In this document: one piece after another, positions 1 to 64,000 of the stretch
How positions within the stretch are numbered: position 1 is the stretch's first letter
Layout of the letters: every line of letters starts with the position of its first letter
NCBI GenBank assembly: GCA_020853775.1
Contig: JADYYH010000078.1
Span: 1 to 64,000 of the forward strand
Source: Nitrospira sp.
Lineage (GTDB): Bacteria; Nitrospirota; Nitrospiria; Nitrospirales; Nitrospiraceae
Direction: 5' to 3'
Length of the DNA stretch: 64,000 nucleotides
Program-made: the position numbers and the translations under genes
The notes under the pieces: generated by a model
The model's database searches: none
Told to the model about the DNA's origin: nothing
What the model saw: only the letters and a program-made list of their open reading frames with translations

Positions 1-215
1 TAGCCCGCATTATTCACGAGAGTTCGTGACGAAACCGCCAAGACGCCACGCGAGACGGACGCGCGGAGCTCCGAGAGGTCGAGGCATACTTGAAACAGTA
101 TGTTGAGGCCGCGAGGAGCGAGCCCGCCCGCTGGCATGCCGCACAACCGCATGCCAGCTTGTCGCAGCGGCGTATCGGCGGTTGCAGTAGAAGTCATCGT
201 GACTAATGCGGGCTA
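1..215. repeat. Palindromic repeat element, possibly MITE-like, bounded by inverted repeats
   Basis: The first 12 bases (TAGCCCGCATTA) recur as a perfect reverse complement at 204-215, and the match continues imperfectly inward for about 39 nt (1-39 against 177-215). Inside lie two hairpins: CATACT (85-90) with AGTATG (97-102), and a perfect 10-bp stem at 130-139 and 149-158. There is no convincing coding sequence. Terminal inverted repeats plus internal hairpins fit a dispersed palindromic element or a non-autonomous mobile element. The left end coincides with the window edge, so it may extend further. That it is repeated elsewhere in the genome is inference; I found no second copy in this window. 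Confidence 0.5.
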
Positions 216-272
216 GGCTGTTCGTTACGCTCCCGCCATAACCGAGTAGTCTCACGTTCGTAGCAAAGAGGG

Positions 273-1571
273 ATGCCCATGCCTGTCATCTATATCGACG
301 AAGCGGCGGCCCATGCTGGAGAGGAAGTCACGATTCGCGGATGGCTTCGCAGTCGACGCGATAAGGGAAAACTTCATTTTCTGATTGTGCGGGACGGGAC
401 CGGAGATATTCAGGCGGTCGTGAGCAAGGGGGCGGTTGGCGACGAGCAGTTTACTCATTCGGCGGAAGTCACGCAGGAATCAAGCGTGGTGCTGACCGGC
501 ACGCTGCGGCAGGACTCTCGTGCGCCGGGTGGGTATGAGCTGGATGTGAAGAACCTCGCAGTCTTGCAGGTCGCGGAACCTTTTCCGATTCAACCGAAAG
601 AGCACGGCACAGGATTTTTGATGGAGCATCGGCATCTCTGGCTGCGTTCCAGCCGCCAGCATGCCGTACTGCGCATTCGTCATGAGATTATTCGTGCCTG
701 CCGGAACTTTTTCGATGACCGTGGGTTTACGTTGGTCGATGCGCCGATATTTACACCCAATGCCTGCGAGGGCACGACGACGCTGTTTCAAACGCAATAC
801 TTTGATGAGACGGCGTATTTGACGCAGAGCGGCCAATTGTATAGCGAAGCCACGGCTGCAGCGTTTGGAAAGGTCTATTGCTTCGGCCCCACGTTTCGGG
901 CGGAAAAATCCAAGACGCGCCGGCATCTGATGGAGTTCTGGATGGTGGAGCCGGAAGTGGCATTTGCGGAGCTGCCGGACATGATGGATCTGGCCGAGCA
1001 GTTTTTATCGCATATCGTGGCGGCCGTGCTGAAGACACGTCGCGCTGAATTGCAGCTGTTGGAGCGGGATATTCCCAAGCTGGAATGTGTGACGGCGCCG
1101 TTCCCACGCATTACGTACGAGGACGCTGTGGACATTCTTCAGCGGAAAGGTCATCCCGCCAAGCCCGGAGATGATTTTGGCGCCGAGGATGAAACCATTC
1201 TCTCGAAAGAATTCGATCGTCCCGTGATCGTGCACCGATATCCTGCGGCGTTGAAAGCCTTCTATATGGAGACGGATCCGGCTCGACCCGATCTCGCGCT
1301 GTGCATGGATGTGTTGGCGCCTGAGGGGTATGGTGAAATCATCGGCGGCGGTCAGCGCATTCATCAGCACGAGAAATTATTGGCGCGCATACACGAGCAC
1401 CATCTCCCGGTAGAAGCATTTCAATGGTATCTCGATCTGCGACGTTACGGGTCTGTTCCTCATGCCGGGTTTGGGATGGGCATTGAGCGCGCCGTGGCAT
1501 GGATATGCGGGCTCGAACATGTACGCGAAACGATTCCCTTTCCCCGGATGCTGTATCGGTTATATCCATAG
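273..1571 (+). CDS. asnS: Asparagine--tRNA ligase
   Basis: Cytoplasmic class IIb aminoacyl-tRNA synthetase that charges tRNA-Asn with asparagine using ATP. The 432-residue length is normal for the family. Residues 1-100 form the OB-fold anticodon-binding domain ([13 protein letters not shown] near the start, a lysine-rich strand typical of AsnRS and AspRS). The catalytic core shows motif 2 ([20 protein letters not shown], about residues 206-225) and motif 3 ([12 protein letters not shown], about 404-415). AspRS is less likely because there is no large GAD insertion domain. The start could be 273 or the next Met at 279. It sits alone between the repeat element and the dcw control region. Confidence 0.93.
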
Positions 1572-1596
1572 GTTTCCGCCCCTCCGTTCTCCTCGG

Positions 1597-1617
1597 CTGA
1601 TCGCTCCATGCGATCGG
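1597..1617 (+). terminator. Hairpin after asnS, weak terminator candidate
   Basis: An 8-bp stem (core GATCGC and GCGATC around a 5-nt loop) begins 26 nt after the asnS stop. No T-run follows, so intrinsic termination is doubtful; it could protect the 3' end or act with Rho. Confidence 0.25.
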
Positions 1618-1720
1618 CGAAATGCTGCCATTCCATCTGTCTGATTTCTTGGACGGCTCTCGAATTCCACGACGATTTTTCAGGTCGCAATTAACAAGTT
1701 GTGGGGTGGTTTCCCACAGT

Positions 1721-1742
1721 GTTATCCACAAATGTGGATAAC
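1721..1742. promoter_or_regulatory. Perfect palindrome of two convergent DnaA boxes
   Basis: GTTATCCACA (1721-1730) and TGTGGATAAC (1733-1742) form a perfect 10-bp inverted repeat with an AA spacer. Each arm contains TTATCCACA, a full match to the DnaA-box consensus TTATNCACA. It lies about 75 bp upstream of the -35 element of the dcw promoter. This suggests, by inference, DnaA-linked control of division-gene transcription or a DnaA titration site. A replication origin is less likely: no further boxes or AT-rich unwinding region are evident, and dnaA and dnaN are not adjacent. Confidence 0.55.
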
Positions 1743-1817
1743 TTTCACGCGAAATTTGGTGCTTTCACCGATGAGTCAAAAGCGAACAATATTCTTGATA
1801 AATTGGAGCAAAATCTG

Positions 1818-1845
1818 TTGACAGCTGTTTTGGTGGGTGTATACT
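1818..1845 (+). promoter_or_regulatory. Sigma-70 promoter of the dcw cluster
   Basis: TTGACA (1818-1823), a 16-bp spacer and TATACT (1840-1845) match the housekeeping consensus closely. Transcription would start near 1852, just before the MraZ boxes and about 33 nt upstream of the rsmH start. No comparably strong promoter was noticed further into the cluster. Confidence 0.65.
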
Positions 1846-1857
1846 CCAGGCAATCTG

Positions 1858-1882
1858 TGGTGAAAAGTGGGCGAAAGTGGGT
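1858..1882 (+). promoter_or_regulatory. Three direct-repeat MraZ boxes
   Basis: TGGTG (1858-1862), TGGGC (1868-1872) and TGGGT (1878-1882) are spaced exactly 10 bp apart with purine-rich 5-nt linkers (AAAAG, GAAAG). This is the known arrangement of operator repeats bound by MraZ rings ahead of dcw clusters. The boxes lie between the promoter and the rsmH start, so MraZ binding could block transcription. The repressor gene usually precedes rsmH but is absent here; asnS occupies that side. Confidence 0.6.
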
Positions 1883-1884
1883 GT

Positions 1885-2808
1885 ATGGATTCTGCTCGCG
1901 GTTCCCATGAGCCGGTTTTAGTCGACGAGATCGTATTCTGGCTGCAGTGCAAACCAGGTGGAGTTTACGTGGACTGCACTCTCGGATATGCAGGGCTCGC
2001 TACCCGGATCCTTCATCACACCGCTCCAGATGGGATTCTCATCGGGATCGATCGCGATGCGGTGGCGCTCGAAGCATCCCGCGTGCGCCTGCAATACGTC
2101 ATGTCCCGGGTGCATCTCCGGCATGGAAATTTTTCGGAGCTCAAACCACTGGTCGCCCAGGTCGGAGTCCAGCATGCAGATGGTGTGATCTTCGATCTCG
2201 GTGTGTCCTCGCCGCAGCTCGACCGTCCGGAGCGGGGGTTCAGTTTTCGAGACGATGGCCCATTGGATATGCGCATGGATCAGAGCGAGGGACGCACGGC
2301 AGCCGACCTTATCCGAGAGATGCCCGAACGGGAATTGGCGGACGTGATCTATCAGTTTGGCGAGGAGCGGTATTCGCGCAGAATCGCCCGCGCGATCGTG
2401 GAGGCGAGAACGCAACGGGTCATTGGAACGACGAGAGAGCTAGCAGCGGTGGTGGAGCATGCCGTGCCGGCTCCATATCGGCATGGGCGAATCCACTGCG
2501 CCACACGGACTTTTCAGGCCTTACGGATTGCGGTGAACCGGGAATTGGACGTGCTCGAACCGGCGCTTCGCGATGCCGTGGATATTGTGGCGCCCGGAGG
2601 GCGAGTCTGTGTCGTGTCGTTCCATTCTCTTGAGGACAGAATCGTGAAGCATACGTTTCGGGCCTTGGCGAATGGCCCGGACGCTACAGTGAGAGTGCTG
2701 ACAAAAAAACCGGTCATCGCGTCGGACAGCGAGCGTGACCATAACCCGCGGTCGCGCAGCGCCAAGTTGCGTGTCGTGGAGCGGATGTCCAAGGAGTCTA
2801 TGCAATGA
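1885..2808 (+). CDS. rsmH: 16S rRNA (cytosine(1402)-N(4))-methyltransferase
   Basis: SAM-dependent enzyme that N4-methylates C1402 in the decoding centre of 16S rRNA; usually the first or second dcw gene. The N-terminus HEPVLVDEIVFWL and the glycine-rich SAM loop (VDCTLGYAGLATRIL) are typical, as are FDLGVSSPQLD, GPLDMRMD and the C-terminal VVSFHSLEDRIVK. An in-frame GTG at 1867 is rejected as start because it lies within the MraZ boxes; ATG 1885 gives 307 residues and begins just before the conserved HEPVL. The stop overlaps the ftsL start by 4 nt. Confidence 0.93.
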   Translation: MDSARGSHEPVLVDEIVFWLQCKPGGVYVDCTLGYAGLATRILHHTAPDGILIGIDRDAVALEASRVRLQYVMSRVHLRHGNFSELKPLVAQVGVQHADGVIFDLGVSSPQLDRPERGFSFRDDGPLDMRMDQSEGRTAADLIREMPERELADVIYQFGEERYSRRIARAIVEARTQRVIGTTRELAAVVEHAVPAPYRHGRIHCATRTFQALRIAVNRELDVLEPALRDAVDIVAPGGRVCVVSFHSLEDRIVKHTFRALANGPDATVRVLTKKPVIASDSERDHNPRSRSAKLRVVERMSKESMQ

Positions 2809-3137
2809 AAGCCGTTGCGTTTGCCGCGGTCACGTCGTTGGTGTTGCTCTTCGTGTGGGAACGGGTGGACATCGTTCGCATTGGCTACCACATCGAGCGA
2901 CTGAAGGCGCAAAAAGTGCTCCTCGAGCGCGAGCGGGATGAGCTGCAAGTTAAGCTGTCGGGCCTCACGGCGCCTGAACGGATCGCCCGTTTGGCCAGCG
3001 ACAAATTGGGCATGATGCAGCCGGAGAAGGGGCAGGTGGTCGTCATTAACTTTGAGCCGGAGACCCCTGCGAACCCTGTCGCCGCAGAAGGCGAAATCCG
3101 GATTGCGAAGAACATGGTCACCCGGAGAGCGCGATAG
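2805..3137 (+). CDS. ftsL: Cell division protein FtsL
   Basis: Small bitopic membrane protein of 110 residues: an N-terminal membrane span (about residues 4-19, AVAFAAVTSLVLLFVW) followed by a heptad-rich coiled coil (about 25-55) and a conserved end (RIARLASDKLGMMQPEKGQVV). This is the FtsL pattern; with FtsB and FtsQ it activates FtsWI septal synthesis. The family is poorly conserved in sequence, so identification leans on architecture, on the LGM-x-P-x-x-GQ-like segment and on position between rsmH (4-nt overlap) and ftsI (1-nt overlap). Confidence 0.85.
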   Translation: MKAVAFAAVTSLVLLFVWERVDIVRIGYHIERLKAQKVLLERERDELQVKLSGLTAPERIARLASDKLGMMQPEKGQVVVINFEPETPANPVAAEGEIRIAKNMVTRRAR

Positions 3138-4855
3138 TGGCTTCGACCTCCTTTCGTGGTCGCCGGATCCTGGTGGCCTGCGGGTTGTCGGGTGCGTTTA
3201 TCCTTGTGATTGTTCGCCTGGTGAATCTTCAGGTGATGCAATCCGCGGAGCTGACCGTCAAGGCGGACCGGCAACATCAGAAGAACGTGACGCTGGAGGG
3301 GGCGCGCGGCACCATTTACGATCGGAACAGCAAGGTGCTGGCGATGAACATGGACGTGCCGTCTGTGTTCGGTGTGCCTGCGTCGCTGGGTAACCCCGGA
3401 GTGGCGGCGCGCAATCTTTCGCCGATTTTGCATGTGAAAGCGACGGAACTCGAAAAAAAGTTGAAGCAGGAAAAGCATTTTGTCTGGCTGGCGCGAAAGC
3501 TGGAACCGGAGCAGGGGCGGCGGCTTGAACGGCTGGGGCTCGACGGCGTCGGTGTGGTGATGGAGGGACGGCGGTTCTACCCGAAGGGGCCGCTGCTGTC
3601 GCACGTGCTGGGGTTTGCCGGGATGGATGATCGCGGCCTGGAAGGCGTGGAGCTGCGCTACGAGCAGTATCTGCGGGGAGAAAAGCGTTCGGTCGTCTTG
3701 CAACGGGATGCCTTAGGGCGCGCGGTGTTTCCCAAGGGGTTGAATGAAGAGGGCGCCGCTGCCGGACATAGCCTCACGCTGACGGTCGACGAGGTGGTCC
3801 AATATATTGCCGAGAAGGAACTGGACGAGGCGGTGACGCGATCCAGCGCCAAGTCCGGCACGATGATCGTGATGGATCCCAGAACCGGCGCCGTGCTGGC
3901 CATGGCGGTGAGTCCACGGTTCGATCCCAACGCGGTCGGCGCGCTGGCTCCCGATCGATGGCGCAACCGGGCCTTGACCGACACCTACGAACCGGGCTCG
4001 ACCATGAAGGCCGTCATTGCGGCGGCGGCGCTCGAAGAAAAGGTCATGACCCCGGGCAGCATGATTTATGGAGAAAACGGGCAGTTCGCGATTGCCAATA
4101 CGATCATCCATGACCATGAGAAAGCCGGCTGGATGACGTTTGCGCAGATGATCCAAAAGTCGAGCAATATCGGCGCCGCGAAGGTCGGGATGGCGTTGGG
4201 TGAGTGGCGGGTGTTCGACTATTTGAAGGAGTTCGGTTTCGGAGATAAGAGCGGCATAGATCTGCCGGGTGAAACCGCCGGGTTGCTTCGAGGGCCTCGC
4301 CAATGGGGCAAACGCTCGTTGGCCTCCATTTCCATGGGGCAGGAGGTTGGCGTTACTCCATTACAGATGGTGACGGCGATCTCTGCCATCGCCAATGGTG
4401 GTGTCCTCATGAAGCCCTATGTCGTGTCGGAAATCAGGAATGGGAAGGGGCAATTGGTCGCGCAGAATATGCCGCAAGCCAAACGGCGAATCATCTCTGC
4501 GGACACCGCGCGGACATTGACGACCCTTCTTGAAGGAGTGGTGACCCACGGGACAGGCGGCAAGGCGGCCATTCCAGGCTTTCGCGTGGCGGGCAAGACC
4601 GGAACCGCTCAAAAAGTGGATCCTCGCACCGGCAAGTACTCTTCCACGCTCCTGGTCGGATCGTTTCTCGGGTATGCCCCTGCGGAAGATCCTCGGCTGG
4701 CCATGATTGTGGTGATCGATGAACCGCGCGGGGAAGGGTGGGGTGGCGTGGTCGCCGCTCCGGTGTTCCGGCGGGTCGGAGAGCAGGTGCTCAATTATCT
4801 GGGTGTCGCAGTGGATGAGCCGGTCAAGCTGGCTATGGCGGGTCTGGAATCCTGA
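3137..4855 (+). CDS. ftsI: Septal peptidoglycan transpeptidase (class B PBP, FtsI/PBP3)
   Basis: Monofunctional DD-transpeptidase that cross-links septal peptidoglycan with FtsW. Residues about 10-30 form a membrane anchor. The periplasmic part has the dimerisation motif RGTIYDRN and a penicillin-binding domain with all three catalytic motifs: S288-T-M-K291 (acylated serine), S342-S-N344 and K487-T-G-T490. At 572 residues without PASTA repeats it is of the FtsI type rather than the SpoVD/PBP2x type. It starts at GTG 3137, overlapping the last base of the ftsL stop, which implies translational coupling. murE begins one base after its stop. Confidence 0.94.
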   Translation: MASTSFRGRRILVACGLSGAFILVIVRLVNLQVMQSAELTVKADRQHQKNVTLEGARGTIYDRNSKVLAMNMDVPSVFGVPASLGNPGVAARNLSPILHVKATELEKKLKQEKHFVWLARKLEPEQGRRLERLGLDGVGVVMEGRRFYPKGPLLSHVLGFAGMDDRGLEGVELRYEQYLRGEKRSVVLQRDALGRAVFPKGLNEEGAAAGHSLTLTVDEVVQYIAEKELDEAVTRSSAKSGTMIVMDPRTGAVLAMAVSPRFDPNAVGALAPDRWRNRALTDTYEPGSTMKAVIAAAALEEKVMTPGSMIYGENGQFAIANTIIHDHEKAGWMTFAQMIQKSSNIGAAKVGMALGEWRVFDYLKEFGFGDKSGIDLPGETAGLLRGPRQWGKRSLASISMGQEVGVTPLQMVTAISAIANGGVLMKPYVVSEIRNGKGQLVAQNMPQAKRRIISADTARTLTTLLEGVVTHGTGGKAAIPGFRVAGKTGTAQKVDPRTGKYSSTLLVGSFLGYAPAEDPRLAMIVVIDEPRGEGWGGVVAAPVFRRVGEQVLNYLGVAVDEPVKLAMAGLES

Positions 4856-4856
4856 T

Positions 4857-6359
4857 ATGACGCTGGATGAATTGATCAGTCCCATTCAGGGGCGTCTTGG
4901 AGTGCTGGAGCGAAGCGGGGACCAACGTGTGCCGATCAGCACTCTGACGGATGATTCTCGCCAAGCCGCGCCGGGATGCCTCTTTGTCGCCGTGCAAGGA
5001 GAGCGGGTGGACGGCCACGAGTTCCTGGATCGGGTCGTGAAGGCGGGGGCAGCAGCGGTCGTGGTAGGACGCCACGTTGAAGTCGGATCGACGCCGTGCA
5101 TCCGCGTGCAGGATTCCCGGGCGGCGTTGGGAATTCTGGGCAGTCGATTTTATGGAGATCCTTCTGCCGCGCTCCGCATGATCGGCGTGACGGGGACGAA
5201 CGGCAAGACCACGACCACCTATGTCGTGAAAACCATGCTGGAGGCGGCGAATCGCCAGGTCGGTCTGATCGGCACGGTCGCTTATCTGGTCGGGAAAGAA
5301 TCGATCCCCGCCTCTCATACGACCCCCGGCGCGTTGGAGTTACAGAAATTATTTGCACGAATGGTCGAGAAGAGGTTGGATACGGTCGTCATGGAAGTGT
5401 CGTCTCACGCATTGGCCCTTGACCGAACCGCCGGCTCGGAATTCGATGTCGCCGTGTTTACCAACCTCACGCAGGACCACCTGGACTTCCATTTGGACAT
5501 GGAGCGGTATTTCCAGGCGAAGCGCAAGTTGTTTGCCGAGCTCGGCCAGCCTGGCGCACGTAAGCCGAAGAAACGTGCCATCATCAATGCGGATGATCCC
5601 TGGGGCGCACGGATCCGCGAGGCCTGCACGGTGCCGGTGTGGACCTATGGGCTCCATCAACAGGCGGATATTCATGCGGGTGAGGTGAAATTGTCCCCTG
5701 CCGGTACCAGTTTTACGTTGCGCACCCCGGCCGGCACGTGCGCGATCCAGAGCCGGCTGGTGGGAGAGCACAACGTGTCCAACCTGCTGGCCGCCATCGG
5801 CGTCGTCCTCCACGAAGGACTCACGCTGGAACAGGTGCGTGCCGCGGTGGGGGCCGTTTCCAATGTGCCGGGACGATTTGAGCGTGTGGAGGCGGGGCAG
5901 GACTTCACGGTGGTCGTGGACTATGCCCATACCGAAGACGCATTGGTCCGGTTGCTGACGGCCGCTCACGCTCTACGTACAGGGCGAATCATTACCGTAT
6001 TCGGATGCGGCGGGGATCGGGACCGCACGAAGCGTCCGAAAATGGGACGCGTCGCCGTTCAGCATAGTGATGTGGTCATCCTGACTTCGGACAATCCGCG
6101 CACAGAAGACCCGGCCTTCATTCTGAGCGAAGTCGAGGTCGGGGTGAAGGACGCGCTGGCCGCTCGGGGCCATGTGCGGTATCGGATGATCGCGGATCGC
6201 CGGGCAGCCATCGAGGCGGCCATCGACGAGGCCAAAGCCGGCGATATGGTGTTGATAGCGGGGAAGGGCCACGAAGATTATCAGGTCGTGGGGACGACGA
6301 AACATCACTTCGACGATCGGGAAGTGGCGCGCGAGATGATCCAGGCGCGCCGGTCCTGA
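4857..6359 (+). CDS. murE: UDP-MurNAc-L-Ala-D-Glu:meso-diaminopimelate ligase
   Basis: Cytoplasmic Mur ligase that adds the third stem-peptide residue. The central ATPase motif is GVTGTNGKTTTTYV. The C-terminal domain has SDNPRTEDP, where DNPR is the known signature for meso-diaminopimelate rather than lysine, so the wall is of the DAP type. An N-terminal uridine-binding domain precedes it (LTDDSRQAAPGCLFVAVQG). ATG 4857 gives 500 residues, normal for the family; upstream in-frame codons lie inside ftsI and are not used. It follows ftsI at 1 nt and precedes murF by 18 nt. Confidence 0.95.
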   Translation: MTLDELISPIQGRLGVLERSGDQRVPISTLTDDSRQAAPGCLFVAVQGERVDGHEFLDRVVKAGAAAVVVGRHVEVGSTPCIRVQDSRAALGILGSRFYGDPSAALRMIGVTGTNGKTTTTYVVKTMLEAANRQVGLIGTVAYLVGKESIPASHTTPGALELQKLFARMVEKRLDTVVMEVSSHALALDRTAGSEFDVAVFTNLTQDHLDFHLDMERYFQAKRKLFAELGQPGARKPKKRAIINADDPWGARIREACTVPVWTYGLHQQADIHAGEVKLSPAGTSFTLRTPAGTCAIQSRLVGEHNVSNLLAAIGVVLHEGLTLEQVRAAVGAVSNVPGRFERVEAGQDFTVVVDYAHTEDALVRLLTAAHALRTGRIITVFGCGGDRDRTKRPKMGRVAVQHSDVVILTSDNPRTEDPAFILSEVEVGVKDALAARGHVRYRMIADRRAAIEAAIDEAKAGDMVLIAGKGHEDYQVVGTTKHHFDDREVAREMIQARRS

Positions 6360-6377
6360 CGCTCAGCGAGGCCTGAC

Positions 6378-7841
6378 ATGCGGGAGCATGGACATCGTGG
6401 CGTAATGGCGTTGTTTACAGTCGAAGAAATCTGTGAAGTGTTGAGCGCCAAGTCGCCGACGGGCTTGAGTCCACAGGATCTGAAGCAGCGGATTCGACGC
6501 GTGGTGACCGATTCCCGTCTGGTGCGAAAAGGCGATGTGTTCATTGCCTTGCAGGGGGATCGATTCGACGCGCATACTTTCGTGCCGAAAGTCTTTGCGC
6601 AAGGCGCCGTCTGTGCCATCGTGCAGGAAGACTACCGTCTCCCTCCGATGAAGCCGCGAACCGGCACCCCCATTGTGCTTGGTGTGCGGGATACGCTCGA
6701 AGCCTTCCAGCGTTTGGCGACACACTACCGCAACCGGTTTGCCATCCCGATCATCGCCATCACGGGAAGCAACGGCAAGACGACGACGAAAGAAATGGTC
6801 GCCCAGGTGGTCGCGCAACGCTGGAAAACCCTCAAGACCGAAGGCAATCTCAACAATCGCATTGGCGTGCCGCAGACCTTGTTTCAATTGGCGCCACGGC
6901 ACCAGGCGGCAGTCATCGAAATGGGCGTAGATCAGCAGGGGCAAACGACCCGGCTGTGCGAAATCGCGAGACCGACGATCGGCGTGATTACGAATATCGG
7001 GCCGGACCATTTGGAATTTTTCGGCAGCATGGAAGGGTCCGCCCAAGCCAAAGCCGAATTGCTCGACCATCTGCCGCAAGACGGCGCCGTGGTCTTGAAC
7101 GCAGACGATGAGTACTTTGATTATCTGGCGTCCAGGGCGCAATGCCGGGTGGTCGCGTTCGGTGCGTCACCCAAGGCCGCCGTTCGTGCCGCGAATATTC
7201 GAACCGATGAAAAAGGCGGGACGATCTTCGGACTCATTTTGCCGGGCAAAAGCCGCCAGGCCGAGGTTCGTATCCGGACGCAGGGGCAACACAATGTGAG
7301 CAATGCCCTTGCGGCGGCCGCCGTGGGACATGCCCTGGGTCTCTCCGGCGCCGCCATCGCTGAAGGGTTGGCGAAGTTTCGTCCGGCCGCGATGCGATCA
7401 CAGATCAGCCAGTCGCACGGGGTGCAGGTGATCAACGATTGTTACAACGCCAATCCCGCATCGATGAAGGCCGCTGTTCAGCTCCTGGCACAGTTGGGGC
7501 GGGACAAACGATCTATCGCGGTTTTGGGCGACATGCTGGAGTTAGGGGCGGATACCAAACGCATGCATCGGGAAGTCGGGGTGTTTCTGGCCGGGCAAGG
7601 GATCGGGCACCTGTTGGCCTGTGGTGTCTTAGGCCAGGAATTGGCGGCGGGTGCGCGCCAAGCGGGCATGCCGGCCGATCGGATTGCCGAATTGCCGGAC
7701 GCTCACGCGGCCGCCGCGGCCGTGGCACGTATGATCCGGCAAGGCGATGTCGTGCTGGTCAAGGCCTCGCGCGGGATGCGGATGGAACAGGTCGTGGACG
7801 CCCTGACCGGCATGCGGCGAGCGGCGAAAAAAGCCTGTTAG
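6378..7841 (+). CDS. murF: UDP-MurNAc-tripeptide--D-Ala-D-Ala ligase
   Basis: Last cytoplasmic Mur ligase: adds D-Ala-D-Ala to the UDP-MurNAc tripeptide using ATP. Seen: N-terminal substrate domain (VTDSRLVRKGDVFIALQG), P-loop ITGSNGKTTTKEM, ENLNNRIGVP-like EGNLNNRIGVPQTLF, HNVSNALAAAA, and NDCYNANPASM, all family hallmarks. The length is 487 residues. The chosen ATG has a GAGG Shine-Dalgarno 6 nt upstream; an internal Met at 6405 is the alternative and matches the usual N-terminus (MALFTVEEI). Confidence 0.94.
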   Translation: MREHGHRGVMALFTVEEICEVLSAKSPTGLSPQDLKQRIRRVVTDSRLVRKGDVFIALQGDRFDAHTFVPKVFAQGAVCAIVQEDYRLPPMKPRTGTPIVLGVRDTLEAFQRLATHYRNRFAIPIIAITGSNGKTTTKEMVAQVVAQRWKTLKTEGNLNNRIGVPQTLFQLAPRHQAAVIEMGVDQQGQTTRLCEIARPTIGVITNIGPDHLEFFGSMEGSAQAKAELLDHLPQDGAVVLNADDEYFDYLASRAQCRVVAFGASPKAAVRAANIRTDEKGGTIFGLILPGKSRQAEVRIRTQGQHNVSNALAAAAVGHALGLSGAAIAEGLAKFRPAAMRSQISQSHGVQVINDCYNANPASMKAAVQLLAQLGRDKRSIAVLGDMLELGADTKRMHREVGVFLAGQGIGHLLACGVLGQELAAGARQAGMPADRIAELPDAHAAAAAVARMIRQGDVVLVKASRGMRMEQVVDALTGMRRAAKKAC

Positions 7842-7897
7842 CCATACTTAAAGGAATGTAGCATCCGCCGATCCATGGCGGGCAAAGAAGCCGTAGG

Positions 7898-8974
7898 ATG
7901 TTGTACAACTGGCTCTACCCTCTTCATACACAGTTTTCGTTCCTGAACGTGTTTCGCTACCAGAGTTTCCGGATCATCTACGCCGCGGTCACCGCGTTTC
8001 TCATTGCCTTCGTGATGGCGCCCTGGGTCATCCGGAAATTGCAGGAGATTAAACTCGGCCAACAGATTCGCGACGACGGGCCGAAGCGGCATTTGGCCAA
8101 GAGCGGGACGCCGACGATGGGCGGCATTCTCATTATCTTTGCGGTCGTGCTGTCCACGCTGTTGTGGGCCGACATGACCAATCGCTACGTCTGGTTGGTG
8201 GTGGTGGCGACCGTGGGTTTCGGCGCCGTGGGATTTGCCGACGACTATTTGAAATTCATCAAGCGGCAGTCGAAGGGACTGTCAGTGGCGCAAAAGTTTG
8301 CCGGACAATTTCTGGTCGCCTTGGCCATCGGCGTCTTTCTCTACACCCTCCCGAGCTACACGACGAAACTCAGCGTCCCGTTCTTCAAGTTTTTCACGCC
8401 TGATCTGGGCTGGTTCTACATTGTGTTCGTCATTCTTGTCATCGTCGGCAGTTCCAATGCCGTCAATTTGACGGACGGCCTCGATGGCTTGGCGATCGGC
8501 CCCGTCATGATCGCCTCGCTGGCCTATACGATCGTGGCCTATGTGACCGGCAATCGCGTGATGGCCGAATATTTGCTTATCCCGTACATCGAAGGCGCGG
8601 GAGAAATTGCCATTTTTACCGGCGCGATTTTAGGGTCGAGTCTGGGCTTTCTCTGGTTCAACACGTACCCGGCCTCGGTCTTCATGGGCGATGTGGGGTC
8701 GCTTCCATTAGGCGCGGCATTGGGAACGGTGGCGGTGATCAGCAAACATGAACTGCTGCTCCTCCTGGTCGGCGGCGTGTTCGTCATCGAAGCCTTGTCG
8801 GTCATCTTGCAGGTGGCATCCTATAAATTGCGGGGGAAGCGCATTTTCAATATGGCTCCGATCCACCATCATTTTGAGATGAAGGGCTGGGACGAGCCCA
8901 AGGTCGTCGTGCGTCTGTGGATCATTGCCATATTGTTGGCCTTGCTGAGCTTGAGCACGCTCAAACTGCGGTAG
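7898..8974 (+). CDS. mraY: Phospho-N-acetylmuramoyl-pentapeptide-transferase
   Basis: Integral membrane enzyme that transfers phospho-MurNAc-pentapeptide from UDP to undecaprenyl phosphate, making lipid I. It has 358 residues with about ten hydrophobic segments. Active-site signatures are present: [18 protein letters not shown] (Asp pair), [13 protein letters not shown] and [14 protein letters not shown]. Key residues all appear intact. It follows murF by 56 nt with only a weak purine-rich ribosome site (AAGAAG). Confidence 0.95.
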
Positions 8975-8984
8975 ACGGGAACGC

Positions 8985-10373
8985 ATGAACGTCAAAGATC
9001 TCCAGGTCACGGTGGTCGGGCTCGCGAGGAGCGGCGTGGGGGCTGCGCGGCTCTTGAATCATCTCGGGGCACGGGTGACTGTCGCCGACCGGAAAGAGCC
9101 GCAGGAACTCACGGCCATTCTCTCGCAGCTGGACCAGTCGAGTATTGCTGTCCGGGTGGGGGCGCCGTATGAATCGGCGCTGGAGAGCGCGGATCTTGTG
9201 GTGATTAGCCCAGGAGTGCCGACTCAGTTGGAGGCGCTCAACCGCGTGCGTGCCCGCGGCGTCCGAGTGATCGGGGAACTGGAACTGGCGTCACGGTACA
9301 TAACGGCGCCGGTCGTGGCGGTGACCGGAACCAACGGAAAAAGCACCACGGTGACTTTGATCGGCAAATTCTTGCAGGAGAGTGGAAAGCGCGCCTTCGT
9401 CGGCGGCAATCTGGGTATCGCCGCCAGTGAAGCGGCCCTGGCCTGTGTCCAGGCCAAGCCGGGCAGCCCTGCGCCGTATGAGTATGTGGTGCTGGAAACC
9501 TCCAGCTTTCAGCTTGAAACGATCGAACAGTTCCATCCGTACATCGCCTCGATTCTGAACGTGACGCTCGACCATATGGACCGCTACAGTTCGGTGGAAG
9601 ACTATGTGGCGGCCAAGGCGCGGATCTTCGCTAACCAAACCGCCGGTGACTATTCCCTCTTCAATCTGGACGATACGCGAGTCGCTGCGCTGCGCGGGAA
9701 TACGAAAGCCGCCGTCCTCGGCTTCAGCCGCAGCGGGGCCACGGTGTCCGGCGTGGCGGGGGCCACGGTCCTGGACGGCGACCTGATCGTGACGACGGTG
9801 CGGGGACAACGCGAGGAGATCTGTCGCCGGAGCGACATGCGGCTGATCGGCCTGCACAATGTGGAAAATGTGATGGCGGCCGTGACGTACGGTCTGCTCT
9901 GCGGTTGTTCCATCGAGGCGATACGCAGCGTGCTGCGCTCGTTCCCCGGGCTGGAGCATGCCCTGGAAGTGGTGCGCGAGCGGCGAGGCGTCCGCTATGT
10001 GAATGATTCCAAAGGCACGAATGTCGATGCCGTGTTAAAAGCGCTCGAAGGCATTGAACAGCCGATCTGGTTGATCGCCGGTGGCCGTGACAAGGGCGGA
10101 GATTTTTCCCGTCTGGAAGGGGCGATACGGGAACGGGTGAAGGGACTCATTGTGATCGGTGAGGCGGCGGGCCGCATTCAGGCGGCGATGGGTGATTTTG
10201 ACCGATGTCGTCCTGCAGCGACACTCCGCGACGCCGTGGAGCTTGCTGCTCGCGAGGCGCAGCCCGGTGAGGTGGTCTTACTCTCGCCGGCCTGCGCCAG
10301 TTTCGACATGTTCGCGGACTACCAAGACCGGGGCCGGCAATTCAAGGCCTTGGTGCAGGCGCTTCCGGCGTGA
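8985..10373 (+). CDS. murD: UDP-N-acetylmuramoylalanine--D-glutamate ligase
   Basis: Cytoplasmic Mur ligase that adds D-glutamate to UDP-MurNAc-L-Ala. An N-terminal Rossmann-like domain ([15 protein letters not shown]) is followed by the ATPase loop [33 protein letters not shown] and the C-terminal [11 protein letters not shown] and [12 protein letters not shown], all MurD diagnostic. Length 462 residues is normal. It starts 10 nt after mraY; ftsW follows after 35 nt. Confidence 0.95.
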
Positions 10374-10408
10374 GGCCGGGAGTGGCATGGAGGAACGACA
10401 GCTGAACG

Positions 10409-11626
10409 ATGGCACAGCATGCGCTCGGGACACTGACGTTGCCCTGGTCGACCTCGACTCAGCGGACATCCAAGCGCGTGCCGGTGGATCCGGCACTCCT
10501 GGCCGTGACGCTTATCCTCGCCCTCATAGGGGTGGTGATGGTGTTCAGCGCCAGTGCCGTGGTGGCGGGCAACCGCTTTCACGATCCCTGGTATTTTCTC
10601 AAGCGGCAGGTTGCCTGGCTGGGCGCCGGCCTGCTGGTGATGCATCTCATCTCGAAGATCGACTACACGATCTGGAAGAAGCTGGCGATTCCGCTGCTGT
10701 TCGGCACGACCGTGCTGTTGGTGCTGGTGCTCGTGCCGTCGCTCGGCAATGTCGCCAAAGGGGCGAGGCGGTGGTTGCACTTGGGGCCGATCAACATTCA
10801 ACCGGCCGAGGTGGCGAAATTCGTGGCCGTCATTTACGCCGCAGCCTATCTGACCAAGAAGCAGGATCAGATTACGCAGTTCGCGCGGGGGGTGTTGCCG
10901 CCGCTGATCGTCATCGGCTTGCTGAGCGGGTTGGTGCTGCTGGAACCGGATCTGGGAACCGTGGTGGTCATGGGGCTCGTGGTGGTGACCCTGCTGTTCT
11001 TGGCAGGGGCGCGGATCAAGCACCTTGGGATCCTGTCCTTGTGCGCCTTGGCGGGGGTGGCAGCGCTCATCCTGACGTCACCGTACCGGTGGAAACGGTT
11101 TCTGATGTTCTTGGATCCTACGAAAGACCCTTCTGGAGCGGGCTTTCAGATCACGCAGTCATTTCTAGCCTTTGGGAGCGGCGGTCCATTCGGGGTGGGG
11201 TTGGGAGAGGGGAAACAGAAATTATTCTTTCTGCCGGAGGCGCACACCGATTTTGTGCTCGCGCTGGTCGGCGAAGAGTTGGGATTGTTGGGCACCGTGA
11301 CGATCATGCTGCTATTCGGTTTGTTTGTGATCAAAGGATTTCAGGTTGCGGGCCGGGCGCGGCATCCCTTCGGGCGGCACCTGGCGATGGGCATCACGAT
11401 GTTGATCGGCATGCAGGCGCTGGTCAATGCAGGTGTGGTCACAGGGCTGTTACCCACGAAGGGATTGACGTTGCCCTTCGTCAGTTACGGAGGCTCTTCG
11501 CTGGTAGCCAATCTGTTCGGCGTAGGGATTCTGTTGAACATCTCGCGCGACCGACAGGGCGGGCACCGCGGGCAGGAGAGCGGCGGATCTCGAGGCGCGC
11601 GAAAACGCGGGGTGATCACGGAATGA
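10409..11626 (+). CDS. ftsW: Lipid II glycosyltransferase FtsW (SEDS family)
   Basis: Polytopic inner-membrane peptidoglycan polymerase of the septum, partner of FtsI. About ten membrane spans are visible. SEDS hallmarks include VFSASAVVA in the first span region, LEPDLGT, the loop GRGFQ-like SGAGFQITQSFLAFGSGG, LPEAHTDFVLALVGEELG and the C-terminal LPFVSYGGSSL. A 405-residue length fits FtsW. RodA is a homologue, but the dcw context settles the assignment. The stop overlaps the murG start (ATGA, 4 nt). The C-terminal tail is basic and Gly/Arg-rich. Confidence 0.94.
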   Translation: MAQHALGTLTLPWSTSTQRTSKRVPVDPALLAVTLILALIGVVMVFSASAVVAGNRFHDPWYFLKRQVAWLGAGLLVMHLISKIDYTIWKKLAIPLLFGTTVLLVLVLVPSLGNVAKGARRWLHLGPINIQPAEVAKFVAVIYAAAYLTKKQDQITQFARGVLPPLIVIGLLSGLVLLEPDLGTVVVMGLVVVTLLFLAGARIKHLGILSLCALAGVAALILTSPYRWKRFLMFLDPTKDPSGAGFQITQSFLAFGSGGPFGVGLGEGKQKLFFLPEAHTDFVLALVGEELGLLGTVTIMLLFGLFVIKGFQVAGRARHPFGRHLAMGITMLIGMQALVNAGVVTGLLPTKGLTLPFVSYGGSSLVANLFGVGILLNISRDRQGGHRGQESGGSRGARKRGVITE

Positions 11627-12744
11627 CTATCGTGATTGCAGCAGGTGGCACAGGCGGGCATCTGTATCCGGCCATCGCCGTGGCGCGTGAATTTTTGCGG
11701 CGAGACCCATCGACTCGTATCCTGTTCGTCGGGACGACGCGTGGTATCGAGCAAAAGGTGCTGGCCCATGAAGGGCTCCCGTTGCGGTGTATCACGGCGC
11801 ATCCATTCATGGGCAAAAGTCCGATTGAGATGATAAAGGCGCTGCTCATCTTGCCGGTCAGTTTGTGGCAATCGCTTGGCGTGCTGAAACAGCAGAGCGC
11901 TGATCTGGTGTTCGGTGTGGGAGGATACACCAGCCCAGCGATGCTGGTAGCAGCCTTCTTGCGGCGCATTCCCGGCGTGATTCTGGAACCGAATGCCTAT
12001 CCGGGCATGGCGAACAAAACCGTCGCGCCGCTCGTGCAACGCATTTTCCTGGCGTTCGAGTCCACGAAACAATTTTTTGATCGGCAAAAAACGAGTGTGG
12101 TTGGCACACCGGTGCGGCAGGCGTTTTTAGCATCGTCCGTCCCCGAGGCGGCACGGAGTGAGACCGGAGCGCTGCGGCACCTGTTGGTGTTCGGGGGAAG
12201 TCAGGGCGCCAAGGCCATCAACTCGGCGATGATCGATGCGTTGCCCATGCTGGCGACCCTGACGACGCGACTGGCCATTACGCATCAAACCGGTGAAGCG
12301 GATCATGCCCGGGTTGCGGCCGCCTATCAACAGGCGGGAATATCCGCGCAGGTCGTCCCATTTCTCTACGACATGCCCACGGCGCTCCGCGCCGCGGATC
12401 TCGTGGTGGCGCGAGCCGGTGCCATGACGATTGCCGAATTGACCGTGTGTGGAAAGCCGGCGATTCTGATCCCGCTTCCCACGGCGATCTACAATCATCA
12501 GTTGCGGAACGCCGAAGTGATGGCGAAGGCGGGCGGAGCCCTGCTGCTCCCACAAGCGGAGTTGACCGGGGCGGGGCTGGCGCATGCCGTGACGGCAATT
12601 CTCGGCGATCCCCAATGTTTGGAAACCATGAGCCGGCATAGCTGGAATATGCGGCGCAGCGATGCGGCCGAAACCATCGTGCGTGAATGTTATGACGTCA
12701 TAAGGAGGCGCCATGAGGCCAGCGACAGCGCTCGCGCCCTATGA
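11623..12744 (+). CDS. murG: UDP-GlcNAc--lipid I N-acetylglucosaminyltransferase
   Basis: Peripheral membrane GT-B enzyme that adds GlcNAc to lipid I to form lipid II. N-terminal GGTGGHLYPAIAVA, VGGYTSPAML and the C-terminal UDP-GlcNAc site (GGSQGAKAIN; ARAGAMTIAEL; IPLPTAIYNHQLRNA) are all present. It has 373 residues. The start ATG 11623 is fixed by the 4-nt overlap with the ftsW stop; longer in-frame extensions run through ftsW and murD and are not real. Its 3' end overlaps the preferred murC start by 32 nt. Confidence 0.94.
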   Translation: MTIVIAAGGTGGHLYPAIAVAREFLRRDPSTRILFVGTTRGIEQKVLAHEGLPLRCITAHPFMGKSPIEMIKALLILPVSLWQSLGVLKQQSADLVFGVGGYTSPAMLVAAFLRRIPGVILEPNAYPGMANKTVAPLVQRIFLAFESTKQFFDRQKTSVVGTPVRQAFLASSVPEAARSETGALRHLLVFGGSQGAKAINSAMIDALPMLATLTTRLAITHQTGEADHARVAAAYQQAGISAQVVPFLYDMPTALRAADLVVARAGAMTIAELTVCGKPAILIPLPTAIYNHQLRNAEVMAKAGGALLLPQAELTGAGLAHAVTAILGDPQCLETMSRHSWNMRRSDAAETIVRECYDVIRRRHEASDSARAL

Positions 12745-14209
12745 ACAGCGAGAGCGGCAGAGACAGCAACAGGATCGAAACAGCGGACAGCGATCATTCC
12801 GAGGACAGGAGCTAAGGCGGACGGCGATGTTCAGAAAGACACAACATATCCATTTGGTAGGCATCGGCGGATCCGGCATGAGCGGCATCGCCGAGGTGCT
12901 GTTGACGCTCGGGTACAAGGTCAGCGGGTCAGACCTCAGCCAATCGGAAACGACGCGCCGGCTTGAAGAACTTGGCGGGCGCATTGCTATCGGACACCAC
13001 GAGGCCAATATCGGTGAGGCCCAGGTAGTGGTGATTTCCTCCGCGGTGGCGGCGACCAATCCCGAAGTCGTGGCGGCGAAAGCGCGCCAGATCCCGGTCA
13101 TCCCTCGCGCCGAAATGTTGGCCGAGCTCATGCGGTTGAAGTTCGGCGTCGCGATTGCCGGGGCGCACGGCAAAACCACCACGACGTCGATGGTGGCTAA
13201 TGTGCTGGCCCAGGGCGGATTGGACCCGACCATGGTCATCGGCGGCAAGGTCAATGCGTTGGGAAGCCATGCTCGCCTGGGCCGTGGCGATCTTCTCATC
13301 GCGGAAGCGGACGAAAGCGACGGGTCGTTTCTGCGCCTGGCGCCCACCATCGCCGCGGTCACCAATATCGATCGCGAACATCTGGACCACTATGGGAGCA
13401 TGGAGCGGCTCAACGACAGTTTTCTTGAATTCGTGAACAAGGTTCCGTTTTACGGGTTGGCTGTGCTCTGTTCCGACGACGAACGGCTGCGCGCTTTGTT
13501 GCCGCGGGTGGTGAAACGGTACCAGACCTACGGGTTGAACGAACATCCCGATCACGTGCCGGATTTTCGGGCGACCGACATCAGCTTGCGGCAATGGGGA
13601 TCGGAGTTTCGCGTCTTCTTCCGCGGGCGCAACCTGGGCCCGTTCCGGTTGGCGATCCCCGGCATCCACAACGTGTCGAATTCACTCGTCGCCATTGCAA
13701 TCGGCATGGAGTTGGATATTCCGGTCGATCTGATCCGGAAGGGCCTCGCCGCGTTCAGTGGTGTGGAGCGACGGTTTCATCTGCGCGGGGAAAAGGCCGG
13801 TATCATGGTCGTGGACGACTACGGCCATCATCCCACCGAAGTGCGCGCCACCATCGCCGCGGCCAAGCAGGGCTGGGAGCGGCGAGTGGTTGTGCTCTTT
13901 CAACCTCACCGCTATAGCCGCTCGCGCGATCTGATGCAGGAATTTTCCCATGCGTTCGACCAGGCCGATGCGCTGTTTATGACGGAGATTTATGCGGCCG
14001 GTGAACAGCCGATTCCCGGCGTGTCGGGCGCGAAGCTGGTGGAAGCCGTGAAGACAGCCGGGCATCCTTCGGCCACTTTTGTGGAGCGCAAGGAAACCCT
14101 GGCGGAGCAGGTGCTGCCGACGCTGAAGTCGGGTGACCTTGTGATCACCCTCGGCGCGGGAGATATCTGGAAGGCGGGGTTGGCCATCCTCGATCGATTA
14201 CCGGCCTGA
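12713..14209 (+). CDS. murC: UDP-N-acetylmuramate--L-alanine ligase
   Basis: First Mur ligase: ATP-dependent addition of L-alanine to UDP-MurNAc. Signature stretches: HIHLVGIGGSGMSGIAEVL, AGAHGKTTTTSM, AEADESDGSFL, NIDREHLDHYG and DDYGHHPTEV. The start is ambiguous. ATG 12713 has a near-perfect AAGGAGG 4 nt upstream and gives 498 residues with an odd Gln/Arg-rich N-terminal tail of 38 residues. ATG 12827 has a weaker site but starts where most MurC proteins do (MFRKTQHIHLVG). I list the start favoured by the ribosome site. Confidence 0.92.
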   Translation: MRPATALAPYEQRERQRQQQDRNSGQRSFRGQELRRTAMFRKTQHIHLVGIGGSGMSGIAEVLLTLGYKVSGSDLSQSETTRRLEELGGRIAIGHHEANIGEAQVVVISSAVAATNPEVVAAKARQIPVIPRAEMLAELMRLKFGVAIAGAHGKTTTTSMVANVLAQGGLDPTMVIGGKVNALGSHARLGRGDLLIAEADESDGSFLRLAPTIAAVTNIDREHLDHYGSMERLNDSFLEFVNKVPFYGLAVLCSDDERLRALLPRVVKRYQTYGLNEHPDHVPDFRATDISLRQWGSEFRVFFRGRNLGPFRLAIPGIHNVSNSLVAIAIGMELDIPVDLIRKGLAAFSGVERRFHLRGEKAGIMVVDDYGHHPTEVRATIAAAKQGWERRVVVLFQPHRYSRSRDLMQEFSHAFDQADALFMTEIYAAGEQPIPGVSGAKLVEAVKTAGHPSATFVERKETLAEQVLPTLKSGDLVITLGAGDIWKAGLAILDRLPA

Positions 14210-14230
14210 GGGGGATGAGAGGCGGGAACG

Positions 14231-15163
14231 GTGTCACGTGTGGCGCGGAAAGAGCAATCGGCGAGAACGAGGAAAGACTGGGCGCGCATCCTTGAGGGAA
14301 TTCGTGGAACGATCACGTACGAGGCGTCGTTGCAATCCTATACGTCGTTCCGCATCGGGGGACCGGCCGAAGTCCTGGTGGAGCCGGCCGATGTGGAGGA
14401 TGTGTGCCGGGTGGTGGCGCAGGCTCACGCCGAACGCCTCCCGATTTTCGTGGTGGGTGGGACGAATCTGCTCGTTCGTGACGGGGGAATCCGCGGGCTC
14501 GTGCTCAGCCTCCGGCAGCTCAAAGCCATTCGCCAGGAGCCGGGAGCTGTCCTCTATGCGGAGGGGGGCGTGGGCATGCCGACATTGATCGGGTATGCGA
14601 TCCGGCGCTCCCTGGCAGGATTGGAATGGGGCGCGGGCATTCCCGGCACGGTGGCCGGTTGCGTCGTCATGAACGCGGGCACGCGCCTAGGTGAAATGAA
14701 GGATTCGGTCAAGGCCGTGCGCATGGTGGATCCGAAGGGACGAGTGATGGACATTCCGGCTGCGGACATCCCCTTCAGTTACCGGAAGGCGCATCTTCCG
14801 CGCGGGATCGTGGCCGGAGTCTGGCTGCAGTTGAAGCCCGGGGCGCATGACCAGATCGAAAAAACCGTGAAGGACTATTTGCAGTATCGCAAAAACACGC
14901 AGCCGTTGACGCTGCCGAGTGCCGGTTGCGTGTTCAAGAATCCTCCGCAGGATTCCGCCGGCCGTTTGGTGGACGTCGCGGGCCTCAAGGGCGCACGTGT
15001 GGGCGATGCACAGGTCTCGGAGAAGCACGCGAATTTCATGGTGAATCTGGGGCATGCGCGCGCTGTGGATGTGCTGGCCTTGATCAGGAAAGTCCGCGCA
15101 GGAGTGAAAAAAGCCTCGGGCGTCACGCTGGAATTGGAATTGAAGGTGGTCGGTCAGGCCTGA
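14231..15163 (+). CDS. murB: UDP-N-acetylenolpyruvoylglucosamine reductase
   Basis: FAD- and NADPH-dependent enzyme that reduces UDP-GlcNAc-enolpyruvate to UDP-MurNAc. FAD-binding motifs TSFRIGGPAEVLVEP and FVVGGTNLLVRDGGIRG are clear, with GIPGTVAG and the catalytic-serine segment LPSAGCVFKNP. The shorter C-terminal domain and 310 residues indicate a type II (Bacillus/Thermotoga-like) MurB. It starts with GTG 14231; another GTG 9 nt on is possible. It sits between murC (21 nt) and ddl. Confidence 0.93.
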   Translation: MSRVARKEQSARTRKDWARILEGIRGTITYEASLQSYTSFRIGGPAEVLVEPADVEDVCRVVAQAHAERLPIFVVGGTNLLVRDGGIRGLVLSLRQLKAIRQEPGAVLYAEGGVGMPTLIGYAIRRSLAGLEWGAGIPGTVAGCVVMNAGTRLGEMKDSVKAVRMVDPKGRVMDIPAADIPFSYRKAHLPRGIVAGVWLQLKPGAHDQIEKTVKDYLQYRKNTQPLTLPSAGCVFKNPPQDSAGRLVDVAGLKGARVGDAQVSEKHANFMVNLGHARAVDVLALIRKVRAGVKKASGVTLELELKVVGQA

Positions 15164-15181
15164 CGCAGATCGACGAATGGA

Positions 15182-16171
15182 GTGGATGTGACGGAACGGA
15201 AGCCGCTGACTCGTTCGAAAATCGGGGTATTGATGGGAGGCCAGTCGTCGGAGCGCGAAGTTTCCCTCAAGACAGGCGAAGCCGTGTATCGGTCGCTTGT
15301 GCGCAGCGGTTACGATGCGGTGGCTATCGATGTGGACGCGGGGTTATCCCAGACCTTGCAACAACAGGCGATCGAAGTGGCCTTCCTGGCTTTACATGGA
15401 CCAGGCGGAGAAGACGGCGCCATCCAGGGGTTTCTGGAAACGATCGGTATTCCTTATACGGGATCCGGTGTGCGCGCCAGCGCCGTCGGCATGCATAAGG
15501 TGGTGACCAAAACGGAACTGGCGGCCCATGGCATTCCGGTGCCCCGTGGCACCGTGGTGTGGCGGGGAACCGCGCCTACGTTAAAACGTGTCCTGACCAG
15601 TTGCAAATTGAAGTTGCCGATTGTCGTGAAACCGGCAAGCCAGGGGTCCACCATCGGCGTCACCATCGTTCGCCAAGCGTTGCAATGGAAAGAGGCGCTC
15701 AAGGTCGCCCATCGATACGATCCGGAGGCGATGGTCGAGGCCTTTATCCCTGGACATGAAGTCACGTTGTCGTTGTTGGGGGCTGCCGATGGGACGGTGG
15801 TAGGCTTGCCTGCCGTGGAGATTGTGGCGCCAGACGGGTTTTACGATTTCTCGGCGAAGTATGAGAAGGGCCGCACGCAGTATCTCTGCCCGGCGCCGCT
15901 CTCCTCCGCCGTGAACCGCGAGATCAAGCAGCTGGCTATCCGCACCTATCAGGCCTTGGGCTGCAACGGAGCGGCGCGGGTCGATTTCCGGATCACGCCA
16001 AAGGGCAAGCCGTATGTGCTGGAAATCAATACGGTTCCGGGGATGACGGAGACGAGTCTGTTGCCGATGGCGGCAGGCAAAGCGGGTCTCTCGTACGATG
16101 CGTTGACGGAACAGATCCTCCAATCTGCCCTCCGGCGGGCCGGAACGGGATCATTTCGAGCCGTGAGGTAA
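15182..16171 (+). CDS. ddl: D-alanine--D-alanine ligase
   Basis: ATP-grasp ligase that makes D-Ala-D-Ala for MurF. N-terminal VLMGGQSSEREVSLKTG, HGPGGEDGAIQGFLE, the ATP-grasp segment KPASQGSTIGVT and the C-terminal metal site LEINTVPGMTETSLLPMAA are all present; 329 residues. It starts with GTG (15182, or GTG 15188). The stop is followed 2 nt later by ftsQ, a standard dcw order. Confidence 0.94.
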   Translation: MDVTERKPLTRSKIGVLMGGQSSEREVSLKTGEAVYRSLVRSGYDAVAIDVDAGLSQTLQQQAIEVAFLALHGPGGEDGAIQGFLETIGIPYTGSGVRASAVGMHKVVTKTELAAHGIPVPRGTVVWRGTAPTLKRVLTSCKLKLPIVVKPASQGSTIGVTIVRQALQWKEALKVAHRYDPEAMVEAFIPGHEVTLSLLGAADGTVVGLPAVEIVAPDGFYDFSAKYEKGRTQYLCPAPLSSAVNREIKQLAIRTYQALGCNGAARVDFRITPKGKPYVLEINTVPGMTETSLLPMAAGKAGLSYDALTEQILQSALRRAGTGSFRAVR

Positions 16172-16173
16172 CC

Positions 16174-17043
16174 ATGCCACTCAGGTGGCGGAACGCGCGA
16201 CCAGCCAAACTCAACCCGCGGGCGAATGCCCGTTCGGATTCAAGTCTGGAGCGCCGTCGTGGCGGGGCGACAGGCGGTTACTGGTCCCGGCTGGGACGTG
16301 GCCTGCTGATTTCACTGCGCGTCATGGCGACCATGACGGTCTTGGTCGGCGGTTGTTCAGGGCTCTTTGTGCTGGCGCGCGAAATCGGGCCGCTGACACG
16401 CGAATGGTTTCTGGTGCGCTCGGTGTCGGTGAATGGTCTGCATCATGTGACTCGAAAGGAAGTGATCGGCCGGCTGGCGCTCAAACCGGATACCGCGCTC
16501 TATTCCATCAATCCGACGTGGTTGGCGGACCGGATCAAGACCCATCCCTGGATCAAGGACGCGACCGTGGTGTTAAAGCCGTTGCACGAAATCCATATCG
16601 ACATCGTCGAGCGGGAGCCGGCGGTGGTGGTGCGCACGCTGGCAGAAAACCTGCTCACCGATTCGGAGGGGGTGTTGCTCGCACGCCTCGGGTCCAGCGA
16701 CGATCCGACGCTGCCCATTTTGTCGGGTGTCGACGGCAAGCGGCTGGCGCAGGGCAAGGCCGAGGATCGTCGTCCCGTGCAGGTGGGTGCCGCGTTGGCG
16801 CGCATGGTCGGTCAGACCACCGGCGGGCGGCCGGACATCAATGTGGGCAACTTGAATAACCTGGTGGTCGAGGTACAGGGCGTCACGTTTCAGTTCAGTG
16901 AGTCGTCGATGAATCAGCAATGGTCTCGGTTTTTGAAAATGCGGCCCGCACTGCGTGATGTGGCCTTTGACGGCGAGGGCGCCAGAGCGAATGAAATCGA
17001 TCTTCGCTTTGCCGACCGCGTCATTGTTCGGGGAAGGGGGTGA
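16174..17043 (+). CDS. ftsQ: Cell division protein FtsQ
   Basis: Bitopic divisome protein linking cytoplasmic and periplasmic division complexes through FtsB and FtsL. It has a basic cytoplasmic N-terminus (about residues 1-45), one membrane span (about 47-70), then a POTRA domain (FLVRSVSVNGLHHVTRKEV to about residue 150, with HPWIKDATVVLKP) and the FtsQ beta domain. The length is 289 residues. The family diverges in sequence; the POTRA plus position before ftsA make the call secure. The stop overlaps ftsA (GTGA). Confidence 0.88.
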   Translation: MPLRWRNARPAKLNPRANARSDSSLERRRGGATGGYWSRLGRGLLISLRVMATMTVLVGGCSGLFVLAREIGPLTREWFLVRSVSVNGLHHVTRKEVIGRLALKPDTALYSINPTWLADRIKTHPWIKDATVVLKPLHEIHIDIVEREPAVVVRTLAENLLTDSEGVLLARLGSSDDPTLPILSGVDGKRLAQGKAEDRRPVQVGAALARMVGQTTGGRPDINVGNLNNLVVEVQGVTFQFSESSMNQQWSRFLKMRPALRDVAFDGEGARANEIDLRFADRVIVRGRG

Positions 17044-18284
17044 GCCGAGTGTCTAAGCGGGATCATATCCTGGTCGGGCTCGATATCGGAACGACCAAGA
17101 TTTGCGCCATTGTCGCCGAAGTGCCGGAGGAGGGCCCGCTGAACATCATCGGTGTCGGCTCCTGTCCCTCGCGCGGGCTTCGTAAGGGTGTCGTGGTCAA
17201 CATCGAGAGTACCGTGGAATCGATCAAAAAAGCGGTCGAGGAAGCGGAACTCATGGCGGCCGTGCAGATTAATTCGGTGTACACCGGAATTGCCGGGAGC
17301 CACATTTCCGGAGAAAACCTCAAAGGCGTCGTGGCGCTCAAGAAACAGGAAGTTACGCGCGACGACATCAGCCGTGCGGTGGAGAGCGCGCGCACGCTGG
17401 CCGTCATTCCGCATGAGCGGCGCATTCTGCATGTGCTGCCGCGCGAGTTCATGGTGGACGACCAAGAAGGGGTGCGTGAGCCGCTGGGCATGTCCGGAAA
17501 CCGGCTTGAGGTCAATGTGCATGTCATCACGGGTGCGGTGACCTCCGCTCAAAACATCATCAAGAGCGTCAATCGGGCCGGCCTCGACGTCGTCGATATC
17601 ATCCTGCAGCCGCTGGCCTCGAGCGAAGCGGTGTTGAGCGCGGAGGAACGCGAACTTGGCGTCGCCATGGTGGATCTCGGCGGCGGTACCACCGACCTCG
17701 CCATTTTCCTCGACGGCAGCATCCGGCATACGGCGGTCCTTCCGATCGGCGGACAGAATCTCACGAAAGATCTCGCGATCGGCTTGCTGACGTCGCAAAC
17801 CGACGCGGAAAAAATCAAAGTGCAACATGGCATCGCTCGCACCGAACTGGTCCACGGGCATCAGATGGTCGAGGTGCCCTCGGTCGGCGACCGACCGCCG
17901 CGGCAATTCACGCGTCGCGACATTGCGGAAATTCTGGAGCCGCGCGTCGAAGAAATGTTCGATCTCGTCAAACGCGAAATCGTGCGGGCCGGGTATGAAG
18001 GCATGCTCGGCGCGGGAGTGGTGATTACGGGTGGAACTTCGCTCTTGGAAGGCATGCCGGATGCGGCGGAACGCGGGCTGAATCTGCCGGCTCGCCGCGG
18101 CGCGCCGACCGGTATCGGCGGATTACGGGATATTGTCAGCAACCCGATGCATGCGACCGGCGTCGGGCTGTTACTCCACGCGCGTCAACATGCCGACAAC
18201 TTGGAGGCTGCCGGCATTCGTCACGGCAAAGGCTTGGGGAAAGTGTTCGCTCGCATGCGATCGTGGATGTTCGAATTTTTCTAA
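17040..18284 (+). CDS. ftsA: Cell division protein FtsA
   Basis: Actin-like ATPase that tethers FtsZ filaments to the membrane. Nucleotide-binding motifs: phosphate 1 (GLDIGTTKICAIVAEV), phosphate 2 (AMVDLGGGTTDLAIF) and adenosine (VVITGGTSLLEGMPD). The 1C domain specific to FtsA lies at about residues 85-165. The extreme C-terminus (RMRSWMFEFF) forms the amphipathic membrane-targeting helix. The length is 414 residues. It starts at GTG 17040, overlapping the ftsQ stop, with GGAAGGGG just upstream. Confidence 0.95.
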   Translation: MSRVSKRDHILVGLDIGTTKICAIVAEVPEEGPLNIIGVGSCPSRGLRKGVVVNIESTVESIKKAVEEAELMAAVQINSVYTGIAGSHISGENLKGVVALKKQEVTRDDISRAVESARTLAVIPHERRILHVLPREFMVDDQEGVREPLGMSGNRLEVNVHVITGAVTSAQNIIKSVNRAGLDVVDIILQPLASSEAVLSAEERELGVAMVDLGGGTTDLAIFLDGSIRHTAVLPIGGQNLTKDLAIGLLTSQTDAEKIKVQHGIARTELVHGHQMVEVPSVGDRPPRQFTRRDIAEILEPRVEEMFDLVKREIVRAGYEGMLGAGVVITGGTSLLEGMPDAAERGLNLPARRGAPTGIGGLRDIVSNPMHATGVGLLLHARQHADNLEAAGIRHGKGLGKVFARMRSWMFEFF

Positions 18285-18289
18285 CTGTT

Positions 18290-18314
18290 GCGGACGGCTT
18301 CAGGCCGCGTCCGC
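18290..18314 (+). other. Hairpin in the ftsA-ftsZ intergenic gap
   Basis: GCGGACG (18290-18296) pairs perfectly with CGTCCGC (18308-18314) across an 11-nt loop, 6 nt after the ftsA stop and just before the ftsZ ribosome site. There is no T-run, so it is not an obvious terminator. It may be a processing or stability element that lets FtsZ be made in excess of FtsA; that role is inference. Confidence 0.35.
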
Positions 18315-18338
18315 GCCATCGCCAAGGGAGGTGCCACA

Positions 18339-19541
<1,203 letters not shown>

Positions 19542-19580
19542 GACGAGTCAGGCCCGGAACGCGTAAGGTCGAAAGAAACA

Positions 19581-20312
19581 ATGGCGCCTGAGGTCATTAC
19601 CCTTTCCTCGTTTGCAACCCATGCCGACGGGGCAGAACATTTTTTCGGCACCCGGCTGTCCGCCGTACCGGTCACGCCGGGACGCGCCTCGGCGCATGGG
19701 GCGGAACGCCAGGGTCACAGGGCTGCGGTGATCCTTTCCGTCAAACAGGTGCACGGGACTGATGCCTTAGTGGTGGATCGACCGGTCGAGCAGGGCGAGA
19801 TGTTCGAAGGGGGCTGGGATGCGCTGGTTACCAATCAGCCCGGACTGATGGTCACTGTGCGGACGGCCGACTGCGTGCCTGTGCTCTTGCATGATCCGGT
19901 GCAACGGGTGGTTGCCGCCATCCATGCAGGGTGGCGTGGCGCGGTGGCAGGCATTGTGCCGAAGACTGTGGCCTTGCTCGCCAGCCGGTTCGGGGCACGT
20001 GTCGAGGATGTGCGCATGGCCATCGGGCCATCCGCCGGTCCCTGTTGTTATGAGGTGGACGAGCCGGTTCTGACGCGACTCCGCGACGTGTTTCCTGAGT
20101 GGCACTCCGTCGTATCGCCGGTGGATGCGCAGACAGCGCATTTGGATTTGCGCGCCTTCGTGCGACGCCAAGCGCTGCGTGAAGGGTTGGAGGCAGAGCG
20201 GATCGCCACGGTCGATGCCTGTACCATTTGCCAACCGGAAGTCTTTTTTAGCTACCGTCGGGAAGGCGTCGTGAAAGCCACGATGGTGAGCGGGATTGCC
20301 CTCTTGTCCTGA
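19581..20312 (+). CDS. pgeF: Purine nucleoside phosphorylase/multicopper polyphenol oxidase, YlmD/LACC1 family
   Basis: Cytoplasmic protein of the YlmD/YfiH/LACC1 family, known to act as a purine nucleoside phosphorylase with adenosine deaminase activity and, in Escherichia coli, as a peptidoglycan-editing factor. The conserved metal ligands are visible: KQVHG (His), TADCVPVLL (Cys) and IHAGWRGAVAGI (His). The length is 243 residues. Position directly after ftsZ is common and fits a role in guarding wall-precursor identity. It starts 39 nt after ftsZ. Confidence 0.88.
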   Translation: MAPEVITLSSFATHADGAEHFFGTRLSAVPVTPGRASAHGAERQGHRAAVILSVKQVHGTDALVVDRPVEQGEMFEGGWDALVTNQPGLMVTVRTADCVPVLLHDPVQRVVAAIHAGWRGAVAGIVPKTVALLASRFGARVEDVRMAIGPSAGPCCYEVDEPVLTRLRDVFPEWHSVVSPVDAQTAHLDLRAFVRRQALREGLEAERIATVDACTICQPEVFFSYRREGVVKATMVSGIALLS

Positions 20313-20423
20313 CGCTCAGTCTCTAGTCGGCGGGCGAGCGGATGGGAATTCCTACGCCTCTCACGTCCCCGAAGCTCATCGGTGTCGAGCTTGCGGCACA
20401 GGCGGTATCCGGAAGGCAGCAGG

Positions 20424-21149
20424 ATGGATACAGAGCTGGAGACAATCGCCGGTCGAGTTCGAGCGGTGTTCGAGGAGATTCACCGTGCAGCGGTCCGTGC
20501 AGGACGGGCTCCTGACAGGGTGCGGTTGGTCGCGGCATCGAAAACTGTCACGGTCGATCGTTTACGGGAAGCGGTGGATGCCGGCATTCGGCATCTTGGT
20601 GAGAACCGTCTTCAGGAGGCCCTCCCTAAGATAGAGCAGCTCGGTCGTGAAGGGGTGGTCTGGCATTTCATCGGCACCCTGCAGCGGCGGAAGGTGAAGT
20701 CGGTGGTGGGGCGGTTCGAGACGATTCATTCTGTCGACAGCCTCGCCTTGGCGGAGGAGATCAATCGTCAGGCCAAGGCCGTAGGGTTGAGACAACGTGT
20801 GTTGCTGGAGGTGAACCTCGGAGGAGAATCCAGCAAAGGCGGTTTTGCCCCGGCGGCGTTGGCCGAGGCCCTGCCCCTCCTGAGCGCGTTCGACCAGTTG
20901 GATATTCGCGGCCTCATGGCCATTCCTCCCCCCATGCCCACCGCGGAGGACGCGCGTCCATATTTCCGGCAGCTTCGGGAACTTGCTCAGGCATTGACAG
21001 CGCAGGGCGGCCGGAACATTAATATGCAGGAACTGTCGATGGGCATGTCGCATGACTACGCCGTCGCTGTCGAAGAAGGCGCGACGTACGTGAGAGTCGG
21101 CACCGCAATTTTCGGGGCACGGAGCGAGCCGCATCATGATCACACCTAA
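20424..21149 (+). CDS. yggS: PLP homeostasis protein, YggS family
   Basis: Pyridoxal 5'-phosphate-binding TIM-barrel protein that buffers PLP and affects amino-acid homeostasis; no catalysis is established. The PLP lysine lies in LVAASKTV. Also seen: IRHLGENRLQEA, WHFIGTLQRRKVK, HSVDSLALAEE and LSMGMSHDYAVAVEEGATYVRVGTAIFG-like end segments. ATG 20424 with GGAAGG upstream gives 241 residues. Its end overlaps proC by 14 nt, a linkage seen in many bacteria. Confidence 0.9.
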   Translation: MDTELETIAGRVRAVFEEIHRAAVRAGRAPDRVRLVAASKTVTVDRLREAVDAGIRHLGENRLQEALPKIEQLGREGVVWHFIGTLQRRKVKSVVGRFETIHSVDSLALAEEINRQAKAVGLRQRVLLEVNLGGESSKGGFAPAALAEALPLLSAFDQLDIRGLMAIPPPMPTAEDARPYFRQLRELAQALTAQGGRNINMQELSMGMSHDYAVAVEEGATYVRVGTAIFGARSEPHHDHT

Positions 21150-21942
21150 CATCGCCATTCTTGGCGGCGGTCAAATGGCTGAGGCATTGATTGGTGGTCT
21201 GCTGGCCTCGAAGGTCAGCGAGCCAAAGTTCATCCGTGCCACAGACCCAGTTTCGGCGCGGCGGGACTTCTTGAAGTCTCGCTTCGGCATTCAGGTTGGT
21301 GACGACAATGCCCAGGCCGCCGGGGCGGCTGATCTCGTGCTCCTGGCCGTGAAGCCCCAGGTGCTGCCGGCTGTGCTCCGTGACGCCGGTGCGGCGCTGG
21401 TTGGAAAATTAGTAGTGTCCATTGCCGCCGGCGTGACCACGGCTTGGATTCGGGAGCGAGTCCCGGGAGCCAGAGGCATCGTGCGAGCGATGCCCAATAC
21501 GCCGGCGTTGGTGCGCGAAGGGGTGACGGCGTTGGCCTATCAAACGGACCTTGCTGCCGATGATGTGGCGGCGGTGCGGGTCCTCTTCGAAGCGGTGGGT
21601 TCCGTGGTGTCGGTCGAAGAACGGCTGATGGACGCCGTCACCGGATTGAGCGGGAGCGGGCCGGCCTATGTATTCGTGGCGATCGAAGCGCTGGCCGATG
21701 GCGGCGTCAAAATGGGACTCCCGCGGGCGACGGCGCAATTGTTGGCGGCCCAGACGGTCCTCGGTGCGGCACGGATGGTTCTTGAGCGAGGACAGCATCC
21801 GGCCCAGCTCAAAGATCAGGTGGCGTCCCCTGGCGGCACGACCATCGCGGGGTTGCACCAATTGGAAATCGGCGGCATGCGGGGATGTTTGATGGCAGCC
21901 GTCGAGGCGGCAACAAAACGTTCACAGGAGTTGGGACGCTGA
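21136..21942 (+). CDS. proC: Pyrroline-5-carboxylate reductase
   Basis: NAD(P)H-dependent last step of proline synthesis. N-terminal Rossmann motif ILGGGQMAEALIGGLL, the segment AMPNTPALV, and the dimer/active-site helix ending SGSGPAYVFVAIEALAD with SPGGTTIAGL are diagnostic. The length is 268 residues. It overlaps yggS upstream and shares one base with the yggT start downstream, so the three genes are probably co-transcribed. Confidence 0.94.
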   Translation: MITPNIAILGGGQMAEALIGGLLASKVSEPKFIRATDPVSARRDFLKSRFGIQVGDDNAQAAGAADLVLLAVKPQVLPAVLRDAGAALVGKLVVSIAAGVTTAWIRERVPGARGIVRAMPNTPALVREGVTALAYQTDLAADDVAAVRVLFEAVGSVVSVEERLMDAVTGLSGSGPAYVFVAIEALADGGVKMGLPRATAQLLAAQTVLGAARMVLERGQHPAQLKDQVASPGGTTIAGLHQLEIGGMRGCLMAAVEAATKRSQELGR

Positions 21943-22238
21943 TGTTTGTGGTGAGCAATGTGCTGCAAGGGACGGCAACGGTGTTGGATACGGTGTTGTG
22001 GCTCTACATGTGGGTGATCATCGCCCGCGCCCTGATCTCATGGGTGAATCCGGATCCCTGGAATCCGATCGTGCAATTCTTGGAGCGCGCCACGGAACCG
22101 GTCCTCACGCCGATTCGGCGGTTGATCGGATGGCGGATGGGCATGGATCTTTCGCCGATGATTGCGATCCTGATCCTTGTCTTTTTGCAATATGCCGTGG
22201 TTCAATCCTTGCGGGATATTGCCGTGCGGATGCATTAA
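21942..22238 (+). CDS. yggT: YggT family membrane protein
   Basis: Small membrane protein of 98 residues with two hydrophobic segments (about 12-35 and 68-90) separated by a conserved loop (ALISWVNPDPWNPIVQFL, then TEPVLTPIRRLI). YggT proteins are implicated in osmotic-shock tolerance and, in several lineages, in division or cell-shape functions; the biochemical role is unknown. ATG 21942 overlaps the last base of the proC stop (TGATG). Confidence 0.88.
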   Translation: MFVVSNVLQGTATVLDTVLWLYMWVIIARALISWVNPDPWNPIVQFLERATEPVLTPIRRLIGWRMGMDLSPMIAILILVFLQYAVVQSLRDIAVRMH

Positions 22239-22259
22239 CTGTCGGGCAAGAGGTGTCGC

Positions 22260-22772
22260 ATGAAAATCACTCCCATCGATATTCAGCAGATGGTGTTTCA
22301 GGTCAAGTTTCGAGGGTTTGACCGGGACGAAGTGAACCGCTTCCTCGAGGAGTTGGCGCTGACTGTTGAGAACTTGAATCGAGAGAACAGCCTGCTTCGC
22401 GAAAAACTCACCACCACCGAGCAGCAGGTGACCGACCTGCGACGCACGGAAGCGACGCTGTCCAATACGTTGGTGTCGGCGCAGACATTGGCCGAGGACG
22501 TCAAGCGATCCGCCCAACGCGAGGCCGACTTGATCGTGAAGGAGGCCGAACTGAAGGCGAGCGAGATTATCCGGCAGGCGCGCGTCAGCCTCACCGAGAT
22601 GCAGCGTGGCGTGGCAGATCTTCAGAAGCAGCGCTTGATGATGGTGGAGCGGTTTCGTTCCACCTTGCGTTCGTTTGAGCGTATGCTGGAAGTCGAAGAG
22701 AGCGACGCATATCAATCGGAGGGCTCTTCCGTCGAAGGCAAGCTCGCCGGCGAATCCAACCCTGCGCGTTGA
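22260..22772 (+). CDS. divIVA: DivIVA domain protein
   Basis: Coiled-coil protein with an N-terminal DivIVA lipid-binding domain (ITPIDIQQMVFQVKFRGFDRDEVNRFLEE-like, residues 3-31) followed by long heptads to about residue 150. DivIVA proteins sense negatively curved membrane and organise poles or septa; in Gram-positives they follow yggT in the dcw tail as here. At 170 residues it is compact. A Gram-negative carrying this arrangement is also known from deltaproteobacteria. It has GAGGTGTCGC directly before the start. Confidence 0.85.
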   Translation: MKITPIDIQQMVFQVKFRGFDRDEVNRFLEELALTVENLNRENSLLREKLTTTEQQVTDLRRTEATLSNTLVSAQTLAEDVKRSAQREADLIVKEAELKASEIIRQARVSLTEMQRGVADLQKQRLMMVERFRSTLRSFERMLEVEESDAYQSEGSSVEGKLAGESNPAR

Positions 22773-22886
22773 GTCCCCTTCGTTCATCGGGAAGTCCACC
22801 CTTGCCCGCAAGCCTGAACCGGCGGACCGGCTCGTCCGCTCCCGACCTCCCTCTGCTACCCTGCATCACAGGTAGATCGCACAGTG

Positions 22887-24017
22887 ATGGCTATGAGTGA
22901 CCCAATACAGTCGGCGCTGCAAGCCGCCGTTGATGATGGAACATTTCCGGGCGCGGTCCTGGCGGTACGCTTGCGCGGGGATATCGTCTTCGAAAGCGCC
23001 GTCGGCCGGCTGTCACGTCAAGGGATGGCGGAAGCCGTCACGGTTCAGACCTGTTACGACCTGGCTTCCCTGACCAAAGTGCTCGCGACGACGACTGCGC
23101 TCGCCTTGCTGATGCAACGCCGACTCGTGAAGCTGGACGACTCCATTGAAGGCATCCTGCATGAATTGCGTGACAGCGCGATCGGAGCAGCGACGGTGCG
23201 GCAGCTGCTCACCCACAGTTCAGGTTTGCCCGGATGGCGACCCTTGTACGAACGTGTGGCCGCTCTCGAGGCGACTCAGCCGGGATTCATGGGCAGCCCT
23301 GCGGCGCGTGAGGCTGTATTGGGATTCATCGCCAAGGAAGAGTTGGTCTATGAGCGAGGTTCCCGCAGTCTGTATAGCGATCTGGGTTTTATGCTCTTGG
23401 GGTGTGCCGTGGAGCGGCTCTCAGGCGAAGCGCTCGATCAGTTCTGCAGCAGTCAGATCTACGAGCCGCTGGGCGCTCGCCCGTTGGCCTATGCGCGGCG
23501 CGGGCCGGTATCGGCCTTGTCCATACATCACGATGCAGGATGTATCATTGCTCCGACGGAGGAAGATCCGTGGCGGGGGCGCATCCTCTGCGGCGAAGTG
23601 CATGACGAAAATGCCTATGCGCTTGGCGGAGTCGCCGGCCATGCGGGGTTGTTCGGCACGGCTGGTGCGGTCCTGGCGGTCTCTCAAGCCTGGATGGACG
23701 GCCGACGAAAAAAAACCGGCTTGTTAACGCCCGACATCGTCAAGACCTTTACAGCGAACCGGCAGGGGGTCCCGAACTCCAGTTGGGCGTTGGGCTGGGA
23801 TACGCCGTCGGTGCGGTCGTCCTCAGGAACGCGTTTTTCCCCCGAGTCGTTCGGCCATCTCGGGTTCACGGGGACGTCACTGTGGATCGATCCCCTCAAG
23901 GAGCTGGAGGTGGTGCTCCTCTCGAATCGGGTTCATCCCACCAGGCGGAATGAACAGATCCGGGTCTTCCGGCCGCACATCCATGACGTCATTTGCCGGG
24001 AGTTACTGAGAAATTAA
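22887..24017 (+). CDS. Serine hydrolase of the beta-lactamase class C/esterase family
   Basis: Penicillin-binding-like fold hydrolase. The catalytic S-x-x-K is in YDLASLTKVLATT (Ser near residue 61), and the second-motif tyrosine is in LYSDLGFMLLG. HLGFTGTSLWIDP near the C-terminus replaces the KTG strand with the HxG variant found in esterases and the class C relatives EstB and AmpH. No signal peptide is seen, so a cytoplasmic or peripheral location is likely. Proximity to wall genes hints at muropeptide processing, but the substrate is unknown. The start is uncertain among 22884 (GTG), 22887 and 22893. The stop overlaps the stop of the opposite-strand gene. Confidence 0.8.
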   Translation: MAMSDPIQSALQAAVDDGTFPGAVLAVRLRGDIVFESAVGRLSRQGMAEAVTVQTCYDLASLTKVLATTTALALLMQRRLVKLDDSIEGILHELRDSAIGAATVRQLLTHSSGLPGWRPLYERVAALEATQPGFMGSPAAREAVLGFIAKEELVYERGSRSLYSDLGFMLLGCAVERLSGEALDQFCSSQIYEPLGARPLAYARRGPVSALSIHHDAGCIIAPTEEDPWRGRILCGEVHDENAYALGGVAGHAGLFGTAGAVLAVSQAWMDGRRKKTGLLTPDIVKTFTANRQGVPNSSWALGWDTPSVRSSSGTRFSPESFGHLGFTGTSLWIDPLKELEVVLLSNRVHPTRRNEQIRVFRPHIHDVICRELLRN

Positions 24018-24334
24018 ACGGGCAGGTCGGGATACTCGGTCCAGGTTTCTTTTTCGGCCAGGTAGCGGTTGCCCTTGAAGTTCAGGCGTGTTCGCAACCG
24101 GGTGAAGCCGACACTCAGTAGCTTGTCGACCACGGCTTTGACGGCGGCACCGGTCGTTGAATGAGGCGCACCTTCCACGGCGTACGCTTCGTAGGTCATT
24201 TTGCCGGTGTAGCCAGCTGCGACCCGGTTCACCAGGACCGCCCGGTTAAAATAGCGATCGCTTGGATCGATCCCCTCGACCTGATGCCGTTCAATTAATC
24301 CCTCTTTCTTAAAGAGGAGGGGGAGTCCGCTCAT
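24014..24334 (-). CDS. Conserved hypothetical protein
   Basis: A 106-residue soluble protein with no motif I recognise. Features seen: N-terminal GLPLLFKKEG, a central AAGYTGKMTYEAYAVEG and a basic RLRTRLNFKGNRYL. It looks like a compact alpha/beta fold. GGAGG lies 6 nt before ATG 24334, supporting the start over the upstream TTG. A strong promoter-like sequence lies upstream on this strand. It converges on the serine hydrolase with overlapping stop codons (24014-24017), so there is no room for a terminator between them. Confidence 0.7.
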   Translation of the reverse strand: MSGLPLLFKKEGLIERHQVEGIDPSDRYFNRAVLVNRVAAGYTGKMTYEAYAVEGAPHSTTGAAVKAVVDKLLSVGFTRLRTRLNFKGNRYLAEKETWTEYPDLPV

Positions 24335-24372
24335 ACACAACCTCCGTCGATCATCCCTGGCCGCGACTTACG

Positions 24373-24408
24373 GGTCCCGATTATAGGGACCTCCCTTGTC
24401 GAGTGCAA
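24373..24408 (-). promoter_or_regulatory. Minus-strand promoter with a palindromic operator-like site
   Basis: On the minus strand, TTGCAC (24408-24403), a 17-bp spacer and a perfect TATAAT (24385-24380) would drive the hypothetical gene ending at 24014. The -10 box is framed by an exact 6-bp inverted repeat, GGTCCC (24373-24378) and GGGACC (24386-24391), with a 7-nt spacer, the layout of a repressor site. Confidence 0.5.
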
Positions 24409-24414
24409 CCGTCG

Positions 24415-24443
24415 TTGACAAGGTTCCGCTGGGTTTCTATGAT
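24415..24443 (+). promoter_or_regulatory. Sigma-70 promoter of pgsA
   Basis: TTGACA (24415-24420), a 17-bp spacer and TATGAT (24438-24443) are nearly consensus. The predicted transcript starts near 24450, which excludes upstream start codons for pgsA. The -35 box lies only 6 bp from the -35 of the divergent minus-strand promoter, so the two probably influence each other. Confidence 0.65.
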
Positions 24444-24503
24444 GCGCGATTCCGTCGGCATGATCCACCCAGCCGAAATAGCGGATCCGGTCTTCTCCTT
24501 GTG

Positions 24504-25046
24504 ATGAATATGAATGTTCCCAACAGCCTGACGATGTTGCGCATCCTATTGATCCCCGTGTATGTCGGGCTGCTCAACTACGAGCAATTCGACTATGCGC
24601 TGGCGATCCTCTTCATCGCCGGGTTAACGGACGCGCTCGATGGAATCATCGCCCGGGTGGCCGACCAGCGAACCAGGCTCGGAGAAGTGCTGGATCCGCT
24701 GGCGGACAAACTGATGCTGACGACGGGATTTATCACGCTGTCCGTCATGCATCTCGTGCCGCTCTGGTTGACGATTCTCGTCGCCAGCCGCGACCTCATG
24801 CTCATGTTGGGTGCGGCGGTCGCCCACTTCACCCAAACGGAGGTCGATATCTCGCCGACCGTTCTGGGGAAGGGCACCACCTTGATTCAATTGGCGACCC
24901 TGGTGGCAGTCGTGTTCTTTGCCTCGCGGCGGCTTGATCTCGCCACTCTGGATCCCCTTCTGTACCTCATGGGCGCCGTGACGCTGACCTCCGGCCTGCA
25001 TTACCTCTCCCGCGGCTACGTACGCATTACCTCCAGCCAGACATAG
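24504..25046 (+). CDS. pgsA: CDP-diacylglycerol--glycerol-3-phosphate 3-phosphatidyltransferase
   Basis: Inner-membrane enzyme that commits CDP-diacylglycerol to phosphatidylglycerol. It carries the complete CDP-alcohol phosphatidyltransferase signature DG-x2-AR-x8-G-x3-D-x3-D (DALDGIIARVADQ to LDPLADK). About five hydrophobic segments are visible. N-terminal NVPNSLTMLRI is typical of PgsA. ATG 24504 gives 180 residues, normal for the family; GTG 24501 or ATG 24510 are alternatives. A related CDP-alcohol transferase such as PssA is possible but less likely from the N-terminus. Confidence 0.88.
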   Translation: MNMNVPNSLTMLRILLIPVYVGLLNYEQFDYALAILFIAGLTDALDGIIARVADQRTRLGEVLDPLADKLMLTTGFITLSVMHLVPLWLTILVASRDLMLMLGAAVAHFTQTEVDISPTVLGKGTTLIQLATLVAVVFFASRRLDLATLDPLLYLMGAVTLTSGLHYLSRGYVRITSSQT

Positions 25047-25110
25047 CGTGCCGGCACCGGCTCGCCGCTCCCAGGGCCTTCTCATAGAGCTTCGGCTTTC
25101 GTGCATTTGT

Positions 25111-25139
25111 TTGACAGTTTTTAGGTCGTCTTATAGACT
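25111..25139 (+). promoter_or_regulatory. Promoter upstream of pilC
   Basis: TTGACA (25111-25116) is followed after 17 bp by TAGACT (25134-25139), or after 15 bp by TATAGA (25132-25137). It lies about 70 nt before pilC, which has AAAGGAG at its ribosome site. Confidence 0.5.
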
Positions 25140-25206
25140 TCGATCATAGTTTTCCGCTGCATACCTACGTGCCCTGCCTGGCGTTCAAAGGAGTGAAAAC
25201 CGCGTT

Positions 25207-26421
25207 ATGAGCACATTCACCTACGTTGGACGCAACCGCCAGGGTGCTGTAAAGAAGGGGGAACTCACCGCCAAAACCAGAGATGAGGCGGTGGACCAGC
25301 TTCGCAAGCAGCAGGTCGTGGTCACCAGCCTGGAAGAAAAGTCAGGCGGCGGAAAATTCAAGCTGAGCCTCGGCGGGGGGCTCACCGACAAGGACCTCGT
25401 GGTGTTCACCCGCCAATTCGGCACGATGATCAACGCCGGACTACCACTGATTCAATGCCTCGATATTCTGTCCACCCAATCGGAAAATAAAGTGCTGCGG
25501 GAAACGGTCGGCGACGTGAAAAACAGCGTGGAGGCCGGCTCCACATTCTCCGACGCATTGAAGCGCCATCCGAAAGTCTTCGACGATCTCTACGTGAACA
25601 TGATCCATGCCGGTGAGGTGGGCGGTCTGCTCGATACCATTCTGACCCGATTGGCCAAGCACATTGAGAAGGCCATGAAGCTGAAGGGCCAGATCAAGTC
25701 GGCGATGGTCTACCCCACGGCAATCGTCGGTGTGGCGGTCGTCATCATCAGTGTGTTGATGGTGTGGGTCATTCCGGTGTTCGCGCAAATGTTTACCGAA
25801 ATGTCCGGCGGCAAGGTCGGACTTCCCGGGCCGACGCAAATCGTCATCAACGTCAGCAATTTCTTCCAAAGTTATTGGTATGCCATGTTCGGCGCCTTGG
25901 CCGGGACCATCTTTGCGATCAAGCGCTACTATGCCACCGTCAATGGGCGTGTGGTGATCGACCGGCTGCTCCTCAAGATGCCGATCGTCGGGGACTTGAT
26001 CAGAAAAGCGTCTGTTGCGAAGTTTACCCGCACGCTCGGAACCTTGATCACCAGCGGTGTGCCGTTGCTGGAGGGGCTGAGCATCTGTGCCAAGACGTCA
26101 GGCAATAAAGTGATCGAAGAAGCCCTTATGAATGCGCGGGTGAGTATCAGTGGAGGAAAAACGATTTCCGAGCCGCTGGCCAAGTGCAACGTGTTTCCCA
26201 AAATGGTCACCCATATGATCGCCGTCGGAGAGTCCACCGGCGCGCTCGATGCCATGCTCGGGAAGATCGCCGATTTCTATGAAGACGAAGTCGACCAGGC
26301 CGTCGAAACACTGACCTCGCTCCTGGAGCCGATCATGATGGTGGTGTTGGGTACCATCATCGGCTTTATCGTCGTTGCCATGTACCTGCCGATCTTCACG
26401 ATGGCGCAGGCCATCCAATAA
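25207..26421 (+). CDS. pilC: Type IV pilus inner-membrane platform protein PilC
   Basis: Polytopic inner-membrane platform protein (GspF/PilC family) on which pilus motor ATPases act. It has 404 residues, with two T2SSF domains (about 70-195 and 275-395). Seen: TRQFGTMINAGLPLIQCLDIL, FDDLYVNMIHAGEVGGLLD, FTRTLGTLITSGVPLLEGL, MIAVGESTGALDAML, and three membrane spans (about 170-195, 220-240, 375-398). The N-terminal FTYVGRNRQGAVKKGEL is the family start. The motor ATPases pilB and pilT are not adjacent upstream, but the regulators pilS and pilR follow. Confidence 0.93.
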   Translation: MSTFTYVGRNRQGAVKKGELTAKTRDEAVDQLRKQQVVVTSLEEKSGGGKFKLSLGGGLTDKDLVVFTRQFGTMINAGLPLIQCLDILSTQSENKVLRETVGDVKNSVEAGSTFSDALKRHPKVFDDLYVNMIHAGEVGGLLDTILTRLAKHIEKAMKLKGQIKSAMVYPTAIVGVAVVIISVLMVWVIPVFAQMFTEMSGGKVGLPGPTQIVINVSNFFQSYWYAMFGALAGTIFAIKRYYATVNGRVVIDRLLLKMPIVGDLIRKASVAKFTRTLGTLITSGVPLLEGLSICAKTSGNKVIEEALMNARVSISGGKTISEPLAKCNVFPKMVTHMIAVGESTGALDAMLGKIADFYEDEVDQAVETLTSLLEPIMMVVLGTIIGFIVVAMYLPIFTMAQAIQ

Positions 26422-26514
26422 CGACGCGACCCACTCGCGTCTCGTATCTGGCGCACGGCCCTGAAGAACCGGAAGGGCCGTGCACCGCACATCTATCAGG
26501 GCAACGCGCCCGGC

Positions 26515-28320
26515 ATGCTGTCGTCAACCTGTCCAGCCCCCACAAACGGCACCGAGACCTCTCTCGATCGGCAGGCCACGCCTTCACCGGCCCTTGAGCA
26601 CGCGCCTGCACCGGTTGGCGATCGCTCGATGCTTGAATTGAAAACCAGGCTCCATTGGCTGATGGGGCTGCGGGTCGTGCTGGTCACGCTGATGCTTGGG
26701 CTGTCCCTGGCTTTTCAGTCGACCCGCGGTGAATCTGCTCCAACCTTTACGGCACTCATTGTCCTCACCTACACCATTACCATCGTCTACGCGTTGGTCC
26801 TGAGGCGGCTCACAACCGTCGCCGCGTATACGGCGTTTATCTGGGTGCAGGTCGGAATCGATGTGATGCTCGAAACCGTCCTGATCGCGAGGACCGGCGG
26901 AGTCGAGAGTCCGTTTGCGGTGCTGTATGTCATTACGGTTACGGTGGCTAGTCTGGTGCCGCACCGGCGTGTCGGCATTGTTACGGGAGCCGGCTGTACC
27001 CTGCTGTTCGGCTCCATCACCGCCATTCAATATGTTGGGCTCTTGCACGCGTCCATCTGGTTGCCTCCCAGCAAGCTGGAAGGCCCCGAAGTGTTGCAGA
27101 CATTTGAGGTGTATGGACTTGCGTTTCTGGCGGTCGGGTTCCTCAGCAGTGTGTTGGCCGACCAGCTTCGTCATGCCGATCAGTCCTTGCGGGAGAAAGA
27201 GCAGGGCCTCACGCGCTTGCAGGTGTTTCATGAGAATATCGTGCGCAGCATCAGTAGCGGCGTATTCACCACTGATGAAGAAGGGCGCATTACCTCTTTC
27301 AATCCTGCGGCGCATGAAGTGACCGGCTACGCGTTCCCGGATGTGCAGGGCCGTGTGTGGCACGAAGTGTTCAATTGGCATCCAGAGGGGCGATCACACG
27401 ATACAGCCGTGACCTCGCCGCCGTTGCGCTTTGAGGTGGACTGTTTTCATGCCAACGGCAGCTGTCTGGTGCTGGGCATGACCATATCGCCGCTCCAGGA
27501 GCAAGGGACGCAGCGAGGTCTCGTAGGAGTCTTCAAGGATCTCACGCAAATTCGCTACCTGGAAGAAGAGATGCGCCGCCGGGAATGGCTGGCCAATCTG
27601 GGCGAGATGTCGGCCGGGATGGCGCATGAAATACGTAATCCGCTCGGTGCGCTTGCCGGCGCAATGCAGATGCTCCGGCAGGATGTCGGATCCGATGAGA
27701 CCAGCCAACGGCTGATGGACATTGCCATCCGGGAAGCCCGGCGGCTCGACAACATCATCACGGAGTTTTTGCAGTATGCGCGGCCGCCGGCGTTGAATCT
27801 GGCCGAGCAGGATTTGAACAAAGTCCTTGCCGATACGCTGGATCTGATCCAACATGAAGCGCGATCACGAACTGGCATTACGATCGCGTCCCGTCCGGCC
27901 TCGACGGCTCTTGTGGCGAAGGTGGACCAGGATCAGCTGAAGCAGGTGTTCTGGAATTTGTCGGCCAATGCCTTTGACGCCATGCCTGGAGGAGGAACGT
28001 TGACGATTGCCACCGGACTGCGGCGTGTGGAAGTCGGGGGGCGCCGCGAGGATGTGATCGAAATCAGCTTTCAGGATAACGGAGAAGGCATTCCGAAGCA
28101 GAACTTCGACAAGATCTTTCTCCCCTTTTTTACGACGAAGAAAGAGGGCTCCGGATTGGGACTGGCCCAGGTCCATCGGATCGTGGAGTTGCACGACGGG
28201 TGGATCAAGGTGGAGAGCGAGGTCGGCGCCGGAGCGAGATTTGTGGTCTGCCTTCCGCAAACCCCGGAAACCGGCGTCCGCTTGCGGCATGAGGGAAGGG
28301 AACCGTGGAAAAGATTTTAG
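26515..28320 (+). CDS. pilS: Sensor histidine kinase PilS
   Basis: Membrane-bound sensor kinase, likely controlling pilus genes through the next gene. About six membrane helices lie in residues 45-215, followed by a PAS domain (about 235-340, GVFTTDEEGRITSFNPAA), a HisKA domain with the phosphorylated histidine H371 (MAHEIRNPLGALAGAMQ) and an ATPase domain (FWNLSANAFDAMPGGG, FFTTKKEGSGLGLAQVHRIV). The length is 601 residues. The first 38 residues are Pro/Thr-rich; Met 26629 is an alternative start. It overlaps pilR by 16 nt. The name rests on topology and position between pilC and an NtrC-type regulator. Confidence 0.85.
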   Translation: MLSSTCPAPTNGTETSLDRQATPSPALEHAPAPVGDRSMLELKTRLHWLMGLRVVLVTLMLGLSLAFQSTRGESAPTFTALIVLTYTITIVYALVLRRLTTVAAYTAFIWVQVGIDVMLETVLIARTGGVESPFAVLYVITVTVASLVPHRRVGIVTGAGCTLLFGSITAIQYVGLLHASIWLPPSKLEGPEVLQTFEVYGLAFLAVGFLSSVLADQLRHADQSLREKEQGLTRLQVFHENIVRSISSGVFTTDEEGRITSFNPAAHEVTGYAFPDVQGRVWHEVFNWHPEGRSHDTAVTSPPLRFEVDCFHANGSCLVLGMTISPLQEQGTQRGLVGVFKDLTQIRYLEEEMRRREWLANLGEMSAGMAHEIRNPLGALAGAMQMLRQDVGSDETSQRLMDIAIREARRLDNIITEFLQYARPPALNLAEQDLNKVLADTLDLIQHEARSRTGITIASRPASTALVAKVDQDQLKQVFWNLSANAFDAMPGGGTLTIATGLRRVEVGGRREDVIEISFQDNGEGIPKQNFDKIFLPFFTTKKEGSGLGLAQVHRIVELHDGWIKVESEVGAGARFVVCLPQTPETGVRLRHEGREPWKRF

Positions 28321-29684
28321 TCGTTGATGACGAACAGGGCCTGCGCGATGTCCTGAGCATCATGCTGAAGCGGGCCGGTTATGCCGTGACCGTGGCCTCG
28401 GATGGTGAGGAAGCGATCGCGCAGCTTCAAAAGGAGATTTTTGATCTGGTCATCACCGATCTCAAGATGCCGAAAGTGGGTGGCCTCGACGTGCTCAAGG
28501 CCGTCAAGGCGTCCTCGCCCGACACCGTCGTCTTGATGATTACCGCCTTCGCCTCGGCCGAATCGGCGGTGGAAGCGATGAAGCATGGGGCCTACGACTA
28601 TCTCACCAAGCCGTTTCAGGTCGATGAAGTGCAGCTGATCATCCGCAACGCGATCGAGCGGCGCCGATTGTCGACCGAGAACATGCTTTTGAAGCGCGAA
28701 TTGGCCAGTCAGTCCTCGTTTTCCCAGATCGTCGGCCAAAGCGAAGCCATGCAAAAGGTCTACGATGTCATCAAGAAAGTGGCCGATTCCAAGAGCAATG
28801 TGTTGATCGGCGGGGAAAGCGGGACGGGCAAGGAACTGGTGGCGCGAGCCATTCATTTCAACAGCGCGCGCGCCTCCATGCCGTTCGTTACCGTCAATTG
28901 CAGCGCGGTGCCGGAAACATTGCTGGAGAGCGAACTGTTCGGCCATATGAAGGGGGCCTTCACCGGCGCGATTTCAAACAAGGCGGGGCTCTTCGAAGTG
29001 GCGAACGGCGGCACGATCTTTCTCGACGAAATCGGTGATACCACGCCGGCGATTCAGGTCAAATTGTTGCGCGTCATTCAGGAGCGGGAGTTTCGGCGGG
29101 TCGGTGGAACGCAGGACGTGAAAGTGGATGTGCGTATCGTGGCGGCGACGAATCGTGATCTGGAAAAGGCCGTCGCCGAAGGCGCGTTTCGTGAAGACCT
29201 GTACTACCGGCTCGATGTGATCCCGATCAGGCTCCCGCCGCTGCGCATGCGCACGGGCGACATTCCGCTATTGAGCCAACATTTTCTGGAGAAATTTTCC
29301 AAGGAAAGTGGTAAACCAGTGCCGACGATGAGCCAGGAGGCCATGCGCGTGCTGTTGGCGCATGAGTGGCGGGGCAACGTTCGTGAGTTAGAGAACGTGG
29401 TCGAACGTGTCGTGGCCTTCACCACGGGATCGTCGGTGACGGATGCGGATATTCGCGGCTGGCTCCATAAACCGGTGAACACCCAGCAGGCAGTGCCGTC
29501 GGAATTGCCGGAAGACGGCCTGGATCTTGAGGGATTGATCAACACGATCGAGAAGGATCTGCTGTTGAAAGCACTGGAGCGGAGCCAGTGGGTCAAAAAA
29601 CGCGCCGCGCGGTTGTTGCGGTTGAATACCCGGTCGTTCCGGTACCGTCTCGAAAAATATGAAATCAAAGGAGGCCGGGATTAG
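28305..29684 (+). CDS. pilR: Sigma-54-dependent response regulator PilR
   Basis: NtrC-family activator of sigma-54 promoters. The receiver domain (1-120) has the phospho-acceptor D52 (VITDLKMP). The AAA+ domain has Walker A G170-ESGTGKE177, the sigma-54-contacting GAFTGA loop (218-223) and Walker B GTIFLDEIG (236-244). A Fis-type helix-turn-helix closes the protein (KKRAARLLRLNTRSFRYRLEKY). The length is 459 residues. It starts at GTG 28305 with GAGGGAAGGG upstream, inside the end of pilS, implying coupled synthesis of the pair. Confidence 0.88.
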   Translation: MEKILVVDDEQGLRDVLSIMLKRAGYAVTVASDGEEAIAQLQKEIFDLVITDLKMPKVGGLDVLKAVKASSPDTVVLMITAFASAESAVEAMKHGAYDYLTKPFQVDEVQLIIRNAIERRRLSTENMLLKRELASQSSFSQIVGQSEAMQKVYDVIKKVADSKSNVLIGGESGTGKELVARAIHFNSARASMPFVTVNCSAVPETLLESELFGHMKGAFTGAISNKAGLFEVANGGTIFLDEIGDTTPAIQVKLLRVIQEREFRRVGGTQDVKVDVRIVAATNRDLEKAVAEGAFREDLYYRLDVIPIRLPPLRMRTGDIPLLSQHFLEKFSKESGKPVPTMSQEAMRVLLAHEWRGNVRELENVVERVVAFTTGSSVTDADIRGWLHKPVNTQQAVPSELPEDGLDLEGLINTIEKDLLLKALERSQWVKKRAARLLRLNTRSFRYRLEKYEIKGGRD

Positions 29685-29704
29685 CGCCGCCCAGTCAGCT
29701 GCGA

Positions 29705-30604
29705 GTGAACTCTACTAGCCTGCGTGTTCTGACTCCTGCCAAAGTCAATCTCATCCTCCGGGTGCTCGAACGACGGCCTGACGGTTTCCATACCATTTGG
29801 TCACTGATGCATACGGTGGGGCTCAACGATGAGTTGACCCTCACGATGCGGCCCGCCGCCGCGTCGCGTATCACTTTGCGCTGTGACCAGGCCACCCTTG
29901 CTGTGGATCAGACCAATCTCGTGTACCGGGCCGCCGACCTCGTACTGGCGCGAGTCGATCGGGCGATCGACCTTTCCATCAGCCTGACCAAGCGCATTCC
30001 GATGGGCGCCGGACTGGGGGGAGGCAGCAGTGACGCGGCCGCAACGATTCTGGGCCTGACTCGATTGCTGGGCGTGGAGTGGTCGGTCGAGCAGATGGCC
30101 GAAGTCGGACAGCAGCTGGGAAGCGATGTGCCCTTCTTTTTTGTAGGGCCTGCCGCCTGTGTGAGGGGACGAGGCGAGCATGTCCGTCCCATCCGGCTCA
30201 CAGGCGAGCGGTGGATTGTGCTGGTGAATCCAGGATTTCCTGTCGCGACCAAATGGGCCTATCAGCAGTTGGCTGCCACCCGCTCGGGTGTGCGTCCGCT
30301 CTCGGCGGCGGTGTTGGCCTTGGATCACCGCTCCGAGCTGGATTGGTCGGAGGTCATTCCGATGGTGGAAAACGATTTTGAAGGGCCGGTGTTTGCCCAA
30401 CACCCGGTGCTGGCGCAGATCAAGAGCCAACTGCTCAGTTTGGGAGCCGAGGTTGCGCTGTTATCCGGAAGTGGTGCGACGATGTTCGGAGTGTTTAAAG
30501 GCCAGTCCGCTGCCCAGCAGGCCGCCCATGAATGCGCCCGCAATCCAGGAATGGCGGCCTATGCCGTGCCGGCAACCGGCGTTCCATCGACGACCGTCTT
30601 GTGA
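29705..30604 (+). CDS. ispE: 4-diphosphocytidyl-2-C-methyl-D-erythritol kinase
   Basis: GHMP kinase of the non-mevalonate (MEP) isoprenoid pathway, phosphorylating CDP-methylerythritol. It has the N-terminal APAKVNL-like TPAKVNLILRVLERRPDGFH, the phosphate loop PMGAGLGGGSSDAAATI, SDVPFFFVGPAACVRGRG and the C-terminal LLSGSGATMFGVF. The length is 299 residues. It starts at GTG 29705, 20 nt after pilR. The usual pairing with prs downstream is preserved, though 295 bp and a separate promoter lie between them. Confidence 0.94.
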   Translation: MNSTSLRVLTPAKVNLILRVLERRPDGFHTIWSLMHTVGLNDELTLTMRPAAASRITLRCDQATLAVDQTNLVYRAADLVLARVDRAIDLSISLTKRIPMGAGLGGGSSDAAATILGLTRLLGVEWSVEQMAEVGQQLGSDVPFFFVGPAACVRGRGEHVRPIRLTGERWIVLVNPGFPVATKWAYQQLAATRSGVRPLSAAVLALDHRSELDWSEVIPMVENDFEGPVFAQHPVLAQIKSQLLSLGAEVALLSGSGATMFGVFKGQSAAQQAAHECARNPGMAAYAVPATGVPSTTVL

Positions 30605-30722
30605 GCGATGAACGGAAGTCGACGATTGCTGGCCCTGCCGATCAGTCAGGGCGATCCTCCGCGGCACCATAGTCGTTGCCGGCCATCACTGACCGGTGAG
30701 GCCCGTCGCGTGCCGCAGATTG

Positions 30723-30752
30723 TTGACAACTTCCCAGGCTTTTCGTTAATGT
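30723..30752 (+). promoter_or_regulatory. Promoter of prs
   Basis: TTGACA (30723-30728), an 18-bp spacer and TAATGT (30747-30752). The transcript would carry a leader of about 140 nt before prs. That leader contains a small possible hairpin (TCCTG 30779-30783 with CAGGA 30799-30803). The rest of the gap 30605-30899 shows no gene and no tRNA. Confidence 0.5.
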
Positions 30753-30899
30753 GCTGAGCTTCGGTAGGCGTCCTCTTGTCCTGACAGTGCCAGGTCGGCA
30801 GGATGAATAAGCGGTCTGTTCCGTGCCCACCGTTCCAGACGAACTCGATACGCACCGTTACAGCATCGGCATCGCCACGTACCGCATCGAAGGGGTGGA

Positions 30900-31841
30900 A
30901 TGAACAGGGAACTCAAGCTCTTTTCGGGCAACGCCAATCCTGCGCTTGCGCGCGCGATCGGCACGTATCTCGACTTGCCCATCGGCGCGGCCACGGTTTC
31001 TTCGTTCAGTGACGGGGAAATTCGGGTACGCATCGAAGAGAATGTACGCGGGGCGGACGTGTTTCTCATCCAGTCCTGTTGCGCGCCGGTCAATGATTCG
31101 ATCATGGAAATGCTCATCATGATCGATGCCCTCAAGCGTTCGTCGGCCAACCGCATTACCGCAGTCATCCCGTATTTCGGGTATGCCCGACAGGATCGTA
31201 AGGATCAGCCGCGCGTGCCGATCTCCGCCAAACTGGTGGCAGACCTCATTACCACCGCCGGCTCAGACCGGGTGCTGACGATGGATCTCCATGCCAGCCA
31301 GATACAGGGTTTTTTCAATATTCCCGTGGATAATCTCTACGCCTTACCGGTGCTGTTGGATTACATCACCAAACGGAGAATAGAAGATTTGGTCGTGGTG
31401 TCGCCTGACGCAGGCGGCGTGGAACGTGCCCGGGCCTTTGCCAAACGTCTTCAAGCCAATCTCGCCATTATCGACAAACGGCGGGAAGGACCGAACCAGG
31501 CCCAGGTGATGAATATTATCGGTGATGTGCAGGGAAAGAGCGCCTTGCTGCTCGACGATATGATCGATACCGCCGGCACCATTGTGCAAGGGGCTCAGGC
31601 TTGTCTGGATAAAGGCGCGCGAGAAGTGTGGGCCGGTTGTTCGCACGGAGTCTTGTCGGGGCCCGCGTTGGAGCGTCTCCAGCAATCCGGACTGACGGAC
31701 GTGCTGGTGACCGATTCGATCCCCTTGCGCGGCAAGGAGTTGACGTGTCCGAAGTTGAAATTGTTGTCTGTGGCGCCGCTATTCGGTGAAGCCATCAGGC
31801 GTATCCATGAGGATGAATCAGTGAGTTCGTTATTCGTGTAG
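30900..31841 (+). CDS. prs: Ribose-phosphate pyrophosphokinase
   Basis: Makes phosphoribosyl pyrophosphate from ribose 5-phosphate and ATP for nucleotide, histidine and tryptophan synthesis. Seen: [32 protein letters not shown]-binding [14 protein letters not shown], the divalent-cation site [12 protein letters not shown] and the PRPP loop [13 protein letters not shown]. The length is 313 residues, normal for class I. GGGGTGGA precedes the ATG. rplY follows after 37 nt and pth after that, a conserved neighbourhood. Confidence 0.96.
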
Positions 31842-31878
31842 GCCGTCCGCGTGGAGCGACAGGTCGAGGAGGAGCATC

Positions 31879-32646
31879 ATGAAATTCGAATTAACCGTTG
31901 AAAGCAGAGAAGGTGGAGGCAAAGGCCCAGCGCGTCAACTTCGTCGGGCCGGTCGCGTTCCGGCGGTCCTGTATGGGCAGGGGGAATGTCTCCTGCTGTC
32001 CGTCAAGCCGGATGAACTAGTCAAAGTTTTACGCTCCCAAGCCGGATCCACGGCGCTCATCTCTCTCACGATCAACGGAGCGAAAAGCAAGCCCAACCGG
32101 ACGGCTCTGTTGCGGGACTTCCAGGTGGATCCGATCGCCGGAAGCGTGCTGCACGCAGACTTCTTTGAAGTCGCCATGGATAAGCCGATTCGCGTGAAGG
32201 TTCCGATCCATTTGACCGGCGGTCAGCCGATCGGCCTGAAAGAAGGCGGCGTGTTGCATCAGGCGTTGCGTGAACTGCACGTCGAATGTCTGCCCTCTGT
32301 CTTGCCGGATTTCATCGGCATCGATGCCTCGCAATTGCAGATCAATGAAGGCATCCATCTCAAGGATATTCCGAAGACGGAAGGCTTGCGCTTCCTCGAT
32401 GATCCCGATCACATGGTCGTGAGTGTGGCGGCGCCGATGACCGATGCGAAGTTGGAATCCTTGCTCGCCACCGGTGCAGCCGGGGCTGAAGGCGCTAAGG
32501 AACCGGAAGTGGCGGCCAAAGGCAAGGCAGCGGCGGAAGGTGCGGCTGGAGCGGAAGCAGGCAAGGCGGGTGATGCCAAGGCCGGGGCGGCAGCGCCCAA
32601 AGCCGGGGCGGCTCCAGCCAAGAAGGAACCAGAGAAGAAGAAGTAG
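31879..32646 (+). CDS. rplY: Large ribosomal subunit protein bL25, Ctc/TL5 form
   Basis: 5S rRNA-binding ribosomal protein of the long Ctc/TL5 type. The N-terminal L25 domain (about 1-95; GPARQLRRAGRVPAVLYG) is followed by the TL5 beta domain (about 96-185; LHADFFEVAMDKPIRVKVPI). The last 60 or so residues form an Ala/Gly/Lys/Glu-rich low-complexity tail ending KKEPEKKK, longer than usual. GAGGAGGAGC provides a strong ribosome site. The gene lies between prs and pth as in many bacteria. Confidence 0.93.
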   Translation: MKFELTVESREGGGKGPARQLRRAGRVPAVLYGQGECLLLSVKPDELVKVLRSQAGSTALISLTINGAKSKPNRTALLRDFQVDPIAGSVLHADFFEVAMDKPIRVKVPIHLTGGQPIGLKEGGVLHQALRELHVECLPSVLPDFIGIDASQLQINEGIHLKDIPKTEGLRFLDDPDHMVVSVAAPMTDAKLESLLATGAAGAEGAKEPEVAAKGKAAAEGAAGAEAGKAGDAKAGAAAPKAGAAPAKKEPEKKK

Positions 32647-32651
32647 TCGCG

Positions 32652-33230
32652 TTGCGCCTTCTCGTTGGATTAGGCAATCCCGGAGCCGAGTATGCCGAGA
32701 CGCGGCACAATATCGGCTGCTGGGTGATCGAACGGGCGGCGGCGCGATGGTCGATACGTCTCACCAGGAAGGGCGCGACCCAGCGAGGCTCGGGTCGCGC
32801 CGGTTCCAAACTCGTCGAGCTGGCCGAAACGCTCGACTGGATGAATCTCAGCGGTCCCCCCCTCAAAGGTCTCCTTCGCGAACTTGGTCTGACGCCCGAG
32901 TCCGTGGTGGTCGTGCATGACGATCTGGATCTGGAACCAGGTCGATTGCGGATCAGGCAGGACGGCGGTAGCGGCGGTCACAATGGAATCAAATCGATCA
33001 TCGAAGCCTTGGGCACTCCCAGGTTTGTCCGCTTGAAGGTTGGTGTGGGGCGCCCCGCGCCGCGGCAGGACTCCGCCGACTATGTCCTGGAGCCTGTCTC
33101 GCCGGAAGAGCGGGCCCTGTATGCCCCCTGCCTTGATCGAGCCGTCGATGCGCTTGAATTACTCTTGAATCGTGATGTCGCCACGGCGATGAACCAGTTC
33201 AACGTGCGGGAAAAGCTCGACGACAAGTGA
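32652..33230 (+). CDS. pth: Peptidyl-tRNA hydrolase
   Basis: Releases peptides from prematurely dissociated peptidyl-tRNA. N-terminal LLVGLGNPGAEYAETRHNIG contains the catalytic histidine and the conserved asparagine; also VVHDDLDLEPGRLRIRQDGGSGGHNGIKSI-type segments and GVGRPAPRQD. The length is 192 residues. It begins at TTG 32652, only 5 nt after the rplY stop, using the purine-rich 3' end of rplY as ribosome site. Confidence 0.94.
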   Translation: MRLLVGLGNPGAEYAETRHNIGCWVIERAAARWSIRLTRKGATQRGSGRAGSKLVELAETLDWMNLSGPPLKGLLRELGLTPESVVVVHDDLDLEPGRLRIRQDGGSGGHNGIKSIIEALGTPRFVRLKVGVGRPAPRQDSADYVLEPVSPEERALYAPCLDRAVDALELLLNRDVATAMNQFNVREKLDDK

Positions 33231-33354
33231 GCCGTGACCGGTATCCTCTCTGCTGTTCGGATCACTTGCCGTCTCCATCGCCATCTGTCCGTCGGCAGCA
33301 GTGCATGATCTCCCTATGGTAGAGTGAATTATTCGCGGCACTTTGGGAGCCATC

Positions 33355-34560
33355 ATGACGACGCCACTTCGATTGCCTCTCTCACTCGCAGCGTTTGACC
33401 TATCTCCTGATCGCGGCTTTCTGCCTGCGACCGACCCGCTGGACCAGCTTCCTGACGAGCCGATCGTCAATCGGATCGGGACGGAGCTGCCGAAGTTGCT
33501 CACCGCCCGACAATTCCGCAATTGTATCCAGGATCGGTCGGAAATCATGGGCGCGGTGCCGGACGATTGGGGGCTCGATGTCTTTCGTTCTGCCATGCGG
33601 ACGCTGTCGTTTGCCGGCCATGCCTATGTGTGGGAGAACCCAGACTCTCCGGCTGACAGATTGCCGGCTAGTATCGCTGTCCCTTGGTACCGCATTGCGC
33701 AGCAACTCGGTCGTCCGCCCGTCCTGTCGTACGCCTCCTATGCGTTGCACAACTGGCGCCGGCTCGATGTGCACAAGCCGATTGCGCTGGGCAACATCGT
33801 GCTCCTCCAGAATTTTCTCGGCGGGCTCGATGAAGAATGGTTTGTGTTGATCCACATTGATATCGAGGCGAAGGTCGGCCTGGGGTTGCAGGGATTGGTT
33901 CATGCGCAGAATGCCGCACAGGCGGATGATGCGGAAGCCGTGTTGGCCGGGTTACAGGCGCTCGCCGTCGCGCAAGAGGCGATGCGGGAGACGCTCCTTC
34001 GGACGCCGGAACGATGCGACCCCTACATTTATTACAGTCGCGTGCGACCCTATATCCATGGATGGAAAAACAGTCCGTCATTGCCACAGGGGGTGATCTA
34101 CGAAGGGGTCACGGACTACGCTGAACGGCCGCAACAATTCCGCGGAGAAACCGGCTCGCAAAGTTCCATCGTGCCGGCGCTGGATGCCGGCCTTGGTGTT
34201 GTCCATGCCGACGATCCGCTGACGCAATACCTGGTGGAGATGCGTGACTATATGCCGCCGCGCCATCGCGCGTTTGTGTCCGCGCTGGAAGCCCGTATAG
34301 ACGGGCAACAGCGCCCATTGCTCTATGGATATGCTCGCGATCGTAAAGCGACGAATCCCCGATTATGGAAGGCGTTCTGCGCCTGCGTGGACCTGCTGGC
34401 CCAATTCCGCGACATTCATGTCGGCTATGCCGAACGGTATATCTTCCGCCAGCATCAGTCGCATGCCAGCAATCCGACCTCAGTGGGCACAGGTGGGACG
34501 CCGTTCATGCCTTATCTGAATAAACATCTCGAGGAGACCAAGCACCTCATCCAGGACTGA
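33355..34560 (+). CDS. Indoleamine 2,3-dioxygenase family heme protein
   Basis: Resembles indoleamine 2,3-dioxygenases, cytoplasmic heme enzymes that open the indole ring of tryptophan to N-formylkynurenine. Seen: SYASYALHNWRRLD (like the YADCVLANW region), VLIHIDIEAKVGLGLQG, YEGVTDYAERPQQFRGETG with QSSIVPALDAGLG (the substrate-site RGxxGxQSS segment), MRDYMPPRHRAFVSALE, and FRDIHVGYAERYIF with the expected proximal heme histidine. The C-terminal GTGGTPFMPYL matches the family GTGGT loop. The length is about 401 residues. ATG 33355 has GGGAG upstream. No kynurenine-pathway neighbour is present, so activity on tryptophan is inference; bacterial members may have other substrates. Confidence 0.8.
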   Translation: MTTPLRLPLSLAAFDLSPDRGFLPATDPLDQLPDEPIVNRIGTELPKLLTARQFRNCIQDRSEIMGAVPDDWGLDVFRSAMRTLSFAGHAYVWENPDSPADRLPASIAVPWYRIAQQLGRPPVLSYASYALHNWRRLDVHKPIALGNIVLLQNFLGGLDEEWFVLIHIDIEAKVGLGLQGLVHAQNAAQADDAEAVLAGLQALAVAQEAMRETLLRTPERCDPYIYYSRVRPYIHGWKNSPSLPQGVIYEGVTDYAERPQQFRGETGSQSSIVPALDAGLGVVHADDPLTQYLVEMRDYMPPRHRAFVSALEARIDGQQRPLLYGYARDRKATNPRLWKAFCACVDLLAQFRDIHVGYAERYIFRQHQSHASNPTSVGTGGTPFMPYLNKHLEETKHLIQD

Positions 34561-34651
34561 GTGCGATGGTACAGTCTACGTGCCGTTGTTTCAGGCTGGA
34601 ATAACGGCAACAGACTCCGTACACTGCGTGCGTGCCGATGTCATTCGACGT

Positions 34652-34864
34652 ATGCGCAAACCCGGCGAACCCATTTACCTTCGAGTCCACCTGATCGCGT
34701 TGGCGTTGGTCCTGCTCGCCACGGTGGCGCTGCCTCGGGCAGCGGAGTTTTTTCTCGGCCCTCTCAGCTTCGGTACCCGCGCGCTGGCGGGGATCGCGAT
34801 TGCCGTTGCGGGTGGCATTGCGCTGTACCTCCTCTATAATTCTTCTGCCAGAAACGAGCCCTAG
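34652..34864 (+). CDS. Small membrane protein of unknown function
   Basis: A 70-residue protein with two predicted membrane helices (about 10-30, LIALALVLLATVALPRAAEF; and about 38-60, ALAGIAIAVAGGIALYLLY) and a short polar end (NSSARNEP). I recognise no family. The start is uncertain: an in-frame GTG at 34580 would add 24 residues. It lies downstream of the dioxygenase gene with a 91-nt gap and could be co-transcribed. Confidence 0.5.
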   Translation: MRKPGEPIYLRVHLIALALVLLATVALPRAAEFFLGPLSFGTRALAGIAIAVAGGIALYLLYNSSARNEP

Positions 34865-34870
34865 CAGTCA

Positions 34871-34885
34871 GGAGGACTCTCCTCC
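34871..34885 (+). terminator. Short perfect hairpin, possible terminator
   Basis: GGAGGA (34871-34876) pairs with TCCTCC (34880-34885) over a 3-nt loop, 6 nt after the small membrane protein. No T-run follows, so termination is uncertain. Confidence 0.3.
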
Positions 34886-35033
34886 GCTTGCACGGCAGTG
34901 TGGCTGAATCGAATCGATCTATTCTACATTGATCCTGTCTCTCGCCCGAGAACCCCGCACTGACCGTACTTGTAATTCGACATCACGGAAGTCAGAACAG
35001 CAAAGTTGTCCAGTCTTCTGCGCGCCGAGCGCC

Positions 35034-35042
35034 TGTTATGAT
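35034..35042 (+). promoter_or_regulatory. Extended -10 promoter before the beta-barrel gene
   Basis: TGTTATGAT (35034-35042) combines a near-consensus -10 with the TGn extension; no good -35 is seen at the expected distance. It is placed about 32 nt before the start of the outer-membrane protein gene. Confidence 0.4.
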
Positions 35043-35074
35043 CGAGATAAGCCTCGCCCATGGAGTACGTCACC

Positions 35075-35713
35075 ATGGTATGGACGATTTGTACGCGCAG
35101 CTGGGTCCCGATAGTCGCCTCATTGTCACTGCTCCTTCTCGCTCCTGTCGCAACCCGGGCTGAATGGTATGCGGCTGCTCAGCTCGGCGTGAATTTCGCC
35201 GATCCCCTCCGCAATGTTCGCGGCAGCGGTTCCCTCGCCGGGTTGGAGGCGCCCAATTTCAATCTGAAAACCAGTCCTGCGTTCGGCGGCAAAGTGGGGC
35301 TGTTTCCCAATCACGGGATCCTGGGAATCGAATTGGATGTTTCCCACAGCACTCCGCACATCAAAAATCTGGACGATATCCCGGGCATTCATCTCTCCGT
35401 GACCAACATCGGCCCCAGCGTGGTCTTGCGGTATCCAGGCATGACCTGGCAACCCTATCTCGGAGGCGGGCCGGCCATCCTGGTCGCGCATCTTGGCCGA
35501 TCTTCAACCACGGAACGTGATACCCAAGTGTCGTTTGGGGCCAATGTGCTGGTCGGTGTGCGGGCGTTCGTCACGCCCAGGGTGGCGCTGTTTACCGAAT
35601 ATAAGTATACCGATTCGACGTTTCGTTTCGGCGGCGCGTTCGGGCCGGTTGGGGGATTCGACGGGACCTATCGAGCCCATCAGCTGTTCATGGGCCTGTC
35701 CTACCACTTTTAA
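35075..35713 (+). CDS. Outer-membrane beta-barrel protein
   Basis: Exported protein of 212 residues. Residues 1-29 are a signal peptide (SWVPIVASLSLLLLAPVATRA, cleavage before EW). The mature part shows alternating hydrophobic strands typical of an eight-stranded OmpA/OmpW-like barrel (WYAAAQLGVNFADPL; GGKVGLFP; SFGANVLVGVRAFVTPRVALFTEYKY) and ends in aromatic YHF, the outer-membrane assembly signal. ATG 35075 is chosen over 35060 because GGAG lies 9 nt upstream. Substrate and function are unknown. It precedes two lipoprotein genes, 10 nt from the first. Confidence 0.72.
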   Translation: MVWTICTRSWVPIVASLSLLLLAPVATRAEWYAAAQLGVNFADPLRNVRGSGSLAGLEAPNFNLKTSPAFGGKVGLFPNHGILGIELDVSHSTPHIKNLDDIPGIHLSVTNIGPSVVLRYPGMTWQPYLGGGPAILVAHLGRSSTTERDTQVSFGANVLVGVRAFVTPRVALFTEYKYTDSTFRFGGAFGPVGGFDGTYRAHQLFMGLSYHF

Positions 35714-35723
35714 GAGGCGTGTC

Positions 35724-36023
35724 ATGACGCGGTCCATCGTCTGGTTTTGTCTGGCGGGCATCCTGCTCTTCACGGCGGGATGTGCGGAGTCGTTGCATCA
35801 GGGGCAGCGACATGCAGGATGGAGTCACCGGTCGAATACCGGATATGCAGACGGATCAGCCTACGGGGGCGCAGGATATTGGTGGTACCCCTTCGGCTAC
35901 TATGGCCCTGGTTACGGGTGGTATGGAGGCGGCTACGGCGGAAGCCGACAATCGACGAGTGGGTCGGCGCATCGTCCAACGCCGCCGGATAACGCGCCGC
36001 CCCAGTTTCAGAAGCAGTATTGA
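35724..36023 (+). CDS. Gly/Tyr-rich lipoprotein
   Basis: A 99-residue lipoprotein precursor: signal peptide with lipobox LFTAGC (lipidated Cys about residue 18). The mature part is rich in Gly, Tyr and Trp (YWWYPFGYYGPGYGWYGGGY) and ends PPDNAPPQFQKQY. It is related to the next gene, which has the same plan and a similar C-terminus. Gly/Tyr/Trp-rich sequences suggest a flexible surface or adhesive role, or aromatic stacking; this is inference. It is likely co-transcribed with the beta-barrel gene. Confidence 0.65.
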   Translation: MTRSIVWFCLAGILLFTAGCAESLHQGQRHAGWSHRSNTGYADGSAYGGAGYWWYPFGYYGPGYGWYGGGYGGSRQSTSGSAHRPTPPDNAPPQFQKQY

Positions 36024-36044
36024 CTTGGAGAGGCGATCAACGTG

Positions 36045-36446
36045 ATGCACAGACGAAATGTAATTCCGCATGGAGCAGCCAGTATGCGCCTCAGCGCATG
36101 CGCCATAGCGTTCTGTGTGATGGCCTTGATGTCGGCCTGCGCCCAATCAGTGCATCAAACGCAACGGCTGGCCCAGCAAGACTTCATGCTCGATCCCGGA
36201 TATGCGGGCGCCCAACAGTACTCCTATTGGTCTGGGCCTGGGTACGGATATGGCCTTGGATACGGGGCCGGGTATTGGGGCGGGCCGCTGGGATACTATG
36301 GGTACGGTGGACCGTACGGCCCGCTGGGATTTGGCTGGTACGGTGGTTATGGGGGCTTCGGGGCAGGACGTTCACCAGGCGCTGTCTCGGGGCCACGTCC
36401 GACACCGCCGCCTCACGCGCCCCCGCAATTCAGGAAGAAGTACTGA
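36045..36446 (+). CDS. Gly/Tyr-rich lipoprotein, paralogue of the preceding gene
   Basis: A 133-residue lipoprotein precursor. After a long n-region the signal peptide ends in lipobox LMSAC; Met at 36084 (MRLSACAIAFCVMALMSAC) is a plausible alternative start. The mature part is dominated by Gly/Tyr repeats (GYGYGLGYGAGYWGGPLGYY) and ends PPPHAPPQFRKKY, parallel to PPDNAPPQFQKQY in the previous gene, indicating tandem duplication. Both proteins also share an SxHQxQR segment after the lipidated Cys. Function unknown. Confidence 0.65.
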   Translation: MHRRNVIPHGAASMRLSACAIAFCVMALMSACAQSVHQTQRLAQQDFMLDPGYAGAQQYSYWSGPGYGYGLGYGAGYWGGPLGYYGYGGPYGPLGFGWYGGYGGFGAGRSPGAVSGPRPTPPPHAPPQFRKKY

Positions 36447-37053
36447 GGAGCATTCTTGTGCCCGAACATGCACGGACGATGTGGCACGCATCAATTCTTA
36501 TACACTACATAGCCTTGAGAGCCGTCATTGATTTTCGCATAAGTGAGCACGATTGCTCCTGCAGGCTCTGTGTATCCGATTCAATACTGCTGTATCTGCT
36601 TTGAAAAGGTTGTAATTCTGCCGGCCATCACATTCATTGCCCTCCACATCGACACCATTGCCTCTTCCCCCTCTTCTCGGAATGCGAGAGGCCAGGAGAT
36701 TCTAGGCCGCACCAAGCAACCGGACGGCGCGTCGATCTACGTAATACGTACAGACACGAGTTTGGACCATTCATTGGCGTTGTGTCTTGGTTGACTGATA
36801 CGCATCTGCTTGGCAAGCCTCCTGCATTAACTCTTTTCGTGTTCTGATCTCTGCCAACTGTGCAGCGATTCAGTGGTGGGTGTTTTTCCAATTTCGCGAT
36901 GCGATACGTTCTGGGATGGCAGGGGGGAATTGAGTCGAGTAGGTCACCGTCGATGATGCATCGTGAAGATTATCTGCAAAGCCTGTGATGTAAGCGTCCC
37001 CGACGATGCCGTGTTCGGGCTTATCGAGATTTCGCGGTGGAGGAGGATTCATT
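36447..37053 (+). other. 607-bp non-coding region ahead of the giant oxidase gene
   Basis: No convincing gene is seen; short open frames lack ribosome sites and family features. Structures seen: hairpin GAGCA (36545-36549) with TGCTC (36554-36558); two palindromic hexamers TACGTA (36738-36743 and 36745-36750) one base apart; and a -24/-12-like sequence at 36810-36826. GGAGGAGG (37038-37045) is the ribosome site of the following gene. The length suggests separate regulation of the copper-oxidase operon. Confidence 0.5.
36810..36826 (+). promoter_or_regulatory. Sigma-54-like -24/-12 promoter candidate
   Basis: TTGGCAAG-N4-CTGCA has GG and GC exactly 10 bp apart, as sigma-54 promoters require, with two departures from the consensus (CACG to CAAG; TTGC to CTGC). 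It points toward the oxidase gene, which starts about 228 nt downstream. The leader would be long, and an enhancer site is not identified. Confidence 0.3.
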
Positions 37054-40000
37054 ATGGTGAGGCATTGTCGAATGGCAGTGGGCAGCGCGCTTCTGGCAAC
37101 ACTCGCGATCACCGGGCCGGCTGGTGCTCAACCCCAGGCGACCTCTCCATCTGTCGCAAAAGAGCAGCAGGCATCGCATCGTGTCGTTCGCCCGCCGGTC
37201 TCTGTTCGGAAGAAGCCGGATGTAGCAAGGGTCAAGCCTGGAATCACTCTGCCGGTGACGTCTTGCCCAGCCAACGCGCTTCACGCGGATGTCGTGGCGA
37301 TCGATCATCCCATGGTATTCAACCGTCTCGGTGCGCAGAACGTCAACTGGATGATGTACGCACTTCGGCATGATGTAAGACGTGTTTCAAAAAACGACAG
37401 AGGGGAAGAGGTCTACGAGTCGTTAGGCACGTCGGACGATGATCCGAAGTGGCACACGCTTTTGCGGGACCTGCGGCGTGACCGCTCGGGCTTCCTTGAC
37501 CAATCCGCTCGCTGGGGCAGTGCACAGCTGATACTCCGGCCTGACTTGAGACCTCGACCGTTGGTGTTGCGAGTGCCGGCCGGCGGGTACTTGCGAGTCC
37601 ATTTTACCAACCTGCTGGAACAGCTTGCTGTGCCGCCGCACAACCATCCAGGAAATCCCTTTGATAAAGATCTGACAGGGTTTCCGCAGGACCACCCCAT
37701 GGCGAAGAGACCTCCCATAAAAATTGACGATCAGGTTGCCAGCCGGGTTGTGGGATTCCACCCGCAAGGGCTGGAGTTGGTTCCCATAACGGATCTCACA
37801 GGAAGTCACGAAGGCATGCACAGTGATTCTTCCTACGTGGGACACAATGCAGACAGTATGGTCAAGCCGGGGCATTCCACGGACTATTGCTATTTTGCTC
37901 CCACAGAAGGCGGCTATCTTGTCACCAATTCAGGCGCGGTATTTGGTGGAGAAGGTACTGCAGGCGATAGTGGCGTGGGACTGTTTGCTGTCGTCGCGGT
38001 GGAGCCTCAACGAGGGAAAGCCTATCGCGCGCAAGTGACCGAGGAAGAAATGAGATTGGCCACTCGGGGCCACACGTCCACGGGGCAGCCTATTCTCAAT
38101 TACGAGGCGACCTATCCGAATGATTGCGTGACCAACGGGGTGTGGTGCCAAGAGGGGAAGGCCGGGGCTCCGATACTCAACATGGTCCAGAACAACCGGA
38201 TCGTCCATGGAGACATCAATGCCATTATCGTCGGGCCCAACGCAGATGGATCGTTCCCACGCGACACGTATCCCATCGAAAGAGACGATACTCCGACGAA
38301 CCCGATCCCTGCGCGCAATCCGACTCTTCCGAATCGGCTGGAGCCGTTTCGAGAGTTTGTGTCGGTCTTTCACGATGAAAACGCAGCGACTCAATCGTAT
38401 CCCTACTTCTTCGAGCATCCGGAATTGGGGCATACGCTGCACGGCGTCCGCGACGCGTTTATGATCAACTACGGATCAGGAGGGATTGGCGCGGAGATCA
38501 TTGCAAACCGGCTCCATTCAGGACCCATGCACGACTGCTTGGATTGTGCCTATGAGGAGTTCTTCTTGAGTTCGTTCGCCGTGGGTGATGCGGCCATGAT
38601 CGTAGACCAGCCGGCGAACATGGAAACGTACCAATGTCAGCCGGAATTTCTCCCCACCCCGGAGGAAAAGGCAGCCGGTACATGGCCCAATAAAGCCAAA
38701 TTCGACGTGTTCTGTGTGCAGAAGACGTGGGCGACCGAAGCTTACTATCCCCACGATCCGGCGAATCTCCACCACAGTTATATCGGTGATTTCGTCAAAT
38801 TCCGGAACGTCCACTCCGGAAAGGAGCAGCACATCTTCCATCTTCACAATCATCAGTGGCTGTTCAACCCCAATGACGACAACTCGAATTACATCGACGC
38901 GCAGGGCATCGGCCCAGGGTCCGGCTATACCTATGAGATCGCGTTCGGCGGCTCCGGCAATCGGAACAAGACCGTCGGCGATGCCATTTTTCACTGCCAC
39001 TTCTATCCGCATTTCGCCCAAGGCATGTGGTACATGTGGCGCAATCACGATGTGTTTGAAGCAGGCACACGCCTCGCCGTCAGTGATGCGGGGGACGAGA
39101 AGGCCCCAAAAGAGAAGCAGTATCATAAGAAACCTTTCGGGCTGATGCGCGGCCTGCCGTCTCCAGGGGCCCGGGCGTTACCGGATGGCGAGATCGTCGC
39201 GGGCACCCCCATTCCTGCGATCGTGCCGCTCCCAGGGAAGGGCTTGGCTCCCATGCCCTTACCCGTTAGGGTTGAACCGCGCCAGGGAGATGACGGTAAA
39301 ACGCATGGCTCATTCGCGAAAGTGTGTCCTGGTGTGATTGATCGCGTGACAGGGAAGTGCCAAGAGACGACATTGGGGCCGCACGAGAATCCGGGATTCC
39401 CGTTCTGGGTGGCCGGGGTTTCTCAGCGAGATGGACATACCGACGATCTCGTCTCCATGGGATCCCGCCCGACGACTCCGCCGTTGGATATGGAGCCATC
39501 AGCCGGAGGACACAACGGAGGACTTCCTCGACATGCCTTGGCCGGCTATTCGGCGGGAGGGCACGATCACTCGGAGATCACCAGGCTCACGGCGGCCAAG
39601 GAGATCGACCACGCGAAACCCGTGTATTATGAAGAACGCGGCACGGCGCTCGAGCGCGTGGCGATGCAGTTTCACGCGCAACGCATTCATCCAACCAGCA
39701 AGTTCGACCTCAATGGTGTGCCATCGCCCGGTGAGTTCCTGACCAATGGAGCTCCTCCGACACCTGGCGCTCCCTTCAATGATCCCTGTATCGACGACGA
39801 AGGCACGCCTCTGCGCAGTGGGCGACATGGGCTGTTCTTTGGAGGACGATACGGAAAGTATTTTTCATCGGGTCAGGACCTCCCAGATGGAATCGAATTC
39901 GGCGGCGATCACCCTCGTGTATATAAAGGCGCGAATCTACAGTTGGATGTCGTCTTCAATAAGCTCGGGTATCACTATCCGCAGCAGCGCATCCTGACGC

Positions 40001-43000
40001 TCTGGGAAGACGTTCCGGCTCTGCTGATGAGGACGCGGCCTCCCGAGCCGCTCGTGTTGCGCATGAATACCTATGATTGCGCAAAGTATGAACATACCAA
40101 TTTGGTCCCCAAGGAATTCTATCTGGATGACTATCAGATCACGACACCCACCGATGTGATCGGGCAGCATATACATCTGCCAAAATGGGATCTCACGGCG
40201 GCCGATGGGGGCGCCAATGGGTTCAATTATGAGGACGGAACCTTCGCTCCTGGAGCGGTCCGCGAGCGGATTCATGCCATCAATGCATGGAACAAGAAAC
40301 AAGTTGACGATAAGAAGATGCCGGTTCATCCGCTTGACGGGACTACGGCCCCACTGGTGCCGGCCGCTCATCCATACTTTGGAAAAGATCCGGTCTTTCA
40401 CGGCGGGGCGGTGGTGCTGCAGCTCACCGAGAAGGAATGTGCAGAAGCCTGGGCGAGCGCGGCATCGTTTAAAGAGTTTGAGCGAGAGTGGGGCATTCCC
40501 GGGAAATGCGACTGGTTCGGTGCCCGGACGACTATTCAGCGGTGGTTTTCAGATCCAGTCGTGAATCGGGAGGCGATCCACCGGGGTCTCGGCATCACCT
40601 TTACGCATGACCACCTCGGACCATCGACGCATCAGCAGCTGGGGCTCTATGCGACGATGCTGACCGAGCCGCCTGGCTCCCACTGGCGGCACAATGAAAC
40701 CGGTCAAGTCCTCTATGACCCGGCCGCCCGGAAGGATGGGGGCCCCACATCGTGGCAAGCCGTCATTACAGGGAAGAATGGCCGAGCCATCGATGTCGAT
40801 CGTGATAAGCACGATGATTCGCACCGTGAATTTTTTCTGCAGTTTGGCGATTTTCAGCATGCGTATGAAAAGGGGGTGTTCGTCGGAGTAGACGATGGAG
40901 GCAAACCTGTCAATGAACAGGGCACCACGGAGGAGAAGTTGGAGTTCGTCAAAGTCGACTCAGCGGCTGTTCACTCGCGGCTTCCTCTGCGCGAAGCGTT
41001 CCGGCACGCGATCAACCCCTCGTATAGGAAGCCCGCGGAGAAAAGGAATTCAGCGGATCCGTCTGAGGTGGCCGTCGACATCTTCAGCTATCGACCCGCC
41101 TGCCCTGGGGGCGCGGCGAATGAGGATGAGCCAAGAGCTCCTCAGGTGGCGTACGAAAGAAAAACTGCGCCCACTCGCCCCTGCCCCGAAGCGATCTCGG
41201 CGGACGATGTCGGCATGATGGTCGTGAATTATCGGAACGAACCGATTGGGGCCAGGGTGTATGACTCGAACGCGATCGGACATGACCGTAAGAAGGGCGC
41301 ACAAGCCCTGGGGCAGGCTGGTGATCTTGACCTGGCCATGACCACCAGGACGGATCGGGCGCTCGGCGTGCTCAATGGGATCGGAGGAGAAGACCCGAGT
41401 GTGCCGGGCACGCCCCCGCACTATCCGCGTGATGTGAACCGGCATCGACTCAAGGGAGATCCGTATACGCCGATCATGCGCGCCTATTCGGGGGATCTCA
41501 TTCGCGTCAAGGTCCAGGCCGGTTCACATGAGCACGAGCACAATGGATCGATCAATGCCATCGGGTGGATCCAAGGCGGGTCTGGATTTGGGCAGGCGCC
41601 GCATTCCGGCTGGCGAAACGCCCAGAATACGGGTCTGTCCGAGCAGTTTACGTTTTTGACGCACATTACCGACTACTGGAGCGATACGTTCCTGAATGAT
41701 CGGATGTATGCCATCGATACGAGCCAGGATGGGCTGTGGAATGGTGTCTGGGGCATCCTCCGGAGCAAGTCCAAATTGGATGCCAACGATATGTTGGTCA
41801 GACTCCCCAATAATCCCGTTCCCACCGTGCTGCAACCGGAAGCAGGTCTGGGGAAAGACAATGTCTGCCCCAAACATGCCGAGGTTCGCGAATATCACAT
41901 TGCGGCGGTTTTGGCGAACCGTGCGCTGACGAACTCATTGGGAGTGACGATCCCTTCTGCGAGGAACTCAGCGTATCCCTCTGAATTGTCCCGCTTGGAT
42001 CAGGGCGGTGGGACGCTGGTGTATAACCCGCGGCCGACCTCGATTACGATCGTCGTGAAAGATGAGGACGGAAAGGTCGTTCGTACCGAGTCATTCGGGA
42101 CTGGGCCGCTCCATGATCCAACGGCGATTGTATTCGTGCGCGAATCTGATCTGGACCCGCAGGGGAAACTCAAGTCTGGGATGCCGCTGGAGCCGCTGGT
42201 GTTGCGGGCGGCAGCGGGGGACTGTGTCCAAGTCGTCTTGCACAATCGCTTGCCGAAAGGTCGCCGCAATATGCCGGACTTGGATGGCCTCACCTCACTG
42301 TCCGGCATCATTCACCGGGACGATCACGATTCGAGTGGATCTGTTACGACCTTCAACAACAACCTGATTCGCCCCTCCAATCGAATTGGGCTGCATCCCC
42401 AATTGCTCCACTACAATGTCCACACCTCAGACGGCAATAATATCGGGGTGAATAAGATCAGTACGATTCGTCCCGGCGAGCACCATGTGTATCAGTGGTA
42501 TGCGGGGGTGCTCGAACCGCCGTCGATGTCTGATCCCTGTCCGACTCCCGTCTCTCCCCGCATGCTCCCGCGCGCATATGAGTGGCTCAAATTGTTTCCG
42601 CGGCTGGCGCTGAAGGGCGAACGGCCCACTCGGTCGCCGGCGCAAGTGCTGACGAAGGCTGCTTTCCATGAACGGGTGCTGGCCGCACTCGATCCCGACT
42701 ATCTCGAAAGCGGGGCTGTGAAGATTGCGAACGTGACTGAAGTGGTGCATGCGCTCACCAAAGCGGCCGAAGGTGCCAAATTGTTTGTCGCGGAGCAGGT
42801 GGTGGATAGGCCGCAGCAGGCTGTAAGCCACGATTCGAGACCGGGCGGATCCAGACTGAGCGGACTGTTCGGGCGCCAGTCCATCACGTCTCCGGCTGCG
42901 GCAGCCACGGGGCGGGATCGTTTCAGTACACTCATGAACAAGCTCGAACGCCCCAACTTCACCGACAAGGAACGGCAGGCGTTGGCGGACGGGGTGCCGT

Positions 43001-44313
43001 TGCTGGGTCGCGACGCGTATCTCGATACCGTCTCCATCTTTGAAAAAATGACCACGACGAATATCGCGCTCATAGACGAGCACGTCGCGAAGCGGATCAA
43101 GGACCTGACGACGCTGTTTAGCCGGATCAGTGAACCGTTCAAGCTCAATGTAAGTCCAGAGATGCCCAGGCGGCTGGCCGAAAGTCTTTTCTTTGAATCG
43201 CTGGAGTATCCCACACAAGCGAGCTATCGCTGGTGGGAGCAGATCTTCTCAGATCTTGATCTCAACCTCTCTCCGGACGTCATTCGTGTCGTCCAATTGT
43301 CCGGGGCAGCCTGCCGGTATATACCAGTCGAATTCGGCGGGACGAACCTCACGCCGCCGGACCGCATCAAACAGGGCCAGAAAGCTGCGGTTGGGGCATT
43401 GGTGGTCGAGCCAGAACGCTCTTTCTGGATCGAACACATCGATGATTCGGCCAGTGACCGACAAACATTGCCGATGAACAGCGCCAATGATCGAGACAGC
43501 CGCGCGACCGCATTCGTGTTTTACCCGGTAGATGGAATAACTCGCTTCTTCCGTGATGTCGTCCTGGTGCATCAGAAAGGACTGAACCATCGCTATAAAG
43601 ATGGTTCCGCTGTCGCCACTCTCGCAGCGGAGAAAGAGCGCGCTGGTGAACACCTCTCGAACACCGCGCCAGAGGATGCGCATGACTCGGGACATATGGC
43701 CGTCAATTATGGCACTGAACCGAAATGGTTCCGCTTCGGATTACCTCCTGATGCCCCATTCGGCAGAGAGGGGTTCGGAGGAGTCGAGCATGCCTGGCAA
43801 GGGTTTAGTGAGCACTGTTGTGCTAACGGTGGGACGGCGACCACAGCCGCCCATCCGGTGGGGTCTGCCTACGTTCCCACCGTCTCTGTTCCTGCTGGCC
43901 ATGAGCTACGGCTACGAGCATTGCTCCCCACGGGTATCGGGCGGGCAACCGTATTCTCACTCCATGGTCATAACTGGCCACGTGATCCATATCTCGCTGA
44001 GCATACCTCTGGGAAACATCCTGTCGGATTTCGTCCTGCTGAGTGGGGCGTACCCTCGAAATGTATCGGCGACAATGCATTGCAGATGGGCTTGGGTGGC
44101 CAGGAAAGCCTCACCCCGATGGCGCATTTCGACGAGGTGCTGAAGTCGGCAGGGGGGCGACATGCGGTGACGGGCGACTACCTGTGGCAAGACCACGGAG
44201 GCTTTGGGATCACAAGTGGGGCTTGGAGCATCGTACGGGTCGAGCCCAGCGCACGCTCGCACAATCCCTTCTTCAAACCTACGGGACTTCGATCGTCATG
44301 TCCAGCGTCGTGA
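37054..44313 (+). CDS. Giant exported multicopper oxidase (2,419 residues)
   Basis: Secreted or periplasmic copper protein built from several cupredoxin units. A signal peptide (1-25, ALLATLAITGPAGA, cleavage before QP) begins it. The first unit has a full set of copper motifs: H196-N-H198 (PPHNHPGN), H256 region (GMHSDSSY), H593-I-F-H596-L-H598-N-H600 and H647-C648-H649 with H653 and M658 (HCHFYPHFAQGMW), so type 1 and trinuclear sites look complete. Later units keep partial motifs: H1039-I-H1041, H1185-D-H1187 (HDHLGPSTHQQLGLY), HEHEH at 1492-1496, GVWGILR at 1564-1570, HNVH-like 1786-1790 and SLHGHNW at 2302-2308. The size and the HIH and HDHxGPSTHQQ motifs recall MofA/MnxG-type Mn(II) oxidases; the substrate is not provable here. 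GGAGGAGG lies 8 nt before ATG 37054. Its end overlaps the next gene. Confidence 0.88.
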   Translation: MVRHCRMAVGSALLATLAITGPAGAQPQATSPSVAKEQQASHRVVRPPVSVRKKPDVARVKPGITLPVTSCPANALHADVVAIDHPMVFNRLGAQNVNWMMYALRHDVRRVSKNDRGEEVYESLGTSDDDPKWHTLLRDLRRDRSGFLDQSARWGSAQLILRPDLRPRPLVLRVPAGGYLRVHFTNLLEQLAVPPHNHPGNPFDKDLTGFPQDHPMAKRPPIKIDDQVASRVVGFHPQGLELVPITDLTGSHEGMHSDSSYVGHNADSMVKPGHSTDYCYFAPTEGGYLVTNSGAVFGGEGTAGDSGVGLFAVVAVEPQRGKAYRAQVTEEEMRLATRGHTSTGQPILNYEATYPNDCVTNGVWCQEGKAGAPILNMVQNNRIVHGDINAIIVGPNADGSFPRDTYPIERDDTPTNPIPARNPTLPNRLEPFREFVSVFHDENAATQSYPYFFEHPELGHTLHGVRDAFMINYGSGGIGAEIIANRLHSGPMHDCLDCAYEEFFLSSFAVGDAAMIVDQPANMETYQCQPEFLPTPEEKAAGTWPNKAKFDVFCVQKTWATEAYYPHDPANLHHSYIGDFVKFRNVHSGKEQHIFHLHNHQWLFNPNDDNSNYIDAQGIGPGSGYTYEIAFGGSGNRNKTVGDAIFHCHFYPHFAQGMWYMWRNHDVFEAGTRLAVSDAGDEKAPKEKQYHKKPFGLMRGLPSPGARALPDGEIVAGTPIPAIVPLPGKGLAPMPLPVRVEPRQGDDGKTHGSFAKVCPGVIDRVTGKCQETTLGPHENPGFPFWVAGVSQRDGHTDDLVSMGSRPTTPPLDMEPSAGGHNGGLPRHALAGYSAGGHDHSEITRLTAAKEIDHAKPVYYEERGTALERVAMQFHAQRIHPTSKFDLNGVPSPGEFLTNGAPPTPGAPFNDPCIDDEGTPLRSGRHGLFFGGRYGKYFSSGQDLPDGIEFGGDHPRVYKGANLQLDVVFNKLGYHYPQQRILTLWEDVPALLMRTRPPEPLVLRMNTYDCAKYEHTNLVPKEFYLDDYQITTPTDVIGQHIHLPKWDLTAADGGANGFNYEDGTFAPGAVRERIHAINAWNKKQVDDKKMPVHPLDGTTAPLVPAAHPYFGKDPVFHGGAVVLQLTEKECAEAWASAASFKEFEREWGIPGKCDWFGARTTIQRWFSDPVVNREAIHRGLGITFTHDHLGPSTHQQLGLYATMLTEPPGSHWRHNETGQVLYDPAARKDGGPTSWQAVITGKNGRAIDVDRDKHDDSHREFFLQFGDFQHAYEKGVFVGVDDGGKPVNEQGTTEEKLEFVKVDSAAVHSRLPLREAFRHAINPSYRKPAEKRNSADPSEVAVDIFSYRPACPGGAANEDEPRAPQVAYERKTAPTRPCPEAISADDVGMMVVNYRNEPIGARVYDSNAIGHDRKKGAQALGQAGDLDLAMTTRTDRALGVLNGIGGEDPSVPGTPPHYPRDVNRHRLKGDPYTPIMRAYSGDLIRVKVQAGSHEHEHNGSINAIGWIQGGSGFGQAPHSGWRNAQNTGLSEQFTFLTHITDYWSDTFLNDRMYAIDTSQDGLWNGVWGILRSKSKLDANDMLVRLPNNPVPTVLQPEAGLGKDNVCPKHAEVREYHIAAVLANRALTNSLGVTIPSARNSAYPSELSRLDQGGGTLVYNPRPTSITIVVKDEDGKVVRTESFGTGPLHDPTAIVFVRESDLDPQGKLKSGMPLEPLVLRAAAGDCVQVVLHNRLPKGRRNMPDLDGLTSLSGIIHRDDHDSSGSVTTFNNNLIRPSNRIGLHPQLLHYNVHTSDGNNIGVNKISTIRPGEHHVYQWYAGVLEPPSMSDPCPTPVSPRMLPRAYEWLKLFPRLALKGERPTRSPAQVLTKAAFHERVLAALDPDYLESGAVKIANVTEVVHALTKAAEGAKLFVAEQVVDRPQQAVSHDSRPGGSRLSGLFGRQSITSPAAAATGRDRFSTLMNKLERPNFTDKERQALADGVPLLGRDAYLDTVSIFEKMTTTNIALIDEHVAKRIKDLTTLFSRISEPFKLNVSPEMPRRLAESLFFESLEYPTQASYRWWEQIFSDLDLNLSPDVIRVVQLSGAACRYIPVEFGGTNLTPPDRIKQGQKAAVGALVVEPERSFWIEHIDDSASDRQTLPMNSANDRDSRATAFVFYPVDGITRFFRDVVLVHQKGLNHRYKDGSAVATLAAEKERAGEHLSNTAPEDAHDSGHMAVNYGTEPKWFRFGLPPDAPFGREGFGGVEHAWQGFSEHCCANGGTATTAAHPVGSAYVPTVSVPAGHELRLRALLPTGIGRATVFSLHGHNWPRDPYLAEHTSGKHPVGFRPAEWGVPSKCIGDNALQMGLGGQESLTPMAHFDEVLKSAGGRHAVTGDYLWQDHGGFGITSGAWSIVRVEPSARSHNPFFKPTGLRSSCPAS

Positions 44314-46235
44314 GGTACGCCATCTGTTGTGCGACGGGCGTAGCCCTGCTTTTCGGAGCAGGGCCCTCGGTCCTGCACGCGAGCTATCTCAATAAAACGA
44401 TCGAGCGGGACGGGCTTCGGATTCAGTTTTCGATCGATCCCGTGGCGGAGCAGTATGCTCGGGACGCGCTCTACGCCGATCAGCTGGTCCGGATTCGGAT
44501 GGCCATTACGCGTGAGGCCGATGGCCACCCGCTGAATAATTGGAATGTCGGCGCATGGTTGGATCGAGCGATGTCCGCCGCCTCCGGGGCCATGCCGGCC
44601 TGTGCCCAACGTGTTGCCGGTTACCTGGGCGGTGATCTGTTACAACGCCCGTTGTTGGACCTCACCGGGTACTATGTGTTGACCTTGGATGCCGAGCCCA
44701 GTGTCTCAGTGCTCGATCCCGCCGTGAGTTTCGCCGGTCGCAGCAGTCTGTATGGGGCCCTCAAGCTCAAAGGCCGAGGGTTCGATTGGGTGAAGACGTC
44801 CGACGACGCGAAGTTGTTCGTGGGCTTGGCGGAGGAGCCTGCCGTTGCGATTGCTGATCTCCAAACCTTCCAGGTTCTGACGCATGTCGCTCTTCCCGGG
44901 CTTCCCACGCGATTAGCCCTTGCTCCCGATGAACGGTTGCTATGGGTGGGGCACATCGCGGCCACGAAGACCGGGCAGCAGGATGGGGTCACCGTTATCG
45001 ATACGGTGACGAATCACGTGGTGACGAGCCTGCCTCTCCCGGGCGGCCATCACGAATTCGCTTTCAGTGAAGATGGGCGGTACGTGTATGCGACCAGCCG
45101 GCGTGCCGGCACTGTCACCGTACTCGATGCGGCGATGTTCTCCATCGTCCGCACGATGACGGTTCCGGGCGAGCCGATGAGTATGGTGAGTACTCCCTCC
45201 AACGGTCTCCTCTGGGTCGTTGACGGCAAGCATGGACGGGTACATCGGTATTCCGCACAAGGCTTGCCGATCGATAGCATCGCCCTCCAGCCCGGGATCG
45301 GACCCGCGAAGCTCTCGCCGGATGGACGCTATGTGCTTGTGGCCAATCCGAGCCAACATCGTGTCAGTGTACTGAACGCGGCGACCGGTCGGCCGGTGCA
45401 TGCCATCACGGTATCGGGAAAGCCATATGACATCATATTTTCCGGCCAATATGTGTACGTGCGCAATCTTGAGAGCGAGCAGGTGGCGCTCATTTCGATC
45501 GCAGCGCTCGAGCGGCCCAACCCCATGCCTCAATACATTCCTGCTGGGTCAGGTATCCTCGCCCAGGCCAAAGAAGGATTGCCGATCGCGTCAACGATGG
45601 GACTCACGCTGAACAAAGGCGGGGCCTTCCTGGCCTCTCCCACAGAGCGTACGGTCTATCACTATATGGAAGGGATGAATGCCCCGGACTCCGGTCTGCG
45701 CGCCTACGGTCATACTCCGATGGCGGCCCTTGCCATTCAGAGAGGCCTGCGGCAAGTTGGCCCTGGCGAATATTCCGCTATCGTCAAACTGCCTTCGGCA
45801 GGACGCATGGTCTTGGCGATCGCGAGTGACGCCCCGCAACTACGGGAGTGCATCGGCTTACACATCGAGCGGGCACCCGCTACCCTAGTCTCGCAACGAG
45901 TGGCGTTCGAGTGGCTGGGCGGTCCCGTGGCCCGTGCCCTGGTCGGACAACCCATTACACTACGGGTGCGCCTGAAAGAGGGGGCACAACCGGACGATCA
46001 CGTGCTGAATCGGTTTGAACTGTTCGTCGTCCCGGCCAGGGGAGGGCGCAGTGCCCGGTGGCCTCTCCGGACTGATGAACATACCGCAGGCCAGTTGATT
46101 GGTGAGGGGACACTCTCGGAACCGGGAGGGTATTATGTCCACATTCTCGGGTCCCAAGCCGTGGAGGCGACGTTTTCAACGCTGGTGGTTGAATCTGCAT
46201 CCTCAGCGACTGCTCGCCCCGGTGGCCCGCCATGA
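44298..46235 (+). CDS. Exported YVTN-type beta-propeller protein
   Basis: A 645-residue exported protein. Signal peptide 1-29 (AICCATGVALLFGAGPSVLHA). The central part (about 130-420) has repeated propeller blades such as DGRYVYATSRRAGTVTVLDA and DGRYVLVANPSQHRVSVLNA, the YVTN/lactonase-like pattern; the N-terminal region and the C-terminal 200 residues form separate beta-rich domains (ITLRVRLKEGAQPDD, EPGGYYVHI). Such propellers often act as assembly scaffolds or partners of periplasmic redox enzymes. The start lies 16 nt inside the oxidase gene and the stop overlaps the next start (ATGATG), so coupling is likely. Its role in the locus is inference. Confidence 0.78.
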   Translation: MSSVVRYAICCATGVALLFGAGPSVLHASYLNKTIERDGLRIQFSIDPVAEQYARDALYADQLVRIRMAITREADGHPLNNWNVGAWLDRAMSAASGAMPACAQRVAGYLGGDLLQRPLLDLTGYYVLTLDAEPSVSVLDPAVSFAGRSSLYGALKLKGRGFDWVKTSDDAKLFVGLAEEPAVAIADLQTFQVLTHVALPGLPTRLALAPDERLLWVGHIAATKTGQQDGVTVIDTVTNHVVTSLPLPGGHHEFAFSEDGRYVYATSRRAGTVTVLDAAMFSIVRTMTVPGEPMSMVSTPSNGLLWVVDGKHGRVHRYSAQGLPIDSIALQPGIGPAKLSPDGRYVLVANPSQHRVSVLNAATGRPVHAITVSGKPYDIIFSGQYVYVRNLESEQVALISIAALERPNPMPQYIPAGSGILAQAKEGLPIASTMGLTLNKGGAFLASPTERTVYHYMEGMNAPDSGLRAYGHTPMAALAIQRGLRQVGPGEYSAIVKLPSAGRMVLAIASDAPQLRECIGLHIERAPATLVSQRVAFEWLGGPVARALVGQPITLRVRLKEGAQPDDHVLNRFELFVVPARGGRSARWPLRTDEHTAGQLIGEGTLSEPGGYYVHILGSQAVEATFSTLVVESASSATARPGGPP

Positions 46236-46852
46236 TGCCGAGCGCACATGTTTTCGCATTGGGGTGTCTTCTTGCCGGCTGTCTGAATATCGCCGGTGTG
46301 ACCTGGCCGGTAGCCACGGCAGAGTCCCGCGAAGGGTCGGTCCTTGGCCGGCCCTCCGGGCTGTCCAGCGATACAGACAAAGTGACGTTACCAACCGTAC
46401 CGCTCGTTGATCAGGACAGTCAGGCACAGCGGATGGATCGTTTGTTAGAGGGACGAACGGTGGTGATTGATTTTGTGTATACCAGCTGCAAAACGAGTTG
46501 TTCGATTCTGAGTGCGATCATGGGACAAGTCGAGCAGCGGGTGCGCGATCGACTGGGCGACCACCTTTTGCTGGTATCTCTGACGGTTGATCCTGCTCAT
46601 GATACGCCGGCCCAGCTGAAAGAGTATGCGGCAAAATTTTCTGCCACGCCGCATTGGCATTGGCTGACCGGATCGATGCCGGATGTGAAACAAGCCCTTC
46701 GGGCGTTTGGTATTCCAGTGGTCGGCAGGCCGGAAGATCATGCTCCGGTGATCCTGGCCGGTAATGTTCGTACTGGGAAATGGCAGCGTTGGATCGGTAT
46801 TCCCGATCCGGATGTCGTTGCCAGGGCGGCACAGAACCTTTCGAGCGAGTAA
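46232..46852 (+). CDS. SCO1/SenC family copper chaperone, first copy
   Basis: Exported thioredoxin-fold protein of 206 residues, family SCO1/SenC, which delivers copper to or maintains thiols in copper oxidases. Signal sequence about 1-30, possibly a lipoprotein type given LLAGC at residues 13-17. The copper ligands are present: Cys pair in FVYTSCKTSCSIL (CxxxC) and the distal His in GRPEDHAPVIL. SLTVDPAHDTPAQLKEYA matches the family. It overlaps the propeller gene by 4 nt and precedes a second SCO gene by 7 nt. Confidence 0.86.
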   Translation: MMPSAHVFALGCLLAGCLNIAGVTWPVATAESREGSVLGRPSGLSSDTDKVTLPTVPLVDQDSQAQRMDRLLEGRTVVIDFVYTSCKTSCSILSAIMGQVEQRVRDRLGDHLLLVSLTVDPAHDTPAQLKEYAAKFSATPHWHWLTGSMPDVKQALRAFGIPVVGRPEDHAPVILAGNVRTGKWQRWIGIPDPDVVARAAQNLSSE

Positions 46853-46859
46853 TGCGCTT

Positions 46860-47480
46860 ATGTATCGATCGAGTATGTTGAGACGCTGGTTGGGGTTCTG
46901 TCTGGCAGGGATAGCCGTCTGCGTGGTTCTTCCTCTTGCTGACGTTGCGCAAGGGGTCGAACAACCGACCTCTCAGGACGAGTCACGCGTCGAACGGGCT
47001 CGCACCTACTTCGGTGACGGTGAACTGTTCGACCAGGACGGTGTTCGACATCGCTTCTTCAGCGACCTGCTGCATCCTCATGTGGTGCTCATTAATGTCG
47101 TATTCACCGAGTGCAGAGATGCCTGCCCTCTGATCACGAAATTGTTGGGGCAGGTGAAGGACCGTTTTGGTGATACGTTTGGTCGTGAAGTGCTATTCTT
47201 ATCGCTTTCATCCGATCCGTTCCGGGATACGCCGGGTACTCTGAAGGCCTTTGCGAAGAAGCACCAGGCCGATCACTCTGGCTGGCGCTTTCTTTCTGCT
47301 GAAATGGATGTGATGAAGCCGCTCCTGAGCCGGCTTGGACAGTGGGCCGATGATCCAGCTGACCACCAGTCCCTCCTGCTTGCCGGGAACGCCTCTCGAT
47401 CTCACTGGGTCAAAATTCGGCCTGATGCCACTCCGGACTTTATCTACGCGGAACTGCAACGTTTGGCTGCGACACCGTAG
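46860..47480 (+). CDS. SCO1/SenC family copper chaperone, second copy
   Basis: A second exported SCO protein of 206 residues, with signal peptide or membrane anchor about 7-30 (WLGFCLAGIAVCVVLPLADVA). Ligands: CxxxCP in VVFTECRDACPLITKLL and His in DPADHQSLLLAG. It shares FxSLSSDPFRDTPGTLKAFA with the first copy but is clearly divergent, so the two may load different copper sites or split thiol reduction and metal delivery. ATG 46860 or 46875 could be the start. The downstream cytochrome gene begins 16 nt later. Confidence 0.86.
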   Translation: MYRSSMLRRWLGFCLAGIAVCVVLPLADVAQGVEQPTSQDESRVERARTYFGDGELFDQDGVRHRFFSDLLHPHVVLINVVFTECRDACPLITKLLGQVKDRFGDTFGREVLFLSLSSDPFRDTPGTLKAFAKKHQADHSGWRFLSAEMDVMKPLLSRLGQWADDPADHQSLLLAGNASRSHWVKIRPDATPDFIYAELQRLAATP

Positions 47481-47496
47481 CTTTTCCTGCAGTGCC

Positions 47497-48885
47497 ATGT
47501 TGCATCGTACACTGCTCGCTATGTGTTTTGTCATTGGGGGCCTGGTTTCCTATGCAAGCGCCGAAACACCTGAGTCGGCACTCGGTCGTCGTATTTTTGA
47601 ACAAGGCATTGGGCGTGACGGCAGACAGATCGGAGGACGTATTCATGGCAATGTTTTTATGCGAGGACAAGCTGTTGCGTGTGCCGCTTGTCATGGGAAA
47701 GACGCACGTGGTGGGGGGGAGGCGTTTGTCCGAGCTCCGGATATCCGCTGGCATACACTGAATAAGCCGTTTGCCCCACGCCGCGCCGGTCTGCCGCGGC
47801 CTTCTTATGACCAGGCAACCTTTGCACGCGCGATTCAGCAGGGCATTGCGTCGAATGGTGTGCAACTGGAACCCGCAATGCCCCGGTTTGACCTGAGTCA
47901 GGATGAAACCGCGGCACTCGTTCGTCATTTGCAAACTGGGGAATGGTTGCCAGACGGCGAGGTCTCGTCCAAGGTTGTGCTGGGGCTCTTACCGGCTTCT
48001 CAATCTGAGCGATGGGCTCAAGAGCTGGGTGATCGATTACATTCCTGTCCGTCGTCTGATTCCCTTGCCGGTTTTCCGCCACTCGAAATCATCCCCTATA
48101 CAGATCCTCCGGATGCCTTGACCAAGCTGGCAGCTAAAATTTCAGAGGGCCGTGTGTCGTACATCCTGGCCCCTTACATCGCGGGATGGGAGGATCAATA
48201 TTTCGAGGCTGCTCGTGATTGGCCGGTTCCCTCCCTGCTTCCTGTCACTCCACTTGATTCTCCCGCCCATCCGAACTTCACCTTTTCACTTCCCGGGCTG
48301 GGAAGTCAGGTCGTCTCGCTGCTCGAGCGAGGTGTTTCTGGCCGATATGACGTCCTGACCGTCGTGAGATCCGAGGGCGATCTACTCTCGCGGGAAATGT
48401 TGAAAGTCGTCCGACGCGAGGCGAGGATGCGCAACGTACGTCTCGACGAAGTCACACTTGAACGTTCCCATTCAATCGAAAAATGGGCTCTGTGGTTGAT
48501 ACTGGCTCCGTTGGACAACGTGGCAAAGCAGCTGCGCAACGTGAGGCATAAAGTTAATCGAACGGCTCTTGTGCCAGCCATGTTTTTTGATCCTGCGGCG
48601 GCACGCCGGATCGAGAAGCAAATGCCGGGAATCGCCTGGCAGATTGCTTATCCATACGTGCCCGTCAACACCCGAACCGGGCGATGGCGCAGTCCTTTAG
48701 AAGCTTGGGCTGAAGCAGGGTGTGCACTGCTGGCGAAGATCGGAGAAGAACATCCAGGCGGTGTGTCCGGTCAGTCTTCCATCGTGTTGGAAAGTGGGCT
48801 TACGCTCTCCAATGCCCATGACGATATGAGTCGCCGTAGGCAGGTGATCGTAGCACCGTGGGAGCAGCGAAAAGCTCTGCAATAG
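47497..48885 (+). CDS. c-type cytochrome fused to a periplasmic-binding-like domain
   Basis: Exported 462-residue protein. Signal peptide 1-25 (LLAMCFVIGGLVSYASA). Residues about 30-150 form a single-heme class I cytochrome c: C62-A-A-C65-H66 binds heme and M128 (EPAMPRF) is a plausible axial ligand. Residues about 165-450 lack heme motifs and look like a type 1 periplasmic-binding or receptor fold (VVLGLLPASQ, ISEGRVSYILAPYIAGWE, SLPGLGSQVVSLLERG, TALVPAMFFDPAAA). The pairing would let ligand sensing or docking occur beside electron transfer. It is the last gene of the putative copper-oxidase operon. The fold of the second domain is inference. Confidence 0.75.
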   Translation: MLHRTLLAMCFVIGGLVSYASAETPESALGRRIFEQGIGRDGRQIGGRIHGNVFMRGQAVACAACHGKDARGGGEAFVRAPDIRWHTLNKPFAPRRAGLPRPSYDQATFARAIQQGIASNGVQLEPAMPRFDLSQDETAALVRHLQTGEWLPDGEVSSKVVLGLLPASQSERWAQELGDRLHSCPSSDSLAGFPPLEIIPYTDPPDALTKLAAKISEGRVSYILAPYIAGWEDQYFEAARDWPVPSLLPVTPLDSPAHPNFTFSLPGLGSQVVSLLERGVSGRYDVLTVVRSEGDLLSREMLKVVRREARMRNVRLDEVTLERSHSIEKWALWLILAPLDNVAKQLRNVRHKVNRTALVPAMFFDPAAARRIEKQMPGIAWQIAYPYVPVNTRTGRWRSPLEAWAEAGCALLAKIGEEHPGGVSGQSSIVLESGLTLSNAHDDMSRRRQVIVAPWEQRKALQ

Positions 48886-48927
48886 CGGCGAGAGGCAAAG
48901 GGAGGTTGAGGCTGGCTACGGATATGT

Positions 48928-48957
48928 TTGACAGTCTTTCTGGCCCTGTGCTATTTT
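48928..48957 (+). promoter_or_regulatory. Promoter of the rpsF-ssb-rpsR operon
   Basis: TTGACA (48928-48933), an 18-bp spacer and TATTTT (48952-48957). It lies about 80 nt upstream of rpsF and 43 nt after the cytochrome gene, marking the end of the accessory block. Confidence 0.5.
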
Positions 48958-48999
48958 TCCCAGCTCATGTCGGCTGGTCCGGCATGCCTACACCTCGCT

Positions 49000-49014
49000 C
49001 CCGTCTATGATGGG
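49000..49014 (+). other. Leader hairpin before rpsF
   Basis: CCCGTC (49000-49005) pairs with GATGGG (49009-49014), with one G-T pair and a 3-nt loop, ending 11 nt before the AGGAGGAA ribosome site. Ribosomal operons headed by rpsF often carry an S6:S18-binding leader; whether this is one is a guess. Confidence 0.25.
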
Positions 49015-49038
49015 GGCCAATGTCCAGGAGGAATCTGC

Positions 49039-49398
49039 ATGGAGCTCTACGAGTCCCTGTTCATTATTCGTCCGACTTTAAGCGACGAAGAAACGACGGC
49101 GTTGATTGAGAAAATGAAGGGCACCGTCACCAAGAACGGCGCCACGATTGTGCGGGCCGAGAATTGGGGCCGCAAGAAGCTCGCCTATGAAATCAAGCGC
49201 GAGCGGAAGGGCACCTACGTCTACTTTTATTTTCAGGGCCCCGGCACGACGATCGCCGACCTGGAGCGGGCGTATCGGCTTGAGGATTCGATCATCAAGT
49301 TCCTCACCGTGAAATTGGAACAAGAGCCTGCTCCGCCCAGGGGCGCGCCTGTGGCCGCACCAGCCGCACAAGGAGCGACCGTTGGCGGGGTTCAATAA
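49039..49398 (+). CDS. rpsF: Small ribosomal subunit protein bS6
   Basis: 30S protein that binds 16S rRNA with bS18. YESLFIIRPTLSDEE, the RAENWGRKKLAYEIKRERKG strand and LEDSIIKFLTVKLE are typical. ATG 49039 with AGGAGGAA upstream gives 119 residues, with a Pro/Ala-rich C-terminal tail (from about residue 97). The 3' end overlaps the ssb start by 17 nt. The rpsF-ssb-rpsR order is widely conserved. Confidence 0.95.
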   Translation: MELYESLFIIRPTLSDEETTALIEKMKGTVTKNGATIVRAENWGRKKLAYEIKRERKGTYVYFYFQGPGTTIADLERAYRLEDSIIKFLTVKLEQEPAPPRGAPVAAPAAQGATVGGVQ

Positions 49399-49783
49399 AG
49401 TCATTCTGGTCGGCAATCTGACCCGGAATCCGGAACTGCGGTATACACCAAGCGGGACGCCGGTCGCCAGCTTCGGCTTGGCGACGAGCCGGCGTTTTAA
49501 GCAAGGTGATGAACTCAAGGAAGAAGTCTGCTTCATCGATATCGTGGTGTTCGGCAAGCAAGCAGAACACTGCGGGCAGTATTTGAGCAAGGGCAACGGA
49601 GTGATCATCGATGGGCGGCTTCAGCAGCGCCGCTGGGAGACCGAAGACGGCCAGAAACGTAGCAAGCATGAAGTCGTGGCGCAAGGCGTGACCTTTTTGC
49701 CGAAGCGGGGCGAGGCCGGAGCGGGAGCAGAAAGCGGCGGCTTGCACGACGAACCACCTTCATATGAAGACGAACAGTTCTAG
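49382..49783 (+). CDS. ssb: Single-stranded DNA-binding protein
   Basis: OB-fold protein protecting single-stranded DNA in replication and repair. N-terminal FNKVILVGNLTRNPELRYTP, VASFGLATSR, and IDGRLQQRRWETEDGQKR are family hallmarks. The C-terminal tail is short and ends EDEQF rather than the canonical DDxPF, so the partner-binding tip is slightly degenerate. The length is 133 residues. TTG start at 49382 with AAGGAG 6 nt upstream, inside the rpsF end. Confidence 0.93.
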   Translation: MAGFNKVILVGNLTRNPELRYTPSGTPVASFGLATSRRFKQGDELKEEVCFIDIVVFGKQAEHCGQYLSKGNGVIIDGRLQQRRWETEDGQKRSKHEVVAQGVTFLPKRGEAGAGAESGGLHDEPPSYEDEQF

Positions 49784-49798
49784 GAGACGGAGGCGATC

Positions 49799-50056
49799 AT
49801 GGAACGAGGAGATCGTGGAAACAGCGGAGGGGGCGGTGGCCGGTTTTTTCAGCGTCGCAAGCCCTGCCGGTTTTGCGTAGATAAGGCACCGATTGATTTC
49901 AAAGATGTCGGCCTGTTGCGGAATTTTCTGACTGAGCGTGGACGTATCGTTCCCCGTCGCATTTCCGGCAATTGCCTGCAGCATCAACGGGTGTTGACGG
50001 TTGCGGTGAAGCGGGCTCGTCAGATCGCCTTGGTGAGTTTCGCCGAAGAACGATAG
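49799..50056 (+). CDS. rpsR: Small ribosomal subunit protein bS18
   Basis: 30S protein that pairs with bS6. The core [16 protein letters not shown] contains a CxxC pair and, with the Cys and His of GNCLQHQR, suggests a zinc-binding (C+) form. The C-terminal [14 protein letters not shown] is conserved. It has 85 residues with a Gly-rich N-terminal extension. A GGAGACGGAGG ribosome region precedes it, 15 nt after ssb. Confidence 0.94.
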
Positions 50057-50074
50057 GGGCTGGGATAGGTTTTG

Positions 50075-50746
50075 GTGAGTGTTGAGTTACGTGGCCGGGC
50101 AGCCTGTCTCCTCAGTGATGCAGAGGACGATCGTCTCGTCATGACGGTGCCCATGGATATGCTCAACCCAGCAATTGTTGATATCGGTCCGGAAGGCCTA
50201 TCTCTGTCGTGTTCGGCTTCGGGGCCTCAGCTTGGCTTGGACGAACCGGGAGATAAGTTTGACGGCCCGCTGGCAATCCAGCTTGAGCTCTCGCAACTCG
50301 AGGGGCGGATCTCGGTCACCGGAACATTGGAAGGTACCGCCATCCGTCAATGCGTTCGTTGTCTCGCGGAATATGCCGATCCGCTGCTGGTCTCCATCTA
50401 CGCGGAATATCTTCCGCAGGCCAGTGGAACGGCGAAATCTGCTCCGGCGGAACAGGGCCGGCGAAATGCCAGACGCGGCGCTCAACCGGCCGAGCTGGAG
50501 GAAGAGGCGGACGAGGAGGATGAACTGTACTGGTATCAAGGCGACCACCTTGATCTGGTTCCGATGCTGCGGGAGCAGGTGATTCTAGCCGCGCCGATGC
50601 AGCCGATATGTCGCGAGGACTGCTTGGGGCTCTGTCCTCAGTGCGGACAGAATCTCAATGAGCGCCGATGCGGCTGTCCTCCGGCGCAAGCGCCGAGTCC
50701 GTTCCGTGTGTTGCGAGGGCGCGGGTCCAAAGGTGAAAACGCATAG
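50075..50746 (+). CDS. yceD: DUF177/YceD family protein
   Basis: Conserved protein usually encoded just before rpmF and implicated in 23S rRNA accumulation or ribosome biogenesis. The mid-region TAIRQCVRCLAEYADPLLVSIYAEYLP and the C-terminal Cys-rich segment (CREDCLGLCPQCGQNLNERRCGC-like, four to six Cys) are the family features. A Glu/Asp-rich acidic stretch lies between. The length is about 223 residues. The start is uncertain: TTG 50072, GTG 50075, or ATG 50141 (MTVPMDMLNP), the last matching the usual N-terminus. Confidence 0.82.
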   Translation: MSVELRGRAACLLSDAEDDRLVMTVPMDMLNPAIVDIGPEGLSLSCSASGPQLGLDEPGDKFDGPLAIQLELSQLEGRISVTGTLEGTAIRQCVRCLAEYADPLLVSIYAEYLPQASGTAKSAPAEQGRRNARRGAQPAELEEEADEEDELYWYQGDHLDLVPMLREQVILAAPMQPICREDCLGLCPQCGQNLNERRCGCPPAQAPSPFRVLRGRGSKGENA

Positions 50747-50784
50747 TCTGTTAACCGGGTCATGTGCCCGTTGAAGGAGTTGTC

Positions 50785-50970
50785 ATGGCAAATCCAAAAC
50801 ACAAACATTCACGATCCCGGCGCGACATGCGGCGAACGGCAAAGACCCGGCTGGTGCCCCCAGGATTTTCGCTGTGCCCGCAGTGCCACGAATTGAAGCT
50901 GCCGCACTATACGTGCATGAATTGCGGAACCTACAAAGGCAAGGCCGTCATCGTCGTCGAGGAATCCTAG
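50785..50970 (+). CDS. rpmF: Large ribosomal subunit protein bL32
   Basis: 50S protein of 61 residues. [20 protein letters not shown] is the family start, followed by a zinc site of two Cys pairs (LCPQCHEL and [10 protein letters not shown]). AAGGAG lies 6 nt upstream of ATG 50785, so an upstream in-frame Met at 50764 is not used. It leads into the fatty-acid operon, a conserved order (yceD-rpmF-plsX-fabH). Confidence 0.95.
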
Positions 50971-50977
50971 TCGCGTT

Positions 50978-51006
50978 TTATTTTTTCGACGTGATTCGGG
51001 TACAAT
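50978..51006 (+). promoter_or_regulatory. Possible promoter of the plsX-fab operon
   Basis: TACAAT (51001-51006) is a good -10; the -35 position (50978-50983, TTATTT) is poor and AT-rich. The leader to plsX would be about 110 nt. Transcription may instead read through from rpmF. Confidence 0.35.
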
Positions 51007-51121
51007 TGCCTACCGTGATCACGATCCGACGCTATGTCATGCGTGAGGCCGTTCAGGTCCTAGCCGGCAGGGCGTCTCTACACGACTCTTCACGTCTCTA
51101 TCCGTGGACCGCTAACCGCAC

Positions 51122-52153
51122 ATGAAGATTGCCGTCGATGCGATGGGCGGAGACCACGGACCGGCCCCGGTCATTGAAGGCGCGATGCAAGCCGCGCAGG
51201 ACCTGGGTGTCGGTATCATTCTGGTCGGCAAGGAAGACGAGCTGACCGCCGCATGCCGCAAACTCAACTGCAACGATACGCGGATTACGATCCGCCACGC
51301 GCCGCAAGTGGTGGAGATGCACGAGTCGCCTGCCGCCGTGGCCCGGAAGAAGCGGGACTCGTCCATCTGGGTGGCGACGGAACTCGTCAAATCCGGTGAA
51401 GCTGATGCCGTGGTCAGTCCCGGGAATACCGGCGCGAGCATGGTGGCGTCATTTTTCGTCCTGGGATTGATCAAAGGGGTCGAGCGGCCGGCCATTGCCA
51501 CCATGTTGCCCACGTTGACCGGGAGCGCGGTGATGCTCGACGTGGGCGCGAACGTCGATTGTTCAGCTCAGCATCTCGAACAGTTTGCCCTGATGGGCAA
51601 TGAGTTTGCCCGGCATGTCTACGCCAAGCCGAATCCGCGCGTGGGCCTCTTGAGCATCGGCGAGGAAGACAGTAAAGGGAATGAAGTCACCAAGGAGGCG
51701 TTCAAACTCCTGAAGGCCAGCCCACTCAATTTTATCGGCAATATCGAAGGGCGCGAAGTCTATAGCGGGAGCGCGGATGTGGTGGTGTGCGACGGGTTTA
51801 TCGGCAATGTGGCCCTCAAGATTTCGGAAGGTGTTGCGGACGTCATTAAAAAGCTGCTGATGAAGGAACTTTCGGGTTCCTGGCTCGGGCGGTTGGCGTA
51901 CCCGTTGATTGCAAAGCCGTTACTGAACCTGAAGCGAAAAATCGACTATGCGGAATTCGGTGGGGCACCGTTGCTGGGGGTGAACGGAACGACCATGATC
52001 TGTCATGGCCGCTCGTCCGCCAAGGCGATCAAGAATGCCATTCGTCGAGCAAAGGGCTTGGCCGAAACCCGTTTGGATGAGCTGATTCAACGTGACATCG
52101 AGGAGAGCCTGAGACGACATCAAGACGAGCGGTTGGAGGACAAGCAAGCGTGA
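51122..52153 (+). CDS. plsX: Phosphate acyltransferase PlsX
   Basis: Converts acyl-ACP and phosphate to acyl-phosphate for phospholipid synthesis. N-terminal KIAVDAMGGDHGPAPVIEGA, SPGNTGASMVASF, LLSIGEEDSKGNEV, VVCDGFIGNVALK and FGGAPLLGVNG are hallmarks. The length is 343 residues. The stop overlaps the fabH start (GTGA), implying coupling of phospholipid and fatty-acid synthesis genes. Confidence 0.95.
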   Translation: MKIAVDAMGGDHGPAPVIEGAMQAAQDLGVGIILVGKEDELTAACRKLNCNDTRITIRHAPQVVEMHESPAAVARKKRDSSIWVATELVKSGEADAVVSPGNTGASMVASFFVLGLIKGVERPAIATMLPTLTGSAVMLDVGANVDCSAQHLEQFALMGNEFARHVYAKPNPRVGLLSIGEEDSKGNEVTKEAFKLLKASPLNFIGNIEGREVYSGSADVVVCDGFIGNVALKISEGVADVIKKLLMKELSGSWLGRLAYPLIAKPLLNLKRKIDYAEFGGAPLLGVNGTTMICHGRSSAKAIKNAIRRAKGLAETRLDELIQRDIEESLRRHQDERLEDKQA

Positions 52154-53127
52154 GACGGGGGCGGATCATAGGAACCGGGTCGTATGCCCCCGAGCGGGTG
52201 ATGACCAATGGTGATCTAGAGCAGCTGGTGGCGACCTCGGACGAATGGATTCGCGAGCGGACAGGGATCCGGGAACGACGCATTGCCGCGCCAGGACAGG
52301 CCTGTTCAGACTTAGGTCTCATTGCCGCAGAACGGGCATTAAAAGCCGCTGGCCTCTCCGGCAGGGATCTCGATCTGATTCTCCTGGCCACGTGTACAGG
52401 CGACATGCCGTTGCCGTCGACCGCCTGTTTGCTCCAACACCGGCTGGGCGCGACTCGAGCGGCAGCCTGCGACATCTCGGCCGCGTGCTGCGGATTCGTC
52501 TACGCCTTAGGGGTCGCCGATGCCTATGTTCGAACGGGGATGCGCCACGTCCTCGTCGTGGGCTCGGAAGTGATGTCCACGATTACGGATTGGACGGATC
52601 GCAATACCTGCATTTTATTCGGGGATGGCGCCGGCGCTGCCGTGGTGAGCGCTGCCGAGGGTGACCGCGGAATTCTCTCCACCCATCTCCATTCGGACGG
52701 GAGTTTGTCCGATTTGATTGTGGTGCCTGGGGGTGGGACGCGAATTCCTCCTTCTGAAGCGATGGTGGGCGAACGGTCGCAGTACATCAAGATGAAGGGG
52801 AACGAAACGTTCAAGGTCGCGGTACGGACCCTGGAGGAAGTGGCGCGCGAAACGCTCGCGGCGCATCAGCTGTCGGTCGATGACCTTGATCTCTATATCC
52901 CTCATCAGGCGAACCTGCGCATTATCAAAGCGGTAACCGAACGTCTCAGCCTTCCGTTGGAAAAGGTCGTCTTGAATATGGATCGGTACGGCAACACCTC
53001 GGCGGCCTCCATTCCGATCGCCCTGGATGAAGCGGTGCGGGATGGACGTGTCAAGGATGGACAATTGGTGATGTTCGGAGCATTCGGCGCCGGGCTGACG
53101 TGGGCGTCAACGTTGATTCGCTGGTGA
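52150..53127 (+). CDS. fabH: 3-oxoacyl-ACP synthase III
   Basis: Initiating condensing enzyme: joins acetyl-CoA (or a related primer) and malonyl-ACP. The catalytic triad is visible: Cys in DISAACCGFVYAL, His in IPHQANLRI and Asn in YGNTSAASIPIAL. N-terminal GTGSYAPERVMTN and TSDEWIRERTGIRERR are typical. The length is 325 residues, starting at GTG 52150. Confidence 0.94.
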   Translation: MRRGRIIGTGSYAPERVMTNGDLEQLVATSDEWIRERTGIRERRIAAPGQACSDLGLIAAERALKAAGLSGRDLDLILLATCTGDMPLPSTACLLQHRLGATRAAACDISAACCGFVYALGVADAYVRTGMRHVLVVGSEVMSTITDWTDRNTCILFGDGAGAAVVSAAEGDRGILSTHLHSDGSLSDLIVVPGGGTRIPPSEAMVGERSQYIKMKGNETFKVAVRTLEEVARETLAAHQLSVDDLDLYIPHQANLRIIKAVTERLSLPLEKVVLNMDRYGNTSAASIPIALDEAVRDGRVKDGQLVMFGAFGAGLTWASTLIRW

Positions 53128-53234
53128 AGCGGAGGCCCTGAGCGGTAGCCGGGATTGAAGCCCCGGCTGTGCCGCAGGTGTCCGGCTTTTTCCCGTTGAC
53201 ATTGAGCATGGTTTCTACGATACCTTACGCGGCT

Positions 53235-54188
53235 ATGACAGCTTCAGTGATCGGATTTTTGTTCCCCGGACAGGGGTCGCAGTCAGTGGGGATGGGACGC
53301 GGGTTCTATGATGCGTTCCCGGCCGTGAGGGCCGTGTATGAAGAAGCCTCCTCCATCCTCGGCTACGATGTGGCGCAGCTCTGTTTTGAGGGGCCGGTCG
53401 AACGACTGAACCTCACGGAACATACGCAACCGGCCTTACTGGTCAGCAGTGCCGCGGCCCTGAGGGCACTGGAACCGGCCGGACTGACACCTCGGGCCGT
53501 GGCCGGCCATAGTCTCGGAGAATATTCGGCGGTGTTTGCCGCCGGCGGTCTGTCGTTTCGGGATGCGGTAGCTCTTGTGCAGAAGCGGGGTCGGTACATG
53601 TCCGAAGCCGTACCACCAGGAAGCGGATTGGTTGCCGCATTGTTGGGTCTGTCGGCGGAGATCGTCAAGACGGTTTGTCAGGAAGCCGCTTCCGTCGGTG
53701 TGGTCGCCGCGGCGAATTTCAATTCTCCTGGGCAGGTCGTCATTGCCGGAGAGAAGGCCGCGGTCGAACGAGCGATCGAAATTGCCAAGTCGAAGGGTTG
53801 CAAAAAAGCCATTCCGCTCCCGGTGAGTGTGCCGGTTCACACGCCCTTGATGCAGGACGCTGCGGACCGGCTGGCAGCGGAATTCGGCGGAGTGACTTGG
53901 CGGGATTTGACGGTACCCTTGATCAATAATGCGGAGGCGGTGGCCCTGCAGCGATCAGCCGACATTCGGGCATCGCTGGTTCGGCAGTTACCGTCGTCGG
54001 TGCGATGGGAAGAATCGGTGCACACGATGGCGAACATGGGTGTGACGACCTTTGTGGAAATCGGACCGGGAACGGTGTTGACGGGCTTGGTTAAGCGAAT
54101 ACTTCCCGGTGCGGTCACGGCCAATGTCCATGATCAAAAGTCCTTGGATGCGGCCCTCGCCACTGTGGGCGTGAACAGGCAGGGATAA
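53235..54188 (+). CDS. fabD: Malonyl-CoA:ACP transacylase
   Basis: Loads malonyl groups onto ACP. N-terminal FLFPGQGSQSVGMG, nucleophile motif GHSLGEYSAVFAAG (Ser) and the catalytic His in VPVHTPLMQDA are present, as is FNSPGQVVIAG. ATG 53235 gives 317 residues; an upstream in-frame start at 53169 would add a hydrophobic, unconserved tail. A TTGACA at 53196 hints at an internal promoter but no good -10 follows. A 107-nt gap separates it from fabH. Confidence 0.94.
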   Translation: MTASVIGFLFPGQGSQSVGMGRGFYDAFPAVRAVYEEASSILGYDVAQLCFEGPVERLNLTEHTQPALLVSSAAALRALEPAGLTPRAVAGHSLGEYSAVFAAGGLSFRDAVALVQKRGRYMSEAVPPGSGLVAALLGLSAEIVKTVCQEAASVGVVAAANFNSPGQVVIAGEKAAVERAIEIAKSKGCKKAIPLPVSVPVHTPLMQDAADRLAAEFGGVTWRDLTVPLINNAEAVALQRSADIRASLVRQLPSSVRWEESVHTMANMGVTTFVEIGPGTVLTGLVKRILPGAVTANVHDQKSLDAALATVGVNRQG

Positions 54189-54218
54189 GCAGCTTCGAGA
54201 TTGCGTGGGAGTAGACTG

Positions 54219-54962
54219 ATGTCATTACAGGGAAAAGTAGCGATTGTCACCGGCGGAGCCCAGGGAATCGGGCGTGCGATTGCAGAAGGGTTGGCTGAGG
54301 ATGGCGCGGATATCGCGGTGGCGGACCTCGATCCGGCGCGTTCGCAGGATGCCGTTGCGGCGATTCAAAAACTGGGGCGACGGGCGCTCAGTGTCAAAGT
54401 GAACGTGTCCGATTGGAATGATGCCAAGGCCATGGCCGATCAGGTCATGCAGGAATGGGGGCGGATCGATATTCTGGTGAATAACGCCGGGATCACGCGC
54501 GACGGGTTGCTGCTTCGGATGAAGGAAGAGGATTGGAACCTGGTTCTGCAGGTCAATTTGAACGGGACGTTCCATTGCACCAAGGCCGTGTTGCTCCCCA
54601 TGACGAAGCAACGGTTTGGCCGCATCGTCAATATCGCGTCGATCGTCGGCGCGATGGGGAACGTGGGGCAGGCGAACTATGCGGCGTCAAAAGCCGCGGT
54701 CATCGGGTTTACGAAAACGGCCGCGCGCGAGTATGCCAGTCGTGCAGTGACAGTTAATGCGGTGGCGCCGGGCTTCATCGATACGGCCATGACGCAGGGG
54801 TTGTCGCCGGAAGTGAAGGAAGCGTTGCAGAAGCAGATCCCGCTGGGACGGCTGGGGCTTCCTTCCGATATTGCCGCGGCGGTGCGGTTTCTGGTGTCGG
54901 ATGCAGCGTCGTATATCACGGGGCAGGTGTTGCACGTGAACGGCGGCATGCTCATGGTATAA
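54219..54962 (+). CDS. fabG: 3-oxoacyl-ACP reductase
   Basis: NADPH-dependent short-chain dehydrogenase that reduces the beta-keto group in each elongation cycle. Cofactor motif TGGAQGIGRAIA, NNAGITRDG, catalytic Ser in NIASIVGAMGN, and YAASKAAVIGF (Tyr, Lys) are complete. ATG 54219 with GGGAG upstream gives 247 residues. Position between fabD and acpP confirms the role among many similar reductases. Confidence 0.95.
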   Translation: MSLQGKVAIVTGGAQGIGRAIAEGLAEDGADIAVADLDPARSQDAVAAIQKLGRRALSVKVNVSDWNDAKAMADQVMQEWGRIDILVNNAGITRDGLLLRMKEEDWNLVLQVNLNGTFHCTKAVLLPMTKQRFGRIVNIASIVGAMGNVGQANYAASKAAVIGFTKTAAREYASRAVTVNAVAPGFIDTAMTQGLSPEVKEALQKQIPLGRLGLPSDIAAAVRFLVSDAASYITGQVLHVNGGMLMV

Positions 54963-55051
54963 GTGAGTCGGGCCTGTGTCTCGATCGATTCCGGTCGAAC
55001 CGGCAATGAATGTGGCGGATGAGATAAGATAGGAAGGAGGTGGGCAAGTCC

Positions 55052-55285
55052 ATGGCAACAGTAGATGAACGGGTGAAGAAAATTATTGCCGAACAGTTGG
55101 GGGTGGAGGAAGAAGAAGTCACGCTGGAGGCGCATTTCGTTGAGGATTTGGGCGCGGATTCGCTCGATACGGTCGAGTTGGTGATGGCCCTCGAAGAAGA
55201 GTTCGAAATTGAAATCCCCGATGAGGATGCAGAAAAGATCCTCACCGTTGGGAAGGCGCTGGATTATATTAAAGAGAAAGCGTAA
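55052..55285 (+). CDS. acpP: Acyl carrier protein
   Basis: Acidic 77-residue carrier of growing acyl chains. The phosphopantetheine serine is in [29 protein letters not shown] lies 11 nt upstream of ATG 55052; an in-frame GTG at 55040 is too close to that site to be used. It is followed by fabF after 11 nt. Confidence 0.96.
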
Positions 55286-55296
55286 CGGACGAGAGT

Positions 55297-56547
55297 ATGC
55301 ACGATCGACCCGTCAGACGTGTGGTAGTGACCGGCCTTGGCCTGGTGACGCCACTTGGAACCGGCGTAGACAAGACCTGGAAAGCCCTTTGCGCCGGCGA
55401 GTCCGGCGTCGGCCGGATCACGCGGTTCGATCCGAGCGGATACGATGCGCAGATTGCCGCAGAGGTCAAGGATTTCGATCCAGCGCAGTTCATCGAGAAA
55501 AAAGAAATCAAGAAGATGGACACCTTCATCCACTATGCGGTGGGGGCGAGCCAACTGGCGGTGGACGATGCCGGCCTGAAAGTTTCCCCTGAAGAGGCGA
55601 CGAGGGTCGGGGTCTACATTGGGTCTGGGATCGGCGGGCTGGGGTCGATCGAACATTATCATGACGTGCTGAAGGAAAAGGGGCCTGGTCGGGTCTCGCC
55701 CTTTTTCATTCCAATGACCATCATCAACCTGGCTTCAGGGCAGGTGGCGATCCGCGTCGGCGCGAAGGGCCCGAATTCCTGCGCAGTCACGGCCTGCGCG
55801 ACCGGGAACCATTGCATCGGCGACGCGTATCGGCTCATTCAACGGGATGACGCGGATGTGATGATTGCCGGAGGTGCCGAAGCGGCGATCACTCCGCTTG
55901 GCGTGGCTGGATTCGCGTCAGCTAAAGCCCTTTCATTCAGGAATACCGAACCCACGAAGGCCAGCCGTCCTTTCGATAAGGATCGCGATGGATTCGTGTT
56001 GGGCGAAGGCGCTGGCGTGGTGGTACTTGAAGAATTGGAGCACGCCCGTGCGAGGGGCGCACGCATTTACGCTGAGGTCATCGGGTACGCCATGAATAGC
56101 GATGCGTACCATATTACGGCGCCGCCTGAAGAGGGGGAAGGTGCGGTCCGCTGTATGGAGATGGCGCTCAAGGACGCCGGTGTCGCCAAGACCGACATCG
56201 GCTATATCAACGCCCACGGCACCTCGACGATGGCCGATGCCATCGAAACCAAGGCCATTAAACATGTGTTCGGGGAGCAAGCCTACAAGATTCCGGTCAG
56301 TTCGACGAAATCGATGACCGGCCATCTTTTGGGCGCCGCCGGCGGGATTGAGGCTGTGTTCAGCATCCTTGCGTTGCACCATGGCATCCTTCCTCCAACG
56401 ATCAACCTTGATCACCCTGATCCCGCCTGCGACCTGGATTATGTGCCGAATAAGGCTCGTGCAACCAAGACTCAGGTGGTCCTTTCGAATTCGTTCGGCT
56501 TCGGTGGGGTCAACGCCTGCCTGCTTTTTCGCCGGTGTGACCAATAA
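55297..56547 (+). CDS. fabF: 3-oxoacyl-ACP synthase II
   Basis: Elongating condensing enzyme. Catalytic residues: Cys in [12 protein letters not shown], His in [11 protein letters not shown] and His in [16 protein letters not shown]-terminal [15 protein letters not shown] and C-terminal [11 protein letters not shown] are typical. The length is 416 residues, normal. It is adjacent to acpP and upstream of rnc, the commonest bacterial arrangement. Confidence 0.96.
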
Positions 56548-56574
56548 TCCTCCTCAGAGCACGAGTCAGGTGGT

Positions 56575-57282
56575 ATGACGTCGGCAACGTCAATCGAGGC
56601 GGTCCAGCGCCTTTTGGGCTACCGTTTTCGTCAGCCGCGTCTGCTCGAAGAGGCCCTGACCCACAAATCCTACTCTAACGAGCGACGGACCAAAGACCGC
56701 ACCCAAAACGAGCGCCTGGAATTTCTTGGCGACGCGGTCCTGTCGCTGGTCATGAGTGAGTACCTTGCAGCGGAATTCCCCGGCAGCAACGAAGGCGGGT
56801 TGTCTAAACTGAAAGCGCATTTGGTGAGTGAGGCGTCCCTGGCCAAGGCTGCGCGTCGGATGAAACTCGGCCGTCTGCTGCGGTTGGGAAAGGGCGAGGA
56901 ACTTTCGAAAGGGCGTGAGAAACATTCGTTGTTGGCGGATGCGCTCGAAGCGTTGATCGCCGCGGTGTATCTGGATGGCGGCCTTGAGGCGAGCCGGACT
57001 TTTACCTTGCGGGTGCTCGATGAGGAATTGCTGGCGGCGCGTGCAGAACGGGCCAGACCCGGGATGGACGATTACAAGACCCAGTTACAGGAACTTTGCC
57101 AGAAGCGGTTCGAAAGTTTGCCGCAGTATGCGACGGTTCGAGAATCCGGCCCGGATCATGAAAAGGTGTTTGAAGTCGAACTGACGATTCAGGGCGTGAT
57201 GCGGGGTGTCGGATGCGGTCACAGCAAGAAAGAGGCAGAGCAGATGGCCGCGCGGGAAGCGCTGACACAATTAACGACATGA
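56575..57282 (+). CDS. rnc: Ribonuclease III
   Basis: Double-strand-specific endonuclease for rRNA and mRNA processing. RNase III signature ERLEFLGDAVLSLVMSEYL with the catalytic Glu/Asp set, second acidic cluster LLADALEALIAAVYLDGG, and a C-terminal double-stranded RNA-binding domain (about 160-233; DYKTQLQELCQKRF, GVGCGHSKKEAEQMAA). The length is 235 residues. Confidence 0.95.
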   Translation: MTSATSIEAVQRLLGYRFRQPRLLEEALTHKSYSNERRTKDRTQNERLEFLGDAVLSLVMSEYLAAEFPGSNEGGLSKLKAHLVSEASLAKAARRMKLGRLLRLGKGEELSKGREKHSLLADALEALIAAVYLDGGLEASRTFTLRVLDEELLAARAERARPGMDDYKTQLQELCQKRFESLPQYATVRESGPDHEKVFEVELTIQGVMRGVGCGHSKKEAEQMAAREALTQLTT

Positions 57283-57314
57283 GCTCTTCAGTGAACCGAC
57301 AAGAAGGAGGCACG

Positions 57315-57965
57315 ATGACACAATCACGATGGCACAATCGATTGGGGTGCGCGGGAGTGCTAAGCCTGGTCCTGGCCCTCGGCATGGCTGCAACCGGTCT
57401 GGCGGCTGATGCCCCTGCCAAGGCGGGCGAGAGCGTCAATGCGAGTAATGTGCGAGCGGTCATCAAAACCAAGCTTGGTGACATTGAGATCAAATTCTTG
57501 CCGGACGTGGCGCCGAAGCACGTCGAAAACTTCATCAAGCTGGTCAAGTCCGGCTTTTATAACGGCACAATTTTTCATCGGGTCATCCCCGGGTTTATGA
57601 TTCAGGGTGGCGACCCCAACACCAAGGACTCGTTGAGAAAGGACGCCTATGGTCAGGGCGGCCCGGGACACCATGTCAAAGCTGAGTTCAGCGACTTACC
57701 ACACAAGCGAGGCGTTGTCTCGATGGCGCGAGCCCAGGACCCCGATAGCGCGGGGTCGCAGTTTTTTATCGTCGTCGAGGAGTCGCGGTTCCTGGACCGC
57801 AAATACACCATTTTTGGTGAAGTGGTGAAAGGCATCGGCGTCGCGGACAAGCTCGTGGCACTCCCGAGAGTCATGTGCCAAACCGGTGTCCCCAGTCCTG
57901 CCGATAAGGGCCCATGCGACAATCCGATCGATCGCGTCGAGATGACGGTGACGATTATCGAGTGA
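57315..57965 (+). CDS. Exported cyclophilin-type peptidyl-prolyl isomerase
   Basis: Periplasmic proline isomerase of 216 residues. Signal peptide 1-28 (CAGVLSLVLALGMAATGLAA). The cyclophilin core has FHRVIPGFMIQGGDP with the catalytic Arg, GQGGPGHHVKAEF, VSMARAQDPDSAGSQFFI and YTIFGEVVKGI. AAGGAGG lies 4 nt before ATG 57315. It resembles PpiA/PpiB-type enzymes with a leader; E. coli-style PpiA naming is not certain. It is the last + strand gene of the block. Confidence 0.9.
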   Translation: MTQSRWHNRLGCAGVLSLVLALGMAATGLAADAPAKAGESVNASNVRAVIKTKLGDIEIKFLPDVAPKHVENFIKLVKSGFYNGTIFHRVIPGFMIQGGDPNTKDSLRKDAYGQGGPGHHVKAEFSDLPHKRGVVSMARAQDPDSAGSQFFIVVEESRFLDRKYTIFGEVVKGIGVADKLVALPRVMCQTGVPSPADKGPCDNPIDRVEMTVTIIE

Positions 57966-57980
57966 GCGGCGAGGCGAGAG

Positions 57981-58017
57981 CACTCGGGCCGATCTTCTTT
58001 ACTGGATCAGCCCGGTG
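57981..58017. terminator. Hairpin between convergent genes, bidirectional terminator candidate
   Basis: A long stem (arms 57981-57994 and 58005-58017; core GGGC with GCCC and GATC with GATC, one bulge and one mismatch) closes a 10-nt loop in the 65-bp gap between the cyclophilin and the minus-strand gene. It could end transcription from both sides; T-runs are short. Confidence 0.4.
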
Positions 58018-58030
58018 CCGGCGATTCTGA

Positions 58031-58606
58031 TTAGAAGGGTTGATTCTGTTGCTGGGCGCGGACCAGCGTCAGGAAGTGGGAGAGGGCTTTGGTCATGCGC
58101 TCTGCATGGGAGGCGGAGCGAAAGAGCAAGGTGTCCTCAGCAAATTGGCCTTTCACTTCCGTGACTGCTCCCGTACAGAAGCTGGTTTTCAAAATGCAGG
58201 GGCCATTGCTGTTACACGAGATGCGGACTCCGTAAAGAACCAGGTTGTTCTCTCGAGTGTCCTGGCCTTGGTACGCAATGCTGTCGATGTCCTGCAGATT
58301 GAAATGCGTGAAGCCGGTGTTGACCTCATCGTGCCCGTGGCTCAACTCGATCGTGCCGAGTCTGGCTCCCGTGGGAATGACACTATAGACTTCGGTCACC
58401 TTCGTCGGTTTGACGGCTTTGGGATTTCGGCAACTGAGGCTTCGCACGAAGCCGTGTGTATTGGCCATGTCGCTGATGAACTGCACCGTGTCTTCGATGG
58501 TTTGACCGAAGCCTGCGGTTGGGAAGAGCGCGCCACAGGTCAATGCCATGGCCAGACAGACCCTCGTGAGCCCTCCGTCCCATAAATTCGCCTGTCTCTT
58601 CTGCAT
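58031..58606 (-). CDS. Secreted protein of unknown function
   Basis: An exported 191-residue protein. Signal peptide about 1-34 (TRVCLAMALTCGALFPTAGFGQ). The mature part starts TIEDTVQFISDMANTHGF and has four Cys in or near SCRNPK and ISCNSNGPCILKTSFC, possibly disulfide-bonded. FNLQDIDSIAYQGQDT and FRSASHAERMTKALSHFLTL suggest a mixed alpha/beta fold acting on or binding a small partner. I recognise no family with confidence. The ATG at 58606 has GGGAGA upstream; a longer reading frame upstream is not supported. Confidence 0.65.
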   Translation of the reverse strand: MQKRQANLWDGGLTRVCLAMALTCGALFPTAGFGQTIEDTVQFISDMANTHGFVRSLSCRNPKAVKPTKVTEVYSVIPTGARLGTIELSHGHDEVNTGFTHFNLQDIDSIAYQGQDTRENNLVLYGVRISCNSNGPCILKTSFCTGAVTEVKGQFAEDTLLFRSASHAERMTKALSHFLTLVRAQQQNQPF

Positions 58607-58768
58607 GGTCCATCTCCCTTGTCCCTTGGAATAACCTTGTCCCCGATGCGCGTACCGTACTGAACCGGCCCGCGCAGCGCAATCCTTACTTTTGCACAGC
58701 ATGGGACCGCTCGTGCCACGCTCAGGCGGCAATTCTCTCATGCCGCTGAAATTGTACGGAGGTGAAGC

Positions 58769-59668
58769 TCACACGACGTCTTGAGCGATTTCGGCCGGCG
58801 TAGACGGGAACACAGCGTGGTCGATGGGTAAAATCGGCGAAAGATCGATTTGTTCAGCGATGGAGCCGAACCGGAAGGTGTTCATAACGGTGGAGATGCG
58901 AAACTCCATCTTGTCCAGGTTCAAATAGTGGAACATTTTGGAAAGGAACGGGCCTTCCATGTGCGGCTGGTACGGGTCGAGTTCCCATGGATGGAAATAC
59001 ATGACGAGAGGCCGGCCTTTTTGTTCGATCCGCCGCATCAGCCCGCACAGGGCCGGGAATGGCAACAGCCGAAAATAGCTCCCTCCCGCGATGGGAATCC
59101 GAACTCCTCCGAGATTGACCGTGGATGGAGGAACCTCCCAGATGGGGCCCGACGAAGTTTGCTTGAGATGGTGCCAGGGATCTGATCCGGGCAAACCACA
59201 ATGATCGTGGCGGATAGGAACGACGCTGGAGTCGTAGGTATAACCTTCTTCAGCCAGGATTGGTAACGCCCACAGCGTCTCACGTGTAATGGTGAAACCG
59301 GGCGCGCGATATCCCAGGACTGGGGACCCCGTTAGGTCTTCTAGGACCTGTTTGGCTTGCCGTACATCTGCGCGGAATAATTCCGGTGTTTGGGCCGTGA
59401 CCAATTCATGTCCATAGCCGTGAGACGCAATTTCATGTCCGCATTCGGCGATCTGCTTGATCAGACCGGGATGGCGCTCGGCGACCCACCCCAGTACAAA
59501 AAATGTGGCCTTGGTTTCATACCGCGAGAGAAGATCCAGCACTTTGCAGGTATTGGCCGACACCCGGCTTTCAAAGGCCCCCCAGTGTCGCCGGCGAATG
59601 GGCGAATCAAATCGTGAGACCTGAAAATGTTCTTCGATGTCGAATGTCAGGCAATGCACAGATGTCAT
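58769..59668 (-). CDS. Polysaccharide deacetylase, XrtA/PEP-CTERM-associated type
   Basis: NodB-homology deacetylase of 299 residues with a DUF3473-like C-terminal part. CLTFDIEEHFQVSRF at the N-terminus is characteristic of the deacetylase linked to the exosortase (XrtA/PEP-CTERM) exopolysaccharide system. Metal and catalytic motifs: the Asp of TFDIEEH, HEIASHGYGHELV (HxxxH metal site) and GYRAPGFTIT; C-terminal VMYFHPWELDP. No signal peptide is seen, as usual for this subgroup. No other exopolysaccharide gene is in the window, so the rest of the system would lie elsewhere. Confidence 0.82.
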   Translation of the reverse strand: MTSVHCLTFDIEEHFQVSRFDSPIRRRHWGAFESRVSANTCKVLDLLSRYETKATFFVLGWVAERHPGLIKQIAECGHEIASHGYGHELVTAQTPELFRADVRQAKQVLEDLTGSPVLGYRAPGFTITRETLWALPILAEEGYTYDSSVVPIRHDHCGLPGSDPWHHLKQTSSGPIWEVPPSTVNLGGVRIPIAGGSYFRLLPFPALCGLMRRIEQKGRPLVMYFHPWELDPYQPHMEGPFLSKMFHYLNLDKMEFRISTVMNTFRFGSIAEQIDLSPILPIDHAVFPSTPAEIAQDVV

Positions 59669-59753
59669 CCTTGCGTGTATGGATTTGCCTACTAGCTGGG
59701 ATGGGTAAGGGTTTGCATGCTGACGTTGGAGAGGCGTCCCTTTCGACCCGCTT

Positions 59754-59782
59754 TGTATACTATGTGTACGTGATGAAGTAAA
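59754..59782 (-). promoter_or_regulatory. Minus-strand promoter of the deacetylase gene
   Basis: On the minus strand TTTACT (59782-59777), a 17-bp spacer and TATACA (59759-59754). The leader to the deacetylase would be about 80 nt. The rest of the gap 59669-59971 holds no credible gene; it contains a 7-bp hairpin at 59883-59898 (GTATCTT with AAGATAC). Confidence 0.4.
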
Positions 59783-59971
59783 GCAAAGTTTAAGCCATGG
59801 CTTTTCAGTAGGGATTTCAATTGGATAAGCAATTTTGCCGGATGGCTACACGGCGAGGTGTATCAGAGAACTCTTACGGGAGGTATCTTAAAAGATACAA
59901 CTGCGCCTGTTCGGCAAGCGCATCGACGCGCAGCACGGTGGCAGGAGACGATGGGAAGTGTATCAGGGCTG

Positions 59972-61215
59972 TCAGGCGGCGGCTCGGTTTCCTTCACTGT
60001 CTGCGATTCGTTGCTGGAGAGGTACGGTGAACCGGAAAACGGATCCTGATCCCGGCGCACTTTCCGCTCCGATGTGTCCTCCCATCAGTTCCACCAGTTG
60101 CTTGCAAATGGCGAGTCCCAATCCCGTTCCTCCATACTTCCTGGTCGTGGATCCGTCTGCCTGCACGAAGGGCTGAAATAACTTCGCAAACGCGCTCGGC
60201 GCAATCCCGATACCGTTATCGACGACGGAGAATCGCACATGAGTAATGTGCTCGGCATTCGATGACGTTTCGCCATAGGTGGTGGCGGGAAACTCCAGCC
60301 GCCGTTCCGGGTGTCGTTGGTCCAGATCCACCAGAAGCGAAACCGTTCCGTGCTCACTGAATTTGATGGCGTTCGCCAGCAAATTGCTGAGCACCTGCTG
60401 CAGTCTGGTCGGATCTCCACATAAGGCGGCCGGTACATTATCCGCGACGTGCGAGTGAAGGAGGAGACCTTTTCGCTGCGCTCGTTCCGCGAACAACGCC
60501 AGGACTCGATCAATAAACTTCGGCAGGTCAAAGTCCAATAGTTCGAGAGACAGTTTGCCAGACTCAATTTTAGAAAAATCGAGAATGTCATTGATGATGA
60601 CCATCAAGGAATCGCCCGAGGAACGAATGGTTTGCGCGCAATCCAGCTGTTCTGGTGTGAGGTCGGTTTCCAGGAGCCAGTCGGTCATGCCGAGTACACC
60701 GTTCATGGGGGTGCGGATTTCATGACTCATCGTGGCCAGAAATTCGGATTTGAGCCGAGCGCCCTCCATGGCCGCATCGCGGGCCTGCGTCAGGGTCGCC
60801 TCGCTGGCTCGCAGTTCCTGGAGTACCTGATTGGCTCGAACCATGTAGCGGATGCGGTTGGTCAACAGCATAGTGTTCAAGGGCTTCACGATAAAATCCG
60901 TCGCGCCGGCATCATAGGCTTTCGTGATGGATTCAAAATCATCCAGACCGGTCATGATGAGAATGGGGGTATGCTCTCCGCCTGGCAACTGTCGCAAGGC
61001 AGCACAGGTCTGAAAGCCGTCCATTTCCGGCATCATGACGTCAAGAAGTACGACATCCGGTGGGGACTGTTGGAAGGCGGCACAGGCCTCGCGTCCGTTC
61101 TCAGCTTCTTCGACCACCCATCCCACTTGTTCCAGGGCCTCGCGAGCGAACATACGGATGATGATGTCGTCGTCGGTGACCAATGCAGACGGTGAACGTC
61201 CCGATGTGAGCGGGT

Positions 61216-61219
<4 letters not shown>
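59972..61219 (-). CDS. Response regulator-histidine kinase hybrid
   Basis: Soluble signalling protein of 415 residues. Receiver domain at the N-terminus (about 10-125; D60 in [13 protein letters not shown]), then a short coiled coil, a HisKA domain with H167 ([15 protein letters not shown]) and a HATPase domain (about 280-400; [37 protein letters not shown]). There is no membrane span. The order receiver-then-kinase means its kinase is probably controlled by phosphorylation of its own receiver. ATG 61219 has AAGGAG upstream and overlaps the stop of the upstream kinase gene by 4 nt, so the two form a coupled pair. Confidence 0.85.
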
Positions 61220-63999
<2,780 letters not shown>

Positions 64000-64000
64000 G

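Follow-up and report, generated by a model that had tools for sequence, protein, structure and literature searches.

What reads an array of MraZ-type repeats that stands directly ahead of rsmH when mraZ itself is not beside it? The cellular role of MraZ is still unsettled and, because mraZ, its operator and its targets usually occupy one stretch of DNA, cis and feedback effects of the protein are hard to separate. The window analysed here, 64,000 nucleotides long, is the start of contig C78 in a draft genome of 4.25 Mb. An initial annotation of the window had described the repeats and the missing gene, and had left two options: mraZ has moved elsewhere, or another protein uses the site. Our analysis makes it highly probable that MraZ acts in trans on the dcw cluster via the retained operator, without box-mediated autoregulation.

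Direct reading of the sequence places TGGTG (1858-1862), TGGGC (1868-1872) and TGGGT (1878-1882) at exact 10-bp steps between a sigma70-like promoter and rsmH, so that the three TGGKN repeats originally described at 1858-1882 are indeed there. The -35 and -10 elements of this promoter are separated by a spacer of 16 bp, and the first GTG of the array, at 1857, lies 11 nt past the -10. The array fits the site published for Mollicutes MraZ, given as (AAAGTGKN3)3 in the available portions of PMC5282649, in its GTG core, its direct repeats and its 10-bp period. Box 1 is the weakest copy, with two mismatches to AAAGTGK. The window has one match to TGGK-N6-TGGK-N6-TGGK, where 100 dinucleotide shuffles average 0.03 (two of them had at least one match), and the 4.25-Mb genome, both strands counted, has no further one. 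As the reversed control pattern matches twice in the genome, uniqueness by itself is weak evidence, and the evidential weight of the array lies in its position and conservation rather than in its uniqueness. Another pattern, AAGTGGGNNAAGTGGG, gave no result, its spacing being wrong.

Table 1. Features at the head of the dcw cluster (window coordinates).
Feature	Position	Strand	Basis
asparagine--tRNA ligase, gene upstream of the promoter	273-1571		
-35 TTGACA, dcw promoter	1818..1823	+	sequence read; promoter function inferred
-10 TATACT, dcw promoter	1840..1845	+	sequence read
MraZ box 1 (putative), TCTGTGG, GTG core 1857-1859	1855..1861	+	sequence and PMC5282649 consensus (available portions)
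MraZ box 2 (putative), AAAGTGG, GTG core 1867-1869	1864..1870	+	exact AAAGTGK
MraZ box 3 (putative), AAAGTGG, GTG core 1877-1879	1874..1880	+	exact AAAGTGK
rsmH	1885..2808	+	TIGR00006, 347.8 bits, cut-off 154.3
remainder of dcw cluster, ftsL to ftsZ	2805..19541	+	

Just upstream of rsmH, the usual place of mraZ is taken by the gene for asparagine--tRNA ligase, as the claim of a missing mraZ implied. Downstream, rsmH is followed by ftsL, an ftsI-type transpeptidase gene, murE, murF, mraY, murD, ftsW, murG, murC, murB, ddl, an ftsQ-type gene, ftsA and ftsZ, with which the cluster ends, and mraZ is absent from the whole of it (rsmH through ftsZ, 1885-19541). The FtsL call is marginal (Pfam 23.4 bits, cut-off 22.9), the ftsI ORF matched several transpeptidase models, each below its own cut-off, and the ftsQ-type call is based on a POTRA domain. 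For rsmH there is an alternative start besides the main ATG at 1885, an in-frame GTG at 1867 inside the box array, use of which would place part of the array within the gene.

A search of the genome with the PF02381 profile located a single two-domain mraZ on another contig, C70, which fits the first of the two options, a move elsewhere. A second match to PF02381, on C12, was rejected: it scores 21.4 bits, below the cut-off, contains one internal stop and overlaps, in another frame, an ORF of 511 aa taken by eye for glycogen synthase. The window itself begins with a 215-bp element (1-215) bounded by a perfect 12-bp terminal inverted repeat (1-12 and 204-215, by eye). This element has 28 matches in the genome, many of which are 96-100% identical and located at contig ends, and it therefore seems to break the assembly. 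The mraZ contig C70 also ends in a copy.

The separation of the two genes is general in the family. Among 59 family genomes of at least 90% completeness (f1), rsmH was found in all and mraZ in 57, and comparison of the listed places puts mraZ beside rsmH in none of these 57. The distance between them is about 332-414 kb in the single-contig genomes G001, G010, G023, G025, G048 and G051, and about 300 kb in G114, which is also a single contig. In this sample mraZ was not found in G003 and G006. Assembly gaps explain these absences better than loss of the gene: in G003, comF and the RusA-like gene are unmatched as well, and the comF of G006 is 289 bases away from a contig end. In G005 comF is likewise unmatched, yet mraZ is present. 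The two genes are also apart in all five genomes of the order's other family (f2).

Outside the order the arrangement is different. Of 73 genomes sampled there, we dropped G083 and G091 (no rsmH match) and G079 and G122 (no mraZ place among the matches listed); in all 69 that remained to be scored, mraZ precedes rsmH on the same strand at a distance of at most 700 bp, among the matches listed. Upstream DNA was inspected for ten of the 69, and in all ten the repeats precede mraZ, in imperfect form in G121 and G136. As a wider bacterial control, we took 80 rsmH loci of named genomes and retained the 78 with at least 550 bp upstream, dropping two shorter ones. mraZ adjoins rsmH in 63 of them, with the repeats before mraZ in 58 of the 63 by a permissive pattern. 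Among the other 15, repeats at rsmH are kept only in two, both Nitrospirales: L142, where the pattern found them, and L141 (Nitrospira sp. CR1.2), where they were recognized by eye and the first core reads GCGG. At the rsmH loci examined, none of the 13 non-Nitrospirales cases without adjacent mraZ has them. Because the boxes stand at rsmH in the order, while outside it mraZ adjoins rsmH and the repeats precede mraZ, it appears that mraZ left the gap between operator and rsmH. The ancestor of the order would have had mraZ in that gap, like the rest of the phylum. The gene would then have vanished from the dcw head, the promoter and repeats staying behind directly ahead of rsmH, and a two-domain mraZ would now reside near comF, hundreds of kb off.

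Conservation of the boxes was examined in 58 of the 59 family upstream regions, G006 being dropped because of its contig end. The TTGAC/GTATA promoter anchors the alignment of 57 of these; G030 was anchored by the -10 alone, its -35 being hidden by N. The -10 is kept as GTATACT, GTATATT and near variants, and the first GTG follows it at 7-13 nt in all 58 members and at 9-11 nt in 51. Of the 58 members, 55 have GTGG and two have GCGG as box 1, 56 have GTGG as box 2, and 55 have xTGG as box 3. Within about 200 bp upstream of rsmH, the relaxed pair GTGG-N6-[AG]TGG is present in 57/58 members against a shuffle mean of 1.04, and the triple in 51/58 against 0.015. The strict TGGK triple of the initial annotation occurs in only 21 of the 59 upstream regions, and the conserved form is the relaxed one. 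Before mraZ, neither pair nor triple occurs within 0-200 bp upstream in any of the 57 family genomes, the pair is likewise missing over 350 bp, and the five f2 genomes have no pair there either. As the present mraZ is without boxes, box-mediated MraZ feedback has probably been lost. The genome thus holds a mraZ and the repeats are conserved in relatives (the pair in 57/58), the two points on which the initial annotation had made its proposal depend; the comparison it had suggested, with relatives that keep mraZ next to rsmH, came out in the ten outgroup loci as repeats preceding mraZ.

The position of the repeats, in the presumed 5' leader beside the start codon and with the in-frame GTG at 1867 among them, could also mean that they are retained for leader RNA, translation start or early transcription and not for protein binding. 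We regard this as very unlikely. Retention of box 3 as a start codon is rejected, since it could be used as an in-frame ATG/GTG start in just 8 of the 58 members. The same array heads mraZ in the outgroups, so it is not tied to the start of rsmH, and the 13 non-Nitrospirales loci without adjacent mraZ do not show the pattern at rsmH. Phasing of 10 bp is, moreover, typical of a protein binding along one face of the DNA.

A strict search for AAGTGG-N4-AAGTGG returned 38 sites over the 59 family genomes against 64 sites for the reversed control. By hand count, 26 of the 38 are at rsmH (in 25/59 genomes) and 12 elsewhere. The 12 sites away from rsmH, set against 64 control sites, give no sign of a wider MraZ regulon in the 59 genomes, and from these counts rsmH is the sole target backed by conservation. 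In f2 the boxes at rsmH are clear in G098, G103 and G125 and decayed in G131 (L127) and G134 (L129), though mraZ is kept elsewhere in both; these two genomes may be natural cases of operator loss. Such decay shows that loss is possible, and the displaced MraZ is divergent, as described below, which together would suit an operator that is a relic used by no protein, the moved MraZ having other targets. However, the pair is kept in 57 of 58 family members while the leader sequence flanking the boxes varies among them, and no other conserved strict site is apparent in the 59 genomes. A relic is accordingly a very improbable reading.

The mraZ of the window genome encodes a protein of 146 residues with two MraZ domains (PF02381, 95.7 bits in two stretches, cut-off 23). 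Against TIGR00242 it scores 87.1 bits, and this is still its best model; because the equivalog cut-off of 98.35 is missed, we name it a divergent MraZ. It has the motifs DEKGR and DKAGR, which correspond to a D-x-K-x-R loop in one domain and a D-x-x-x-R loop in the other, both putatively DNA-contacting. Its residues 4-133 align with solved Mollicutes MraZ chains. In a chosen subset of family genomes (62 pairs, dS 0.05-1.5), mraZ has a median dN/dS of 0.062 (range 0 to 0.187), and the gene is under strong purifying selection in the family.

The origin of the displaced gene is less clear. In a tree of 102 MraZ sequences, the 29 displaced ones form one clade (support 100/100; stem length 1.73 changes per column), which is separate from the 10 Nitrospirota MraZ whose genes adjoin rsmH. 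It is possible, though somewhat doubtful, that the native gene disappeared and that an mraZ of foreign origin, inserted near comF, adopted the old operator, a xenologous replacement that would be compatible with control in trans. The separate clade argues for it. On the other side, a tree forcing all Nitrospirota MraZ together was not rejected (p-AU 0.108; 24 versus 28 rows), the 52-row tree having excluded eight long-branch rows and half of the other outside rows; the stem is long, the trees have about 145 usable columns, no donor is apparent, and a fast-evolving relocated native copy explains the tree equally well. The shared comF neighbourhood of mraZ in the two families of the order, with comF directly before mraZ in f2, would fit one event before they split.

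The genes around mraZ are comF, fmdB, a RusA-like gene and, in many family members, an HTH_17 gene directly before mraZ (65 aa, PF12728 62.5 bits; for example L012:1062-1259 and L018:1287-1484), whose motif is present in 23 of the 31 family loci with flank. This offers a candidate for the other option of the initial annotation, a protein different from MraZ that reads the repeats, here a small HTH_17 protein of excisionase type. The closeness of the gene to mraZ and the failure of the C70 MraZ to reach the TIGR00242 cut-off lean that way, but we consider it improbable. The HTH_17 motif was not found near mraZ in the genome of the window, which has intact boxes, nor in the nearest relatives of that genome. 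We know of no model in which HTH_17 proteins bind direct repeats with a 10-bp period. Outgroups with mraZ in place carry the same repeats before mraZ, and the repeats match the MraZ site in the available portions of PMC5282649.

Control in trans by MraZ is the reading that we prefer. By analogy with known MraZ sites, the C70 protein most likely binds the boxes in trans, at or just past the transcription start, and such binding would set initiation of the dcw operon. Several observations count against it. The boxes at rsmH are decayed in two of the five f2 genomes (G131 and G134), box 1 is imperfect in the window and reads GCGG in 2/58 family members, and the strict pattern is present at rsmH in just 25 of 59 genomes. 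The sub-threshold TIGR00242 score and the long stem also mean that the DNA specificity of this divergent MraZ could have changed. A broader proposal, that in the whole order MraZ control has changed from self-limiting feedback to open-loop regulation of one target in trans, MraZ itself being perhaps a foreign replacement, we hold tentatively, as slightly less probable than its opposite. If it is true, MraZ made from its new neighbourhood reads a single conserved operator at rsmH, and dcw expression would follow whatever controls the comF/fmdB/HTH_17/RusA-like neighbourhood.

In Nitrospira and its relatives, operator and gene thus occur apart from each other, and each of them is conserved across the family genomes sampled. 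This natural separation offers a comparison between dcw control with autoregulation and dcw control that lacks it; it also argues for an operator that serves the remainder of the cluster and not mraZ alone. A kept operator and a distant mraZ make remote dcw control testable.

Among the titles and abstract openings of the matches listed, in a search limited to non-subscription literature, nothing was found that describes, for the Nitrospira group, an mraZ displaced from an operator that stayed behind, and the mraZ-naming passages of a paper on dcw evolution (PMC8871954) are silent on Nitrospirota. The components are already known, and it is their arrangement, a displaced mraZ with a retained operator, that appears new.

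Eraso et al. (2014) reportedly described MraZ and the operator of the Escherichia coli mra promoter. That operator resembles the Nitrospira one in its direct repeats, which recur every 10 bp past the -10 at the dcw head. In E. coli, however, mraZ is first behind the operator and controls itself, whereas in Nitrospira that place belongs to rsmH, and mraZ, at its other locus, has no boxes. The available portions of PMC8475190 call E. coli MraZ a repressor. The Mollicutes site shares the core and the 10-bp period of the Nitrospira array (PMC5282649, available portions). In M. genitalium, the only chromosomal copy of the MraZ site is at the division cluster, as the same portions of PMC8475190 state, but it lies within the promoter of mraZ itself. 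For Burkholderia and E. coli, the accessible passages of PMC7761207 place the MraZ repeats downstream of the -10. The Pmra of Burkholderia cenocepacia is similar to our array in that its repeats are seven nucleotides long, are spaced by 3 nt and follow the -10, and it differs in having four repeats that lie over a mapped start site, before mraZ, with binding proven by EMSA.

The Neisseriaceae offer a parallel for a dcw cluster that is not headed by mraZ, to judge from the accessible passages of PMC9395523. There, some members lost mraZ; in Neisseria elongata, deletion of mraZ lowered and ectopic mraZ raised dcw transcripts. The difference from Nitrospira is that the gene was lost, or moved by engineering, and that MraZ acted as an activator. 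Since ectopic mraZ changed dcw transcripts in N. elongata, action of MraZ in trans is possible.

Follow-up and report, generated by a model that had tools for sequence, protein, structure and literature searches.

A candidate mnxG-type manganese-oxidation operon beside rpsF in Nitrospira

Described mnxG and Mof systems and the Nitrospira operon

The mnxG operon of Pseudomonas putida GB-1 encodes an oxidase, a 40-residue YVTN propeller, two successive SCO1/SenC proteins, an ABC binding protein with a cytochrome c domain, and SurA (PMC11409713 Table 4; PMC8218464 Fig. 2c). Prokaryotic six-domain copper proteins reach 2,681 aa, and another has 2,493 aa (PMC3600357). Nitrospira MAGs from the inoculum of a sand filter have already been reported to carry MnxG, and a role in Mn removal was suggested (PMC12070406), and putative Mn oxidases have been described in other nitrifiers (PMC11995701).

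We analysed a 64,000-nt stretch of Nitrospira sp. DNA, referred to below as the window. Its forward strand carries five open reading frames at positions 37054-48885, joined by overlaps of 16 nt and then 4 nt, followed by gaps of 7 nt and then 16 nt. The operon and its leader contain the following features:

36811..36826, + strand: weak sigma-54-like site TGGCAAGCCTCCTGCA with 2 mismatches, in a leader partly common to congener G210
37054..44313, + strand: P0001, six-domain multicopper oxidase of 2,419 aa, a long member of the MnxG family (NF041487 MnxG, 1,966 bits)
44298..46235, + strand: P0002, exported YVTN-type beta-propeller, 645 aa (TIGR02276 and YncE-like matches)
46232..46852, + strand: P0003, SCO1/SenC protein, 206 aa (PF02630, E 7e-19)
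46860..47480, + strand: P0004, second SCO1/SenC protein, 206 aa (PF02630, E 1.8e-10)
47497..48885, + strand: P0005, mono-heme cytochrome c with a type-1 periplasmic binding protein-like domain, 462 aa

A sequence-only reading of this DNA had described five exported proteins encoded by tightly packed genes, and the coordinates, overlaps and gaps are all as it claimed. Each of the five proteins starts with a hydrophobic signal-like segment, read off the sequence and not by a prediction program. The ATG of P0001 is preceded by a strong ribosome-binding-like GGAGGAGG. The operon is more than a chance arrangement, since the same five genes recur in the same order in many phyla. For the sigma-54-like site TGGCAAGCCTCCTGCA a shuffle test gave p 0.03, and in G210 the block around it is nearly identical; across the window 27 such sites were found against 29.7 expected, which is the chance level. 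A sigma-54 promoter and regulation by MnxS/MnxR belong to the P. putida type of operon; possible control of the Nitrospira operon by sigma-54 is weakly supported.

The P. putida GB-1 operon shares with the Nitrospira operon its first five genes, their order and predicted types, the oxidase family and the export of the redox proteins. The gene set and the oxidase size, both taken as undescribed in the sequence-only reading, thus have precedents in GB-1 (PMC11409713, PMC8218464) and in the listed copper proteins of 2,493 and 2,681 aa (PMC3600357). Differences are also apparent. The GB-1 oxidase has 1,944 aa as compared to 2,419 aa in P0001, and over aligned columns P0001 shares 49-51% identity with Pseudomonas copies, from which it differs by a poorly conserved insert of ~244 aa at residues 1829-2072. 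The SurA-like sixth gene of the P. putida operon is absent here, where rpsF comes next instead. No mnxS or mnxR genes were noted beside the Nitrospira operon, and the host belongs to Nitrospirota.

The partners of Bacillus MnxG are MnxE and MnxF, which are without counterparts among the five genes of the window. The Bacillus oxidase itself (PDB 9bxa) resembles P0001 in its collinear domain correspondence and motif order but is 1,227 aa long. The Mof operon of Leptothrix discophora and Rubrivivax sp. A210 also combines a large oxidase with a neighbouring cytochrome c gene, and the Rubrivivax sp. A210 oxidases sit in the same tree as P0001; mof differs in its gene content, which includes a mip-like mofB. 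What was known before is the gene set, the giant oxidase size and MnxG in Nitrospira MAGs; what goes beyond the earlier reading is the comparison of loci at the same site.

The oxidase and its partner proteins

P0001 matches the NCBIfam MnxG model (NF041487) across nearly its whole length. The score of 1,966 bits lies under the equivalog cut-off of 3,100 bits, which is set for Pseudomonas-type MnxG; for comparison, a Stutzerimonas copy scores 3,679, Rubrivivax A210 2,152 and Methylomonas 2,041 bits. A Pfam search of P0001 gave no family. When a profile of its relatives was compared to Bacillus MnxG (9bxa), the full length aligned in largely collinear blocks. The copper motifs of P0001 follow the Bacillus order, with HxxHxH and HCHxxxHxxxxM first and two HxH later. 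Likeness to MnxG over the full length and the copper motif order C-D-A-B are features of the MnxG/Mof superfamily of six-domain Mn-oxidase-like proteins, and P0001 has both.

The predicted type-1 copper ligands are H593, C648, H653 and M658, and those of the trinuclear site are H596, H598, H647, H649, H1039, H1041, H1185 and H1187. All 12 ligands are present in P0001 and invariant in 74 of 74 aligned relatives. The copper site is read from the alignment because an AlphaFold model of residues 66-1265 with 15 relatives reached a pLDDT of 44 and was discarded. The complete first copper centre noticed earlier is thus joined by a trinuclear site that also appears complete. The idea that the genes form an operon-like module for copper redox chemistry, akin to the MnxG/Mof systems and with a predicted intact copper site, is borne out, as is its placement in a Nitrospirota host. 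Further multicopper oxidases, weakly related to MnxG, are encoded in the same genome (G000, contigs C17, C35, C68, C81 and C119); three of them are open frames of about 1,590-1,734 aa.

Among the partner proteins, P0002 consists of a YVTN/YncE-like propeller plus an additional C-terminal part. P0003 and P0004 both match SCO1-SenC, and each keeps CxxxC and a later DH; the N-terminus of P0003 is lipobox-like. P0005 has one CxxCH heme motif (CAACH, 62-66) and Met128, and C62, C65, H66 and M128 are invariant in 18 sequences. Its AlphaFold model has a pLDDT of 82, and Foldseek matches suggest that the fused domain resembles Leu/Ile/Val-type (type-1 periplasmic) binding proteins.

Distribution of the cassette

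A scan of GTDB genomes resulted in 80 named loci. The order oxidase-propeller-SCO-SCO-cytochrome recurs in Nitrospira, Nitrosomonas, Methylomonas, Lysobacter, Xanthomonas hortorum, Pseudomonas (including Pseudomonas sagittaria), Rhodocyclaceae, Anaeromyxobacter and others. Several distant relatives hold part of the cassette, for example the propeller only in Methanoperedens. Genomes in which the oxidase lacks these neighbours had been named as evidence against the proposed module; they occur among some distant relatives such as Methanoperedens but not in the long-MnxG clade of P0001, where all five genes are found at each locus that is covered by sufficient sequence. Some lineages known mainly for anaerobic life have MnxG-like oxidases too (L112, L116, L124, L131 and L133; Methanoperedens, Pelobacter, Geobacter and Jettenia).

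In the oxidase tree P0001 groups with two Nitrospira-family copies (support 100) within an 18-row long-MnxG clade (support 100) that brings together Nitrospira, Nitrosomonas, Lysobacterales and Methylomonas. Copies from Pseudomonas and Rubrivivax are placed outside it, and the tree of the propeller P0002 splits off the same set. The cassettes of Nitrosomonas, Methylomonas, Lysobacter and Xanthomonas hortorum are similar to that of the window in having oxidases of 2,262-2,482 aa, about 58-63% identical to P0001 over aligned columns, and the five-gene order; they differ in belonging to another phylum and lying at other genomic sites.

In AU tests, a single clade of all tested Nitrospirota MnxG copies was disfavoured (p 0.024), and a clade uniting the long-clade Nitrospira copies with the separate copy L110 was rejected (p 1e-34). 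Monophyly of Nitrospira inside the long clade was not rejected, with p 0.247 for the oxidase and 0.092 for the propeller. Because the one-clade constraint is disfavoured, MnxG in Nitrospirota probably has more than one origin. Other Nitrospira contexts were also seen. In another lineage, cas6, cas1 and csm6-like genes flank the long-MnxG cassette (L065 at 6560-9559 and 21577-22896; L069 likewise), and in L047 (15381-19375) and L068 (5031-9000) its neighbours are genes for a MacB/FtsX-like permease and a dihydroorotate dehydrogenase.

The site before rpsF, its history and the function of the operon

The surroundings of the operon were compared among 29 congeneric genomes (site survey loci including L143-L155), using the following features:

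36042..36446, + strand: left flank, Gly/Tyr-rich small exported ORF, outside the operon
36447..48923, + strand: cassette interval, absent or occupied by another oxidase cassette in congeners
48928..49398, + strand: right flank, rpsF, outside the operon (PF01250, E 4.7e-31), with the true start probably downstream of TTG

Of these genomes, 21 are empty at the site before rpsF, seven have a divergent giant-oxidase cassette there and one, that of the window, has MnxG. No other oxidase of the P0001 type occurs among these 29 genomes of the genus, and five further congeneric genomes have a giant oxidase at other locations. Between the upstream indoleamine 2,3-dioxygenase (IDO)-like gene and rpsF lie about 0.7-2.3 kb in the 21 empty genomes and about 13.8-15 kb in seven genomes, the window among them; in G304 rpsF adjoins the second cassette on a short contig. 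The IDO-family gene itself (33343-34560; PF01231, E 1.6e-83) is present in 28 of the 29 congeners and is unexpected in a nitrifier. Two small Gly/Tyr-rich exported ORFs (35694-36446) beside an outer-membrane beta-barrel gene are conserved at the cassette site.

In the loci compared, homology on the left side ends at 36439-36448 (36998 in G210) wherever the last small ORF is present; on the right side it begins again at 48924-48978. That these ends meet gene ends was not counted as evidence by itself, because intergenic DNA diverges fast; we claim only that the same intergenic interval is concerned.

The second cassette (L052, L055, L143 and others) occupies this locus in seven congeners and comprises an oxidase, a propeller, one SCO and a cytochrome fusion. 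Its aligned oxidase copies have the same 12 ligands. It differs from the MnxG cassette in its single SCO gene and in an oxidase about 31-36% identical to P0001; the G304 oxidase is 42% identical over a short piece. Representatives form two separate lineages in the oxidase tree, G171 and G261 versus G210.

In-place replacement is the simplest reading of the history of the site, because the nearest relative of the window carries the other cassette. In the flank-gene tree the window is sister to G299 (93% DNA identity), a holder of the second cassette, and G306 and G210, both occupied by other cassettes, come next. A shared leader of 442 bp, 67% identical (E 1e-19), also links the window to G210. 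It is possible, if somewhat unlikely, that MnxG was instead inserted independently into an empty site, or that the other cassette was lost before MnxG was inserted. With 21 of 29 congeners empty and occupied branches interspersed with empty genomes, such a history is conceivable, but the occupied sites of G299, G306 and G210 and the leader shared with G210 argue against it. Under in-place replacement, the MnxG cassette would have replaced a divergent giant-oxidase cassette at the conserved site beside rpsF, by recombination through the conserved flanks.

It is likely that the five genes are a Nitrospira-family mnxG manganese-oxidation operon; both Mn(II) oxidation and in-place replacement of the cassette are inferred. 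The best function for P0001 would be that of an extracytoplasmic Mn(II) oxidase with O2 as acceptor, as suggested by its family membership; for the SCO proteins, the propeller and the cytochrome fusion, the domain types suggest the roles. The exported oxidase would take electrons from Mn(II) singly at the type-1 copper and pass them to O2 at the trinuclear site, so that Mn(III/IV) oxide would form on the extracytoplasmic side. Both SCO proteins may serve in copper loading or thiol redox, and the propeller and the cytochrome c/binding-protein fusion may be partners in assembly, electron transfer or sensing.

The same operon family could have another physiological substrate, such as Fe(II), Cu(I) in detoxification or an organic or phenolic compound, with Mn oxidation absent or incidental. 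P0001 is placed with MnxG by sequence alone, multicopper oxidases are promiscuous (PMC11995701 warns of substrate promiscuity), and for the broader family in Methanoperedens, Jettenia, Geobacter and Pelobacter O2-dependent Mn oxidation is no obvious lifestyle. MnxG of GB-1, the member of the family for which there is genetic evidence, nevertheless oxidizes Mn, and the complete accessory set is retained here; we regard another substrate as unlikely.

It is very improbable that this nitrite oxidizer gains energy from Mn(II), with electrons diverted from the MnxG system to the respiratory chain by way of the cytochrome c fusion, and that Nitrospira lineages use the site before rpsF to exchange metal-oxidase cassettes to suit local electron donors. 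An amoA search, bearing on comammox status, gave no match; the Nitrosomonas genome of L101, meant as positive control, was blank as well. Foreign DNA joined to a Nitrospira contig by assembly or binning is an extremely improbable explanation: the locus comparison rests on assemblies, the genome of the window has 121 contigs and 4.56% contamination, and one of 29 congeners has this cassette, but Nitrospira flanks lie on both sides, GC is like that of the flanks, the leader is shared with G210 and related cassettes exist in other Nitrospira-family genomes (L047, L068, L065 and L069).

In drinking-water filters manganese is removed alongside nitrification, and a direct part of Nitrospira in Mn oxidation is so far a proposal (PMC12070406). 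The operon is a complete, intact candidate for Mn oxidation in Nitrospira, with all predicted copper ligands, and its cassette is common to two nitrifier groups, Nitrospira and Nitrosomonas. The probable swap at the same site with a divergent giant-oxidase cassette offers a natural comparison of close genomes that differ in the oxidase they carry or are without any.
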